Positions 1 through 64,000 of a stretch of DNA of 64,000 bases are shown here, in pieces. The notes under the pieces were generated by a model, which worked only from the letters and a program-made list of their open reading frames with translations, made no database searches and was not told the DNA's origin. Location of the stretch: NCBI RefSeq assembly GCF_963675165.1, contig NC_087389.1:1584001-1648000 (forward strand), in the 5' to 3' direction. The position numbers were made by a program, and so were the translations under genes. Every line of letters begins with the position of its first letter. Position 1 is the stretch's first letter. Source of the DNA: Halichondria panicea (taxonomy: Eukaryota; Porifera; Demospongiae; Suberitida; Halichondriidae).

Positions 1-516
1 ATTTGGTGTACACAACTGTACTAGTTGCCAAGCATGTGGGCTGTTACACATACGTCATGTGACTATGTGGACATGCATGTTTGTGGTCGGTGTTCTATTT
101 GACCAATTAACACTAAGCCACACACTCTGTTATGTGGTCATTGCATACCCTCAGGTGCACCTCTACTATAGAGCAGTGTATTGTTATCAGATTGCCTTAC
201 TACTCTTATTTGGCAATTATACAGTTTGCTATCAAGCAATAACAATATTAGACAATCATATCTGCGGCCAGAGAGCTGACCAATGGGATTGCAGCATAGG
301 AACAATGGGAAATCATTCAATAGACACGGCACACGTGATTTAACTACATTCATTCGGCAATAGCAAACCACAAGATAAGAAATAGAGAGGTGGTTCTCTC
401 TAAGTTAGGAAAACACTCTAAGCTTAGGAATTAACCTTGATTGGTGGTATATGTGTAGACTAGAGGTTTTGGTGTTCTAAGCTACAAGACAAAGCTACTC
501 CTGAGTTAGTCAAAAC
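1..516. other. No supported gene (left edge)
   Basis: Low-complexity-free but non-coding-looking sequence upstream of the first gene. Short open frames here show no recognisable protein and no splice-consistent extension. It probably holds the promoter of the gene starting at 517. Confidence 0.5.
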
Positions 517-1391
517 ATGTCAGGCAAAGACAAGGTAAGTGATCACACAGTTTACACAGGAACACACAAACCACTTGAGATATTACATACATGTACAAAC
601 CACATACCCTGAGGCTACACAACCAGTACAGTAATTACAGCCAAAACAAGGGAGTAATAATTATACATTATTTGTTCTCGTCCCCCTCTTTTATAGAGGC
701 TTGATCCGGGGACGGACTGGGACAGCGAGGAGGAATGGGAGGAGAGAGAGAGACTGGTGGTCGCCAACACACACACACAGCACTGGAACAACGACAAAGC
801 CGAGCAGACTGCTACATCGCCAGGGTTTGTGGCGTTTGTGAGGAACGATGTGGGCTGTGGGGGGTGGAGGAAGGGTGGAGCACTCATGGACCCCACACAG
901 AGCAAAAAGGCATCTGCACAACCAGAAACAGTGAGTACCGAATCGGGTTAATTTCATATGGTGGAAATGTTGGTATTTTTCGTATTGTAGAGGATTATCC
1001 TGAAATCAAAATTGCAAAATTACAATAGGTTTTACGTCACCATTCTGAGCTGTACGAACATTTAGAATACAAAATAGGTAGTGCATACGAAAATGTGCAC
1101 TAACGAAAATTACGTATAATTACACTAAGATTGAGTTATTTTTTACTGTCTACACTATAGAGGCCTTGTATCAGCTGCGACCAGCCCACGACAGTATGGC
1201 ACTCAGCGGAGAGGTTTACCTGTGATGCAGACAATGCTGGCGACCCACAGGAGTTGAGAGCTCACAACCAGCTGTGTACGGCATGTGCCACGGACGAAGA
1301 GAAGTGCTCAGAATGCCCATACCATCCCGACTCTTTCTACAAGAATGATGTGGACGAGAACAGAGTACCAGAAGTTGTCTGGAGAGCCTGA
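517..1391 (+). CDS. Small Cys-rich (possible zinc-binding) protein, family not recognised
   Basis: Spliced model with exons 517-534, 697-930 and 1161-1391, all phase 0 with GT-AG borders, giving about 160 residues. It starts MSGKDK, followed by an acidic stretch rich in Glu and Trp (residues ~10-30). The last exon is Cys-rich: a CxxC pair near its start (CISC), then a CTAC pair and a CSEC pair within about 20 residues of each other. Such spacing suggests a compact zinc-binding fold. I do not recognise the family and assign no function. The third exon reads through to TGA at 1389-1391. Splice consistency across three exons and the Cys pattern argue that it is real; the first, tiny exon is the least certain part, and further 5' exons could exist. 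Confidence 0.6.
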
Positions 1392-1791
1392 GGGGACACT
1401 TAGTGACACTGACCCTGTATGTGAGAACTGCATATATACTTAGTGTGCAATAATAATTCAGTATTGCCTGTACCAAGAGTATTATTCTTGCCTGTACCTA
1501 ATGTTCATTTAATTAGCTTTCTTGCGAGTTTGATCAATTATTATTAGAGGCTACAGTTTTTCTGAATTTGGGGTGTAACTGCGGACTGTGCAACTATAGA
1601 CATTTATCTCTTAGGAAACAGTTTTTTGGACCATCCAATTTGTCTGTCACATTTCATGTAGTGTGGTCAGATTTGTCTGTAGTGGGAAATTCCCAAATGT
1701 TTACACAAGTAAATACCTCAATAATCCACAAACAGTCAACTAGTATAGTGTCTAGCTAGCTAGCTATAATAGCCAGCCAGCCAGCAAGAGA

Positions 1792-4693
1792 ATGAGTTTC
1801 TTACAGGATTCCATTGGCAGTAACAAAGCAGAGGAGCTGGATGACTCTAACAAAGAAGATGGGATCAAGCCCAGAGAGTTTTTCTGGGACAACATTGTTC
1901 TGTTTGTGGTCTCTTCAATCATTGGACTTGCAGCCATTGATGTTGTCACTGAGTTTATTCGAGGGGGTGATGTCTCTTGCTTCTCTCCACAAGGTGTGGA
2001 GTTGAGTGAAGCACAAGGGGCCTACATCAACAGCTTCTGTGCCGGGTCCCTACCCTCGGGAGCCTATATTCCTGCCTTTATGGTTATTCATGCCGTACTC
2101 ATCACCCTGCCACACTATCTCTGGCTCAATCACTATGGCGGAAATTTCGATTTCTTCTTCCAATTGGCCTCGTCTCTGAAACGACTCCGCGAGAAAGGAG
2201 AGCATGTCCACGAGAATTTAGTGATTGTGAATCAACTCGAAACCACGTTCAGTACTTACGGACGCAACGCCATATTCACATTCTATGTTTTAAAACTAAT
2301 AGCCCAGTTGTTTTTCTCTTTGATTGGTATTGGTTTTGTTATCGGTTTTTTCTTTCAAAGCTTCGATTCGAACTTCATGTGCCCTAGAGACTTTGACAAT
2401 TCTACTGAGGACCAATTTTGGCCATTAGAGACAGATGTTGTGTGTGTGTTTGAGGCATTGGGACTGTTGCAGACGCTCTGGTGGGCCGAGATAGCACTCC
2501 TTGCTTTTGTAGTGTTAGGTTTATTCTGGGCTCTCATCTGGTGTCTAAGTACCCACTCAAGTGAACTGGGAGCCAAGGCAGTTGCTCAATTCTCATTCCA
2601 ATCCGGCCTAGCCCCCACCTTCTATGTCCCCTCTGTCCCAGCACCTCGCTGGCTGCGTCGATGCTTCACCTCACTACCATGGGTATCTGGTTCAGGTCCC
2701 AGGATACGGTCAGACCTCGACTTCCTCCTCTTGAAGCTGTATCGAACAGACAATGGCCTCGGACATGTCTTCAGAGAGGTGCAGATTGAGAAAGAGATTA
2801 AAACACTGGCTGATGATGACCAGAGGAGACTGCACCTTCATTCATCCAAGCAGGGGAATCTCAAGGCTGACAATGGTATTATATTACACAGTTTGTGAGA
2901 ATTGTATTATATTCCCCCCTCAGCTTATGAGCGTAAGAAGGACTTGAGGGACAGGCAGCAAGATGAGCAAGACCTCAAGTGGAAGTTCTCCAAGGTGGCT
3001 ATGAAGAAGGGTGTGTATAGAGACTTCAAAACGTTACCCAGCACCCAGCAACTGGTAAGTTGACCTCAACTGTACAACACATTGTGGCTGGAATGTATTT
3101 AGTCTACACCACAAGTGCGTGCATAGTTGGAGTGGGTATGTTGTTTGTCATGGAAACCATGCAATTAATTTTGGCATTTCACACAGGTACTGACTGACAC
3201 TATGAGGGGAGCAGTTATTGGTTTTGGACAGAGAGCTCCTCACAGTAAGAATGCTGTCTCTATTTCGTTTGGTGACACTGGTTATGCTCCAGCCTTGGGC
3301 AGAGTTTTTGGTAGAGTAAGTTATGAAAATGTTCTCACAACAACTTCTTACACAATAAATCCTTTCAGGTAGCCTCGCTGAACTTTAGCCCTGACTTCAA
3401 TCCAGAGAGTGAGGATGAGGTGGTGAATGTGACGCAGTATAGGACCTCCATGGTGTCCCTACTCTTCCCAGAGAATATCCTCTCCAGCCCAACCAGCGAC
3501 TTCAATATGGTGAGGTTTATTGTCACCTAAAAACACCACACTCAGTGAGGCGTTCAACCATCTACGTACTGTAGTTTGTGGACAAGTTGCGGACCATCTG
3601 GGTACCACCTGGCACCAACCCTAACTTCAGTAGCACCAGCTTTATCGTTGTGGGACCCATTCCAAAAGAAAAGGATTTCAGCATCACTACTGGTGAGTGC
3701 ATGTGCATTCTAATTGTATTAAAGTTATTCGTCGTTTGAAAGAAACTTTTTTCAATCGAAACTTTTTTTTATCAGTTGATCTCCTCTTTGAACACATCTA
3801 CGGATGTCTGGAACAAGACGCTGTGCTGTTGACTGTCCACCCTCTGGAGATTGCTGGCAAGAATGTGAGGGACAGCTTCCTCAGCTACGAGCCTAACAAG
3901 CCTCAGTGAGTAACCACCTTTAGTCTCAATCCCTACCCCCAACATAATAATATTATTATAGTGATGTGATTGACTACCGTATAGCGCAACATTTTCGAGG
4001 GCTTAATTTTTGCTGTTTTCGTGGGTCAGCAACGCTACACGAAGAATTATCTATAATGTGCGTGCAAAGATTAAACGCATGGCCTGGGATTGCTTGCAGT
4101 AAGCAGTCTCAACCCACGAAATTTAGGCCATTCCACGAATAAGTGCCTCGAAAATGTTGCGCTATACGGTATATACCACTCATGCATTACCCCCCCCCCC
4201 CCCCCCCCCCAGTGGCTTACACTTACAGAGCAGCTTGTACAAGTTAATAGTCCTTATATTCCATTTAAAATAGGCTGTACAAGTAGCTTAGACAATAATG
4301 TCTTTAACAATGTTTTATTGCTAACCCCTAACCTGCAGCTTTGTACCTTTGAAGCAAGCTCCACCTATGGTTACTAGTGAGGAGACTGAGTGGCCTGCTA
4401 GAAAGAGTACCCTGGAGGCAACAACGGAAACATCCTTTGCCAGTGGAGCCACACCCTCTATTAGTGTAGCCACACCCACCAGTGGTCAAGTAGCCGTGCA
4501 GGTTCTTCAACCACAACAGTCTGACAAATATGCAAAATTGTCAAGGTGAGTTTTTTTACAATGACATACGCCTACATACGCACTTGTGCAGCCCCCAACC
4601 AAACGTAGCACACACACTTACCATGCACACACACACAGTACACACACTTACTATACAAACACGCGCACACGCACACACACACACACACACGCA

Positions 4694-4734
<41 letters not shown>

Positions 4735-4991
4735 ACAGCCTCCCTCCCCCCCATATGGATGACCATCCTTATGAGTTCCCAGTTACTGTGTGGTCCGGTG
4801 GAACAGAGGTCAGAGTGCAGTTCTCTACCTATCGCTACACCAATAATCCTTCAGTGAGACGACCCAAAAAGTTTGAGCCGCCCCCAAAGGAAGAGCCCAC
4901 ACCTCTTAAGACCATGCCCACATTGGAGGCTAAAAGTGACGAGAAGAAAGATGTCGTACCTAAAGAGAAGAATGTGAACTTGCAAGCTTAA
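1792..4991 (+). CDS. Pannexin/LRRC8-like four-TM channel-type protein with non-LRR C-terminus
   Basis: Exons 1792-2875, 2924-3054, 3187-3315, 3369-3509, 3575-3692, 3776-3905, 4339-4545 and 4739-4991 give about 730 residues. The first exon has four hydrophobic segments (about 33-52, 91-111, 160-188, 221-252). Two Cys lie in the first extracellular loop (C63, C83) and two in the second (C197, C218). After TM4 comes IRSDLDFLLLKLY, then HVFREVQIEKEIKTL, resembling the segment that links the LRRC8 pore domain to its repeats. LRRC8 proteins are volume-regulated anion channels and pannexins are large-pore channels. Two Cys per loop is the pannexin/innexin pattern; LRRC8 has three. No leucine-rich repeats follow. 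Instead there is an unfamiliar region of roughly 270 residues and then a Pro/Thr/Lys-rich tail. The acceptor of the last exon lies directly after a long CA repeat. A plasma-membrane channel is inferred; ion selectivity cannot be read from the sequence. Confidence 0.78.
3975..4171. mobile_element. MITE with CCGTATAGCG termini, intron 6 of the pannexin/LRRC8-like gene
   Basis: About 195 bp bounded by near-perfect terminal inverted repeats (CCGTATAGCGCAACATTTTC and its complement) and flanked by TA. No coding capacity. Related termini (CCGTATAGCGGG) bound elements at 33332-33876 and 51705-51888, so this is a dispersed non-autonomous DNA-transposon family. Confidence 0.8.
4192..4210. repeat. Poly-C tract
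   Basis: Homopolymer of about 19 C in intron 6 of the pannexin/LRRC8-like gene, just after the MITE. Similar C/G runs occur near 26041, 27391, 48110, 52746 and 55370. Confidence 0.9.
4605..4738. repeat. CA/CACG microsatellite forming the 3' end of an intron
   Basis: Imperfect CA repeat with interspersed CG units running straight into the AG acceptor at 4737-4738. A reading frame is open through it (Thr-His repeats), but the exon junction at 4545/4739 restores the conserved-looking frame and gives a better model. Confidence 0.85.
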
Positions 4992-5551
4992 GTTTAGATC
5001 TAATACTAACTTTCGTAGCCATTAATCATTAACTAAACATTATCTTTGTAGGTTTAGCTCACAGGCCTACCATCTAGAGGTAACAATCTTCCTGACAACC
5101 ATAGAGACTGTACATATAAACTCTTCCTCAGCTTTCAGAAAATCAAAAACAGATTATAGCCAAGGTCAAAAGATGACAAATTCTGAAATTGGATCAAAGT
5201 CATGGCTAACGTTACTGCAACTACCCCCTCATAATTATATACATGCATGTAGATATTTAATCAATGGCCTGGTTTAGGGACTCTTTCACAGCTGCCATAA
5301 CTGTATTCAATTTAAACGATTTTCTGAGCTAACAATGAAAATACTATATCGTTGGTTTATATTTGGGAGATGAAAGATCTTGCCCATTTCGACCAAATAC
5401 CCATGGTCCAATGCCGAAAAATGACAATTCTGGCCTGAACAAAATTTAAGCGAAGTTGTAAAAATTTCAAGACAAACAATAATTATTATTGACAATAAAT
5501 AAATAACTAATTAAAAACAATAATTATAACAGTCAGAGTGTTCACATGTGC
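4992..5551. other. Tail-to-tail intergenic region
   Basis: AT-rich sequence between the 3' ends of the pannexin/LRRC8-like gene (+) and the DRAM gene (-). It must hold both 3' UTRs; an AATAAA-like stretch is visible near 5495. No gene or RNA was recognised. Confidence 0.5.
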
Positions 5552-6257
5552 TCATATTGTAAGGGGTGTGGTCTCATCATCCGTACTTATAATGGACGGT
5601 CGATGGATGACATCAGTGTGGTGGTCATACTTGAGTCTCACACTGCAGTCCAGCTGTATCCGAGTGAAGTCCGGGTGGAAGGTCAAGAAGAAGAAAACAA
5701 AACTCAGAGCCAGGAGCCACTCCGTCCCTGTGCTGATGACATGGAAAGCGTAGCCCTGTGTGTGTGAGAGGTATATAGGGTACAAGTGAGTGGGTGTATG
5801 AGGGAGGGTACAATGAATGAGTGGGTGTGACAATGAGTGAGTGCATGTGCTGCTTACCCCATCTCCTGCCTCCCAAAAGAAAGTTCCTGCAGCGTTGTGT
5901 TGCTTATGGTGCTCATTGATTGCGTACATACCAGTAACAATAGCTGTAAGACAAAGAACACAATCATACGTACACGTGTAAAAACAATATCTATCAAAGA
6001 CACTCGATTGCTAAATACGGCATTTTTCTAAACCTCTCCACTACAATTATACACACATGATCGACTCACTAGTAACAAGCATGAGAGTTGAGAAGCCAGC
6101 CATGAAGACTCTGGTGAGGACCATACAGGGGCCAACGTAGGGAGTCATTCGAGACCTCCACAGACGCACAGTGATAACACTTTGCAACCAGAAATAAATA
6201 ATACCAGAACCAAACGCCATGAATGCTCCGATAAAATGCATAGTATGTACATTGTCG

Positions 6258-6320
<63 letters not shown>

Positions 6321-7426
6321 CGTGTCAGAGGGGAAAGTTTGAGGACAATGACAATTACTTGACCAGTGTAAGAGAAAGCAGACTATTATAATGTGGTGTG
6401 TGTGTACTCACCTGAAAGCTGCCTACTGTGAGCAAACCCACTGCAGAAATGAGACCAGCGATTAGACTGGTCATGTTCAAACAGTGCATCTCAGGCATAC
6501 TTCGGTGGTAGTAGTGATGCAAGTGTCTGTACCGCAAGCACAACACCACCAACACTGCAGGAGGGTAAGAGTGGATAAACGTTTACATGGACATGGTAGG
6601 GAAAGTTGAACATAGCTGTGGCACTGTGGCCATAAATGTGTCCTGGTGAACTGGGCCGGCTAGCGACTAACAGACTTACTGAATATTGTACCCACACCGC
6701 AAACGAAGGTGAACACACAACTCTCAGGGACTTTCCCTCCAGTGTCACTGAATAATGAGAAGGCCCGGATTAATGCCCACACTTAGCTAACATTAATTTT
6801 GTATAACTAATAATTATAATAGCTCGGACAAACTGTACCTTATGTAAGGAAGGAATGCCGTGACATGACTCTCCTGTACAGCAATGATGTAACTGCAATA
6901 ATTTAGAGATGACCATAAATTATTCATGTATACAGTCAGCAAATGACATCAATGCACTGAACTTATAGTGATTCGTGCATGCTTGTCGAACCTCCTCGAC
7001 TCTGGTCAGTATCTAAAGGTCCTTATCACGTTGATTATAATTATGAAAGCTCACAGCGATCATAATTTATATCTCTGATATAGTGCAAAGGTAATAATTA
7101 CCTTCTGGGTTATTTGTAAGCAGCAACATTAATTTGGTGTGATTGAATCTGAAAGCTCTCATTTCAAGACACTAACTATGATATTTGTTGTGGAAATCAC
7201 ACTTGTGGAAATCACACTTGTGTTATGCATCGACAACATAAACTATATCCAGATATAATATAGGGCCAGTAAAGATCAAAGATGTCATGCACAACCTTAA
7301 CCACAGTATCTATAAATTACCAGACAAACGTACTTACGTGATCACAAATCCAATACTCATAAAGATCCCAAAGAACACTAGAATGAGCTCCAGGCCATAG
7401 TTGGAGCAGCGCTCTAAGCAAGGCAT
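5552..7426 (-). CDS. DRAM2: DRAM/Frag1/Sfk1-family autophagy modulator
   Basis: Reading on the minus strand, exons 7426-7338, 6892-6839, 6747-6680, 6554-6412, 6259-6070, 5943-5858 and 5755-5552 join in phase to about 277 residues; human DRAM2 has 266. DRAM proteins are six-pass membrane proteins of lysosomes and endosomes that promote autophagy. Family signatures are in order: YIIAVQESHV then FLPYISDTGGKVPESCVF (the first luminal loop), an Arg/His-rich loop RYRHLHHYYHR, MHFIGAFMAFGSGIIYFWLQ, and a C-terminal helix GYAFHVISTGTEWLLALSF followed by a polar tail. The start ATG at 7426-7424 places the first TM as in relatives. DRAM1 versus DRAM2 cannot be separated by eye; the symbol is indicative. 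A long GT repeat (6260-6317) abuts the acceptor of exon 5. Confidence 0.9.
6260..6318. repeat. GT microsatellite next to a DRAM splice acceptor
   Basis: Almost perfect (GT)n of about 58 bp. On the coding (minus) strand it is (CA)n ending in the AG acceptor of DRAM exon 5, so the repeat takes the place of the polypyrimidine tract. Confidence 0.9.
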
Positions 7427-7863
7427 GGTGAAGCAGCTACGCAATTCCTTCTAATTAATTACCTCAAAGGTTCCTTATAAAGTAAGAAAAACCACACCAA
7501 AGTAGAAATGGGTGGAGATTGCAAGCGGCTCAAAGTACGTCATGTGGTTAATAATTTGTTAAAATGGCGACCTTTCCCCAAGACCACCTACCAATAATTA
7601 TGGGGGGTTCTAATTGATAAGGGACAGATTTACTTCACACGAAAAATAATGAAGAAATGTGTACAAATAATGAAGTACTAGATCTAGTTAACTAGTTTGA
7701 CAAAAAAACAAATGAAGTATAGAAAAAATAAAGGAGCTAGTTTGACAAACAAATGAAGTAGTAAATATGAAACTTCTAAGTATATTAAGTAAGTCAGTTT
7801 CAACGTGTATGCCAATTTGCGAGGGTTTGGCCTAATGTAAAATGTATGCAAAATGTGAAGCTC
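7427..7863. other. Intergenic region between CPT1 copy A 3' end and DRAM 5' end
   Basis: About 440 bp, AT-rich. It contains a short direct duplication (CTAGTTTGAC...CAAATGAAGTA, near 7690-7760). It must hold the DRAM promoter and the CPT1 copy A 3' UTR. No further gene was seen. Confidence 0.5.
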
Positions 7864-8195
7864 CTATTGGAGCTCCTCTGAGTAGAGAGCTTTCATATCT
7901 TCGAATGCTTTTAGGAGAGCATCTCCAAACTTCCTCGAGTCTGTTTCAGGACAATTCCTCTTGGTGTGTATACTGAAGTTGACTGTAGAAAAACACCAAG
8001 ATATGATAGCATGTACAAAATGGAGTAAAAATTAATTCTTACTGTCATCTTCGCCGACAATGATGTACGAGATTCCATACCCGTCCTCAGTCACGGTACC
8101 AAACCCACCCATGCACGAGGAGACATTTATGTCCCACAGAGGAGTGGACTTGACTGGCGTTTGGGAGGTGGAGAGGGTGAAGGAGAGATTGAAGG

Positions 8196-8234
<39 letters not shown>

Positions 8235-11200
8235 GTGTGTGTGCGTGCGTGCATGCGTGTGTGTGTGTGTGTGTGAGTTGTTTAGGTGTGGTGACACAGT
8301 TGAAGGATAGTCTTACCTTGTCAGTGAAGAGTTTGGGCATTGGGTCGAGCTTCAAGCCCTTGGCAACAACGTAGAGCCCAAACAGATGTCTGTCCACTCC
8401 CAGTCCCCTCATGGCCTCCATCTTGTAGCCACTCTGGACTCTGCATTGGGGACAAAAGATTGTTACAGACGTAAATATGAACTTTAACAAGTGTGGAGGC
8501 CAGTGTATGTGTAGCTAGGAAACAACCTACTCAATGGCCTTTTTCAGCATCTTCTTGACGTTGTCCCTGGACACAGTGGGGTCATCAAAGGACTTGACAA
8601 ACGCGACAGAATCATCAGACACTGGACGAATGGTCTCAGTCCTGCCCTCATAGTACAGCCTGGTAGTGGCAGACTCATACGTGAGCACAAACTTCTGGTG
8701 CAGTCGGTAGTAGGTCAATTGAATAGCCATCTGCATAAAGAGAGAGACATCAAGTATATATTAGCTTACATAATTACACAGACAGTATGTTTCTCACCTG
8801 AAACCACCCATCAGGACTGAGCCTACATTTCTTAGGAATCCTTTTTCCATAGCTAGGTGTGACTGAGAGCAGATCAGAGTCCGCAATCATCACCTCAAGG
8901 TTCTCTCGTGCTTCCTTCAGATCACCTTCAAAACCATCCAACTCCCACTCAAGCCTGCATTAATACATAGCATCTCATACAAAAACTGTACGTAGAGCAA
9001 AGGCAAAAAAATTAAGATAATTAATAATGTGCACTGCAGTGTATGCTCTCTTTTGCTTACTTTGTTGGAGGCATGAGCTGAACATCTTTGTCTTCATCAG
9101 GGAGGTCCACTACATGTCCTTGTTCATCGTATACTTGTCTCTCGGATGTGAGAGTATACTCCCAGAGCTGCGAACAAATGGTAGCATCCAAAGGTGTGTG
9201 CTCTACATTGGCCCCTGTAGTCCCATTAGGGGTGACTATCACTTGTACACTCTTGTCAAACCATCGATTGTTCACATCACCATGGAAAAGCATCTGAGAT
9301 ACAGCTGTCAAATCCTACACATGAGAAAACAAAATAGTCTTTAAAGCACAGCATAAACTTTCAGTACATTCACTCTCTTGCTAATACGATAAACAATAAT
9401 ATTATAGTTTCATTATGACAGAAAATACAGTACTTGTTTCATTAAACGCCCGGATGTTTTCTTCTAACGACGTCTGTATATAGATCTAGAAAGGGCGTTT
9501 AAACTGAGATGGGCGATTATTCGAAACTGAACATCCTTTCTCGACCCCTTTGCGTCGGTATATCTCTCTCTGTATATCTATTATGCTGTATATCTATTCA
9601 TGTGTATCTATGTTGTACAGTATGACTATCTATGCATATGATAGCTGCCATGCTTCCCACTGGTTCCACGCAGAGGAGGTTCGACAGGGTCAAAAGGTCA
9701 TTAATGAATCAATCACGTGTTCCACCCCTGAGGTACATCAGTAGGAAGCAAGAAATTCTATGAACTCTGACCAAGACAGAGCTTTTACCGGGCCCTGGGC
9801 GTTTAATTAAATACGGTAATACAATTCCAAGTACTTACTGAACTTTCTACTGGGTTTGACTGCAGGACAAGCATTCCTGTTGAAGAGTCAATGAGTTTGA
9901 GTATCTTGCTGTTGACTGGATTCTTCTCTAGTCTGTTGCGTACCTCCGCCCATTTTGCCCGAGGGAGAGCAGTGAATGCAGCCACACACGACTGGTCCTC
10001 TTCATCTGTGCACAGTGTGGGGGGGAAACTAGTGTTAGTAGTGTGGTTATGTGCTGAGGTACAGAGTTACCTCCAGCAAGTTCAATCACTTTCTCTAGCT
10101 GCTTCTTGATTTGCTTGGGAGATATAAGTTTCCCATTCTTGAGATTGAACAATTCTATTGCAAAGAACTTTCCTTTTCTGTGTAGACATAGTACAACACC
10201 CTATTAACACTTGGTACCACAATATTTAATGCACAGATCAAGACTTACCTAATAACGACGCCATGGGTGGGGTTTTGATCACCATACCAGACGATTTTGT
10301 CCCTCTCCACACCAGGAATTCTAGTAGTGCAATGAAGATGCTTGAAGTTGGCAGAGCACATTGGAACCACATTGTTGGCTATAGCATTCTTAGCAGTGTG
10401 TTGAGCCACTTCAGACTGATACCTGAATCAAACATAAGGTGTTGTAAGCATGCATGCATATAAAAAAAAAGACATGGCTCTGTATAGAAAGTAACACTTA
10501 CTTCATGCAAAAGTAGAGCATGCCGGCAGCTCGATCTACTCCATGAGATGTTGGATTCTTGTAGTTGGCCAGTGCGAAATAGTTGGAGTTAACTGCAACA
10601 TACACATGTACGTGTGAGTGTGCGTAATGTGCGAGCTAAAGCATCACAAACTCAGCTTACAGGAAATGGGTGACCTTTGCCGAAGGTATATGAAATTAGC
10701 CCACCATTCCTTGATCCAATTGCGATTGGTCCAAGACCTAAAAGTTTCAGCAACAACAAAAGAGTATTAAATTTTGACCTTAATTAAGACATGCCAATCA
10801 GCAATAATTGGTGACCACTTAGCAAGGAATTTAGCACCGTCACCTTAGCTTTAGCAGCAGTTGCAGTTTCCAACCCTGATCCAGGGGAAATGCTTTCACA
10901 GCCTGAGAGTAAAGAAAGAAATAATAATAATAAGGGGATTGTGATTATCTTTTTTTTTATACGTACTGCTTTCGTGGCTTCATATTCTTCAGAGGTGAGC
11001 AGTGGTCTCACAGAGTTCAGGTACCTGAGATATGGTAAATAAGCATGCAAAGGTCACCTTTAAGCACCCTAGTTGACCTTTAGGTGTATTCATGCATTGA
11101 ATTAACACTGTAAACAGGTACTGGGGTAGGGGTGTAACCAGGAGTGCTAATTATAGCTACGAATATCATACATACTTTTTGAGAGTAGCCTTGAGCGGAG

Positions 11201-11787
11201 GGACAGGCAGTGAGGGAAGGTAGTCTTGGTAGTTACCTAGTCCTTTGTTCTTGGAACCCACGAGTGCAAGCATCAGCATGTACCACACCTACGAGAAATT
11301 ATAATGGATAATACGTATGTACGTAAAACAATACACTTTCAGCAAAACACTTAGTGAAAAAATACAATCAACACAATAGATCGACTAGATCTCTATCTAG
11401 CATCAATCGCAATACACACTCTGTTTCGGCTAGGGGCAGTACCTTGTTCACTGGATTTTTGGGAGTCAGAAACCATCCATTACAAGCAAGTAAAAACCTA
11501 ATCACCATCACTTTCATCACCACCGCAAAAAACAGAAGTAAGATGCCACCAATCGCACCAAACAGCACAGATAGAAATGTCTTGAGAGCTTGCAGTGAAT
11601 GCACAACATAGCCCATGTCTTGGAGTACTTTATCCAGCGGCAGGTCAAAACGCTGTTCCAAGTGCGGATAGAGAGCATAGTTCAAAGCAGCCCCCATCCC
11701 TCCAGCCAACATGAGTGCAGCCATAGCCCATGGCTCGATGAAATTAGGAATGTTATTAGCTACTCTTGACGTCTGTTGTGATGCCAT
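7864..11787 (-). CDS. CPT1: Carnitine O-palmitoyltransferase 1-like, tandem copy A
   Basis: Minus-strand exons 11787-11443, 11288-11176, 11024-10967, 10902-10844, 10737-10661, 10592-10502, 10422-10249, 10177-10071, 10005-9839, 9314-9061, 8954-8798, 8730-8531, 8440-8317, 8196-8043 and 7982-7864 join in phase to about 732 residues (human CPT1A 773). CPT1 transfers long-chain acyl groups from CoA to carnitine at the mitochondrial outer membrane, the committed step for beta-oxidation. Two N-terminal TM segments (about 18-40 and 70-92) mark the CPT1 type. Further signatures are LPSLPVPPLKATL, VRPLL, FNSNYFAL, NNRWFDKS, VLTYESATTRLYYEGRTETI, GVDRHLFGLYVVAKG, FTLSTSQTPV and GGFGTVTEDGYG. The catalytic His sits in VEHTPLDAT, where animal CPT1 usually has EHSWADAP. 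The intact frame argues against a pseudogene. Confidence 0.92.
8197..8278. repeat. GT microsatellite, intron 13 of CPT1 copy A
   Basis: Imperfect (GT)n with GC interruptions, about 80 bp. The same position in copy B (12816-12832) has only a short GT run, so the repeat expanded after, or contracted since, the duplication. Confidence 0.9.
9431..9818. mobile_element. Probable MITE, intron 9 of CPT1 copy A
   Basis: Imperfect terminal inverted repeats: TACTTGTTTCATTAAACGCC at the left and the complement of TACCGTATTTAATTAAACGC at the right, about 388 bp apart. No coding capacity. The left terminus has diverged, so the exact borders are approximate. Confidence 0.6.
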
Positions 11788-12325
11788 AGCGATCCAAAAT
11801 CTATAGCTCTATATGTATATCTCTCTCAGACCGCCCTGGCCGGCTAGGGTGTATTCTTTTGTTTATCAATGAAAAATCGAATGGAAAGAAGGGTGTGGCA
11901 TTGTAGCTACATTCCTGTGGCATTGTAGCTACATTCCTGCGGTTATGTTTATTAACAGTGTTAATAACTGAGTGAAAAATAAAGATAATTATTATGGCAA
12001 GCACAAGGAGGGAATATAATTATCATGCACAGACTGTATTTATCCAAACACATCAATCATAGTGTACAAGAAGATTCGCCAGCTTTCGACTATAATTATA
12101 ATAATGTGTAATTCAGCAAAAGTTTAATGTGGTGTATAGGGTGAGGTGCATATATAAAATTATAGCTACTATAATTATCGCATGATGGGGGAAAAATGAT
12201 GGCACAAAAAAAGGCATTTTTTAATAAATAGGGGGTCGAAATTCTCTAAACAGAGGATGAAAAACGACACAAGATAGTTCTGCACAAAAATAGACACAAA
12301 ACTCCATGAAAAAAATAGTAGGGAA
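11788..12325. other. Intergenic region between CPT1 copies
   Basis: About 540 bp separating the start of copy A from the stop of copy B on the same strand. It contains a short tandem duplication (GTGGCATTGTAGCTACATTC twice, near 11895-11936) and otherwise AT-rich sequence. It is expected to hold the copy A promoter and copy B 3' UTR. Confidence 0.55.
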
Positions 12326-15300
12326 CTATACGTTGAGCTCTTCTGAGTAGAGAGCTTTCATATCTTCGAATGCTTTCAGGAGAGCATCTCCAAACTTCCT
12401 AGAGTCTGTTTCAGGACAACTTCTCTTGCTGTGTATACTGAAGTTGACTGCAGAGAGAAGAAAATGTGATACATAATTATGATAACATCTGAGTACAGAC
12501 TCTATACAATTAGATTGCCTATCACTATAGGATGAAAATCATTAACTTAATTCTGGTTTTGCTGTCTGGAAATACTGCACTGCAATAATCCAACTGTATC
12601 ACGATTGGAACAAGCAGAAAATTGTACAAGCTATTCAGTAAGAGCCCCTGTGTATACCTACCTTCGTCCTCGGTAACGACCATGTAGGAGACTCCGTACC
12701 CTTGCTCTGTGACAGTGCCAAACCCTCCGCAACAAGAACACGCATCAGCCCTCCACTTGTCTGAAAACCTCACTGGCGTTTGGGAGGTGGAGAGGGTGAA
12801 GGAGAGATTAAAGGCCTGTGTGTGTGTGTGCGTGGATAAGAGTTGTTTATGTGTGGTGACACAGTTGAAGGATAGTCTTACCTTATCAGTGAAGAGTTTG
12901 GGCATTGGGTCGAGCTTCAAGCCCTTGGCAACAACGTAGAGCCCAAACAGATGTCTGTCCACTCCCAGTCCCCTCATGGCCTCCATCTTGTAGCCACTCT
13001 GGACGCTGGATTGGGGACAAACAACTTGTACATATATAATTAGTTCAAAAAACTGTTATAAGTGTAGACATACGTGCTAGGAAACAACTTACCCGATGGC
13101 CTTTTTCAGCATCTTCTTGACGTTGTCCCTGGACACAGTGGGGTCATCAAAGGACTTGACAAACGCGACAGACTCATCAGACACTGGACGAATGGTCTCA
13201 GTCCTGCCCTCATAGTACAGCCTGGTAGTGGCAGACTCATACGTGAGCACAAACTTTTGGTGCAGTCGATAGTAGGCTATCTGCATAGCCATCTGTGGTG
13301 GTGGTGGTGGTGGGTGGGGGTTAGATACAGTAGCAAAAAGGTGAAGCATAAAATCCTTACCTGAAACCATCCATCAGGACTGAGCCTACATTTCTTAGGA
13401 ATCCTTTTGCCGTAACTTGGAGTAAGGATGAGCAGATCAGATTCGGCAATCATCCCCTCAAGATTATCTCGTGCTTCCTTCAGATCACCTTGGAAACCAT
13501 CCAACTCCCACTCAAGCCTGAAGCAAATAAAGGTACGTAGTCCTTGTAAGTTTCTGATCTGCTCAAGAAACACCTCACAAGAATGCCAGGCAATACTAAA
13601 ATGACAAACTTCCCATGCATGTACTTATTCTTTCAAAATTAGAGTTTCCAGATAGTTAGCGTTATGTTACATACTATACTAGTGGCTGAACACTCACGCA
13701 GTTGGAGAGATGGGTCCAATTCTCTTGTCCTCATTGGGGAGGTCCATCACATGACCTTGATCATCGTACACCTCTGATGCTAGAATGTACTCGAACAGTT
13801 GCCCACCCACAGTGGCATCAAGAGGTGCATGTTCCACGTTGGCCCCCACTGCACCATTAGGAGTCACTATCAACTGAAAGCTCTTGTCAAACCATCGATT
13901 ATTCACATTGCCATGAAAAGTCATCTGACCCACAGCTGTCAAATCCTGTATAAGGAATACACAAGAAAGGTGAAGTTTTCTCACTCTTAGGCTGTATACT
14001 GGTTAATAAGCGCACATCAACTAATAGGCACATACTGGTTAGCAGACCAAGAGCCTTGATAGAAGGCGCATGGTTTTCTACATAGTTCTCTGCCCAACAA
14101 CTGGTCTCCACACTTCTTTATAGATGTTAATTTCTTTCAACTATCGATAGTTGTGTTACTGCTGTCAGATATGACTATAGACTGCTTGCAGATAAACGAT
14201 CGAGCTAAGCGTCATGGGCGTGGTTAATCTCTATAAGAATAATAGGCGCATAGAGGCCTACTCTTTTCTCTATAGGCGCATGTGCTTACTAACCAGTATA
14301 TAATTACACTATAATTATGGTATATGAGGCTTCATTATAGGTATTGCTTTCTAGTGGCAATTAAGACAGTCACACCATAACTCACTGTGCTCTCCATTTT
14401 GTCTGTCTGGAGAACTCCGACAAGGAGTGCACTGTCAATGAGTTTAAGTATCTTGCTGTTGACTGGATTTTCCTCTAGTCTCTTGCGTACCTCCGCCCAT
14501 TTTGCCCGAGGGAGAGCAGTGAATGCAGCCACACACGACTGGTCCTCTTCATCTGTGCAGAGTGTGGGGGAGGTGGTTATTATGAGTGCATAATATAGCT
14601 GTTTAATTGTGAACCTCTGTAGTGTTACACATATCTCCGGGGTCAACATGCAACTAGCTATTTTCCTACAATGCTAGAGTTAGATGGACAGATAGATAGG
14701 CTCCAAGAGAACCCTCACCTCCAGCTAGTTCAACGACTCTCTTCAGTTGTGCCTTCACCACTTTGGGGGAGAAAGGGCGTCCATTCTTGGCATACATCTC
14801 AATAGTGTAGAATTTGCCTTTCCTATGACCAAATATACAATTATAATATTAGCAAAACAGCTGTACTTTTGAGAAAAATTATAGCCTTTCCTTTGTTAAC
14901 ATTGCTGGATCACATGCGTATACTAGTTGTGTGTTCACATTATTTACATCATCTTGTTAAGAACTAGCTGGCTCACCTGATGACGATGGAATGTGTTGGG
15001 TTCTCCTCTTTGTAGCTGACCAGTTTGTCTATTTCTTTGCCAGGTATTCGAGAGCTCATGCCCAGGTACTTATTGCCGGCTGCACAGAACGGAGCCATCT
15101 TCCCTCCCATGAAGTTCCCAACTTTTCCCTGCCTGGCATTACGTATGTACCTGCAAGAGATCAACATGAAACATCTTTGTACGTATGCACTATAAGAAGA
15201 GGTAGTATATGACTCGAAGGAAACAAATATCCTATGAACGCACATAATGACTTACTCTGCACAGCTGTAGAAGAGCATAGCCGCCCTGTCCAGTCCGTGG

Positions 15301-16935
15301 GGTGTGCTCACATGTCGGGCACCCAGGGCAAAGTAGTTGGAATTCACTAGAGGGGGAGAGAGGGACCAACTGGTAATGCAGTAAGTGTAAGAGACATACA
15401 CAATACAAGTCCACACTATTACAGATGTGACAGTAACCTGGCAATGACCTTTGATGAATACAAATGGCATTCCTGTACTTTGTCCAATAGGACAATGTCT
15501 CAGGATGTTTACACCCATAGAGACCATAATTATAATCATGATGCCCCCACAGGCTGTTGTAAGGTCACCTTTGGGAACCCACCTTACAGAGCTTATACTT
15601 TTCCTAACAGTAATAATGGTCCTAACAGTAATAATGAGTATAATATACCTAGTAGCCCATTATTATACATTCTTTTCAGGAGATATGTAGGTACTAGTGG
15701 GGCTTACATGGAGTGGGTGTTCTCTGTCTAAGATAAATGAAGTCCAGCCACCAGTCAGCCATCCAGTTACGCAACCACCAGGACCTGTAGGGAGGGAGGA
15801 AATTAGCATCAAAACATATAAACTAAAACAACAGTATAAAATGAATAAGTTGACCTTTTAATCTCAGACTGGTGTTTATAAACAATGAAAGGTCATAAGC
15901 AAAGTCATGGGCTCAGTAATTAATTATTGGCACCATGTTTAAGACATTTCCCTCCCACTACTAATATACTGTATATGGCAATAAATGCACTACTTAGGAA
16001 TGCTTTTGTGAGAATGAATACGCTCTGGGGGGGATGAATGACTCTATAACAGAGGTCAAGTAACATAATTGAATCAGATAAACAAAATGCCACGAACACA
16101 CACACGAACACACACACACACCCCCACAAACCTCACCTTAGCCTGAGCCATCGATGCAGCTTTGTGCCAACACCGCCATTTTGAAACTCCTGCACAGCCT
16201 GTGTTACAAGAGGAGTAGCTAATTTAAACATGTTTTACAACAGGACACACACACACTCACTGTTTGGGTCTGCTTGTACTCTTCTTCAGTTAGCAGTGGT
16301 CTCACAGTGTCCAGGTATCTACAGAAGTCATGGCTTGCATAAAGCACATTGGTTGTATACAGAAGAAGTATAATTATACGTACAAATGCAACTTAAAAAT
16401 GGTTGAATGTCGGCAATATTGAGAGGTGCGTACTTTCTGAGAGTAGCCTTGAGTGGAGGGACAGGCAGTGAAGGAAGGTAATCTTGGTATTTGCCAGCTC
16501 CTCTGTTCTTGGAACCCATAAGTGCAAGCATCAGCATGTACCACACCTACATTGTGCAATGCGAAAGATATACGATTGACAAAGAATTAGCTGCGAATAA
16601 ATATACTGTACAGGCACGTTATTTATACAACATTCTCGTACACACTGTACCTTGCTTAGAGGGTGCTTGGGGTGCAAGAACCAGATGTTAGTTGCAAGTA
16701 AGAATCTAATCATTCTGGCCTTCATAAATTGCCACACAACCATGAACAAGGTCCCTCCAAAGAGACAGAAGAGGACAGAGAAGAGAGTGTTGATGCCAGA
16801 TCCCATCTGAATGACCAGGCCCAGCTCCTTCAGTAGAGTATCCAGTGCCAGCATAACTCCAGAGGAGAACCAGTGAGAGAACAGGGCATAGTTGACCACT
16901 GCGCCCATACCACCAGCTACTAGCACGTCCAACAT
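12326..16935 (-). CDS. CPT1: Carnitine O-palmitoyltransferase 1-like, tandem copy B
   Basis: Minus-strand exons 16935-16651, 16546-16434, 16318-16261, 16198-16137, 15784-15708, 15346-15256, 15150-14977, 14822-14719, 14552-14386, 13945-13698, 13517-13361, 13292-13093, 13005-12882, 12815-12662 and 12447-12326 give about 711 residues. Every intron position matches copy A. CPT1 signatures are present: LPSLPVPPLKATL, ADWWLDFIYLRQ, LNSNYFALGARH, FTLSTSQTPV and GGFGTVTEQGYG; the active-site region reads VEHAPLDAT. The N-terminus begins MLDVLVAGGMGAVVNY, so this ATG starts almost inside the first TM segment and lacks about 20 residues found in copy A. An in-frame stop lies a few codons upstream, so any extension needs another exon. 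Exons 9 and 11-14 are nearly identical to copy A while exons 1-8 are strongly diverged. Confidence 0.9.
13296..13318. repeat. GGT microsatellite at a CPT1 copy B splice acceptor
   Basis: (GGT)n on the plus strand, hence (ACC)n on the coding strand, running into the acceptor of copy B exon 12. It is absent from the same intron of copy A. Confidence 0.85.
13992..14302. mobile_element. MITE, intron 9 of CPT1 copy B
   Basis: About 310 bp bounded by inverted repeats TATACTGGTTAATAAGCGCA and the complement of TATACTGGTTAGTAAGCACA. No coding capacity. It sits in the same intron that carries a different inverted-repeat element in copy A. Confidence 0.75.
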
Positions 16936-17185
16936 CTTGATGCTGTATCTTTAGATCCGACTGTAATTGTTAAGTGCTTGTAAATGTACTGTACATGCAA
17001 ATAACTGGTTTTAAGTTTCGGTTTCTTGTATATCCAGTCGACTGGATACAAAAAGGTCAAGTACTAGATTTCTACATACCGGGAAAGTCCCATACATGAA
17101 AAGGTCATACCAGAGCAGAGGAATTACAACAATGTGAATGTACACACACATGAATGGATATCTTTCGGTACATGGAGACTAGAGT
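16936..17185. other. Intergenic region upstream of CPT1 copy B
   Basis: About 250 bp between the CPT1 copy B start and the DPM3 stop. It probably holds the copy B promoter and could contain an unrecognised non-coding or short coding 5' exon. Confidence 0.45.
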
Positions 17186-17671
17186 TCATAGTTTTATCCC
17201 TTTACTAGTTAAGTCTCTCCTTGCTTCTTTTATTTCCTACAGGGACGAAAAGATTTGAAGAGTAAAATTTATATCGATCTGTTTTTTCTCAACATGCAAA
17301 CTTACCCCCATTAGTTCACTGGCTGCATCGTTGCAATCGTTGAAGCTCATCAATCGATATCCGATCGTAAACAAAGAGTAACACTGGTAAAATGTGGTGG
17401 AATAATAATTATTATAAGTATAATAATTATTTATTTATTTATTAATAAAACTTTACCCCAAAGCACATAATCAAGTAGACGGGAAGCTGCAGGCATGAAT
17501 GAAACATTATCATAGTCAGAGATTCCAATTAGCATGGAATAAACTTACAGGAACTATAGCTTCATAGAGCTCTGATGAGATGGGGAGAGTCCTAGTGAGG
17601 AGGGCACTCCAGACTCCTAGGATGAGGCTAGCCAAGGTCAGCCATTGCACAAGCTTGGTACACACAACCAT
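17186..17671 (-). CDS. DPM3: Dolichol-phosphate mannosyltransferase subunit 3
   Basis: Minus-strand exons 17671-17549, 17486-17457, 17383-17306 and 17236-17186, all phase 0, give 93 residues; human DPM3 has 92. DPM3 is the small ER membrane subunit that tethers the catalytic DPM1 to the ER for synthesis of dolichol-phosphate-mannose, the mannosyl donor for N-glycans, GPI anchors and O-/C-mannosylation. Visible features: TKLVQWLTLASLILGVWSAL (first TM), LPVYLIMCFGCYSLFTIGYR (second TM), then SFNDCNDAASEL and the C-terminal EIKEARRDLTSKGIKL, matching the DPM3 coiled-coil end. Exon 2 is only 30 bp. It is head-to-head with vezatin, with only 166 bp between the two start codons. Confidence 0.95.
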
Positions 17672-17837
17672 CCTGTCTTAGCCCACAGAGCTGCCTTTTC
17701 AACTTGTCTTCTTGATCTCCTCGATCCTGGCCTCACTTTTCTGTGCAACTTGCACTTTACACTGGTATGTCCAGCCTACTAGCCCCGCCCACAAACCTTG
17801 AGAGATAAAGTAAGGAAATTTATTACTCTATCTCTGG
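17672..17837. promoter_or_regulatory. Putative bidirectional promoter, DPM3 / VEZT
   Basis: Only 166 bp separate the DPM3 ATG (minus) and the VEZT ATG (plus), so both transcripts must start within or very near this interval. Inferred from spacing; no core promoter motif is asserted. Confidence 0.55.
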
Positions 17838-20836
17838 ATGGATGAAGAAGGAACTATAGTGTACTTCAAGGTAGATACATGTTTCACTAGTGAATTGACT
17901 GCTTTTATGATTTACTTGCAGACCTCTCCTTCTGTGCAAGATGCTGAAGAGGAGTTAATATTTGGAGAGGTAGCACACGTACACGTCAACAATCCTACAC
18001 CCAGCTATCCCTCTGTCGCTACAAAACCTCAGAGCAGTCTGTTTGGGAGATTATCTGGATACGCTGAGCAGCTGCTAACATACGCACATAGTCGAGATAA
18101 AGTAAGCACAAGTTATTAATGAATACTATTATTGTGTTTTGCTCACTATAATTATACAAGAGCCAGCAACTGTTGTCTGAGCTGGTAGAGTCATCACTGC
18201 TGACAGAGGAGGACTGCCACATCCTCCATGTCTCACTCAAACACCCACTAGTTCCCTGCACCACCTCACAGCACTCAACCAGGTGTGTCCCGACCTAGCT
18301 GCTATCACCAACAACGTACATATTTACGTACCTTAATCGCGCGCTTCAGTAGAGCACCACTTGGCTATAGTTTAGGTAATTATTCTTATAGTAGTACTGT
18401 AATTCAGACGATTACAGATTGTCTGCTTTTGCAGATGGTCCTTCTACTGGTTGCCTGCGCTGGTGGCCCTAGGAGCTAGCCTTCTCTACGTTGGCAGCCA
18501 TATTCTAATTGTTGGTACAATTATACTCATTGCTATTCTTGGATCAGCAGAGGCAATAGTGAGTCGATGACAACCATTGCCATGACAATGCATTGTTTCA
18601 GTGAACTGTAGATAAACAGGTACAATCAGAAGAGACTTGTTTATCGATGGAGAAAGTACTCCAACAATTGTGAGGAGCTGCTGACTCTCCTAACCAAGTC
18701 ACTTCGTCTAATACAAGAAACAGAAGTGTTGTCTCGTGGCTACAGTCGGTAAGTAGTAATCACCTCTATACCAAAAAATGGTTTACAATTATTCAATATT
18801 CCTGTAGTTTTAAACCTGCATTTTTTAGTATGCCTACTGTACTATTTATCTATGCAACTCATGCAGGCCATTGGCCACAGTCCCAGTGTCTCGGCTGGAG
18901 CAGGGTGGAGGCAGCCACTCCCTCCAGTGTGTTCCTCTGAGGAAGAGAGTGTTCCATGTGTGTAGTGACGGTGTACAGCTGCTGAGAACCGTCACTAAGA
19001 GACTGTGCACTAGCGTCGCCATTGCCGAGGAGCTGGACAATACTGACCAGTATTTAGCATTCAGGGAGCTCAAGACTTTGCACCAACACATGGAAGGGAG
19101 TAAAGAAGGAGAAGATGACTTTACCAATGAGCAGCTGTCTCTTGAATCATTGAAAGTGAGGATTATTTGTAAACTATATATTTTTTTTACTCTTTTGTTT
19201 ACAGGATGCCTGCAATTTATTTGCCGTTCAAAATTCCGAGTTTCTTCGTCGCTTAGCTCTATTGATTGGACTCTCAAACACATCGTCCAAAGTTGTCCTC
19301 TTTGAGAGCACTCTAAAAGAAGTGTTGCCATTCATGAGCAAGGCACCTGGGGAGCTAGATTGGGGTCTGCAGTACCAGAGAGATTTCTTGTTTGGTAAGA
19401 AGGGAAAAGTTTGAAAGAGTCATGTACGTACACTGTCCTTCTATCAGGAGAGCCCCCAGGCAAGACAGGTAACCAAGGAAATGAGTTGAGATATCACCCT
19501 GACTTGCAACCATTTGTAGAAGATGTTCACTGTCTTGATCTCAAGCTACAGCTGGCGTTGCATAGGTGAAGTAAGCTAATATTGTATGTGGAACTTTTTA
19601 TAATGGACAGTCACACCTACAAGTTATACCATCTTCAATCTATGGTTATACAGAGGTGGCCTTTGTTGAGGGATTGTGAACTTTTCATTTGGGACCTGGT
19701 TGCCTGGCCTTTGTATCGCAGTTAGGTACCCATTAAGATGGGTCCCACTGTAACCATATTATTTGGTGTAGAAGTACAGCAAAACCAGCCTCTACGTTTT
19801 AAACACAGTATGCCTACAGGCACCATTACTTTATTCTAACATTATGTCTGCACTGTTACGTTTTAATTACGATGCTAATACTGTTTTTCTCCTTCAGTGT
19901 CAGGAACATAGGAGCATTGCTGACTGAGAGATACTCATCCTCTGGTAGCAGACCATCAGAGAAGGAGTTGCTGGGGTTGAGGGAACAGTTCTCTAACATG
20001 GAGTCCCAACTGAGCATGACTGCTCAACACTGCAGTGGGGGAGAGGCTACATTGACTAAAATGCTGGCACCATCAACTGGCAAGTCTATTATTCCCAACA
20101 TTATAACCACTAGTGTACTTACTAAGAGACTTCGTGTGTATGCATACAAGTTGTGAACTGTATGTTCCAATGCCACCTAATTATACTATAATATAAAACT
20201 GCGTTCCAGTCATTATTACTCCACATTCCCAATACAGATGAGTCGGCCAGCCCCCCTGAGACACACCCCCCTCCTAACGTCACTTGTCAAGGCAGCAAAG
20301 AAGAAGCTAAACTCACAACAGAGGACACCTCAGATGAAGAAGACGTTGTGTTTGAAGCGTACGTACCCCCAGATGCACCTGACGCACTACTGGAGGAGGT
20401 GGAGCTTGTCACAGATGAGGAGAGACAGAGATTGAAAGAAGTCGAGGAAGTCCCGGCTCACCTGCTTAGAGAACTCAACTCCGTACTGGCTGTGAGGAAC
20501 GAGGCCCGAGAGAAAAGGAGGCAGGCAAAGAGAACTAAAAGTTCAAAGCAGACTTTGTTAGCTCATTCTCAAGACAGCAAAGAAACTTATAAAGACCATG
20601 CAATTAATACATTGGATATTTCACGAGAAGAGACCACTTTAACTGATGGTATCGATGCAAGTGTGGCTATAAAGAAGGAATCGAAAGAAGCTGTGGATGA
20701 TAAAGAAGTGGAGGAACCATACAGAGGTGTGAACTTCATGACAGGACTAGAGCAGAGCAGTTTGGCTGTAGCCGTGGCAGCTGTGGCCCTCAGACAGAGA
20801 CAGCACACAGAAGAGTTCTTTGAAGAACATGATTAA
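17838..20836 (+). CDS. VEZT: Vezatin, adherens-junction membrane protein
   Basis: Exons 17838-17870, 17922-18101, 18161-18282, 18435-18558, 18612-18748, 18867-19155, 19205-19394, 19448-19565, 19898-20079 and 20238-20836 give about 657 residues (human 779). Vezatin links cadherin-catenin junctions to myosin VIIA. A hydrophobic hairpin (residues ~113-150) is followed by the family signature LLTLLTKSLRLIQETEVLSRG. Next come NSEFLRRLALL, an acidic region ending FEAYVPP, a charged segment VPAHLLRELNSVLAVR, and the C-terminal YRGVNFMTGLEQSSLAVAVA, which corresponds to the vertebrate FTAGLAAEVAARS motif. Intron 9 uses a GC donor (ACTG|GCAAGT) with an AG acceptor at 20236-20237; only this joins the frames in phase. 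The gene is divergent from DPM3 and tail-to-tail with COPG. Confidence 0.93.
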
Positions 20837-21089
20837 TTTTCTGACCCCATGGCATGCTTTAATTGTATAATTTTGCTGTTTCAGTCCTGTAACTCTTATA
20901 ATGTTGTTATAATTTTTATACACTATTTCACAATGTGTTGAATAATCATCAAAACACGAAAAACTACAATTTTGGCCAACTGTAACAATTACCATAATAA
21001 TATTTACGAGAGTTCAAAATATGTAATGTAAACCTATTAAACAGTGCTAAGTCCAATCTATGAGTTCTGTTGGCCTTTTAGTTCACACA
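20837..21089. other. Tail-to-tail intergenic region VEZT / COPG
   Basis: About 250 bp of AT-rich sequence that must hold both 3' UTR ends; the two transcripts may overlap at their 3' ends. No gene seen. Confidence 0.5.
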
Positions 21090-24000
21090 TTAGCCGACAG
21101 CTGCAGCAATTGTCTCACAGGCAGTCATGTCATCACTACGCACGGTGATCTTCATTGTCACTCCCTGTGATCGTGCGAGTCTTGCCCTCACAAGAACGTC
21201 GTGACCTCCACGATATACTCCGGCCAGAAGTAACGTGTGTGATGGTTTGTCTTCATCGATCTTGTCTGAGCGTTCGCAAGGTTGCATTCCCATGAACCCG
21301 ATGATCTGCTTCACTGCATCTGTGAGAGAGAAAGAGAGAGGGAGATGACAATAATGACGAGGGTCACCATAAATCAAACACACAAAACACCATTACAATG
21401 AAGCAATAAACAGTAGCTATGTACGTAAACAAACACACAAAACACCATTACAACAGATTATACAGTAGCTATGTACGTGGGGGGCGAGGTAGGTGCAGGC
21501 TCAAAGCAAGGCAAATTCAAACCACACAATAACAGAGCACACAATGTAAAGAGTACATGTGCACATGCATGTATGACATGGTTGGACACCAACCTGGAAC
21601 GTCCTTCATAGTGCTGAGTGCAAAGGTCTCCTCCACTTGGTTCTCGTCGCCTATCTCCTCCCAAGATGCCGCAAAGTTTGGCTTCAGAACTCTCTGGACG
21701 TGATCTGCCACCACCACCTCCACATTCTCAAGCTGTGAGATGTGTGGAATGTGTGTGTGTGTGTGTTTGTTAATGAGGAAGAAGTTTACAGCACATCTAG
21801 GTACTCTAATGACAATTTGGCTCTTTTAGGTTGGGGATTGAGATAAGTTTTTACTTTTTAGAGGTTTCATGTATCACTGTTAGAGACACACAGCACAGTG
21901 GAGAGTAAGTACCGGTACTCTAATACAGTGAAAATCGCTTTAGCGAGGTGAAAAATTGAACCAGTTCATGAGAGGAGAACTGACACAGAGTGTTGCCTCG
22001 CACCCAATCCAACATTAACCCCTAGCTATTAACTCCCTACTCACCACATATTCGTCGTCATAGCCCACTTCACTGTCAGGCTCTCCAGTGTCAGGGTTAC
22101 AGTCACGCACATTGAACTTGAGCGTGTTCAGGAAAGTCCCAGTCACTGTAGAGGATAGTTAGGCGTTAATACAGTAGCACCTCTACATGTACTTTATCTA
22201 TAACCCTCAACCTAATAAGAACACAGAATACAGTGTGGCAGTTCAGAAGACACGTACACTAACACTTCTCAACTTTTATAGACCCTCTCAATGCACAATT
22301 ATAATATGCATGCATATACGTGGCTGCACAACTGACTAGCTACTACAATGATAAGAATTGGAGATGACCTAGCTACATGTACCTAGAGGCTGTAGAGCTA
22401 CAGCTAGAGCCAGAACACTGCTAATACACACACACCAGTGTTAGGGTCGTTCAGCTCCACGAGAGTGTAGGTGGTGGCTGGGGTCTCATAGGGGAGCTTG
22501 TCAATGGGCACATAGGACACCACAGTGAATCCCTCCGCCTCCTCCATCTCCACACGTACATTCTCCAACAGCTGGTCGTTGAGTGTGTTGGTGACGTCAA
22601 ACTGGAGGATCACATGACATCACAAAAGTAGAAGTTTATCATAATAATGTACATGAATGTATATGCAGGCTGTATACTACTCTAACTAATCGATATACAT
22701 TACTGATCACATGAAAGTCATGTGATTTCAAAGCAAGTCATGTGACATACCTGGAAGACGAGATGGTTGGGAAAGGTGTGCTTGATGCAGCGCACTACAT
22801 ACTCAGTCTCACTCTCTGTCAGCTCTACAGGTTTGTCCGAGGACTTGAACAGAGGTCCAATATTAGCCAGCTCATCAATACGTGACAGTTGCTCTGTATG
22901 GGAAAAGGTGTGGGTGTGGTCATTAAAGTAAGAGACCTAGCTCATGACATTATTGCATAGATTGGTTGTACTGTATGTACGCACACGTGCATTAATTGGA
23001 AATTAGGAGACTTATAAAAGTACGATAAGCTAGGGTACAACTGTACATGCCCCATAATGCGAGTTGTGTGTGTGGGCGGGTGGTATACTCACCAGCAAAG
23101 ACGTCTTGCCTGGTAGCAGCTGGGCCAGTCTTATGCACCGATGACCCGGGGGTGGTCTCACCAATAGCTGCATGAACAAACACACACATCTCATGACATG
23201 ACCATGTACATGCAAGAACTACTAGTGCACGACATAATGGGCTATTGAAAAGTAATGATGGTCAATAGGGGTCAAGCTAAACTTAGTACCCGCACGTGTT
23301 TGCAGAGATACATGTACAGGTTTACACTTGGGCCATGTCTGACAAAAGTACAAAATGTGCACGACAAAGGTATAATTATGTACAGTGCTTACACTTGGGC
23401 CTGTCTGAGAGAGGGGCTGTCTCAATGGGTACAGTCTTGATGTCGAATGGCTGCTCGTTGGGCTGACTGCAGTAGTGTATCAGAGCTCTCTCTAGGCCCA
23501 CCACAGATACACTCAGAGCTGGAACAGTGGGGGGGGGGGGGATGACGATAACGACGACACAAGTTAGTACAAGTGTTAGTGTATAATTTGTACACTTGCA
23601 TAACGATGCAATGGAGGGCGTTTAATAAATACAATGGCAGTACATACATGTACAAGAGTCCTGGCCACTTGAATGGTGTGCGTGTGTACAATGCATCTTC
23701 ACTATACGATAATACCCAAACAGTTAATAAAGGCAATACAAGTAGATACATGAACCTACAACAAACCCTTCAGATAGAACTGAAACTCTTTAAGTATAAG
23801 TATTTGCAATTGTCTCATGCACTCACGATTGAGGATGTAGGCTGAAGAGAGAGCCTTCTGTTTTTGTGTGAGCACCTCGTGATAGAGCAGGGCCCTGTCC
23901 CTCACCTCATCGTCAGAGTCAAGGAGACAGCGCTCCAACAGGACCAGCACACTCGGTGTAAGCTCTTCACATGAAGCACCAAACTTGGCCAGGGAGGAGA

Positions 24001-27000
24001 CAGCAGCTGCAGGCAGGGGAAGGGAGGGACTAAGCAATGGGAACGTACTCTAGCTAGTAGCACATGTGGAGAAGCAGGTGCCACTCATTATCTGTGTGCT
24101 ATTATTATAATAGATGCACACCTGTCCATTAGAGCTAATTATAGATCTATATACCATCTATGGTAAATGTTGCTACCACATGACATGCCAATTGCTGGAT
24201 ATTGCAGCTCAGGCTTTGACACACTAGTAGCTAAGCAAGTGTTGCTCTACCAGGGCTGCTTACAGAGGACTGGTACAATTACCCCAGCCTCCTACTGTTG
24301 CCCTGGAAGTGTGTACACACTGCATACAGAATATTGATCCATTTAATGAACAAATATACTTGCTTACACGTACAAGTACATGTACATGTATGTGTATTTG
24401 TGTACCTACATCTAAGCAACCAAGAGGTGTAAGCAGCATTGGCTCTCTAAGCATAGATAGTAGCTCTCACCTGCTCTGACAGCTGGTGTCTCGAGGAGGA
24501 CTCTGTTGTAGATGAAACGTATGAACTTGGACGGGGCCTTGCACTTTGGACCCTCTCTGCCGAGCAGGTGCAGCACTCGAGTGGCCAAGTCCACGTGCTC
24601 ACAGTCCTCAATAAACTCACACAAGTGGGACAGCCCTGGGAGGGGGGGGGGGAAGAGGGATAATGTACAAATGAGCAAGAGTACAGAGCTAGCTCTGTGC
24701 ATAATAAATACCAAATTTGCTGCATTTTTTTAATACTGAAAAACAAAACCACTGACTAACTCTCTAAACTGATGGACGTATGACCACTACAATCGCCACA
24801 CACACACACATCACCTGACCAACGCATACATGCACATCAATACAAACAGCATTTACATCACTTAGTACTAACTATAAACGGTAAAGACAGACACATACAG
24901 CTGCACTGATTAACGAACCAGCCTCCTTGACCTCCTGGTTCTCCTCTATGATGGTGATAATGGTATTCACGATAGCCCTCTTGTAGTCGACTCCGCCCTC
25001 TTCACGTAGCATGGACGACAGGAAGGTCATCAAGATGTGGTGCTTGCGGGGGAACTTGATACACACAGATTGAATGGCCTCCACTACAATCGTCTTGAAC
25101 TCATCAGATATCTCAGACATGAAGCTCGTGATCTGTTTCATGAGTCTATCCACGCTTGTCTCACTGCCAGTCTGTGGGTGTGGTTAGAGTCATAGCAAGT
25201 CCATTACATAATGCGCAATACAAGGTATAGGGACTCTTAGTAAACACAGCCAGTTTTGTGCTACAATGTACAGTGTACATGTAGGTACGTGTAACCGCGC
25301 ATACAACGTACTACATGTACACGTTTGTTTCCCCCTGAATACAATAACACGTCACATTTCTTCCATATTGATAGCTAGTCCCACCTTGAGCAGAGTCGTG
25401 ATGGCCAGAGTGGCAATGCTCCTGTTAGTGTCTGAGATGAGGTTCTCCAGGTCCACATTACACGAGGTGACTGCGTCAGGGTGGAACATGGCGATACGGT
25501 TGAGAGTCTTCACCGCAGAGAAACGAATAGTAGGCTTCGAGGAGGTCAAAAACATCTGCAATACTGGAGGGAGGGGTTAAGGAGCTAATTAATATGTACA
25601 AGTAGGAACATATAAGAAGCACAGCAAATTGAAAAGGTACATGTAAGCACATATCTATACTATACATACAGATAGCAACAAAGGCACTGGGTACTCTGTT
25701 ACAGTCAACATGCTGACACACACAGGGAAGAAGCAAATGAGCAGCAAAGAGACTGGGGGCAAATACTGCCTATACTGACTCAGAGACGGTTGGTTGTCTC
25801 ATTACCTGACACAGCAGGCTGCACTTCTCTGGCAGTGACATTCTTGAGGTTGACCATCGAGCGAGCAGCCTCGTACACAACCATCTGTCACACACAACAC
25901 ACACATGACACTGAACACTTCGGCCAAGCAAGCTATCATTCAATATACATACAACCTCACATACATTTAAAAATACATAAAACCACTGACAGCAAACTTC
26001 CAGTTCATGCAATGGTTTACATGTACATCCTGTGATAGCCCCCCCCCCCCCACCCACACACACACACACACGTACACACACGTACACACACACACACACA
26101 CACACGCACCATGTACCCACCTCACTCTTGTGCCTGAGGCAAGTCTCGAGGAAGTCGTACAGCACACTATTGGAGGACCTCTCCTCATCCTCGAGCACGG
26201 TACAGGCTATCCTGATGAGGAGGCAATAACCGTGGGGAGAGCGGAGGGGGGAGCGTATCTGCTTGGACACCATCTTGGAGACAGCGTGGCGATCCTTCTT
26301 CCTGATGTGGTAGAGCAGACCCATGGCGTGGTATTGCACCATCATGTTGTCAGAGGAGAGAGCCTCGGTCGTTTCATTGATCCAACGTTTGACGATCTCA
26401 CTGCTACCCTTGAAACAGAGATGCTGCATGGACAGGTGGAAGACAGTACAGTACAGTTGGTGGAAATCATTCCTGAGATAACATTATTCAGGAAAGAGGC
26501 AAAAATTTATTCAGGTGATACAAAGCCTAACAATGACCAGCAGTACTAACCAAGAACTAAGTGTACTTACAAAAGACGAGACTAGAGCGGCACTGGCCAC
26601 GGCTGAGTTCCTGTCCACAATTGCCTGCTTCATGTAACGCTCTATAGCTTGTATCATGGTGGACTGCAGTGGGTACAAACACACACTCAGATAAACACAC
26701 ACAACCATTCACAGTCTGCATACACGTACTTAGAGAGAAAGGAAAGGATTTCAGACTGGTTAAATTTGGCCCAGATCTTTGAACTAAACACGCAACTTAG
26801 TTATTGTATGTATGTACATGTAGCTACAGAATACAAAGCTGCTCCAATAAAATGGGATTTAGCAAGAGTCCATGAAGGTACTTGGCATGCGTGGTATCTA
26901 GGGGCAATGATAAGGATCTGCTCTTGGGACTTCAAGCCCCCTCAAAACACACACAAGGCTAACCCAGATCTGCTTACATCAGTGATGGTACAGAGAGCCT

Positions 27001-28055
27001 TGATAGCACTGGCTCTGAACTGGTCCTCCTTGCCCGTCATGTCCTTGGTGAGACTGCTCGTGACAATAATGACATCACTCGACATCTTGGACATCTCTTT
27101 GATGGCCAGATACACGAGGCGACGGAGCGTATAGTCCTTGGACTGGAAGAGCTTTGTAATGGCAAAGAAGGTCTCGGTAGCCTCAGTGGAGGAGAGGGGA
27201 ATTCCCTACACGCAGATATTACAGAATATAATAGAGTAACTATTAAACACATACAGTACAAAATTGCTCGTTCACATAAATTTTCTGCTAAATCGTGAGT
27301 GTCAAAATTGGATGTTGTATTTGGCATGATTATACAAGGGGGCTACATTATTAGAATAATGCCCTTGTCAAACTAATGCCCCACCTCCCCCCCCCCCCCC
27401 CCCCCTACCAGGGATAGGGGTGGGGCATTAGTTTTACAAGTGCATAACAAAGAAACAGCAATAGCTTACGTACATGATGTGCGTATGCACATGTAGAACT
27501 CTACAATACAAGTGGGTGTGGTGGATGTACGTACATGTAGAACTCTACAATACAAGTGGGTGTGGTAGATGTACGTACATGTAGAAACAAGTGGGTGTGG
27601 TGGAGGTACGCACATGTAGAGCTATACAATACAAGTGGGTGTGGTGGAGGTACGTACATGTAGAGCTATACAATACAAGTGGGTGTGGTGGGGGTACGTA
27701 CATGTAGAGCTATACAATACAAGTGGGTGTGGTGGAGGTACGCACATGTAGAGCTATACAATACTAGTGGGTGTGGTGGAGGTACGCACATGTAAAGACA
27801 AGTGGGTGTGGTGGAGGTACGTACATGATTGATGAGGTAGAGGATCTTGGTAAGGATGACAGCACAACGTCGCGGGTGCAGATTGTTATCATTGAACACT
27901 CGGGCCTCTTGTAGAACAGTCGTCTTTTCAAGATTTACAAATGGATTCGCATCAGCTGTGTAAAGTTATTTAAATGATTGAACTTTATATTGAACTTTGT
28001 ATTTCCCCCACTTACAATCTTCATCATCCTTCTTGTACGCTCTAAGCACGTTCAT
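21090..28055 (-). CDS. COPG1: Coatomer subunit gamma
   Basis: Seventeen minus-strand exons join in phase to about 876 residues (human COPG1 874): 28055-28016, 27955-27825, 27205-26978, 26663-26571, 26423-26121, 25884-25806, 25563-25385, 25171-24919, 24635-24471, 24006-23827, 23518-23393, 23167-23093, 22893-22751, 22601-22436, 22145-22045, 21732-21594 and 21319-21090. Gamma-COP is a core subunit of the COPI coat in Golgi-to-ER and intra-Golgi transport. Conserved blocks: [40 protein letters not shown]-type adaptin repeats such as [55 protein letters not shown], then the appendage [15 protein letters not shown] and the end PCERSDK...[18 protein letters not shown]. The start [13 protein letters not shown] matches the family N-terminus in position. 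Intron 2 carries a minisatellite that repeats its own 5' splice site. Confidence 0.96.
26041..26108. repeat. Poly-C plus CA microsatellite, COPG intron 5
   Basis: Run of C followed by CA/CGTA repeats directly downstream (on the coding strand) of the exon 5 donor. An open frame reads through it but is spurious. Confidence 0.85.
27478..27828. repeat. Minisatellite at the 5' end of COPG intron 2
   Basis: About eight tandem units of two lengths (roughly 44 bp and 33 bp), each with the core AAGTGGGTGTGGTGGAGGTAC. On the coding strand each unit begins with ACATGTACGTACC or ACATGTGCGTACC. The authentic donor of exon 2 is CAT|GTACGTACC at 27825/27824, so the repeat unit includes a copy of the real splice donor and its context. 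Confidence 0.9.
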
Positions 28056-28800
28056 CTTGAGCTGCAGGACAACAGAGATCTCTTTGTCACTATTGACACG
28101 TGGCAGTTTCTGTAAAACACCGTAGACTATGTCGTATGATCACATGCACTCCTAGATCCTAGCCTCGTTCCCTGGCCGATCCGTCTCCTAGCCTCGTTCC
28201 CAGGCCGCCGATCCGTCTCGGGCCTGGGAACAATGCTAATGCACTCCCAGAAAAGAGAACATTTGATGATCTTTACCCTCTGATCTTTGATTTTAAGCCA
28301 GCCGCCCACGCTTTTACACTCTGAATGATCTCACTGTACTGTCTGGTGCAGCTAGCTAGACTAGTCTAGCTAGCACAGATGCAGCCAGCTAGCCTGTCTT
28401 AGTTTGTACACAGTAATTACAGCTAGTTTTGGGGAGCTTAGAAAGGTCAAGTGTTTCCCGGGGTTTCTACGGTTCAAGAGAACTTGGTACATGGTATGGC
28501 CTTGTCAGGTTTGTTGACCCCAAGGTATTTCCCGGATCCCATGAGTGAAATGAGTGGGATGTGGTGAAGTAGAGAGACTTTTTGTGGTTGGGTTAGCCCA
28601 TGATGATGAGATAAGCTAGTGTAAACTACAATCAAAGGAGTTTCTATCAAGCCAAGTACACTGACCCTCTGACTATTAGAAGAAGGTCTCTACTTCTCTG
28701 AGTGGCAGTTCGAGTAAATCAGTAATCACACCAGTTCTATGTGAAGAATTGATTGATTGATTCTCATACCGGTAACAAAGCTATGCAGTGCTACCCTACA
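28056..28800. promoter_or_regulatory. Divergent promoter region, COPG / tailless LRP5/6 paralogue
   Basis: 745 bp between two divergently oriented start codons. The part nearest the LRP gene (about 28620-28790) is recognisably homologous to 48995-49187 upstream of the full LRP5/6 gene (shared strings TATCAAGCCAAGTACACTGA and AGGTCTCTACTTCTCT), so the promoter was included in the duplication. A degenerate inverted-repeat element with TAGCCTCGTTCCCAGGCCG ends lies at about 28158-28236. Confidence 0.55.
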
Positions 28801-31800
28801 ATGATCAGAGGGGCCCTCTGTGTCTGCCTACTGACCCTATGGACACCCCTTCAAGGTACACCATTATAAGACTATAGGCTGCACAAACACAGCACACACT
28901 TTAATACCAAGCCCCGATTTTTTTCTGTTTAAAGGTCGAAAAAAGGGTCTGGAGAATTTCCTATCAACGAGTGTGTTACCGCTGCGCATGCGCATGTTAT
29001 GCAACTTGTCAGCTAGATGCAATGCAATGCAACTGCATCGGTAACAACGAGCTGTAGATATCTAGCTAGCTTCAAGGATGTCTCCTGTCATGTCCCTCTG
29101 TATACTTGAAACCAGCAATCTAAATGCAAGTGCATGGTACTGCAAATAAATTGATTGACGTAGACAAACTATGAACAAACAATTAGTCAGACTATATTTT
29201 TGGGTCAAAACCTCCTTCCTATATTAACACCCCTTATTCATCCTGTTACATCAAGGGAAGGACTTCCTGCCACCTCTTCTTCACCCACTCTCACGATCAG
29301 CTCGCTGGCCATTCAAACCTTGGAATAACAGATCTCTCATTTGTCATAATTATAAATAAAACTACAAAAGCTTGTAAGAGACAACTAGAAAATAGAAAAT
29401 TCTACCTGGCACCCGATACACAACTTGAATATTGCTCAGTTGCCTGCATGGTACCCCCATCAATAGTAAAAAGTTCAATCATTTGCGGGAAGAATAATCG
29501 CGTAAAATCAATTATCACCCACCCCTTTTACCTTTAAGCCCACATCTGTGTCAAAAGTAAATGTCTTATTTGGAGAAGCACTAACCATCTGAACTATCCA
29601 TGTGCATTAGCTCATTAGACTACCGGTAGTTGCAATGGCTTTTTTCACTATAAATTAATCACTCCTTATTATAATTCCTGCATCCTTATTTGATCACTGG
29701 CTATGGAGGACTCGAGAGCTTTTCAACTACACCCAGTTGTAAATACATTGCATATAACCGTGGTTTTACATTTATATTATGAACTACACTGTGCACGGTC
29801 ATCAACTATAAAAAAATTTGTGACCATGCACTGTTTACTATTAGCCACTTACGGTGGTGCACAACTTTGATATAGAAATTTCTCCAGATCAAATTTTTAT
29901 CGGGGCTGGTGCGAAACTAAACACTGCACTGTAGTTGTAGGCTACCCCATAAGGAGAGTGTAAATGTGTAGTAGGTGTGATAATAATTAGCACAAAAAAG
30001 CGTAGAAACAAGCAATCCAGCGAGAGCATAAACTCGCTTGACATATCATTTTTCTTCAATTTTATCACCCCCTCATGGCCAGCTTAATTTCTAATGATTT
30101 ATGGCTCGAGGTGTAGCCGCACGAGGGATATGGTAAAGCTGACTGTGTGTGTGTGTGTGCGTGTGTGTGTCTAGCTGTAACTGCTCAAACGGTTGCAATG
30201 TGACGAAAACTAACAGTTTCTATAGGCTTTTTAATTTAGCTACGTTCTTTTGGATTTTGACTCGTGGATTTGTAAACTAAAGTTTATTTCGTGAGTTATG
30301 GCTAATTTTTTACTTAAAGTTATGGCTGTTGCATTCTCTTCAGAATCTTTCATAGCATCGTCTGTTCGCACAAACTTTCTCTTCAACTTATAAGTTAGTC
30401 TTGCACTGTGCTAATGCCGAGAGGAATTAGCACAGCGCAGCTTGCTACTCCATCAAGTTGTGCCTTCACATACCGTACAGTGGGAAATGTTCGTGGGATG
30501 CAAAATTTCGCGTTTTTCGAGGGCAGAGTATAGTTAACGCGAAAATTAAAACTGGGATAAACTCCCATGCACCGGTATTTCACGTGCAAAGCTATTGGTG
30601 GGGTGGGTGTGGTTTTCTGGCATTGAAACGTGAATAGAACCCACGAAAATGTCTGCAGGGCTCTGGAGCCAAATAACGAAAATTTGCACCCATAAACATT
30701 TCTTGCTATACAGTACTCATTTTAGTCATTCTGGTGTTCTGTAATAGCCCCGAGTATATCACCTAGCTATTTAACAAATCTACTTCTACTGGCTGTTTCC
30801 CTTACTTAATGGCATGGAAGTTTGTATAGAAGTTTGCAAGGAAGTTTGCAAGAATCGTTTACGTCCCGAAAGGTGGTGACAAGAAGAATCCGTTGAACTA
30901 TAGGCCTGTTTCAATACTACCAATTCTTAGTCAAGCTGTTTAGCTTGAAAACTGCTTGAAAATAAGTTGCAGACTTGATGCTAGAGCATTACGAGCAAGT
31001 GAACCACTCGGTAAATCAACTTATACCGCTGTCCTCATTTCCTTCACCCATGATAATTATTGTGAATGCTAGCTGTAGACGTCGGTTATAAGTATGCTGT
31101 GTGTTCTTTGACCTTAGTAAGGCTCGCCCCACTCAATGCATGCTTGTTTGGAAGTTATTAGACCTGCACATGCACCAACTCGGTACTTGTAAAATGGATT
31201 TTACAACTGTCTAACTGTTATCAAACTGTCGTTCTTGATGGTGCTCAATCATGCACTCTACAGGGTGTCATACAGGGGGAAAGGGGGGATATCCCCCCCC
31301 TAGCTCCAATTTCCCCCCCCTTTCAATTATGACTGAGTGTCCATAGCTGGGTATTGAAATAACGGTTGACCTTTTTTTAGCAACATTTTCTGGTTACTTT
31401 TCTCATTTCCCCCCTCTACTTCAAAATCCTGTATGACACCCTGCTCTACCTGTAATTTATAGTGTCCCTCAAGACTCGGTACTGATCGAGCCCTTTACTT
31501 CTTCTATTTATATTGACAAAGTATCGAGTTCAGTAACAAACGGCAGTAGATTTGCCATGTTACTGTATGCTGCCGGTTATCTCATGCATGCACGAGGGAT
31601 GCACCCTCGTGCACAGTTAATACAACTGGAGCCCGAGGGAAAGCGTTGTATTAGCATCCCTCTTGCATGAGTAATAACCTATACATAAAACTGTTAACTC
31701 CAGCATCAATGTCTGCATGATCGTGAATCTAGAAAGCAATTAGATCGATTAGAAAACAGTGCCTTCAAAGATCGCCTACAAGATTCAACTATAACTTAAC

Positions 31801-34800
31801 TAGCCTATTATTTTTCAACTACTGTTTCATTAGCAGTTAAAGGATCTGTACTTGTATATGGCCTGAAATAATGTGAATATACCATCATCAATGGCTCATG
31901 TTACAGCTGCCTCTCCTCTGGTAAATTTCAAGCGTTGACTGATTGATTTGTTACTAGTAGTTGATTGCCTTCATGGTCAGTTAATCTTAGTCATTATAAA
32001 CATTGTCCTGAGCGAGTGTTGTTTCAGTTCCACCTAGATATGTTGTATATAAGTCATGAATTCGATCCTTGCGAGCATATATACACCTGTTTGTCCTCCT
32101 CTCCCACAGGTACATCTGGTGTCTTGTCAGAGCTCTACTTCTCCAACAACAATGACATCATGCGACTGACGAATGGCTCCTCCACTGTGGTTATCCCTGG
32201 CTTGAAACTAGTAGACACTATTGAATGCAATATCTGTGACCGTATGATCTACTGGGTGGACCAGAACCCACCTGTTGCCATCCGTCGAGCCCTCCCCGGC
32301 AACGCCTCCTTTGTGGAGACGGTGAGTCCCTATGTGTTTGGGGGAGGGGTCTACCAATGTGGGGGTGTCACTGTGGTTTCTTCAATTGACATTATACTGG
32401 CTTTGCACATCATTATGTCAGCACATACATGTACTCTTACAGATACTGGATAGGGACCTGGACCATCCCAAGGGGCTGGCCATTGACTGGGTCGGGAACA
32501 ATATCTATTTCTCTCACGGCAACCGTATTGAGGTAGCCACCTGTGACGGTCAACATCGCAGGGTTCTCAAAGTGATAGAAAATGTAGAAGTTGGCCCAAT
32601 TGCCATTGACCTCACTACCGGGTAAGTCATGTGATGATAGGCCTAGTAGCAACATTAAGATCCTGCCTCCTCCTCACACACACACAGGTACCTCTACTAT
32701 GTGGCTGACATGTTCTTTGTTCATCGTATGATGTTGAATGGCAGCTCTGACGACGGGTTTATGCAAGTAGTAGATTCACCAGAGATTATTTGCATGGAGA
32801 TAGATGTTGTTAATCAGGTCCTCTACTGGACCAACAAGGGCGACAGCACACCCTCCTACGCTATCAAGAAACTTGACCTCACTACAGCTGTGGTAAGTGG
32901 TAGTTGACTGTGCATTAGACCATTTACTATGCCCTCCTCTCCCATTGCAGCGACAGGTGGAGGCGATAGTCACTCAAAGCATTGCTTACAAGCTGGTTCA
33001 CCATGGCAACACTCTGTACTGGACTGAGATGAACCGCACCACCTCAGAGATTGACCGACCAGGGGCCCTCTATTCTATGGTACTCGGGTCAGGTGATATG
33101 GAGGAGGAGGTGCTCCTACGCAACTACACACTGAACCCTCAGGATCTCTGCTACTTCTTTGAAATGAATGGTATCCTATGTACTCACAAGTATTTTGTAC
33201 CGTATTAACTACGAACATCAAACATAAGTGAATTTTGTGTTGATCACTTGCAAAAATAAAATCCCAAAAACCTCAGCTATTATACTGGTATACTGGTATA
33301 CTGGAATGACATGTGATCCTTCAGAACACAATACCGTATAGCGGGTATATTTCGAGGGTATAAACTTTCACGGAATAGCAGCCTTTTTGCACCCATGCAT
33401 GCATGCGATTCGTGGGTATAAATGTTCATGGTAGGTGCCTGATCAGCGAACCACGAAAGTTTATAACCTCTAAGTATAATACAGGGCCGTAGATAGCTTA
33501 GGTTTGCAGGGGTAGCAAAATAACAGCTGAACATTTTTATTAGGTCAACTGTTTTTCATATCCTCTGAGTATGGAACTTGTAACTTGCTGTGACACCAAC
33601 TTAGCTATTCATGGAGCAACTAAAACAAGGTAGATTGTACTAAGAAGATGCTCCTGCTTCCCAGAGGCATAGTAGAACTCTGAATTTTACCTAAAAAAAG
33701 GTCACCACTTTTTCTCTGCAGTAAGCATGCGCATCAGATAGCCCTGCCCACATTTGCATTGGGCATCTGCACATCAATGTTTCACAGTAAATCTTGCAGA
33801 TCTAGAATGCTAGGGGGGCAACTGCCCCCCCTGCCCCCCCCGCTGTCTACGGCCCTGTAATACCCGCTATATGGTAGTTAAATCGCAAGAAGTTAACTTT
33901 TTTGTTGATTTGGCTTATTTGCAAAGGTTTTTTACGTGCATGTTGTCGCACTAAAACGAATTGCCATTATTCGTTTCCGGTTGTTTCGTTAGTAGCTTTT
34001 CGTTTTGTACTACATGCGCAAATGATTCTACGGTATGCCAATAAACTGTTCATGTTGCAATTGTGGATCGCACATGTAATCACATCCTGCCCCCCTCATA
34101 CACATAGTGTCCGAGAATAGCTGTGCTATTAACAATGGTGGCTGTGACGTGCTCTGTCTGACGGTGCCCTCCCTCAGGGGTGGGACTGAGCCGCAGTGTG
34201 CCTGTCCTACTGGCATCCTGTTCTCTCCCGATGGCGATACTTGCCTCCCCTGTAAGCTAAGCTAGCTGTCAGCTTAACTACTGCATTTAATTGTATATTA
34301 CTTCAATACCCATGTTTGGACCTAATAAGTCACTCCCCACCACCTACAGACCCAAACAAGTTCCTGCTGTTCACTCAACGCCATGATTCCGATACTAGTA
34401 GCACTGTCAGCCATACTGATGTGAGACTCATCTCTCTGGATGCTCCGCCATTCTTTGTGGACACACCCACCTCTGTGACAGTGCCCAATGCATCAGCACG
34501 GTTCATTGCCTATGATGTCATAACATTATTTGTGAGTGGTGTGTGTGTTTAGTGTGTGTATACTGACCCCCCATATAATGGTGGTGGGGTGCAGATACAG
34601 TTTGTGTTGTGTGTGCATGCATGGTGTACTGTGTATACTAGATGTAGCTAATCTCATGAGAATAGTTCCAGCTAGTGGGTCATTAGTCATATGACAACTC
34701 TGTAAGTATGTGTTGTGTGCCTTGTTCAATACTTGCAGCTGTTGAAACATGATCATGACCATGTATACATTATACTGATGTGTGTGTCCCTGCGTAGGTG

Positions 34801-37800
34801 TACTGGAGCCAGGTGGACCCCCCACAGATTCGTCGAGCCCCGGTGCATGGTACGGAGGGGGAGGAAGAGGTGGTGATCCAGACAAGCATCTCCCTCCCAG
34901 AGTCCCTTGCCATTGACGCCTACGCCATGAACCTCTATTGGGTCGACTCCGCCCTCAATAAGATTGAGGTGGTGGGAATTGGTGAAACCAACAGGTATCG
35001 AAAGGTGCTCGTGCAAACAGGGAGGAAGCCTCTAGGGCTGGCACTCGACCTACTCAACAGGTCTGTCTGGCTTATTAATGTTTGGCATTTGTTGGGGGAG
35101 TTTTTGTAAAGAGAAAGGGTTGTTCTGTTTGGATCAGTGTATTATTATGGTTGCAGGTTTTCATACAGGATTTTTAGCTGAGGGGGGGGGGGAATTATTT
35201 GGGGACCCCCAGAAAAGATTTGGTGATTAAGGAGCAGATTAAATGATGACAATTTAGCTAGGCTAATGCAAATAGGACCTGACTTGAGGTTGTAGACATT
35301 TTTTATACCACACTTACGTCACAACTAATTGATCTCATTGGTCAACAGCTGTAGGATCATACAGCCCCAGGCGTGCACAGTTTTTCAAGTTGTTTTTTAG
35401 TTTTTTCATTTATTCAAAAAAGCTGATTAGCAAAAAGAAAAGAGCCATGCTTAACGGTACTAAGACTCAAAGCGATGGCAGAAACATGGAAGTGTAGTTA
35501 TAAAAAGAGCTTGCAACTCCAGTAAGGGACATCGAAGAGTCAACGCTTGGACCAAGGAACGTCTTGAGCATCTGTAGGAGTTGACGTGTTGCTTAACTAG
35601 CTCTTTGACGGCTGCAAAATCCTTGTTTTTTTTGCAGTCTGCATCGTGGATTGAATTGTTGCTAGGGGGAGGTCCTTTTATAGTACTGCAGTCACGCGGT
35701 ATAAGTCAGATATGCCACACCTACTCGGAAGATATACACCCCACATATATCCTCTGCTACCATGGTTATATATCTCTCGGCTACGCCTCGGAGTAATCAC
35801 GGTAGCAGAGGATATATGGGTACATATCCTCCTCTTAGGTGTGGTATATCCTATACAGAGATAAACCACAGAATTAAATTATTATAATAGCTACATGTAG
35901 ATCTTCATTGTAAAACACCACAGTTTGATATGACATCAAGTTTTGGAAATCCCATGGCGCCCCCCTCCCCGTTCTATATGAAACCCTGGGTCAAGAGTGC
36001 AATATGGGATTAATAGTGCGAGACAAGCAATGGCACGAAGCGTAACCGAGTGCTATTAACCTGCCAGTCAGTGGCGGATCTAGGATTCTTGAAAGGGGGG
36101 TTCCAGGGCTCTGAGCAGGTCGAGGACTGTTATTTTACCTAAAAAAAGGTAGTCACTTCTTCGAAACAGTGAGCATACGCATTAACACACTGAAAACACA
36201 CATAAAGGGAGAGTATCGATTTCTCATAGGAACACTGTAAGGAAAGGGTTGCTCTGTTTGGATCAGTGTATTAGTTGATTAACTGCACACCCGACCGTTC
36301 TTTAGGTTCATGTACTGGACTGACCTTGACAAGAGTGCTCCGAGGGTGGAGCGTTGCCATATGGACGGCACAAATTGCACTCAAATACTCACTCACCTTC
36401 CCCCCAACACTATCCGTGAGCCTGCCACCATCACAGTGGACCCTCTCTCCAGCTGGGTGTACTTTGCTGAGACACAGAGTGACAGAGTGTTCCGCTACAA
36501 CGGTCTCACAGGAGAGCACACAGACGAACAACTGCGTGGTATGTTCTTGTAATTATCATTTACCCCACGTGCAATGAGTGTTGTTACAAACGGTTCACTA
36601 TAGTGTCTCTTTATAGACCCAAAATCTGGAACCGCACCCAATGATGTGGCAGGACTGGCGGTACATGGTAACTACCTCTATTGGACAGATCGTAGTGGCA
36701 CTGGGGCATCTATGGCGAGGATTGACAAGGTCGAATTTACTGCCCCCGAGACTGTACACAACTCAGGGGGTCTCCACGGTCTGCTGGCTGTCGATCACAG
36801 TGCAAGTGCACGTATGTGCAATCCGTGTGCTTGATAACTCTAAATGTTATGATGTTTCCCCCCACTCATAGTTTCCCCTATGTGCTCGCTGTGTGAGCAG
36901 CTGTGTCTGTCCCCCTCATGTGCATGTGCAGACCACTTCATATTGGACACCTCCACTCAAGGAAGTTGTTGGGGTGAGCCACAAACCACGCTTGCCCACA
37001 TACATGTACTGTTAGCGTACTAGCGTATGTACATGCAAGTATAAACTCCTTGAGACTACTGACCTACCCCACATAGAGCCACCAGCCACTCTGTTGATGG
37101 GTAGCACCCTCCGGGGGGTCTTCCAGTTTACAGAGAACAGTGCTAGCGTCAACTGGAATGGGAACAATGAACCAATTCTTAATATTAATGTGGACCATAT
37201 GGATGTTGACTTCAGTACTGACACTCTCTTCTGGGTCAGCAAGGACGACAAGGTACGTCCCTCTGGGTCACATGACTGGCACATGATCCTCACATGACCT
37301 CCCTGCATGCAGCTGGTGTATCGTAACTCACTGAAAAACACCTCCCTCCCGGCTGAGCGTGTAGTGCACTGCTGTGTGGGGGAGATTAGCGATCTGGCTG
37401 TTGACTGGTTTGGCCGCAACCTCTACTGGGTGGACTCTGCTCGTCACGTGATTGAGGTAGCCCAACTTGATGGTCGTCACAGGATTGTGCTGTACAATGT
37501 CCCCCCTCGCCTGGGGACACTCAACATCATCACACTGGATCCCCTCAGGGGGTAAGCAAATGTTACTGTACATGTACAAGCAAAATTATTATGTGTGCTA
37601 TGCATAATATATATATTATGTGTATGACCCCCCCCTCCACACACATACACAGCTATCTATATTGGTCTCCAGATTCTGGAGCAAAAATCTATCGCTGGAG
37701 GATGGACGGGAGCAGCACAATGTCACCCGATGCGTTCTGGGAGTCACCTGACTATACTGAGGTGTTCGGATTGGCTCTCAACTACACAGCTAATGCAGGA

Positions 37801-40800
37801 ATCAGCGACCAGCTTTACTTCGGAGTGTACAGCAATGACCCGTGAGTATATAGTCACATGACTAACCTCATGACTGACCGTGATATTTCATGACATGCAG
37901 ACCGGGGTGGCTGGTGCACAGTCAGGAAATGGATGATGAGGACAACCTATCGCTACTGGGGCAATTTAACTCAGCTGTCAAGGACCTCAGCACTTACAAA
38001 GGGGACTCGTACATCATACAAGGAGACATGTACGTGTTGGTGCTACATAAGTGTTGCTAGCACTATTATTGTAACGGTTATGAGATCGGCTTTACCAGCT
38101 GTTGTATGTTTGTATCTACAGTAGTCTACCCACTGTGGTGAAGGTGCAGCACGATGACTTAACTAACAGCCACAGCGAAGTTGCCATACCAATTGCCCTG
38201 TTTAACCAGCCACTCTCCACTCTCTCATTGGCAATCAGCCATCACTCACTGCAACCAGGTGACTAAGTACACAACTAGGATCAAGTAGGGAGAGAGGGAC
38301 TGGGTTAGATGGTTCAAGTGTATCATAGCTAACTTACGACATGTAATGCTTGTGTTACTGATTCGGTGTATTGTACATGTATATGTACTACAAATATAAT
38401 TAGTAGTGTTATTCCCTCAGGTCTCCACGAGTGCAGTGTGGACAACAGGGGCTGTGGTGGGGGAGCAGTGTGTCTGGTGGAGACAGGGGTGAGGGGGGCC
38501 TGTGTCTGCCCACCTCTAGAGGCCAGTGTAATTGAAACAGACAGCAATGGCATCGACCATATCGCCTGTGTTGGTGAGAGATACATGTAGTTGTCTATTA
38601 ACAAGTCTTCTCTTTATAAGCTTAGCCCTTGATATTAACTAGTGCTATGCAGTAGTTGTACATGTAGTGTAGTATATAGCAGCTGTTGATGATGTACAAT
38701 CGCCAACCCCAGCTGAGGACACTTTTGTGTTGCTGGCCACTGAGGATGGTGTGTACGTCCTACCATACGTGTCGCCTTCCATTGAGAAGAGCTCCAGTAA
38801 GGTACAGCCCTTCCCCCTTCCTCCGGTGGGGTCTATTCAGAGTCTGACCTATGACCCCATCAACAAAAGTGTCCTGTTTACTGACGACACCTCACAGCTG
38901 CACAGGTGAGTATGTTAGAATATTTTTCCTTTCAAAGGTCCATTTTAGATTAGCGTTCAGATTCATTTTCGAAGAAAAAGCATGGGTAGATTAGTATAGT
39001 ATAATTTATACTCGCACAATCATTTGTTTTATACAATGTCATAATTAAAAGTGTGTCTCTCTCCTTGTGCAGTGTGTCACTGGACAGTTCTTCTGACTAC
39101 TCGTACCCGTTGGTCAATGACTCCGCCCCCTATTCCCTGGCGTACGACTGGAGAGGTGGCCACGTCTTCACTACAACAAGCCCTGGTTTCCAAATAGAGC
39201 TCACCACCATCAACGGGGAAGGGGTGGGCTCAGTACTGGACTTCCAGAGGACGGACAAACGCTATGTCCTTAACATACTGGGAGAGCTACTCTTTGACAC
39301 TGACAGACAGTGAGTTACAATCTGTGCATATATTACCAGGAGGACATGAGATGGAGCTGGAGCGTCTTACTACGCGGATTTAATATCGTCCTGCTGTGTA
39401 CAAACATTGCCAAATATATGTCAAACTGCTAAGTGCTGCTAACATTAATCATTGGTACTTAATGAACAAACGCGGTCAGCCATACACGTATACAGAGGAT
39501 TTAGCACATATTCAGTACAAACAAGGAAATGTGGTTAGATGATATTGAGTCCGCAATACTAAGATGGCTCCATCTCCTCATGTGCTCCTGATATTACCAA
39601 GAGTACTCCATACATAGTACATTTTTTCTTACTATTTATGGGCTCCTGATATTTCTGAATGTCACTGACATCACTTCCCCTCAGGCGATTGTATTGGACG
39701 TATGTGGCTCACGACGGTGAACTGGGTGTAGATGTGGGGGTGGAGCTTCGTTACATGGACCTGTCTGACAACACCAGGACTGAGCGCTCTGTTGACCTCG
39801 GAGGACGAAGGATCAGGAACATCACTCTCGAGCCAGAGAGTGGCTCCATCTATTGGGTCAGCATTGTCAACACTGACTATGTCATCATTGAGAGATTTTT
39901 CCCTAATAATGGGACTGTCGTATCCATCCAATCGGCGACAGCTAGTGTGATGGGATTAGCTGTTACCATGGTGAACAGTCAGCCGCTCCTATTCTGGTAC
40001 GACAGTGCAGAGGAAGTCATCTTCCTGCACGATGGTAGGCAAGAGGTATCCTATAGAGGGTGGAGTTCTGGGGGTGCCAGGATAGTGGGCATGCTTGCAC
40101 ATACAACTATGCCGGGTGAGTGGAGTTACTGAGTGACTAATCGCAATAATTATGTACATACATGTAAAGTTATGTATGTCATGTTTCAAGCAATCCCCAC
40201 CTCTCCCCCAGTTCCGGTTAATCTTCCCTGCTTGGCTGCAGAGAGGCCGTGCAGTCACTACTGTTTGTCTAACTCCCACAGCTCAGCTCTTCAGTGTTCC
40301 TGTCCCTCCAATACCCAGCTGGAGAACGGCGTCACATGCTCTGGTAGGCCACCCCCTCACTTTCATTGTGTGTGTGTGTATGTGTACGGGATAGCTATCA
40401 TTAATTGTATACTCCCCCTCCTAGATGTCTCATGTGGTAATTCGCTGTGGTCGTGTGGAGGGGACTCCCCAGAATGCTACCCACGGACCTACTTGTGTGA
40501 TTACATTCCTCACTGTCGGAACAGGGCCGATGAAACATGTAAGCCATGACAACTTCTGTGTCTCTGATTGACTTGGTATATTTTGTATATGTGTACGTAT
40601 ACAATCAAGACCCAGTTTCTTTGTAATTATGACTTTTTATAATGTACATAGAGTTACTGTAATTATTGCCTGCATGTGTGCAGTGTATGATGTATTTTAG
40701 CCATAATATTATTTACTGCCCTTTGCCTTGCAGGTAACTGTAATCGGAGTGACTTTGGTTGCTATCTCTCTGACACTGGTGACGAGTGTGTGGCCATGGA

Positions 40801-41312
40801 GTTCAAATGTGATGGTATCAGCCACTGTTCCCATGGCGAGGACGAGATGGATTGCTGTGAAACCAATCAGTTTGGCTGCTACGTAGAGGACGACACCTAC
40901 AAACCTCTGGGGGGTGGGTCGGTGATCCGCTACCACTGTCTCCATAACTCCTCTCGTTGTGATGGCATGGTGGACTGTCTGAACCAAACCATCAATGAAC
41001 CTCTAGATTGTGAGTGGCGCTCTGCACAGAATGTGTACCCCTGACCTGCTACATGCATGTATTTAAATAGAATGCATGCTCTGGCCAATATAGGATTTAT
41101 AGAACAATGTAGTTCGTATTAATTGACGTTCTACAATGTGTCTTGTGTACCTATACCATATCCCCCCTCCAGGTCCTACCACTATGACCCCTGAACCTAT
41201 GACCACGCCTCCTTCAATTACCACCTTTCTGATCATCATCACCGGTGTTGTTGTTTCGTTCTTTATAGCTGTTCTTCTTCTGTTGCTACTTGTTTACAAG
41301 AAAAGGTTATGA
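28801..41312 (+). CDS. LRP5/6-type receptor paralogue lacking the cytoplasmic signalling tail
   Basis: Twenty-four exons: 28801-28855, 32110-32321, 32443-32621, 32688-32892, 32951-33170, 34108-34251, 34350-34531, 34798-35060, 36306-36538, 36617-36811, 36872-36973, 37077-37252, 37313-37551, 37653-37841, 37901-38029, 38125-38258, 38421-38573, 38713-38905, 39073-39309, 39685-40115, 40212-40343, 40425-40538, 40734-41009 and 41173-41312, about 1510 residues. After a signal peptide come four YWTD propeller plus EGF pairs (~20-338, 339-663, 664-1003, 1004-1334), three LDLa modules (~1335-1464) and one TM (~1483-1505). This is exactly the LRP5/6 ectodomain order. It then ends YKKRL and TGA: five cytoplasmic residues and no PPPSP motifs. 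All exons are open and match 49188-59818 exon for exon. A decoy or modulatory Wnt co-receptor role is inferred. The start follows the paralogue; an in-frame ATG also exists at 28783. The exon 5 donor (G|GTATCC) is weak. Confidence 0.87.
30478..30715. mobile_element. Probable MITE with CCGTACAGTG termini
   Basis: Starts TACCGTACAGTGGGAAATGT and ends with a similar inverted end (ACATTTCTTGCTATACAGTA). The interior has CGTGGG- and CGAAAATTTGCACCC-type strings also found in the CCGTATAGCG family. No coding capacity. Confidence 0.55.
30840..31580 (+). pseudogene. Decayed non-LTR retrotransposon reverse transcriptase fragment
   Basis: With frame shifts and stops, the plus strand encodes remnants of LINE-type reverse transcriptase: [20 protein letters not shown] near 30850, FDLSKA near 31110, VPQDSVL near 31460 (from the usual GVPQGSVLGP), and LLYAAGYL near 31560 where an active enzyme has YADD. 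The order is that of RT motifs. The copy is non-functional and interrupted by the element at 31261-31443. Confidence 0.75.
31261..31443. mobile_element. Inverted-repeat element inserted in the LINE relic
   Basis: 183 bp with termini CAGGGTGTCATACAGG and complement, flanked by a 5-bp direct repeat CTCTA (31256-31260 and 31444-31448). G- and C-rich blocks lie just inside the ends. It is a non-autonomous DNA transposon by structure. Confidence 0.85.
33332..33876. mobile_element. CCGTATAGCG-family MITE, intron 5 of the tailless LRP5/6 paralogue
   Basis: Ends ACCGTATAGCGGGTAT and ATACCCGCTATATGGT with flanking TA. The outer element is split by the nested element at 33482-33857. The corresponding intron of the full paralogue is only 101 bp and has no such insertion. 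Confidence 0.8.
33482..33857. mobile_element. Nested element with CAGGGCCGTAGATAG termini
   Basis: About 376 bp, with ends CAGGGCCGTAGATAG and CTGTCTACGGCCCTG, flanked by TAATA on both sides (5-bp target duplication). It is inserted in the MITE at 33332-33876, so it is the younger of the two. Confidence 0.85.
35154..35988. mobile_element. Probable inverted-repeat element, intron 8 of the tailless LRP5/6 paralogue
   Basis: Left end CAGGTTTTCATACAGGATT and right end TTCTATATGAAACCCTG are imperfect inverted repeats, each followed inward by a G/C-rich block, as in the element at 31261. No clean target duplication was seen. It encloses the palindromic repeat at 35706-35853. The paralogue's intron lacks this segment. 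Confidence 0.5.
35706..35853. repeat. Palindromic repeat (hairpin)
   Basis: Inverted arms: CATATATCCTCTGCTACC on the left pairs with GGTAGCAGAGGATATATG on the right, extending outward to GATATGCCACACCTA and TAGGTGTGGTATATC. The short spacer contains CTCGGCTACGCCTCGGAG. It is probably a foldback MITE. Confidence 0.75.
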
Positions 41313-44300
41313 TAATTATGTGTCGTATTACCTTATTAACCCGAGGCCAGGCCGGTTATAGTAGTCCATTGGTTTGTCTGTCTGTCTGTCTGTCAGTTTG
41401 TCTATCTGTTTGTGTATTCTGAGTCTGCTCACCTGGATGCTATAATGGATAGCCTCAACACAGTTATGCCTTGGTGTGCATGTGCACGTGTCTGTCTGTT
41501 TAGACTGCTATGCAGCTGCTCAAGGATCAATGAAGTGCAAGTAAGAGTTTCTATAGACTTCTACTTGGGTTTTAATTCGTGGATTTGCAACTTCGTTCGA
41601 GATATGCCTAGTATTGCTTACTTGAAATGCCATTGCAGCCTCTTTTCAGAAAAGTGCGTAGCAAAACTTGTCCATGGAGTGTTGCTATACTTAGTAGTTA
41701 GCTCTGCACTTGGACGTTAGCTGCAAGAAAGCTGTAAGGTTCTACTGATGCAGCAGCCATTATTTATATGCCTCGGTGCGCATGTGCAAACGAGGTATAC
41801 TGTACATTTAACTAGTTTCACAGATATACTTTCTAAGACACACAAAACCATGTGGATACAGCACGTATAGAGCTATAATATAGCTTCACGTGCTGTAAAA
41901 CATGACCAACACTACAGCACAACCATGAGTTGGTTACGATGCAGGCTCTCTTTCTCCCTACTACGTTCCTCAATTATGTGCATTAGGTGTGCAAGTAGGT
42001 GTGCAAGATTGTCTCAAGGCTACCCCAATAAATTGGACATGGTGCCAATGGACTCTAAGAATCGAACCTGCTCATTATCACCTAACAATCAAAACTCTGA
42101 ACTATAAATTCTGAATTTTTGCTTACAATAACATGTTCACACTTCTACCTTTGCTCATAAAGAGACTGTACATGGAATAAATAAAATTGTGGGTGGCACG
42201 GTAGGCATAAATCATCTACAGATCTTGCGGCAGTTGCCACATAAATCCTGCTGTCATAGCATCACTAAGGAAACCCTCTGAACTGAGAAGCAGGATATGG
42301 TCCCATGAGTGAGGTAAGTAGTATACCCCTATTCATGGGACCAAAAAAGGGGGCTGGGTGTGTGGGATTTTCAAGAACTGAGAGGCCACTTTACAATTTT
42401 GTTAACAGCTTGATAATGGGGCCTGGCAACCTCTAGTTCCCTTAGATACCTACTCTCCCTGACCGTTACCAGGACCCTTAGGTCCCCGTTTCTTAGCTAT
42501 ACCCTGTCGTTGATAACAACTTTACAATATATGATACTATAGAGCTACTGCATTCGAGCAACACCTCCCTTTTTATCTTTTCCGGACCATGCCCCCCCCC
42601 CCGAAGCCATTCCTCAGTTATAATAAAACTGTGTGGTTTGTAGGGTTTTCAGGAAGTTTGAACGACTTTGTGGTGGGGCATAATTTTGAAGTTATGGGAG
42701 ACGGTTGTAAATCCTTCTGTATAATGTTTTAATTCTGGCTGGCCTAGGTGGATTCCCACTTGATCTAATTGCTTTTCTCTACTTTTAGCCTTGTTTTTGT
42801 CTGTAAATACATATTTCAGGGGTCAAATTCATTTCGCTCGGAAGCAGAGATGTAAGTCTCTAAGAGAAGTTTGGAGAACTCCAATTAGTGACCTTAAGTA
42901 GCTAAGGTCAAGTGGTTCCAACCTCCTGGATTCTGCCTGCAACAAACAAAAAATGTTCAATCATGAATTTTATGTGCAGTGTAGCAATATAGCTAGTAGC
43001 TGGGCCAGCAGCGTAGAGAGTAAACACACTAGTGGTGTGTAGTTAGTGAAAACACTTTTATATATGTTGTGGAAGGCTATAGCGTTACTTTCCCTATCTA
43101 CTGTGTGTGTGGACTGACCATCTTAGAGAGAGTGCATGATGTTTCACTGACGTCTGAGAATTTGGGTGCTTTTTGGCCAGGAAATTCATAGATTGCAAGC
43201 GTGTAAAACATCATTACTAGGCTAAGCATGGTTTGTCTTAGCTTCGTTGTCTCTAAAATAATGCTATAGGTCACCTACTAAGGCGACCTAGAGTTAATAC
43301 CTACCACAACTCAGTGAAACGTCACTCAACGAGGCTAGGTTTGTATTTGACACCACAAAAACAAAGCACTCATGATCTAGTAAGCTGTCCATCTCGGGGC
43401 AAAAAATTAATGTCTAACAACATTAACAGGTAACATTACAAGGAAACTGTTCTGATACTGCAGCTTTGATTTCTCCGCTGTTATATAGGGAGCTTTTGTT
43501 AATTTGATGGGGCATGGGGATAGAATTCTGTCTCACACTCCATTGGCAGAGTGTCAAGTGGAGCTCCATCTAGTGTTGGCTGTATTATAGTACGAGAATG
43601 TTTCTTCGCAGGTCAGGTTTTATGCGAACATCATTACACACTTCCGTGAGCAGGGTGGAAGTAAAATCTCTTATCTCGTACTTATCTCGTTGTGTATAAG
43701 CTTTGCCACAGACATTTTTGTTGGAGATTCCATCCATATAGCGCAGTGCTAGGACATCTTGGAAGGCTCACAGCTAGCATATAATTAATTATACTGTTGA
43801 CTTGTCTATTTTGTACGTAATAATATATGTTATTTATTACTCATGCACGAGGACTATACATCTAATACAGCTCGAGCTCTCGAGAGAAAAATCTCGGTCC
43901 CAGGTCGATTTTCTGCATTTATTTAGGTTGTATTTTTCCCCTTGCGGTTGGTTTATTAGAAACAAATCGCCTGCATGGGAACAAACCATTAGCAAAAGGA
44001 GGTACGACAGGCGCAATGCAGCACTCTGATATAACGTTGTAGGTGGGCAGACAATTAGTTTTCAATCAGATACTATTTGCTAGAGTTGCACCCGCTGTCG
44101 TACCTCACCTCTGATATTTAGCTATACAGTACGTGGGCATAATAATGGCGTACTAATCGACTTATAGCGGTTACATGCATAAAGAGATTTCGTTCTTTCA
44201 TTTAATGCTAATTATGCTTTCTTGTACAGTGTTAAAAAGAATTCAAGTCCATGGGTGGGGTGCATGGTGCTTAGGTGAAAATCGCCTTTTTAAGACACGG

Positions 44301-44787
44301 TGGGTGCATGTGCTTCAGGTAAAATTGCCTACACATCCTGGTATGATATCGATATCAGCTGCATGTTCTGGTATATAATTATAAACAAACATTGTGCATA
44401 AACGATATCAAGCCTTTGATGTGGTCTGCCAGTACGCTATAAAATCTAGTGTTTTCTTGCAGAGTTGATTTCCTAGTCTTCAGGTTATCTCCCAACCCCC
44501 ACAACTCTGTATACAGCACTCATATAATCCCCTCACTACTCCCAACCTCCCCTGACCCCCAGAGGCCACGTGATGCTCATGGACTTTGAACTGTACCTAT
44601 AGAGACTCGTCTAGTACATGATTGATGGCTGTTGGTTTTGTTAATTTATTATTGTGTTTAATCATAATCTTATCTTGATTGGTTGTGTGCAACAACATAT
44701 TATTGATGGGTTACAAACTCGTAATTAAAAGTGTGCATCAAAAATTGAAAACCTATATACGTATTGAACTCTGAGGAGGCTCTATCA
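41313..44787. other. 3.5 kb gene-free intergenic region
   Basis: Between the stop of the tailless LRP5/6 paralogue and the stop of RIC8 (tail-to-tail). No spliced gene model or RNA gene could be supported. The segment 41430-41830 is a dispersed repeat also found near 60820. No remnant of the missing LRP5/6 cytoplasmic tail was recognised here, but a degraded piece could escape reading by eye. Confidence 0.55.
41430..41830. repeat. Dispersed repeat family, copy 1
   Basis: Shares long strings with 60820-61230, including GCTCAAGGATCAATGAAGTG (41518-41537) followed by CAAGTAAGAGTTTCTATA, and the short end GCCTCGGTGCGCATG (41771) followed by a CGAGGTATAC string. A more diverged relative lies at about 30100-30420. 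It looks like a mobile repeat of unknown class. Confidence 0.65.
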
Positions 44788-47700
44788 TCAATCTTCTTCT
44801 GACTTATCCTGGTCTAAAACTGGCTTCCCATCTTTACCCACTGGCATCACCTTGATCACACCGTGTCTGCACGAGTACACAACACGTCGTACACATAATA
44901 AACATAAAATTATGGCCATTAGTCAGTTGTGTGTGTAGTGCCTACTAAAACGTTTTAGTAACCGTAGTGTTGTACAGTAGACTCTCGTTAATCCGGTCAC
45001 CCTTGGGACAGTGCAGCTTGGCCGGAATAGCGAGCTGGCTGTATTCCAGGAAATATAGCCGTGGCTTAAAACGACCTTATCTCGAATCTAATGACTAATT
45101 TTGCAGTTCTTGTCTCGAGGATAATGAATCATTCTGCTCTTATCTGCCAAACCACACCTACGTCATATCCGGCCGTAATAAACGTATAAAATTACCTTGA
45201 CAACCTAGTTTGGGGCAGCCAGCACTGGCCAGTATACGGAATAGCGAGTGGCCGTACTTTAGGGTGAGTTTTGTGCAGTAATTATTTAGCTAGCAATCCG
45301 TGCCAAACCAAAATAATGGCCGGTATATCGAGGTGGCCGTACTTCAGAGAACCGGAATAGCGAGAGTCTACTGTATTGGAGTAACAGTACCTGTTCAGTT
45401 TGTCGAACAGCTCTGCCAGTTTCTCTGCCTCAATCTCCTTCTCCTCTTCAGTCATGTGATCCAAGGGGGAGGGGCTATCCTCAATGTCACCTGGCCCCGC
45501 AGTTACTGGGTCCAGTCTACACACCAATGTCAGGCAACATGAAGACATGCACCAAAAGCAGCCACTCACTTGTCACGTGATCTCTGATACTCCTCTGTGT
45601 CAGAGCTTTCACTGTCTGACGAGTACTGCTCCTCCCCTTCACAACGCCCTCCCCCTAACAATCCACGAGACATGAGTAGACCAGCAGCATTCCCGAAACC
45701 AGTGTGTTTCACCAGACGAGATACTGTGTGTGTGCATATGTGTGTGTGTGTGCGTGTGACAAGCCGCACACATTTGAATTTCTGTGACGTATATATGTGT
45801 TATCAATAATGGCGGCCATGAAATAGCATACTCACCGTTCTCTTTACACAGCACAAAGAGCAGGTCAGCTGTTACTTCCTCTGCGCCCATTGACCCCGCC
45901 GTCATCAGACATACTATCCTGCAGGCAGGGATAAAATACCACTAGCATTACAGGGACTACACGACTAACATGCTCTTGAGGGAGTTCCCCTCATCTGGTC
46001 GCTGTGTGATCTCCTTCAATGTGGGCAGAATCTGCACAGAGGACAAGAGCAGCTAACACCAACCCACACACAGTCACACACACATCACTCACAATGGACC
46101 TGAGGTAGCGTCGTATGCTGCGGTGACCCTTAGCCAACACCCTGAGGGCAGTCAGTGCTGGGGAGAGACGGGAACGCTCTGAGTCACAACCCTGCAAGAG
46201 AGTGGTACAAATGTCTGTGATTTTAAGACTTGGCTCACCAGTTGCCAGTGAAGGTAGTTGATGAGTGACAACACTGCACACATGTTCCAGTCATCACACA
46301 CACAGTCAAGGTTGCTAGCGTACAGGCCATCACAGTCGTAAAGGTCAGGGTACAGAGGTCGTAATGTGGGCATCACTTGAACATCCCCGGGGAACAAGAA
46401 CGACACAGCACACTGCTCTGGAGTGTTGACCAGAAGCTCAGCACAGTGACTGTGGGACAACAAAGATAATTGTATAGAAACATTGCTATTGATCAAAGTG
46501 TATAGGAGATTATTTACTTAATTACATGGCATGAAACTAGGAGAATTCCAGTCATGGCTCAAACAAAACACACACACACACGAAGTATACCTGATGGTGT
46601 CTGTGGTAGTCTTGTCTCTGTGTGGGGGGAGAGAGATAAGGAGGATCCGTACCAACTGAGAGAGGCGTCGCCACAGGCACAGCTCATCCTGCACACACAC
46701 ACACCCTCACAACTCACACACACACTTGCACCATCCCCTTACCTCATCATACTCGTCCTTCCAGTTGAGAGTTTGGTTGAACAGGATCTTGAGGGCCTCA
46801 CACAACACACTGCACTGACGCACTGAGATGGGCGTGGTCAAACAAGCAACACCCTCTCTTGTTAGGTTACATGGTGACACCTTCGGTTTCGGCTCATCCT
46901 CACAGATGGGTGTGGCTTGAACAGAAACCATACCCTCTTTCGGTGACGGTCCGAACAAAGTAGCATCAACAAGATTGACTAGAATAGGAATTCCATTACA
47001 GCAGTCTCTGAACGCTACCCTGCAATTAAGATGTAGAGTAAGTAACCGATCTTCGCAAGATACCTATAATCGGCGGCTATTGCACGAAGCACAAGATGAT
47101 TTTGCACAAAACTAACTACATGGACCTACAGATTGGTAAGAAAGTAACAGCTCCCAAAAATTTGGAAAGAATAACTTGCTTGCGGACGGAGTGGTGGTCA
47201 TGAGAAGTGAGCTGCCGAATTGTTCAATTGTCGTCAGTGAGACATTTATCTCCGTCTTTGCACGCTTACTAAGCACTGAAACTACCAGCACTAAACAATA
47301 CTTCTTGGCACAATTCTAACTAGTGAGCACTACTTGCAGGCAGTGTTAGCTGCAGATCGAGCCCCACCCAGTAGAGCTGACAAAAATTTTGCAAAAAAAA
47401 TAATGCTGATTCAGCAATAATTGTGCACATAATCTTCAGTGCGGCCTGTAATCGAGGCTAATCCCAGTTTAATTATTGCTGACTGTGCACAATTGTTGCT
47501 GAATCAGCATTATTTTTTTGCAAAATGTTCGTCAGCTCACTGGGTGGGGCTCGATCTGCAGCTTTGCCAGCAAGTAGTGCTTACTAGTTAGAGTTGTGTC
47601 AAGAAGTATTGTTTAGTGCTGGTAGTTTCAGTGCTTAGTAAGCGTGCAAAGACGGAGATAGATGTCTCACTGACGACAATTTGGCAGCTCACTTCTCATG

Positions 47701-48129
47701 ACTACCACTCTGTCCGCAAGCGAGTTATTCTTTCCAAATTTTTGGGAGCTGTTACTTTCTTACCCATATGTAGGTCCATGTAGTTAGTTTGTGTAAAATC
47801 GTCTTGTGCTTCGAGCAATAGCCGCCGATTATAGGTATCTGGCGAAGATCGGTTACTTACTCTACATGTAGGAATATTATTGAACTACACGAGTTGTACA
47901 TACCTCTCAGCTGGCCCACAAGCCGTGATGAGGAACAAGAGTCTGAGGTCAAAGAAGAGGAGGTCATGTGGTGGCTGCAAGGTGGCTGCCAGGGAGAGTC
48001 TGGATGAGAGGCCAGTCAGACAGCCAATGTCCGCCGTGAGGGGGGCCAGGTAGCGATGATTGAGTACAATGTTACACAGTACTTTGGTCGCCTCAACTAT
48101 CACTACAGGGGGGGGGGGGGACAGAGCTA

Positions 48130-48168
<39 letters not shown>

Positions 48169-48858
48169 CACACACAAGTGAGCATCCTCTCCATGCAGTC
48201 ACCCACCTTCCAGTCTGTCTGCAGGTATGTCCTCCTCTGAGCCATGAGTACTCAGCCCAGCGAGCTGTGCTATCACAAGCAACCCATCCCGACTGATGAG
48301 CCCCTCCACACCTTGATGCTCCCGGGCAAATACCCTGAGGGCATTCAGTGCTAATGAGAGTATCCTTGGTGACCATATCCCCTCCTCTTGTAGCAGGCGC
48401 AGTACAGCACTGCAGAAGGACTGTGAGAGGACATACAGAGAGTGTTGTAAGATCAATGCATGTACGCACGTATTCAATACCTTTCTGATGTCTGTACTCT
48501 CTCCAAGCTGGAAGTTGGTCTTGTTCTAGAAGAAAAAAAGCAGTACGCTCGTTAATAAATACTGCATACGTTCGCACAACCGTCTAAGACCCTCAGCATT
48601 ACAGTCTTCCCCAGTAAAAATACAAGCTTGGTGCTTGTACGTCTAATTTAGCCAGTTCACCGTCAAATGTCAGTATTACGCCAGTCAAGATCCTCGAGTA
48701 GATAGTACTAATTGTTATGTATATGCCATGATATGGGGACTAGCCCTTTAGTTTAGTATGAGATATGATGGTCTGCTTACCTCCTCCGTGAACTGCTGTA
48801 GAGCTGTCAGCACTGCCGCACCGTCTCCAGCCTGGATGATCTTAGTGACCGTCTCCAT
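44788..48858 (-). CDS. RIC8A: RIC8 (synembryn), G-alpha chaperone and exchange factor
   Basis: Thirteen minus-strand exons: 48858-48781, 48525-48481, 48420-48207, 48102-47904, 47019-46743, 46688-46591, 46449-46239, 46191-46093, 46031-45970, 45918-45836, 45723-45570, 45516-45391 and 44866-44788. They join in phase to about 574 residues (human RIC8A ~531). RIC8 folds nascent G-alpha subunits and promotes GDP release without a receptor; it acts in the cytosol and at the cortex. Features: armadillo-type helices throughout, [65 protein letters not shown], and the strong block [20 protein letters not shown] followed by an acidic Ser-rich stretch with [18 protein letters not shown] final helix, [20 protein letters not shown], precedes the tail. 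A versus B cannot be resolved. Intron 4 is mostly a hairpin element and intron 12 carries a pogo-like MITE. Confidence 0.94.
44975..45373. mobile_element. Pogo/Tigger-like MITE, RIC8 intron 12
   Basis: 399 bp with termini CAGTAGACTCTCGTTAATCC and the complement of CAGTAGACTCTCGCTATTCC, flanked by TA on both sides. CAGT-starting TIRs with TA target duplications are typical of pogo-type elements. The interior repeats the GGCCG...AATAGCGAG motif in both orientations. It has no transposase. Confidence 0.85.
47031..47867. mobile_element. Foldback element: long near-perfect hairpin filling RIC8 intron 4
   Basis: Left arm 47031-47429 and right arm 47484-47867 are inverted copies with only scattered mismatches, separated by about 54 bp. 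The ends are ATGTAGAGTAAGTAACCGAT and the complement. The host intron is 47020-47903, so the element occupies about 95% of it; its left end lies 11 bp from the acceptor side and its right end 36 bp from the donor side. No open frame of note. The transcript could form a duplex of nearly 400 bp. Confidence 0.92.
48107..48176. repeat. G-run plus CA microsatellite, RIC8 intron 3
   Basis: A run of G followed by (AC)n. On the coding strand the C-run sits at the acceptor of exon 4 and serves as its pyrimidine tract. The long open frame across exons 3 and 4 in this area is an artefact of reading through this intron. Confidence 0.85.
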
Positions 48859-49187
48859 CGTCTACACGTACATTTATAGTGTGATTAGCTAATTAGATGT
48901 GGGCCACGCCCATCCTGTGTATCTCCGATGCCACAAATTAAAAATAGACACACGCTTTCGACCCCGTAGATCGCGATCGTCGATCAACCAAACAAGATAG
49001 CTAGACTACAAATCAAAGAGTTTCTTCTATCAAGCCAAGTACACTGACTATTAGAAGGAGGTCTCTACTTCTCTATTCTCCCTGAGTGCGATTAATCACA
49101 CCAGTTGGTCAAAGGGCCGACCGTGTGAAGATTGGTTGATTGACCAATTCATAAATTAATACCACTAACAAAGCTATACTATATACA
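48859..49187. promoter_or_regulatory. Divergent promoter region, RIC8 / LRP5/6
   Basis: 329 bp between divergent start codons. The LRP-proximal two thirds is homologous to the region upstream of the tailless paralogue (about 28620-28790), suggesting that shared LRP regulatory sequence was duplicated while the opposite gene differs (RIC8 here, COPG there). Confidence 0.55.
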
Positions 49188-52100
49188 ATGAGCAGAGGAG
49201 CCCTCTGTGTGTGCCTACTGACCCTATGGACACTCCTTCAAGGTACACCATTATAAGACTAGAGCACACAGACACAGCACACACATACACCACTACACAC
49301 ATACACCACTACAATGTAGCTGTACTGTATAGTGCTACCCCATAAGGGGAGTGTGAATGTTTGGTAGGTTGTGTGTGATATAAATAATAGAGACATTGTG
49401 TGTGTATGTGTGTACTCTTCTAGGTGATTGGTAAATTTCAGGCTTGTATTTACGGAATGCATACCATGTTCTCATATGAAGGCGCCCAGCTCTACTGTGA
49501 ATAGTGAATAGAGAGTCAGCGTTGTGTAGTGTGTAGTGTGTGCCAAACACATCACTAACAGCCTGGGGCCGTTATTGGGGCTAATGAAGCGATGCAGTTG
49601 AGCTTCCATTCACTTTATATTGACTATGAATAGACTGCGTATTTCATGTACTATATAATAAATACGGTGTAAATCATACTTTCTATGTAAATACTTTATG
49701 GTTACTAGTAACAGTTTTGGCAGTTGATTGAAGGCTTTGTTTTAGGTGAAGCCTTTGTGCTGCTGTCTTACCAACTAGAGGGTAAATGGTGCATGATTCA
49801 ATTAATTAGTGGCACCTGGGTAATGTGATTTTAAAGGAAGGTAGCTACAGATGGTGACTAGAATTTCCTGTGTATGTGCCTAGTCAGATGGAATGTGTTG
49901 CTGACTTGCCCATATACTGTGTGTACTGTGTGTGCATTTGTACAGCATTTAATTGTCAACAAGAGCTGGAACCCATGCTTACATTACCACTGTGCTCTTG
50001 TATCTTGCTACGATATCCATCAGGTAGTTGAAACAACTCCACTGGCTGGTGCAGTAGTGCAGTAGGAGCCTAATCCTTTGGAATTCCATAAGCCGTCTGA
50101 TCACAGTCTATCTCTTGTACTTACAAGTACTGAGTGCCAGTAATGACAGCATTTGTTGTGGCTTTTTGAGTGGCTTCAAGCTCGTGTGTGTTTGTGCCTG
50201 ATTGCCATTCTTAAGATAAATGTCTGTATTCACGCACGATCCACTAGCTCCAGTCAGTGAATGTGGTAGGCCTTGAAGTCAGACTCTGTAGCACCAGTCT
50301 CACTAGTCACGCCTTTAGGCAGGCGGTATGCGTAGACAACACCTTTAGTAGGTATGTAGTGCAGTAGTCTCTCCTTGGTTAGGCCTGTTCAAATGTAATA
50401 CTCACTGGTATGCGTTGTAACTCTTCAATCTATGGTTACCGTAGTATTCACCACAGAACATTGGTTATACTGATGTCTGTCCTGATAATTTGTAAGGGTG
50501 CCCCAATCTCGCTAATCTAATTAGCTAAGAACAAGTTTTTGTGTTACCGTGTTTCTAATCGATTGCTAGAGGGCTTACATGTGTAGTTCACTTGTCTTGG
50601 TTAGTTCACACACACGTTCTCTCCTTGTATACCCCAGCTGCTGCTCTGAGTCATGTGAGCCCCCTGTAATGCAACAGTGCGTACTCTCTTATGCAATAGT
50701 TTACATGTAGATCATTAATGTTCCTAGCTTTCACACCACAGTGCCTGTCTGTTTGACCTGGCACGGAGCTACATGAATGGTAGCACTGATTGATGATCGG
50801 TTGACTGGATTTGGACATGCTATAGTGGGTGTAACCTGGCATCAAGCCCTATCAATAATGTACAGTGGTCTTGTAGTAGCCAATCTGATATCGTAACCCT
50901 TTTATAAGGATCTGATTAGATTAATGTCTTGTACTTGTACATGGTTAGCCTTGTTCCCAGGCCGATTTTTCTCTAAAAGAACGGAAGGGAGAAAACTAGG
51001 CCTGGTACCCCTTCAGTATTATGGTGAACGAATTGAAACCACGCCCATATACAATCTTTACCAGGCCTAGTTGGTGACCTAAAGACAACTCGACCTAGGG
51101 ACGAGGCTAGTACATGGGCCTGAAGGCGCTGCAATGTATTAATAACATGTGGTGAATGTGTGGGGGACTATCATCAATGGCTCATGTTACAGCTGCCTCT
51201 CCTTTAGTGAATTTCAAGCATTGGCTGATTGAAGGCCTTTTGTTATTAGTAGTTGATTGCATTCATAGCCAGTTAATCTTTGTCCTGAACGGGTGTTGTT
51301 TGATTTCCTAGAAATGTTGTAAGTCGTGAATTCCTTGCGAGGTATATACACCTGTTTATCCCCCTCTCCCACAGGTACAGCTGGTGTCTTATCAGAGCTC
51401 TACTTCTCCAACAACAATGACATCATGCGACTGACGAATGGCTCCTCCACTGTGGTTATCCCTGGCTTGAAACTAGTAGACACTATTGAATGCAACATCT
51501 GTGACCGTATGATCTATTGGGTGGACCAGAACCCACCTGTTGCCATCCGTCGAGCCCTCCCCGGCAACGCCTCCTCTGTGGAGACGGTGAGTCACTGTGT
51601 GTGTGTGTGTGTGTGTGTGTGGGGGGGGGGGGAGGGATCTACCAATGTGGGGTGTGGTTTATTTACTGGCTTTTGCATGTCTTGTGTCAGCACATACATG
51701 TACATACCATATGCGCGAGGGTATGCATGTAAATGTTTACGGTTTTCACTGATTAAGAATATAATATCGCATGCATGCATGCATGCTGCAAAAGGCTGCT
51801 CTTCCGCAAAAATTAAATCAGCAAAAACCTTTCGAACAGTCTCTTTCCGTGACAGTTTATACCCTCTAAACATACCCGCTATACGGTACCTCTTACAGAT
51901 CCTGGATAGGGACCTGGACCATCCCAAGGGGCTGGCCGTTGACTGGGTTGGAAACAATATCTACTTCTCTCACGGCAACCGTATTGAGGTAGCCACCTGT
52001 GACGGTCAACATCGCAGGGTTCTCAAGGTGATAGAAGATGCAGATGTTGGCCCAATTGCCATTGACCTCACTACCGGGTAAGTCATGTGATGATAGGCCT

Positions 52101-55100
52101 AGTGGCGACATTAAGATCCTGCCTCCTCCTCACACACACACAGGTACCTCTACTATGTGGCTGACATGTTCCTTGTTCATCGTATGATGTTGAATGGCAG
52201 CTCTGACGACGGGTTTATGCAAGTAGTAGATTCACCAGAGATTGTTGGCATGGAGATAGATGTTGTTAATCAGGTCCTCTACTGGACCAACAAGGGCGAC
52301 AGCACACCCTCCCACGCTATCAAGAGACTCGACCTCACTACAGCTGTGGTGAGTAATATCCTGTAGCTGCTATCTACTAGTAATTGGCTGTGCACTTAGC
52401 AATTGCATTGACCATTTACTACCCCCCCTCCCCCATTTCAGCGACAGGTGGATACGATTGTTACTCAAAGTATTGCTTACAAGCTGGTTATCCATGGCAA
52501 CACTCTGTACTGGACTGAGTTGAACCAGGTTGACCACACCACCTCAGAGATCGACCGACCAGGGGCCCTCTATTCCATGGAACTCGGGTCAGGTGATATG
52601 GAGGAGGAGGTGCTCCTACGCAACTATACACTGAGCCCTCAGGATCTCTGCTATTTCTTTGAAATGAGCAGTAAGTGTTAATATTCTTGTATACCAATAA
52701 ACTGTTTGTGTTGTTGATATGGCATATCAATAGAATGACATGCTGCCCCCCCCCCCCTAACACACACGTAGTGTCCGAGAATAGCTGTGCTGTTAACAAT
52801 GGTGGCTGTGACGTGCTCTGTCTGACAGTGCCCTCCATCGGGGATGGGACTGAGCCGCAGTGTGCCTGTCCTACTGGCATCCTGTTCTCCCCCGATGGCG
52901 ATACTTGCCTCCCCTGTAAGCTAAAGCTAGCTGTCAGCTTAACTACTGCATTAATAGACTGGCGTGTATATTACTTCAATACCCATGTTTGGACCCAATA
53001 AGTCACTCCCCACCACCTACAGACCCAAACGAGTTTCTACTGTTCACTCAACGCCACGATTCCGATGCTAGTAGCGAAGTCAGCCACACTGACGTGAGAC
53101 TCATCTCTCTGGATGCTCCGCCATTCTTTGTGGACACACCCACCTCTGTGACAGTGCCCAATGCATCAGCACGGTTCATTGCCTATGATGTCGTAACATT
53201 ATTTGTGAGTGGTGTGTGTGTTTAGTGTGTGTATACTGACCCCCCATTTAATGGTGGTGGGTGCAGATACATGTACAGTCGGTGTTGTGTGTGGTGTGTA
53301 CTACATGTACCTGTGTAGCTAATCTCATGAGAATAATTCCAGTGGGTCATTAGCCATGACACTGTAATTAGTCACCTCCTCCACTGCCATGCCCACCAGC
53401 TATTGTGTGTGCTGTATTCAAAGTCCTTATCCTTTGTGTACTGTTACCTTATAAATAAATGATAAGGTGATCGGAGAGAGTGTACTTGTGTAGTCATTAT
53501 CCTAATGTGTTGTGTGCCTTGTAATCAATACTTGCAGCTGTTGAAACACGACCTGACCATGTGTGTATATAATTATATGTGTGTGTCATTGTCCCCTACC
53601 CCCTGTGCAGGTGTACTGGAGCCAGATGGACCCCCCACAGATTCGTCGAGCCCCAGTGCATGGTACGGAGGGGGAGGAAGAGGTGGTGATCCAGACGAGC
53701 ATCTCCCTCCCAGAGTCTCTTGCCATTGACGCATACGCCATGAACCTCTACTGGGTCGATTCTGCCCTCGACAAGATCGAGGTGGTGGGAATTGGTGAGA
53801 CCAACAGATATCGAAAGGTGCTTGTGCAAACAGGGAGGAAGCCTCAGGGGCTGGCACTTGACCTACTCAACAGGTCTGTCTGATACAAGTTTGGTATTTT
53901 GTTGGGGGAGTTTGTTACATACAGTGTAATAGTATTATTACCGTATAAAGGGAGAGTATCGATTTCTCATAGGAACACTGTAAGGAAAGGGTTGCTCTGT
54001 TTGGATCAGTGTATTAGTTGATTAACTGCACACCCGACCGTTCTTTAGGTTCATGTACTGGACTGACCTTGACAAGAGTGCTCCGAGGGTGGAGCGTTGC
54101 CATATGGACGGCACAAATTGCACTCAAATACTCACTCACCTTCCCCCCAACACTATCCGTGAGCCTGCCACCATCACAGTGGACCCTCTCTCCAGCTGGG
54201 TGTACTTTGCTGAGACACAGAATGACAAAGTGTTCCGCTACAACGGTCTCACAGGAGAGCACACAGACGAACAACTGCGTGGTATGTTCTTGTAATTATC
54301 ATTTACCCCACGTGCAATGAGTGTTGTTACAAACGGTTCACTATAGTGTCTCTTTATAGACCCAGAATCTGGAATCGCACCCAATGATGTGGCAGGGCTG
54401 GCGGTACATGGTAACTACCTCTATTGGACAGATCGTAGTGGCACTGGGGCATCTATGGCGAGGGTTGACAAGGTCGAATTTACTGCCTCTGAGACTGTAC
54501 ACAACTCAGGGGGTCTCCACGGTCTGCTGGCTGTCGATCACAGTGCAAGTGCACGTATGTGCAATCCGTGTGCTTGATAACTCTAAATATTATGATGTTT
54601 CCCCCAACTCATAGCTTCCCCTATGTGCTCGCTGTGTGACCAACTGTGTCTGTCCCCCTCGTGTGCATGTGCAGACCACTTCATATTGGACACCTCCACT
54701 CAAGGAAGTTGTATGGGTGAGCCACAAACCACGCTTGCCCACATACATGTACTGTTAGCGTACTAGCGTATGTACATGCAAGTATAAACTCCTTGAGACT
54801 ACTGACCTACCCCACATAGAGCCACCAGCCACTCTGTTGATGGGTAGCACTCTCCTGGGGGTCTTCCAGTTTACAGAGAACAGGGCTGGCGTCAGCTGGA
54901 ATGGGAACAATGAACCAATTCTCAATATTAATGTGGACCATATGGATGTTGACTTTAGTACTGACACTCTCTTCTGGGTCAGCAAGGACGACAAGGTATG
55001 TCCCTCTGGGTCACATGACTGGCACATGATCCTCACATGACCTCCCTGCATGCAGCTGGTGTATCGTAACTCACTGAACAACACTTCTCTCCCGGCTGAG

Positions 55101-57954
55101 CGTGTAGTGCACTGCTGTGTGGGGGAGATTAGCGATCTGGCTGTTGACTGGTTTGGCCGCAACCTCTACTGGGTGGACTCTGCTCGTCATGTGATTGAGG
55201 TAGCCCAACTTGATGGTCGTCACAGGATTGTGCTGTACAATGTCCCCCCTAGCCTGGGGACACTCAACATCATCACACTGGATCCCCTCAGGGGGTAAGC
55301 AAATGTTACTGTCCATGTACAAGCAAAATTATTATGTGTGCTATGCATAATACATAGTATGTGTATGACCCCCCCCCCCCCCCCCCCCACTCCACACACA
55401 CACACACAGCAATCTATATTGGTCTCCTGATTCTGGAGCAAAGATCTATCGCTGGAGAATGGACGGGAGCAGCACAATGTCCGATGTGTTCTGGGAGTCA
55501 CCTGACTATACTGAGGTGTTTGGATTGGCTCTCAACTACACAGCTAATGCAGGAATCAGCGACCAGCTTTACTTTGGAGTGTACAGCAATGACCCGTGAG
55601 TATATAGTCACATGACTAACCTCATGACTGACCGTGATATTGATATGCAGTCCGGAGTGGTTGGTGTACAGTCAGGAAGTGGATGATGAGGACAACCAAT
55701 CGCTACTGGGTCAGTTTAACTCAGCTGTCAAGGACCTCAGCACTTACAAAGGGGACTCGTACGTCATACAAGGAGACACGTACGTGTTGGTGCTACATAA
55801 GTGTTGCTAGCACTATTATTGTAACGGTTATGAGATCGGCTTTACCAGCTGTTGTATGTTTGTGTCTACAGTCTACCCACTGTGGTGAAGGTACAGCACG
55901 ATGACTCCAATAACAACCACAACGAAGTTGCCATATCAATTGCCCTGTTTAACCAGCCACTCTCCACCCTCTCATTGGCAATCAGCCATCACTCGCTGCA
56001 ACCAGGTGACTAAAGTAGTACACAACTAGGTTCAAGTAGGGAGAGAGCAGAGGAGGTCCGACACGAGTACCTCCTCGATTAGGCTAAAATTGAGTTATTA
56101 GTCACATGCAACAATTCTTTAACGTTAAATTTTGCACGTGACCAAGCCTAATCAAGCCAAATCGAGGTACTTGTGTCATACCGACTCTGGGAAGAGAGGG
56201 TGGTTCGAATGTATCATAGCTAACTTACAACATGAATTACAACATGTAATACTGATTTGGTACATGTAACTACAACTAATTGAGTGGTTTTGTTCCCTCA
56301 GGTCTCCATGAGTGCAGTGTGGACAACAAGGGCTGTGGTGGGGGAGCAGTGTGTCTGGTGGAGACCGGGGTGAGGGGGACCTGTGTCTGCCCACCTCTAG
56401 AGGCCAGTGTAATTGAAACAGACAGCAATGGCATCGACCACATCACCTGTGCTGGTGAGAGATACATGTACATGTAGTTGTCAAAAAGTGCTGTGTGCAG
56501 TACAGTAGTTGTGTAGTGTAGCAGCTGTTGATGTATAATCACCAACCCCAGCTGACGACACTTTTGTGTTGCTGGCCACTGAGGATGGTGTGTACGTCCT
56601 ACCATACGTGTCCCCCTCCATTGAGAAGAGCTCCAGTAAGGTACAGCCCCTCCCCCTTCCTCCGGTGGGGTCTATTCAGAGTATGACCTATGACCCCATC
56701 AATAAAAGCGTCCTGTTTACTGATGACACCTCACAGCTGCACAGGTGAATACACCTTGTACATACATGTACAGTACATGTGACACGTAGTGTGATATGCA
56801 GGGGTACATACATGTACACATAATATATAAGCTTACCGTGTAGTAGAGTCTAATCTAATGATGCATGTGTTCAGATTTTAGATCAGCATTCGATTTTGAA
56901 GAAAAAGTGTGCATATAGGCAGATCAGTAGGAGCACAATCATACATGTATGGTACATTGTGTCTCTCTTAATTCTGTGTAGTGTGTCAATGGACAGTTCT
57001 TCTGACTACTCGTATTCGTTAGTCAATGACTCCGCCCCCTATTCCCTGGCATACGATTGGAGAGGTGGCCACGTCTTCACTACAACAAGCCCTGGCTTCC
57101 AAATAGAGCTCACCACCATCAACGGAGAGGGGGTGGGCTCCGTACTGGAATTCCAGGCGACAGAAAAGCGCTATGTGCTTAACATACTGGGAGAGCTACT
57201 CTTTGACACTGACAGACAGTGAGTTACAATCCTTGCACATATTACTGAACGTCACATAACTTCCCCTCAGGCGATTGTATTGGACGTATGTGGCTCACAA
57301 CAAAGAACTAGGCATGGTTGCAGGGGCAGAGCTTCGTTACATGGACATGTCTGACAGCACCAGTACTGAGCGCTCTGTTGACCTCGGAGGACGAAGTATC
57401 AGGAACATTACTCTTGAGCCAGAGAGTGGCTCCATCTACTGGGTCAGCATTGTCAACACTCGCTTTGTCATCATTGAGAGATTCTTCCCTAATAATGGGA
57501 CTATCGTATCCGTCCATTCGGCAGCACCAGCTAGTGTGACGGGATTAGCTGTTACCATGGTGAACGGGCAGCTGCTCTTATTCTGGTACGATAGTGTAGA
57601 GGAGGCCATCTTCCTGCACAATGGTAGTAAGGCAGTCATCTATAGAGGGTGGAGTTCTGGGGGTGCCAGGATAGTGGGCATGCTCGCACATACAACCATG
57701 CCGGGTGAGTGGAGTTGCTGAGTGACTAATAGCAATATGTACATACATGTACAGTTGTGTATGTCATGTTTCAAGCAATCCCCACCCTCTCTCTCCCCCA
57801 GTTCCGGTAAATCTTCCCTGCCTGGTTGCAGAGAGGCCGTGCAGTCACTACTGTTTGTCTGACTCCCACACCTCAGCTCTCCAGTGTTCCTGTCCCTCCA
57901 ATACCCAGCTGGAGAACGGCGTCACATGCTCTGGTAGGCCACCCCCTCACTTTC

Positions 57955-57988
<34 letters not shown>

Positions 57989-59818
57989 GGATAGCTATCA
58001 TTAATTTTGTGTGTATGTGTCATTGTATGCTCCCCCTCTCAGATGTCCCATGTGGTAACTCGCTGTGGTCGTGTGGAGGGGACTCCCCAGAATGCTACCC
58101 ACGGACCTACTTGTGTGATGACATTCCTCATTGTCGGAATGGGGCCGATGAAACATGTAAGCCATGACAAAGTCTGTGTCTCTGATTGACTTGGCAATCT
58201 AATCTGAGCTTGTACGTATACAATGCATTCCCTTGACTTTTGAAGAAGTCGTAATTAGTCATAAATCGATTGCACATTATGCAGCACACATCAACAATAA
58301 CAAAGTGCTCGGAGCATAATTATTGATGTTAGGCCCCAAAATAATTATGTATTTTAGCCATATTTCTACCCTTGCCTTGCAGGTAACTGTAGTCAGAGTG
58401 ACTTCGGTTGCTATCTCTCTGACACTGGTGACGAGTGTGTGGCCATGGAGCTCAAATGTGATGGTATCCGCCACTGCTCCAATGGTGAGGACGAGATGGA
58501 TTGCTGTGAAACCAATCAGTTTGGCTGCTACGTAGAGGACGATACCTACAAACCTCTGGGGGGTGGGTCGGTGATCCGCTACCACTGTCTCTATAACTCC
58601 TCTCGTTGTGATGGCATGGTGGACTGTCTGAACCAAACCATCGATGAACCTCTAGATTGTGAGTGGCACAGAATGTGTACCCCTGACCTGCTACATGTAT
58701 TTATAGAATGCATGCTCTGGCTATTTATATAACAATGTAGTTTGTATTGACGTTCTTCTATGTGTCTTATATAACCTGTACCATACTCCCCACCCCCTCC
58801 AGGTCCTACCACTATGACTCCTGAACCTATAACCACGCCTACTTCAATTGCCACCCTTCTGAGCACGCCCATCATTATCACCAGTGTGGTTATCTCGTTC
58901 TTTATAGCCGTGATCGGTCTCTTCTTCTGTTGCTACTGTTGTCGTCAGTTTTACAAGAAGAAGCAAGCTGAGATTACCAGTAGTCGAATGTCTAGAGCCT
59001 TCAACTTTAACCTGGCTACATACAAACAAGCTGAGTCCCCACAGCCTCGAGTGGATAGTGTGTCCGACTACTACTCTGATATCTCTCGAAATACCAACAC
59101 TACTCAGATTGGTAGTCACATATCCCACGGGAGTATGTACAAGCAACAACATCAGCCCATGGCAACAGACCCTACCAACCCTCCACCCTCTCCGATGACA
59201 CTGGCCCACTCATACAACGCACTCACTGATATTGAAGATGACATCTCCGTGTTCTCACAGACAATGAGCGAGTATCCTATACCCCCCGTACCCAACCCAT
59301 CACTCAACTATGACCTCGTCAGCGATAATTTGTCGTACTCCGTAAGTCAGAGTCATTATCCAGCGACGATTAGTGGACGTGCCCCCAACCCGCTCCTGCT
59401 TGGACAGCAACCGAATCACCCGTACTATCACAACGGTGGGTATCACTACCCCCAACAGCAGGTGGCCAACCAATGGGCACCCAAGAGAGGTCAGGACCAA
59501 CCCAACCAGGGGAAGCAATATCCCCCATCCGACTACCATCACTATCCACCTTCACACCCACGCAAGGAACTTGACAGTCTCGCCAGAACAGAGACCGAGA
59601 GTACCATCTCTATGACAACCGTGAGTACAGAGAACCAAGATGAGTACCTGTATGATGAGGAGGGTACATGTATGTCGTACGCTCCCCCGGGTCGTCCCCC
59701 GTCTCCCGTTACGGTGGTATCCGACTACCACCCCCCTGCCCCACCCATGTCACCTGACTCCACCCTCAGTGAGATCTCAGACGAGGACTGCTCAGAGAGA
59801 CAGCTTCATCAAACATAA
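49188..59818 (+). CDS. LRP6: LRP5/6 (Arrow-type) Wnt co-receptor, full length
   Basis: Exons 49188-49242, 51375-51586, 51899-52077, 52144-52348, 52442-52670, 52772-52915, 53023-53204, 53611-53873, 54049-54281, 54360-54554, 54615-54716, 54820-54995, 55056-55294, 55410-55595, 55651-55779, 55872-56005, 56302-56454, 56552-56744, 56982-57218, 57271-57704, 57802-57933, 58043-58156, 58383-58658 and 58803-59818 give about 1805 residues. LRP5/6 binds Wnt with Frizzled and, when its tail is phosphorylated, recruits Axin. Order: signal peptide, four YWTD propeller-EGF units (~19-341, 342-666, 667-1005, 1006-1337), three LDLa (~1338-1467), TM (~1491-1514) and a 291-residue tail. The tail has NPPPSPMT (~1593), RPPSPVT (~1775) and PAPPMSPDS (~1789), the GSK3/CK1-type signalling motifs of the family, plus Tyr/Pro-rich stretches. 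Exons, introns and promoter match the tailless copy at 28801. Assignment to LRP5 versus LRP6 is not meaningful outside vertebrates. Confidence 0.94.
49243..51374. other. Intron 1 of LRP5/6
   Basis: 2.1 kb intron. Its last ~200 bp resembles the same part of the tailless paralogue. An inverted-repeat element is at 50947-51111. Nothing else recognised. Confidence 0.6.
50947..51111. mobile_element. MITE with TAGCCTCGTCCC-type termini
   Basis: Left end TTAGCCTTGTTCCCAGGCC and right end CTAGGGACGAGGCTAG are inverted; inner GGCCTGGTA and TACCAGGCC-like strings pair as well. It is related to the degenerate TAGCCTCGTTCCCAGGCC copies at 28158-28236. Confidence 0.7.
51597..51632. repeat. GT plus G-run microsatellite, LRP5/6 intron 2
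   Basis: (GT)n followed by about 12 G, directly after the exon 2 donor. The tailless copy has only TATGTGTTTGGGGGAGGGG at this place. Confidence 0.85.
51705..51888. mobile_element. CCGTATAGCG-family MITE, LRP5/6 intron 2, with paralogous empty site
   Basis: Ends ACCATATGCGCGAGGGTAT and ATACCCGCTATACGGT, flanked by TA. It lies 10 bp upstream of the exon 3 start. The tailless paralogue has the uninterrupted sequence CATACATGTACTCTTACAG (32424-32442), giving a clean pre-insertion site. Confidence 0.85.
55370..55409. repeat. C-run and CA repeat at LRP5/6 exon 14 acceptor
   Basis: About 19 C, then CACTC(CA)n ending in the AG acceptor. The tailless copy has a shorter form at 37628-37652. Confidence 0.8.
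57957..57986. repeat. GT microsatellite, LRP5/6 intron 21
   Basis: (GT)n of about 15 units; the same place in the tailless copy (40369-40385) has a shorter, interrupted version. Confidence 0.85.
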
Positions 59819-60264
59819 ACATAATTATATTTGTCTGTTGTATATGTTTGTCAATTTGTATATACCTGCACAACTGTCCACCCACCTGATCTGAGGTCAG
59901 GCTTAATTTATCGTTAGAATTTCATTATCAATCTTTATAATCTTATAATTATGTTATATAATTATTATACCAACAAAATTAATATTATCACAGTTGCATG
60001 CTTGTACAAGAGACAAAGCTACATCAATCATTGTTTAGTTAGAAAACCACAATAAGCATATAATTACGCCATAATACGCCATGATTCATATTGTCAGTAC
60101 GTGGTCTTTACATCAATTGCCATGCAGGAGTTGTGAAAGTAGTTAAACACTTATTATTAAATCAAAAACTGTACAATTCTTGTTTACACAGTACAATGGT
60201 GTCCCGCCCATTTGATCGGTGCTGGCATGGTATAATTAAGTGTCTGTCTATTATAGTTTATTAG
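59819..60264. other. Tail-to-tail intergenic region LRP5/6 / EIF4G2
   Basis: About 450 bp, AT-rich, containing the two 3' UTRs. No additional gene was recognised. Confidence 0.5.
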
Positions 60265-63202
60265 TTAAGTCTCCTCCTCAGAGGTATCTGCTTCAGCCAA
60301 CAGTACCAACCACTGGTTTACCTGCACAACAAGTTACATATAATACACACCATGGGCAATATGAGAATCATAGTTATCCTCTATACCCTCTCAATAGGGC
60401 CGATGAAAAACAAGATCTGTCGGAATTAGTCAATTTTCTTCAAATGGGAGTACTTTTCCATGTACATGCTTACAAGTAAATGTAAGCTCAGAATCATTGC
60501 ACCATGCAGTGTAATGTATACAGTGTAGAACATAGGCTCACCTGAAACAGAGCCTTTCCCTTCCCGGGGTACTCTTGTGAGAGATCCTCCCTCCACTTGA
60601 GGAGAGCCTCCTCTTCCACGACGTCCATACTGTACAGGTAAGAGAACAGACGCAGCAGTAGACCTGCAGGGGGACAAATATTATTTACTACATGCAGCTG
60701 TCCATAATAACATTGCACTGTCAAAAAAAAATTGGGTTCAAACGTACAATCACGAGCTTCAGCTGATAAGTTGGGTTCAAACAGTCAAACAGTTTCAGCT
60801 GGTAACATGGTACTCAATTTTTATGCCTCGGTGCGCATGCGCAAGCGAGGTATACGGTAGTGTGTTTGTGTGTATCTGTCTGTCTGTCTGTGTAGACTGC
60901 TACAGCTGCTCAAGGATCAATGAAGTGCAAGTAAGAGTAGCGAGGTATACGGTAGTGTGTTTGTGTGTGTCTGTCTGTCTGTCTGTGTAGACTGCTATAG
61001 CTGCTCAAGGATCAATGAAGTGCAAGTAAGAGTTTCTATATAGGCTTCTAGTCATGTTTTCGTGGATTTGCAAAATAATGCTTCCTTGAGTTGCTTAGTT
61101 TTGCTTACTTGGAAGCCATTACAGCCTAAAAACTTGTCCATAGAGTGTTGCTACTCTACTTAGTAGTTAGCTTTGCACTAGAATGCTAGCTATTGGTAGC
61201 TGCAAGAGTGAGAAGAGATTTGAACTTTTGGCATCAATCGTTTTTAACAATAATCATGGCCAATCATTACCCACTCTTTGTTTTTCTCCGTGTGGTTCTG
61301 GATTCTGCGCATGCAGTAAAATAATTATATTAATGCAAAAAATGTTCATCATGATAATTTTATAATGTGTATAAAAGCTATTGTTATGTAGCTTTGACAC
61401 CTCCACCGAGGCATCAGCACCCACGATGCTTTCATTTTTACCAGTACCGTGCATAAACACAATACCTTTAGGGAAGTTGTTTTGATGACAGAAAGTCTGT
61501 GTGGCGTAGAGTGTGCTGATCTGCAGCTGTGTGTCGTCACTCACAAACCTCTCAATAAGAACCTGAGGGCAACAACAGTTACAGCATGAATCATGAGTTC
61601 TGTGCACCAAAGGATGGGCTACGTACATGTACATAACACATTACATCATTACCTAAACACGTCATAATTATAGCCACGTACCTTAAACTTTTCCATGAGC
61701 TGTTTCTCTCTAGTGACGACTGATTTGGATGGATTGTCGGCCCTAGCAACTGAAGGGGCCAGCGTGGACTCCGAGCACACATACTCCAGAATACTGTGTG
61801 AGTGGGTATCAGGGTAATTATAATGATACGTATTACTCACCATTTCGTGAGCACCATGATGAACTCCGGGGTGTGGTAGTAGGTGGAGTCAACATTGATC
61901 TGCACACACACACACACACACATGAAACATGACGAGGCATAGAGCTAGTGTGATGTACTGTACCTTGATCCACTTGTAAATGGCCACTGAGCTGATGTCT
62001 TGTTGTCGTAGCTTGGCTGACAGCTCAGTCTGAATGTGTCGCAGGGGATACAGGAAGATCAGCTTCTGCAGGTGGAATCAATTAGAATTACCCTTGCACG
62101 TATGTAACGAGCAATAAGTCGAGAAAATTTGCGAATCGACAAATCGACAAATCGACAAATCAAAATCGAAGAGAACGGGTTAGTTTTTGTCGCATGGCAC
62201 AGTTGAGCAATTTCAGCTAGAATATAATACTACACAATCAGCTTTACCATGTTCCTCGTACGGCTATGCCTCGAGGCATAATAATTATGAGCAAACCTTT
62301 GCCTCCAGTAGTTCAGTGATGGCCTCGTGAGATCGGTACTCAACTGGCAGTAAGGAGGAGAGCTTTAACCCACGCACTCTACGAGACACCGTATCCTAGA
62401 GACGAGCAGAGAGACAGATCGTTTAACCACTCAAATGCATCATTTACTCACCTCTCCAACTAGTGTGGTGAGGGCTTGCAACACAACGAGCAATGTCGGA
62501 TGATGAGCTCCGTGTTCAAAGGTCGTTGCTATGGCACCAAACTCCACGACATCCTACGACACAGATCATGTGATCTCCTCATACTGAGTACAGAGAGAGT
62601 TCTTACGTGTGCGATGGCTCTGGCCATGAAGCCGGCTAGATAGGTCTTGTACTGGGGGAGGGAGGTCTCATAGTCACCAGCTGACGACAGTACCTTCCCA
62701 ACAGCCTGTGAGGAGTGTGAGGAGTGTGTGTAGGTGTGGGTAGGGGGAGGGCTACCTGTAGGAAGTGCTGTGCCGTTACCAGCTCCTCTGAGTGTAGCTG
62801 TTTGATGAGGTCACTGATACGAGTGCGGTCATCCTCTGCAACAATGAGTCAGCAATTGATCCATGTTCATACATGTACAACTACATGTACCAGGTATACA
62901 ACACTCCACTGGTTGTGGAAATGGAGACATAATTCCACACTCAATTTATACATGTACATGATTGAAATGAGGCTTGCATTTTGGTCTGGCCGTATAAAAC
63001 AAGTGATTGGGTTTTCACTAAAGCATAATGTTGTGCGTGCCTGTGTCTAGGATTACCTGACTTCCCGAGTGTCTTGGTGATGAGTAGGGTGGTGAGTGCG
63101 TCTCTGGGTACACTCGTTAGCTTCACAGCCGCTACACTACCCTCAAGGTCACGTGACTTGAGCAGCTGACCAATGAGAAGCTCCTGCAAACACACACCAT
63201 CA

Positions 63203-63264
<62 letters not shown>

Positions 63265-64000
63265 GTCAGTCACACTCACCACAGCTTTTTCATTTTCGTT
63301 CTTTACTGCTTTCTTTCCTGAGGCTCCGCCCTTCTTGCCAGTCTTAGCAGAGATATGTTTGACCTTGAGTGGCTCATTTCGCTCTAAGTGTGGGGGAAGG
63401 GGGACTTCTGCCAGCTCTGTTAGTGGGTGTGGTCTCTCTGGAGGGGGTGTGACCCACCCAGGGGGTGGTCCATAGTTAGACTGTATCCTGTATAAATATT
63501 TTACATGAAGTTACTGGTGTAATAAATGAGCTCACCCTTGCGGTGGTGGTGGTCTGAACCGTGGCCCAGTGTACGGGGCCATGGGAGGTCCTATTGGGGG
63601 AGGTGGGCCGTATAACCTTTGCCTGGAATTAGGGGGATGCATTGGACCAGGGGGAGGGGCATACATCTGAGGGGGTGGTGATGGCATAGACACAGCTAGT
63701 ACACACAGTGACAATCCTCACCATTGGTCTAGGGGGTATATTGGTGATGGGGTACATAGGTGGTCGGGGGTAGACTCTGGGGAGCATCATGTGTGGGGGG
63801 TAGCCAGGTCCAAACGGTCGAGGGGGCATTCCTGCTATTGGGTGAAGGGGGGCAGCAGAATCTGAGGGGTGGGTGGGAGATAAACATTAACCTGACAAAC
63901 TCATGGTTTGATGGCTAACTTGGTTGGTCCTCATCGTCTGATGAGTCGTCCCTAGTACGAGGTAATCGTTCGACCTTCTTGACCTTGCTCTCACCACTCT
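60265..64000 (-). CDS. EIF4G2: EIF4G2 / DAP5 (NAT1), 3' part; 5' end outside the window
   Basis: Minus-strand exons (64000)-63919, 63861-63722, 63666-63536, 63487-63280, 63183-63057, 62835-62756, 62705-62607, 62553-62452, 62395-62297, 62065-61964, 61899-61841, 61793-61682, 61562-61466, 60663-60542 and 60321-60265 give the last ~538 residues. EIF4G2/DAP5 is an eIF4G relative that lacks the eIF4E-binding site and supports cap-independent or alternative translation. Order here: acidic SDDED region, a Pro/Met-rich linker (MPPRPFGPGYPPHMM and following), an MA3 domain from ELLIGQLLKSRDLEGSV, AIYKWIKVNVD, and the W2 domain with STLYATQTFC...NNFPKGLLLRLF. The end EYPGKGKALFQVNQWL is the reason for choosing EIF4G2 over eIF4G1/3. 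The N-terminal MIF4G domain would lie beyond 64000. A dispersed repeat occupies the 60664-61465 intron. Confidence 0.92.
60820..61230. repeat. Dispersed repeat family, copy 2, with internal tandem duplication
   Basis: Carries the same strings as 41430-41830. Its first part, from a CGAGGTATACGGTAGTGTG start through (CTGT)n to GGATCAATGAAGTGCAAGTA, is repeated twice in tandem (60848-60938 and 60940-61028). It lies inside an EIF4G2 intron. Confidence 0.7.
61903..61922. repeat. CA microsatellite at an EIF4G2 splice junction
   Basis: Short (CA)n on the plus strand just beyond the acceptor of the 61899-61841 exon. Confidence 0.75.
63203..63265. repeat. CGCA / CA microsatellite, EIF4G2 intron
   Basis: A run of CGCA tetranucleotides (63203-63238) passing into (CA)n, in the intron between exons 63487-63280 and 63183-63057. 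Open frames across it (Thr-His repeats or Cys-Val repeats) are spurious. Confidence 0.9.

Follow-up and report, generated by a model that had tools for sequence, protein, structure and literature searches.

A tail-less LRP5/6 paralog in the sponge Halichondria panicea, a candidate brake on Wnt signaling

Results

Two LRP5/6 genes on the same strand

The window, i.e., the whole stretch of 64,000 nucleotides of Halichondria panicea DNA that was analyzed, contains two LRP5/6 genes on the plus strand. The gene model of the tail-less paralog, copy A (28801..41312), comprises 24 exons and encodes 1510 amino acids, and the model of the full-length gene, copy B (49188..59818), also comprises 24 exons and encodes 1805 amino acids. 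Copy A reads from an ATG at 28801 to a TGA at 41310-41312 through 1510 codons without an in-frame stop, and copy B reads from an ATG at 49188 to a stop that ends at 59818 through an open frame of 1805 codons. All 23 introns of each copy have GT-AG borders. The exons can be paired one to one, with unequal lengths in exons 5, 14, 20, and 24. An earlier note on this DNA had claimed that copy A matches copy B exon for exon with all 24 exons open, and the intact introns and the lack of stops bear this out.

The protein alignment of the two copies covers 1509 residues with 91.7% identity. Within the ectodomain 1352 of 1464 residues are identical (92.3%), and a likeness of this extent is more than chance. 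The peak hydropathy over 19 residues is 3.12 in copy A and 2.83 in copy B, in each case at the membrane segment. Copy A has one transmembrane segment and the same ectodomain as copy B, as belongs to a member of the LRP5/6 family. Genome-wide searches covered an assembly of 131,455,214 bases in 39 contigs, and a query of 723 bases taken from exons 19-20 in copy B matched at exactly two places, namely copies A and B. About 7.9 kb with minus-strand open stretches lie between the two copies, and therefore the word "tandem", which had been used for copy A, is loose. Homology extends upstream of the reading frames: 28622..28800 on the plus strand corresponds to 49002-49187 of copy B (blastn, 28622-28899 versus 49002-49284, 73.9%), and this stretch probably contains the promoter and the 5' UTR of copy A.

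Assignment to the LRP5/6 family

In a comparison with structure chains, LRP6 chains match the first half of the ectodomain, and the LRP6 chain 21ks_B matches copy B in the order propeller 3, EGF, three LDLa modules, and stalk. Together these matches give copy B four YWTD propeller-EGF pairs, starting from near the N-terminus, and place three LDLa modules after the last EGF, ahead of the membrane. Pfam Ldl_recept_b is above its cut-off in copy B, while FXa_inhibition (EGF) reaches 33.0 bits, just under the cut-off of 33.4, and Ldl_recept_a reaches 19.6 bits versus a cut-off of 24.1; the EGF and LDLa models stay below their cut-offs in both copies. The Pfam scan of the whole genome yielded one Ldl_recept_b match in the window, with a score of 34. 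Given these modest scores, copies A and B are best classified as diverged members of the LRP5/6 family. The summed scores of LRP4 and LRP2 chains are higher than those of LRP6 chains, because the former hold more propellers. The order of the modules, with the propellers first and the LDLa modules by the membrane, together with the tail motifs of copy B, argues for the LRP5/6 type. PPPSP-like motifs were absent from all six frames of 11 stretches at other YWTD-rich places of the genome, stretches that may stop short of the gene ends.

The genome also contains 10 matches to the Wnt domain, which by their positions belong to about four genes, two matches to Mesd, and seven to DIX, as suits an animal. 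LRP proteins have been mentioned for other sponges: one LRP5/6 with a conserved tail, said to have five PPPSP motifs, is reported for Halisarca (PMC8235796), and an LRP with a regular domain composition is mentioned for glass sponges (PMC5684314).

The missing tail of copy A

The cytoplasmic tail of copy B (58949..59815, plus strand), which was delimited by tail searches and sequence reading, has 289 residues counted from FYKKK and contains three PPPSP-like motifs, two of them imperfect. The earlier note had given 291 residues; the long tail is present, and the two counts differ in the residue chosen as its first. The stretch of 15 residues with tail motifs and PPMSPDS are present as it had described. 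Copy A lacks the PPPSP tail of a signaling LRP5/6 co-receptor. No significant homolog of the tail was found behind copy A in 41313-44800: the best E there was 9.2 when tblastn matches up to E 10 were admitted, and blastn with 7-base words of the same stretch returned one 22-base piece with E = 0.89. There is also no second copy of the tail elsewhere in the 131 Mb assembly (the sole other match has E = 0.74), and no relatives of it were found in viral contigs. Copy A thus has, as first noticed, the whole ectodomain and the transmembrane segment, but no cytoplasmic tail.

A splice from AAAAG/GTTATG (41305) to a downstream tail exon had been considered possible. On a donor matrix built from the 46 donors of copies A and B themselves, which score from 3.7 to 12.3 bits, the site at 41305 (AAG/GTTATG) scores -7.1 bits, and each of the ten GT sites that copy A has in exon 24 up to 41305 scores below 0. 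The low score and the lack of tail sequence in 41313-44800 speak against this splice, and a tail exon downstream of copy A was rejected, because there is no significant similarity in 41313-44800, no second tail in the assembly, and no good donor. The protein encoded by copy A therefore most likely ends at the TGA at 41310-41312, as judged from the missing tail homolog and the weak donor.

The rebuilt membrane end

According to the gene model and sequence reading, exon 24 of copy A (41173..41312, plus strand) encodes the stalk, the membrane segment, and KKRL, followed by the stop. The membrane segment comprises 24 residues (41226..41297), as delimited by hydropathy and sequence reading, and KKRL with the TGA occupies 41298..41312. 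The last exon had been described as running through a hydrophobic segment to YKKRL and TGA; the end indeed reads VYKKRL-TGA. In copy B, the corresponding membrane and juxtamembrane segment (58871..58948, plus strand) contains a CCYCC cluster. In comparison to copy B, 9 nucleotides (the codons for S, T, and P) are missing from copy A ahead of the membrane segment, and within the transmembrane stretch 8 and 10 nucleotides are missing on the two sides of the shared run tcttcttctgttgctact. These two deletions, which are unequal, shift the frame between them, and FFCCYCC of copy B is read as LLLLLLV in copy A. The hydrophobic stretch of copy A has thereby become longer and uninterrupted, and all four juxtamembrane cysteines are gone. 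The claim that bases had been lost while the stretch stayed hydrophobic and in frame holds for the losses and for the hydropathy, but the frame was shifted locally and is kept in net terms only. With a dN of 0.18 and a dS of 0.41 (45 codons), the membrane and stalk part is more diverged than the ectodomain.

Ends of homology and flanking repeats

The local similarity of the two copies ends at 41290/58937, and in a finer alignment it continues until about 41303, which is a few bases past the membrane segment. On the upstream side it breaks off at 28622/49002, so that about 180 bases ahead of the ATG are included. A dispersed repeat (41333..41462, plus strand), defined by comparison of fetched copies, starts at about a TTAA (41336), with 21-24 bases separating it from the stop of copy A. 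All 13 fetched copies match copy A only from 41333-41354 on, and TTAA is at the edge in 11 of the 13; at least 42 matches, including copy A itself, were obtained with 40 of 279 candidates scored. It is followed by a second, more abundant dispersed repeat (41463..41815, plus strand), for which 40 of 2606 candidate places were scored and the limits are approximate, set by eye. The about 30 bases between the end of homology and the TTAA-edged repeat have no significant likeness to the tail of copy B. A first local alignment of the 3' flank of copy A with copy B found only a tgtctg run, and the alignment of 41299-41480 with the tail of copy B was no better than shuffles (P = 0.6). Insertion of the repeat into a TTAA of the tail (copy B has one at 59007) is not claimed, because a 37-base alignment did not surpass its controls, neither shuffled sequences (P = 0.07) nor 52 segments of the window (P = 0.13).

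With a dS near 0.12, neutral tail DNA should still be recognizable, and therefore copy A either lost its tail by deletion or never received one. Should both limits of homology coincide with those of the duplication, copy A was born truncated; a later deletion of the tail would fit equally well.

Gene conversion and purifying selection

Between 36202..38296 (plus strand) of copy A and 53945-56047 of copy B a tract of high identity was found, introns included, with 95.5% over 2115 columns. Introns 9-15 are 95-100% identical, compared to 63-97% for the other aligned introns, with intron 1 left out. This pattern points to gene conversion, i.e., an exchange between the copies after the duplication, and therefore no single age can be assigned to the pair.

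For the ectodomain, dN is 0.037, dS is 0.120, and omega is 0.31 (bootstrap interval 0.24-0.41). An omega of 0.5 is the lowest value expected had one copy been free throughout, and it was reached by none of 2000 resamples. By segment, omega is 0.25 (487 codons, 0.16-0.40), 0.36 (465 codons, 0.20-0.60), and 0.33 (512 codons, 0.22-0.49); the interval of the middle segment, which lies in the conversion tract, includes 0.5. The ratio between the copies had been proposed as a check, with a value near 1 indicating a pseudogene, and it is far from that value. Exons 1-23 (4393 bases) contain three indels, all of which are multiples of three, versus 21 of 66 indels in introns 2-23. All 52 ectodomain cysteines of copy B are kept in copy A. 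In simulations that started from copy B and assumed a transition bias of 2.5, a copy A that was neutral throughout acquired a mean of 7.5 stops, and none of 1000 runs was free of stops. That copy A has been a pseudogene since the duplication was rejected on the basis of its intact splice sites, its net frame, the lack of stops, and the omega of 0.31. These values show that purifying selection, averaged over the time since the duplication, has kept copy A open, and a recent relaxation is possible.

Discussion

Copy A is a diverged LRP5/6 duplicate that ends right past its membrane segment, and thus it combines an ectodomain for ligand binding with the lack of a signaling tail, which are, as far as sequence can tell, the features of a decoy or dominant-negative receptor. 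An experimental LRP6 with a C-terminal truncation was reportedly found to be dominant negative by Tamai in 2000, as cited in PMC6797755, which mentions the use of C-terminally truncated LRP6 as a dominant negative. Phosphorylation and binding of the Axin complex are described for sites in the tail of LRP5/6 (PMC8235796). Because the signaling sites reside in the tail, a binding receptor without a tail should be unable to signal by the known route. Together with the behavior of truncated LRP6 this favors a brake or buffer on Wnt signaling. The protein would be made now, or would have been made recently, and be anchored in the membrane, where it would most likely act like tail-deleted LRP6, competing with copy B for Wnt and Frizzled, and this competition would dampen or buffer canonical Wnt signaling. 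That copy A is expressed, reaches the surface, binds Wnt, and dampens the signal is inferred, and we give this reading, that copy A is a membrane-anchored brake or decoy, about an even chance. The matches to Wnt, Mesd, and DIX in the genome count for it. The earlier note had proposed a natural membrane-bound decoy or Wnt buffer; the LRP5/6 ectodomain, the missing tail, and the averaged purifying selection agree with that proposal, but its surface location has become less certain, due to the loss of the juxtamembrane cysteines and the terminus of KKXX form, which argue for poor exit from the ER.

The strongest alternative, although rather unlikely, is that copy A is a relaxed or dying duplicate, which was once constrained, or was partly upheld by gene conversion, and is now without a selected function. 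When the differences between the copies were polarized by LRP2, LRP4, and LRP6, the change was on copy A at 9 of 12 informative sites and on copy B at three (p = 0.15); 39 sites were covered, of which 27 were uninformative, and only parts of the alignments entered the comparison. Copy A may thus be less constrained than copy B. It also has one extra cysteine, Cys184, and both observations were counted against a decoy, the former as a hint of relaxed constraint. In the simulations, neutrality during roughly the most recent fifth of its time gave 1.6 stops and left 20% of the runs free of stops, and thus a recent loss of function fits an open frame, while neutrality for half of its time gave 3.8 stops and left only 2% stop-free. 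The conversion tract of about 2.1 kb documents exchange between the copies, but it spans a minority of the gene. The ectodomain omega without a single resample at 0.5, the lack of stops, the 23 intact introns, the 52 retained cysteines, and the three exonic indels in frame are not what a dying gene would be expected to retain.

A brake on Wnt could also work from inside the cell. It is conceivable, but doubtful, that copy A is held in, or returned to, the early secretory pathway, where it would bind full LRP5/6 or the chaperone Mesd, for which matches are present in the genome, and thereby lower the amount of surface co-receptor. Palmitoylation of the juxtamembrane Cys1394 and Cys1399 of LRP6 is reported to favor exit from the ER, and the mutant is retained there (PMC5102578). 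In copy A, the deletions of 8 and 10 nucleotides have turned the juxtamembrane cysteine cluster of copy B into leucines. Moreover, the C-terminus YKKRL has lysines at -3 and -4, which is, in form, the KKXX described as a COPI retrieval signal (PMC12331695). That two deletions convert the cysteine cluster and that the new end has KKXX form is the new observation, and it makes an ER trap a real alternative. However, the same source describes that some LRP6 leaves the ER without palmitoylation, so that the process is not all-or-none (PMC5102578), and the cysteine rule is borrowed from a mammalian protein. The terminal lysines derive from the juxtamembrane KKK of copy B, and the membrane segment is followed by no more than four residues, and therefore the motif may have arisen by accident or have no effect; among the open-access papers listed, nothing was found on whether a KKXX works so close to the membrane.

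A more specific scenario, which we regard as improbable, combines several of these elements: copy A would be a dedicated tail-less LRP5/6 brake gene, truncated in a single event because the breakpoint of the duplication fell just behind the membrane segment. The loss of the cysteines and the KKRL end would route it to the early secretory pathway, where its target would be the full co-receptor or the chaperone of the latter, and not Wnt at the cell surface. Most improbable is that the transcript of copy A joins a further unrelated or distant exon and gains a tail: exon 24 of copy B shares the strand of copy A and follows the exon 24 of the latter at a distance of about 17.5 kb, but it is the sole tail homolog in the assembly, reaching it would mean skipping copy A's own exon 24 across minus-strand open stretches, and the ten GT sites in exon 24 all score below 0 compared to at least 3.7 for the real donors.

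The membrane-anchored brake thus stays the preferred reading. In the literature consulted, a tail-less Wnt co-receptor is an engineered dominant negative (PMC6797755), and among the titles and abstract beginnings of the open-access papers listed no natural tail-less LRP5/6 gene was found. If copy A is such a gene, it would be a test case for how Wnt levels are buffered in an animal, and for a receptor turned into its own inhibitor by truncation. In addition, nature has with this pair set up an experiment on the role of the juxtamembrane cysteines in LRP5/6, the same ectodomain being combined with (copy B) or without (copy A) the cluster.

In comparison to the LRP5/6 (Arrow) Wnt co-receptors, the propellers, the EGF modules, and the three LDLa modules have the same order as in LRP6, and copy B has a PPPSP-like tail, whereas copy A differs by the lack of the tail and of the juxtamembrane cysteines. 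Copy A shares with experimentally truncated LRP6 that ectodomain and transmembrane segment are kept and the tail is removed; it differs in being a genomic gene of its own, in its rebuilt transmembrane end and KKRL terminus, and in being known here from its sequence. Natural tail-less decoy receptors of other pathways include BAMBI, IL1R2, and the TRAIL decoys. Like copy A, they are encoded by paralogs, have kept the binding part, and lack the signaling part, but they belong to other receptor families, while copy A would act on Wnt. Other Wnt antagonists, i.e., SFRP, Dkk, and Kremen, act at the level of the ligand or the receptor, as copy A would, but, unlike copy A, they are not derived from the co-receptor itself.

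Repeats and genes flanking the LRP5/6 copies

Immediately 3' of copy A, the tail-less LRP5/6 paralogue, lie two dispersed repeats (41335-41815). Because TTAA stands at the edge of the first of them in 11 of 13 retrieved copies, its sequence suggests a TTAA-targeting element. A large inverted repeat is located between copy A and the full-length copy B, at 47031-47867, and consists of three serial arm pairs of 117, 115, and 80 nt with a complementarity of 95-96%. Open stretches on the minus strand also separate the two copies (44790-48870); they may represent a Ric-8-like gene, and their segment 48202-48525, the one piece submitted to a Pfam search, gave no Pfam match. The gene upstream of copy A, likewise on the minus strand (23759-28100), has an Adaptin_N match at 24875-25183, and we take it to resemble coatomer gamma.

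A further duplicated stretch comprises 7870-11292 and 12335-16550, pieces of which are 74-96% identical. It may represent a pair of carnitine acyltransferase-like genes, since the Pfam profile search yielded a Carn_acyltransf match within it, on the minus strand at 13092-13373.

Elsewhere in the same assembly, the region G000:C3:7793044-8072323 is, as judged from its sequence, an array of DIX-bearing copies. Five DIX-domain matches with nearly equal scores are spread across about 280 kb, and each contains one TGA and one TAA.
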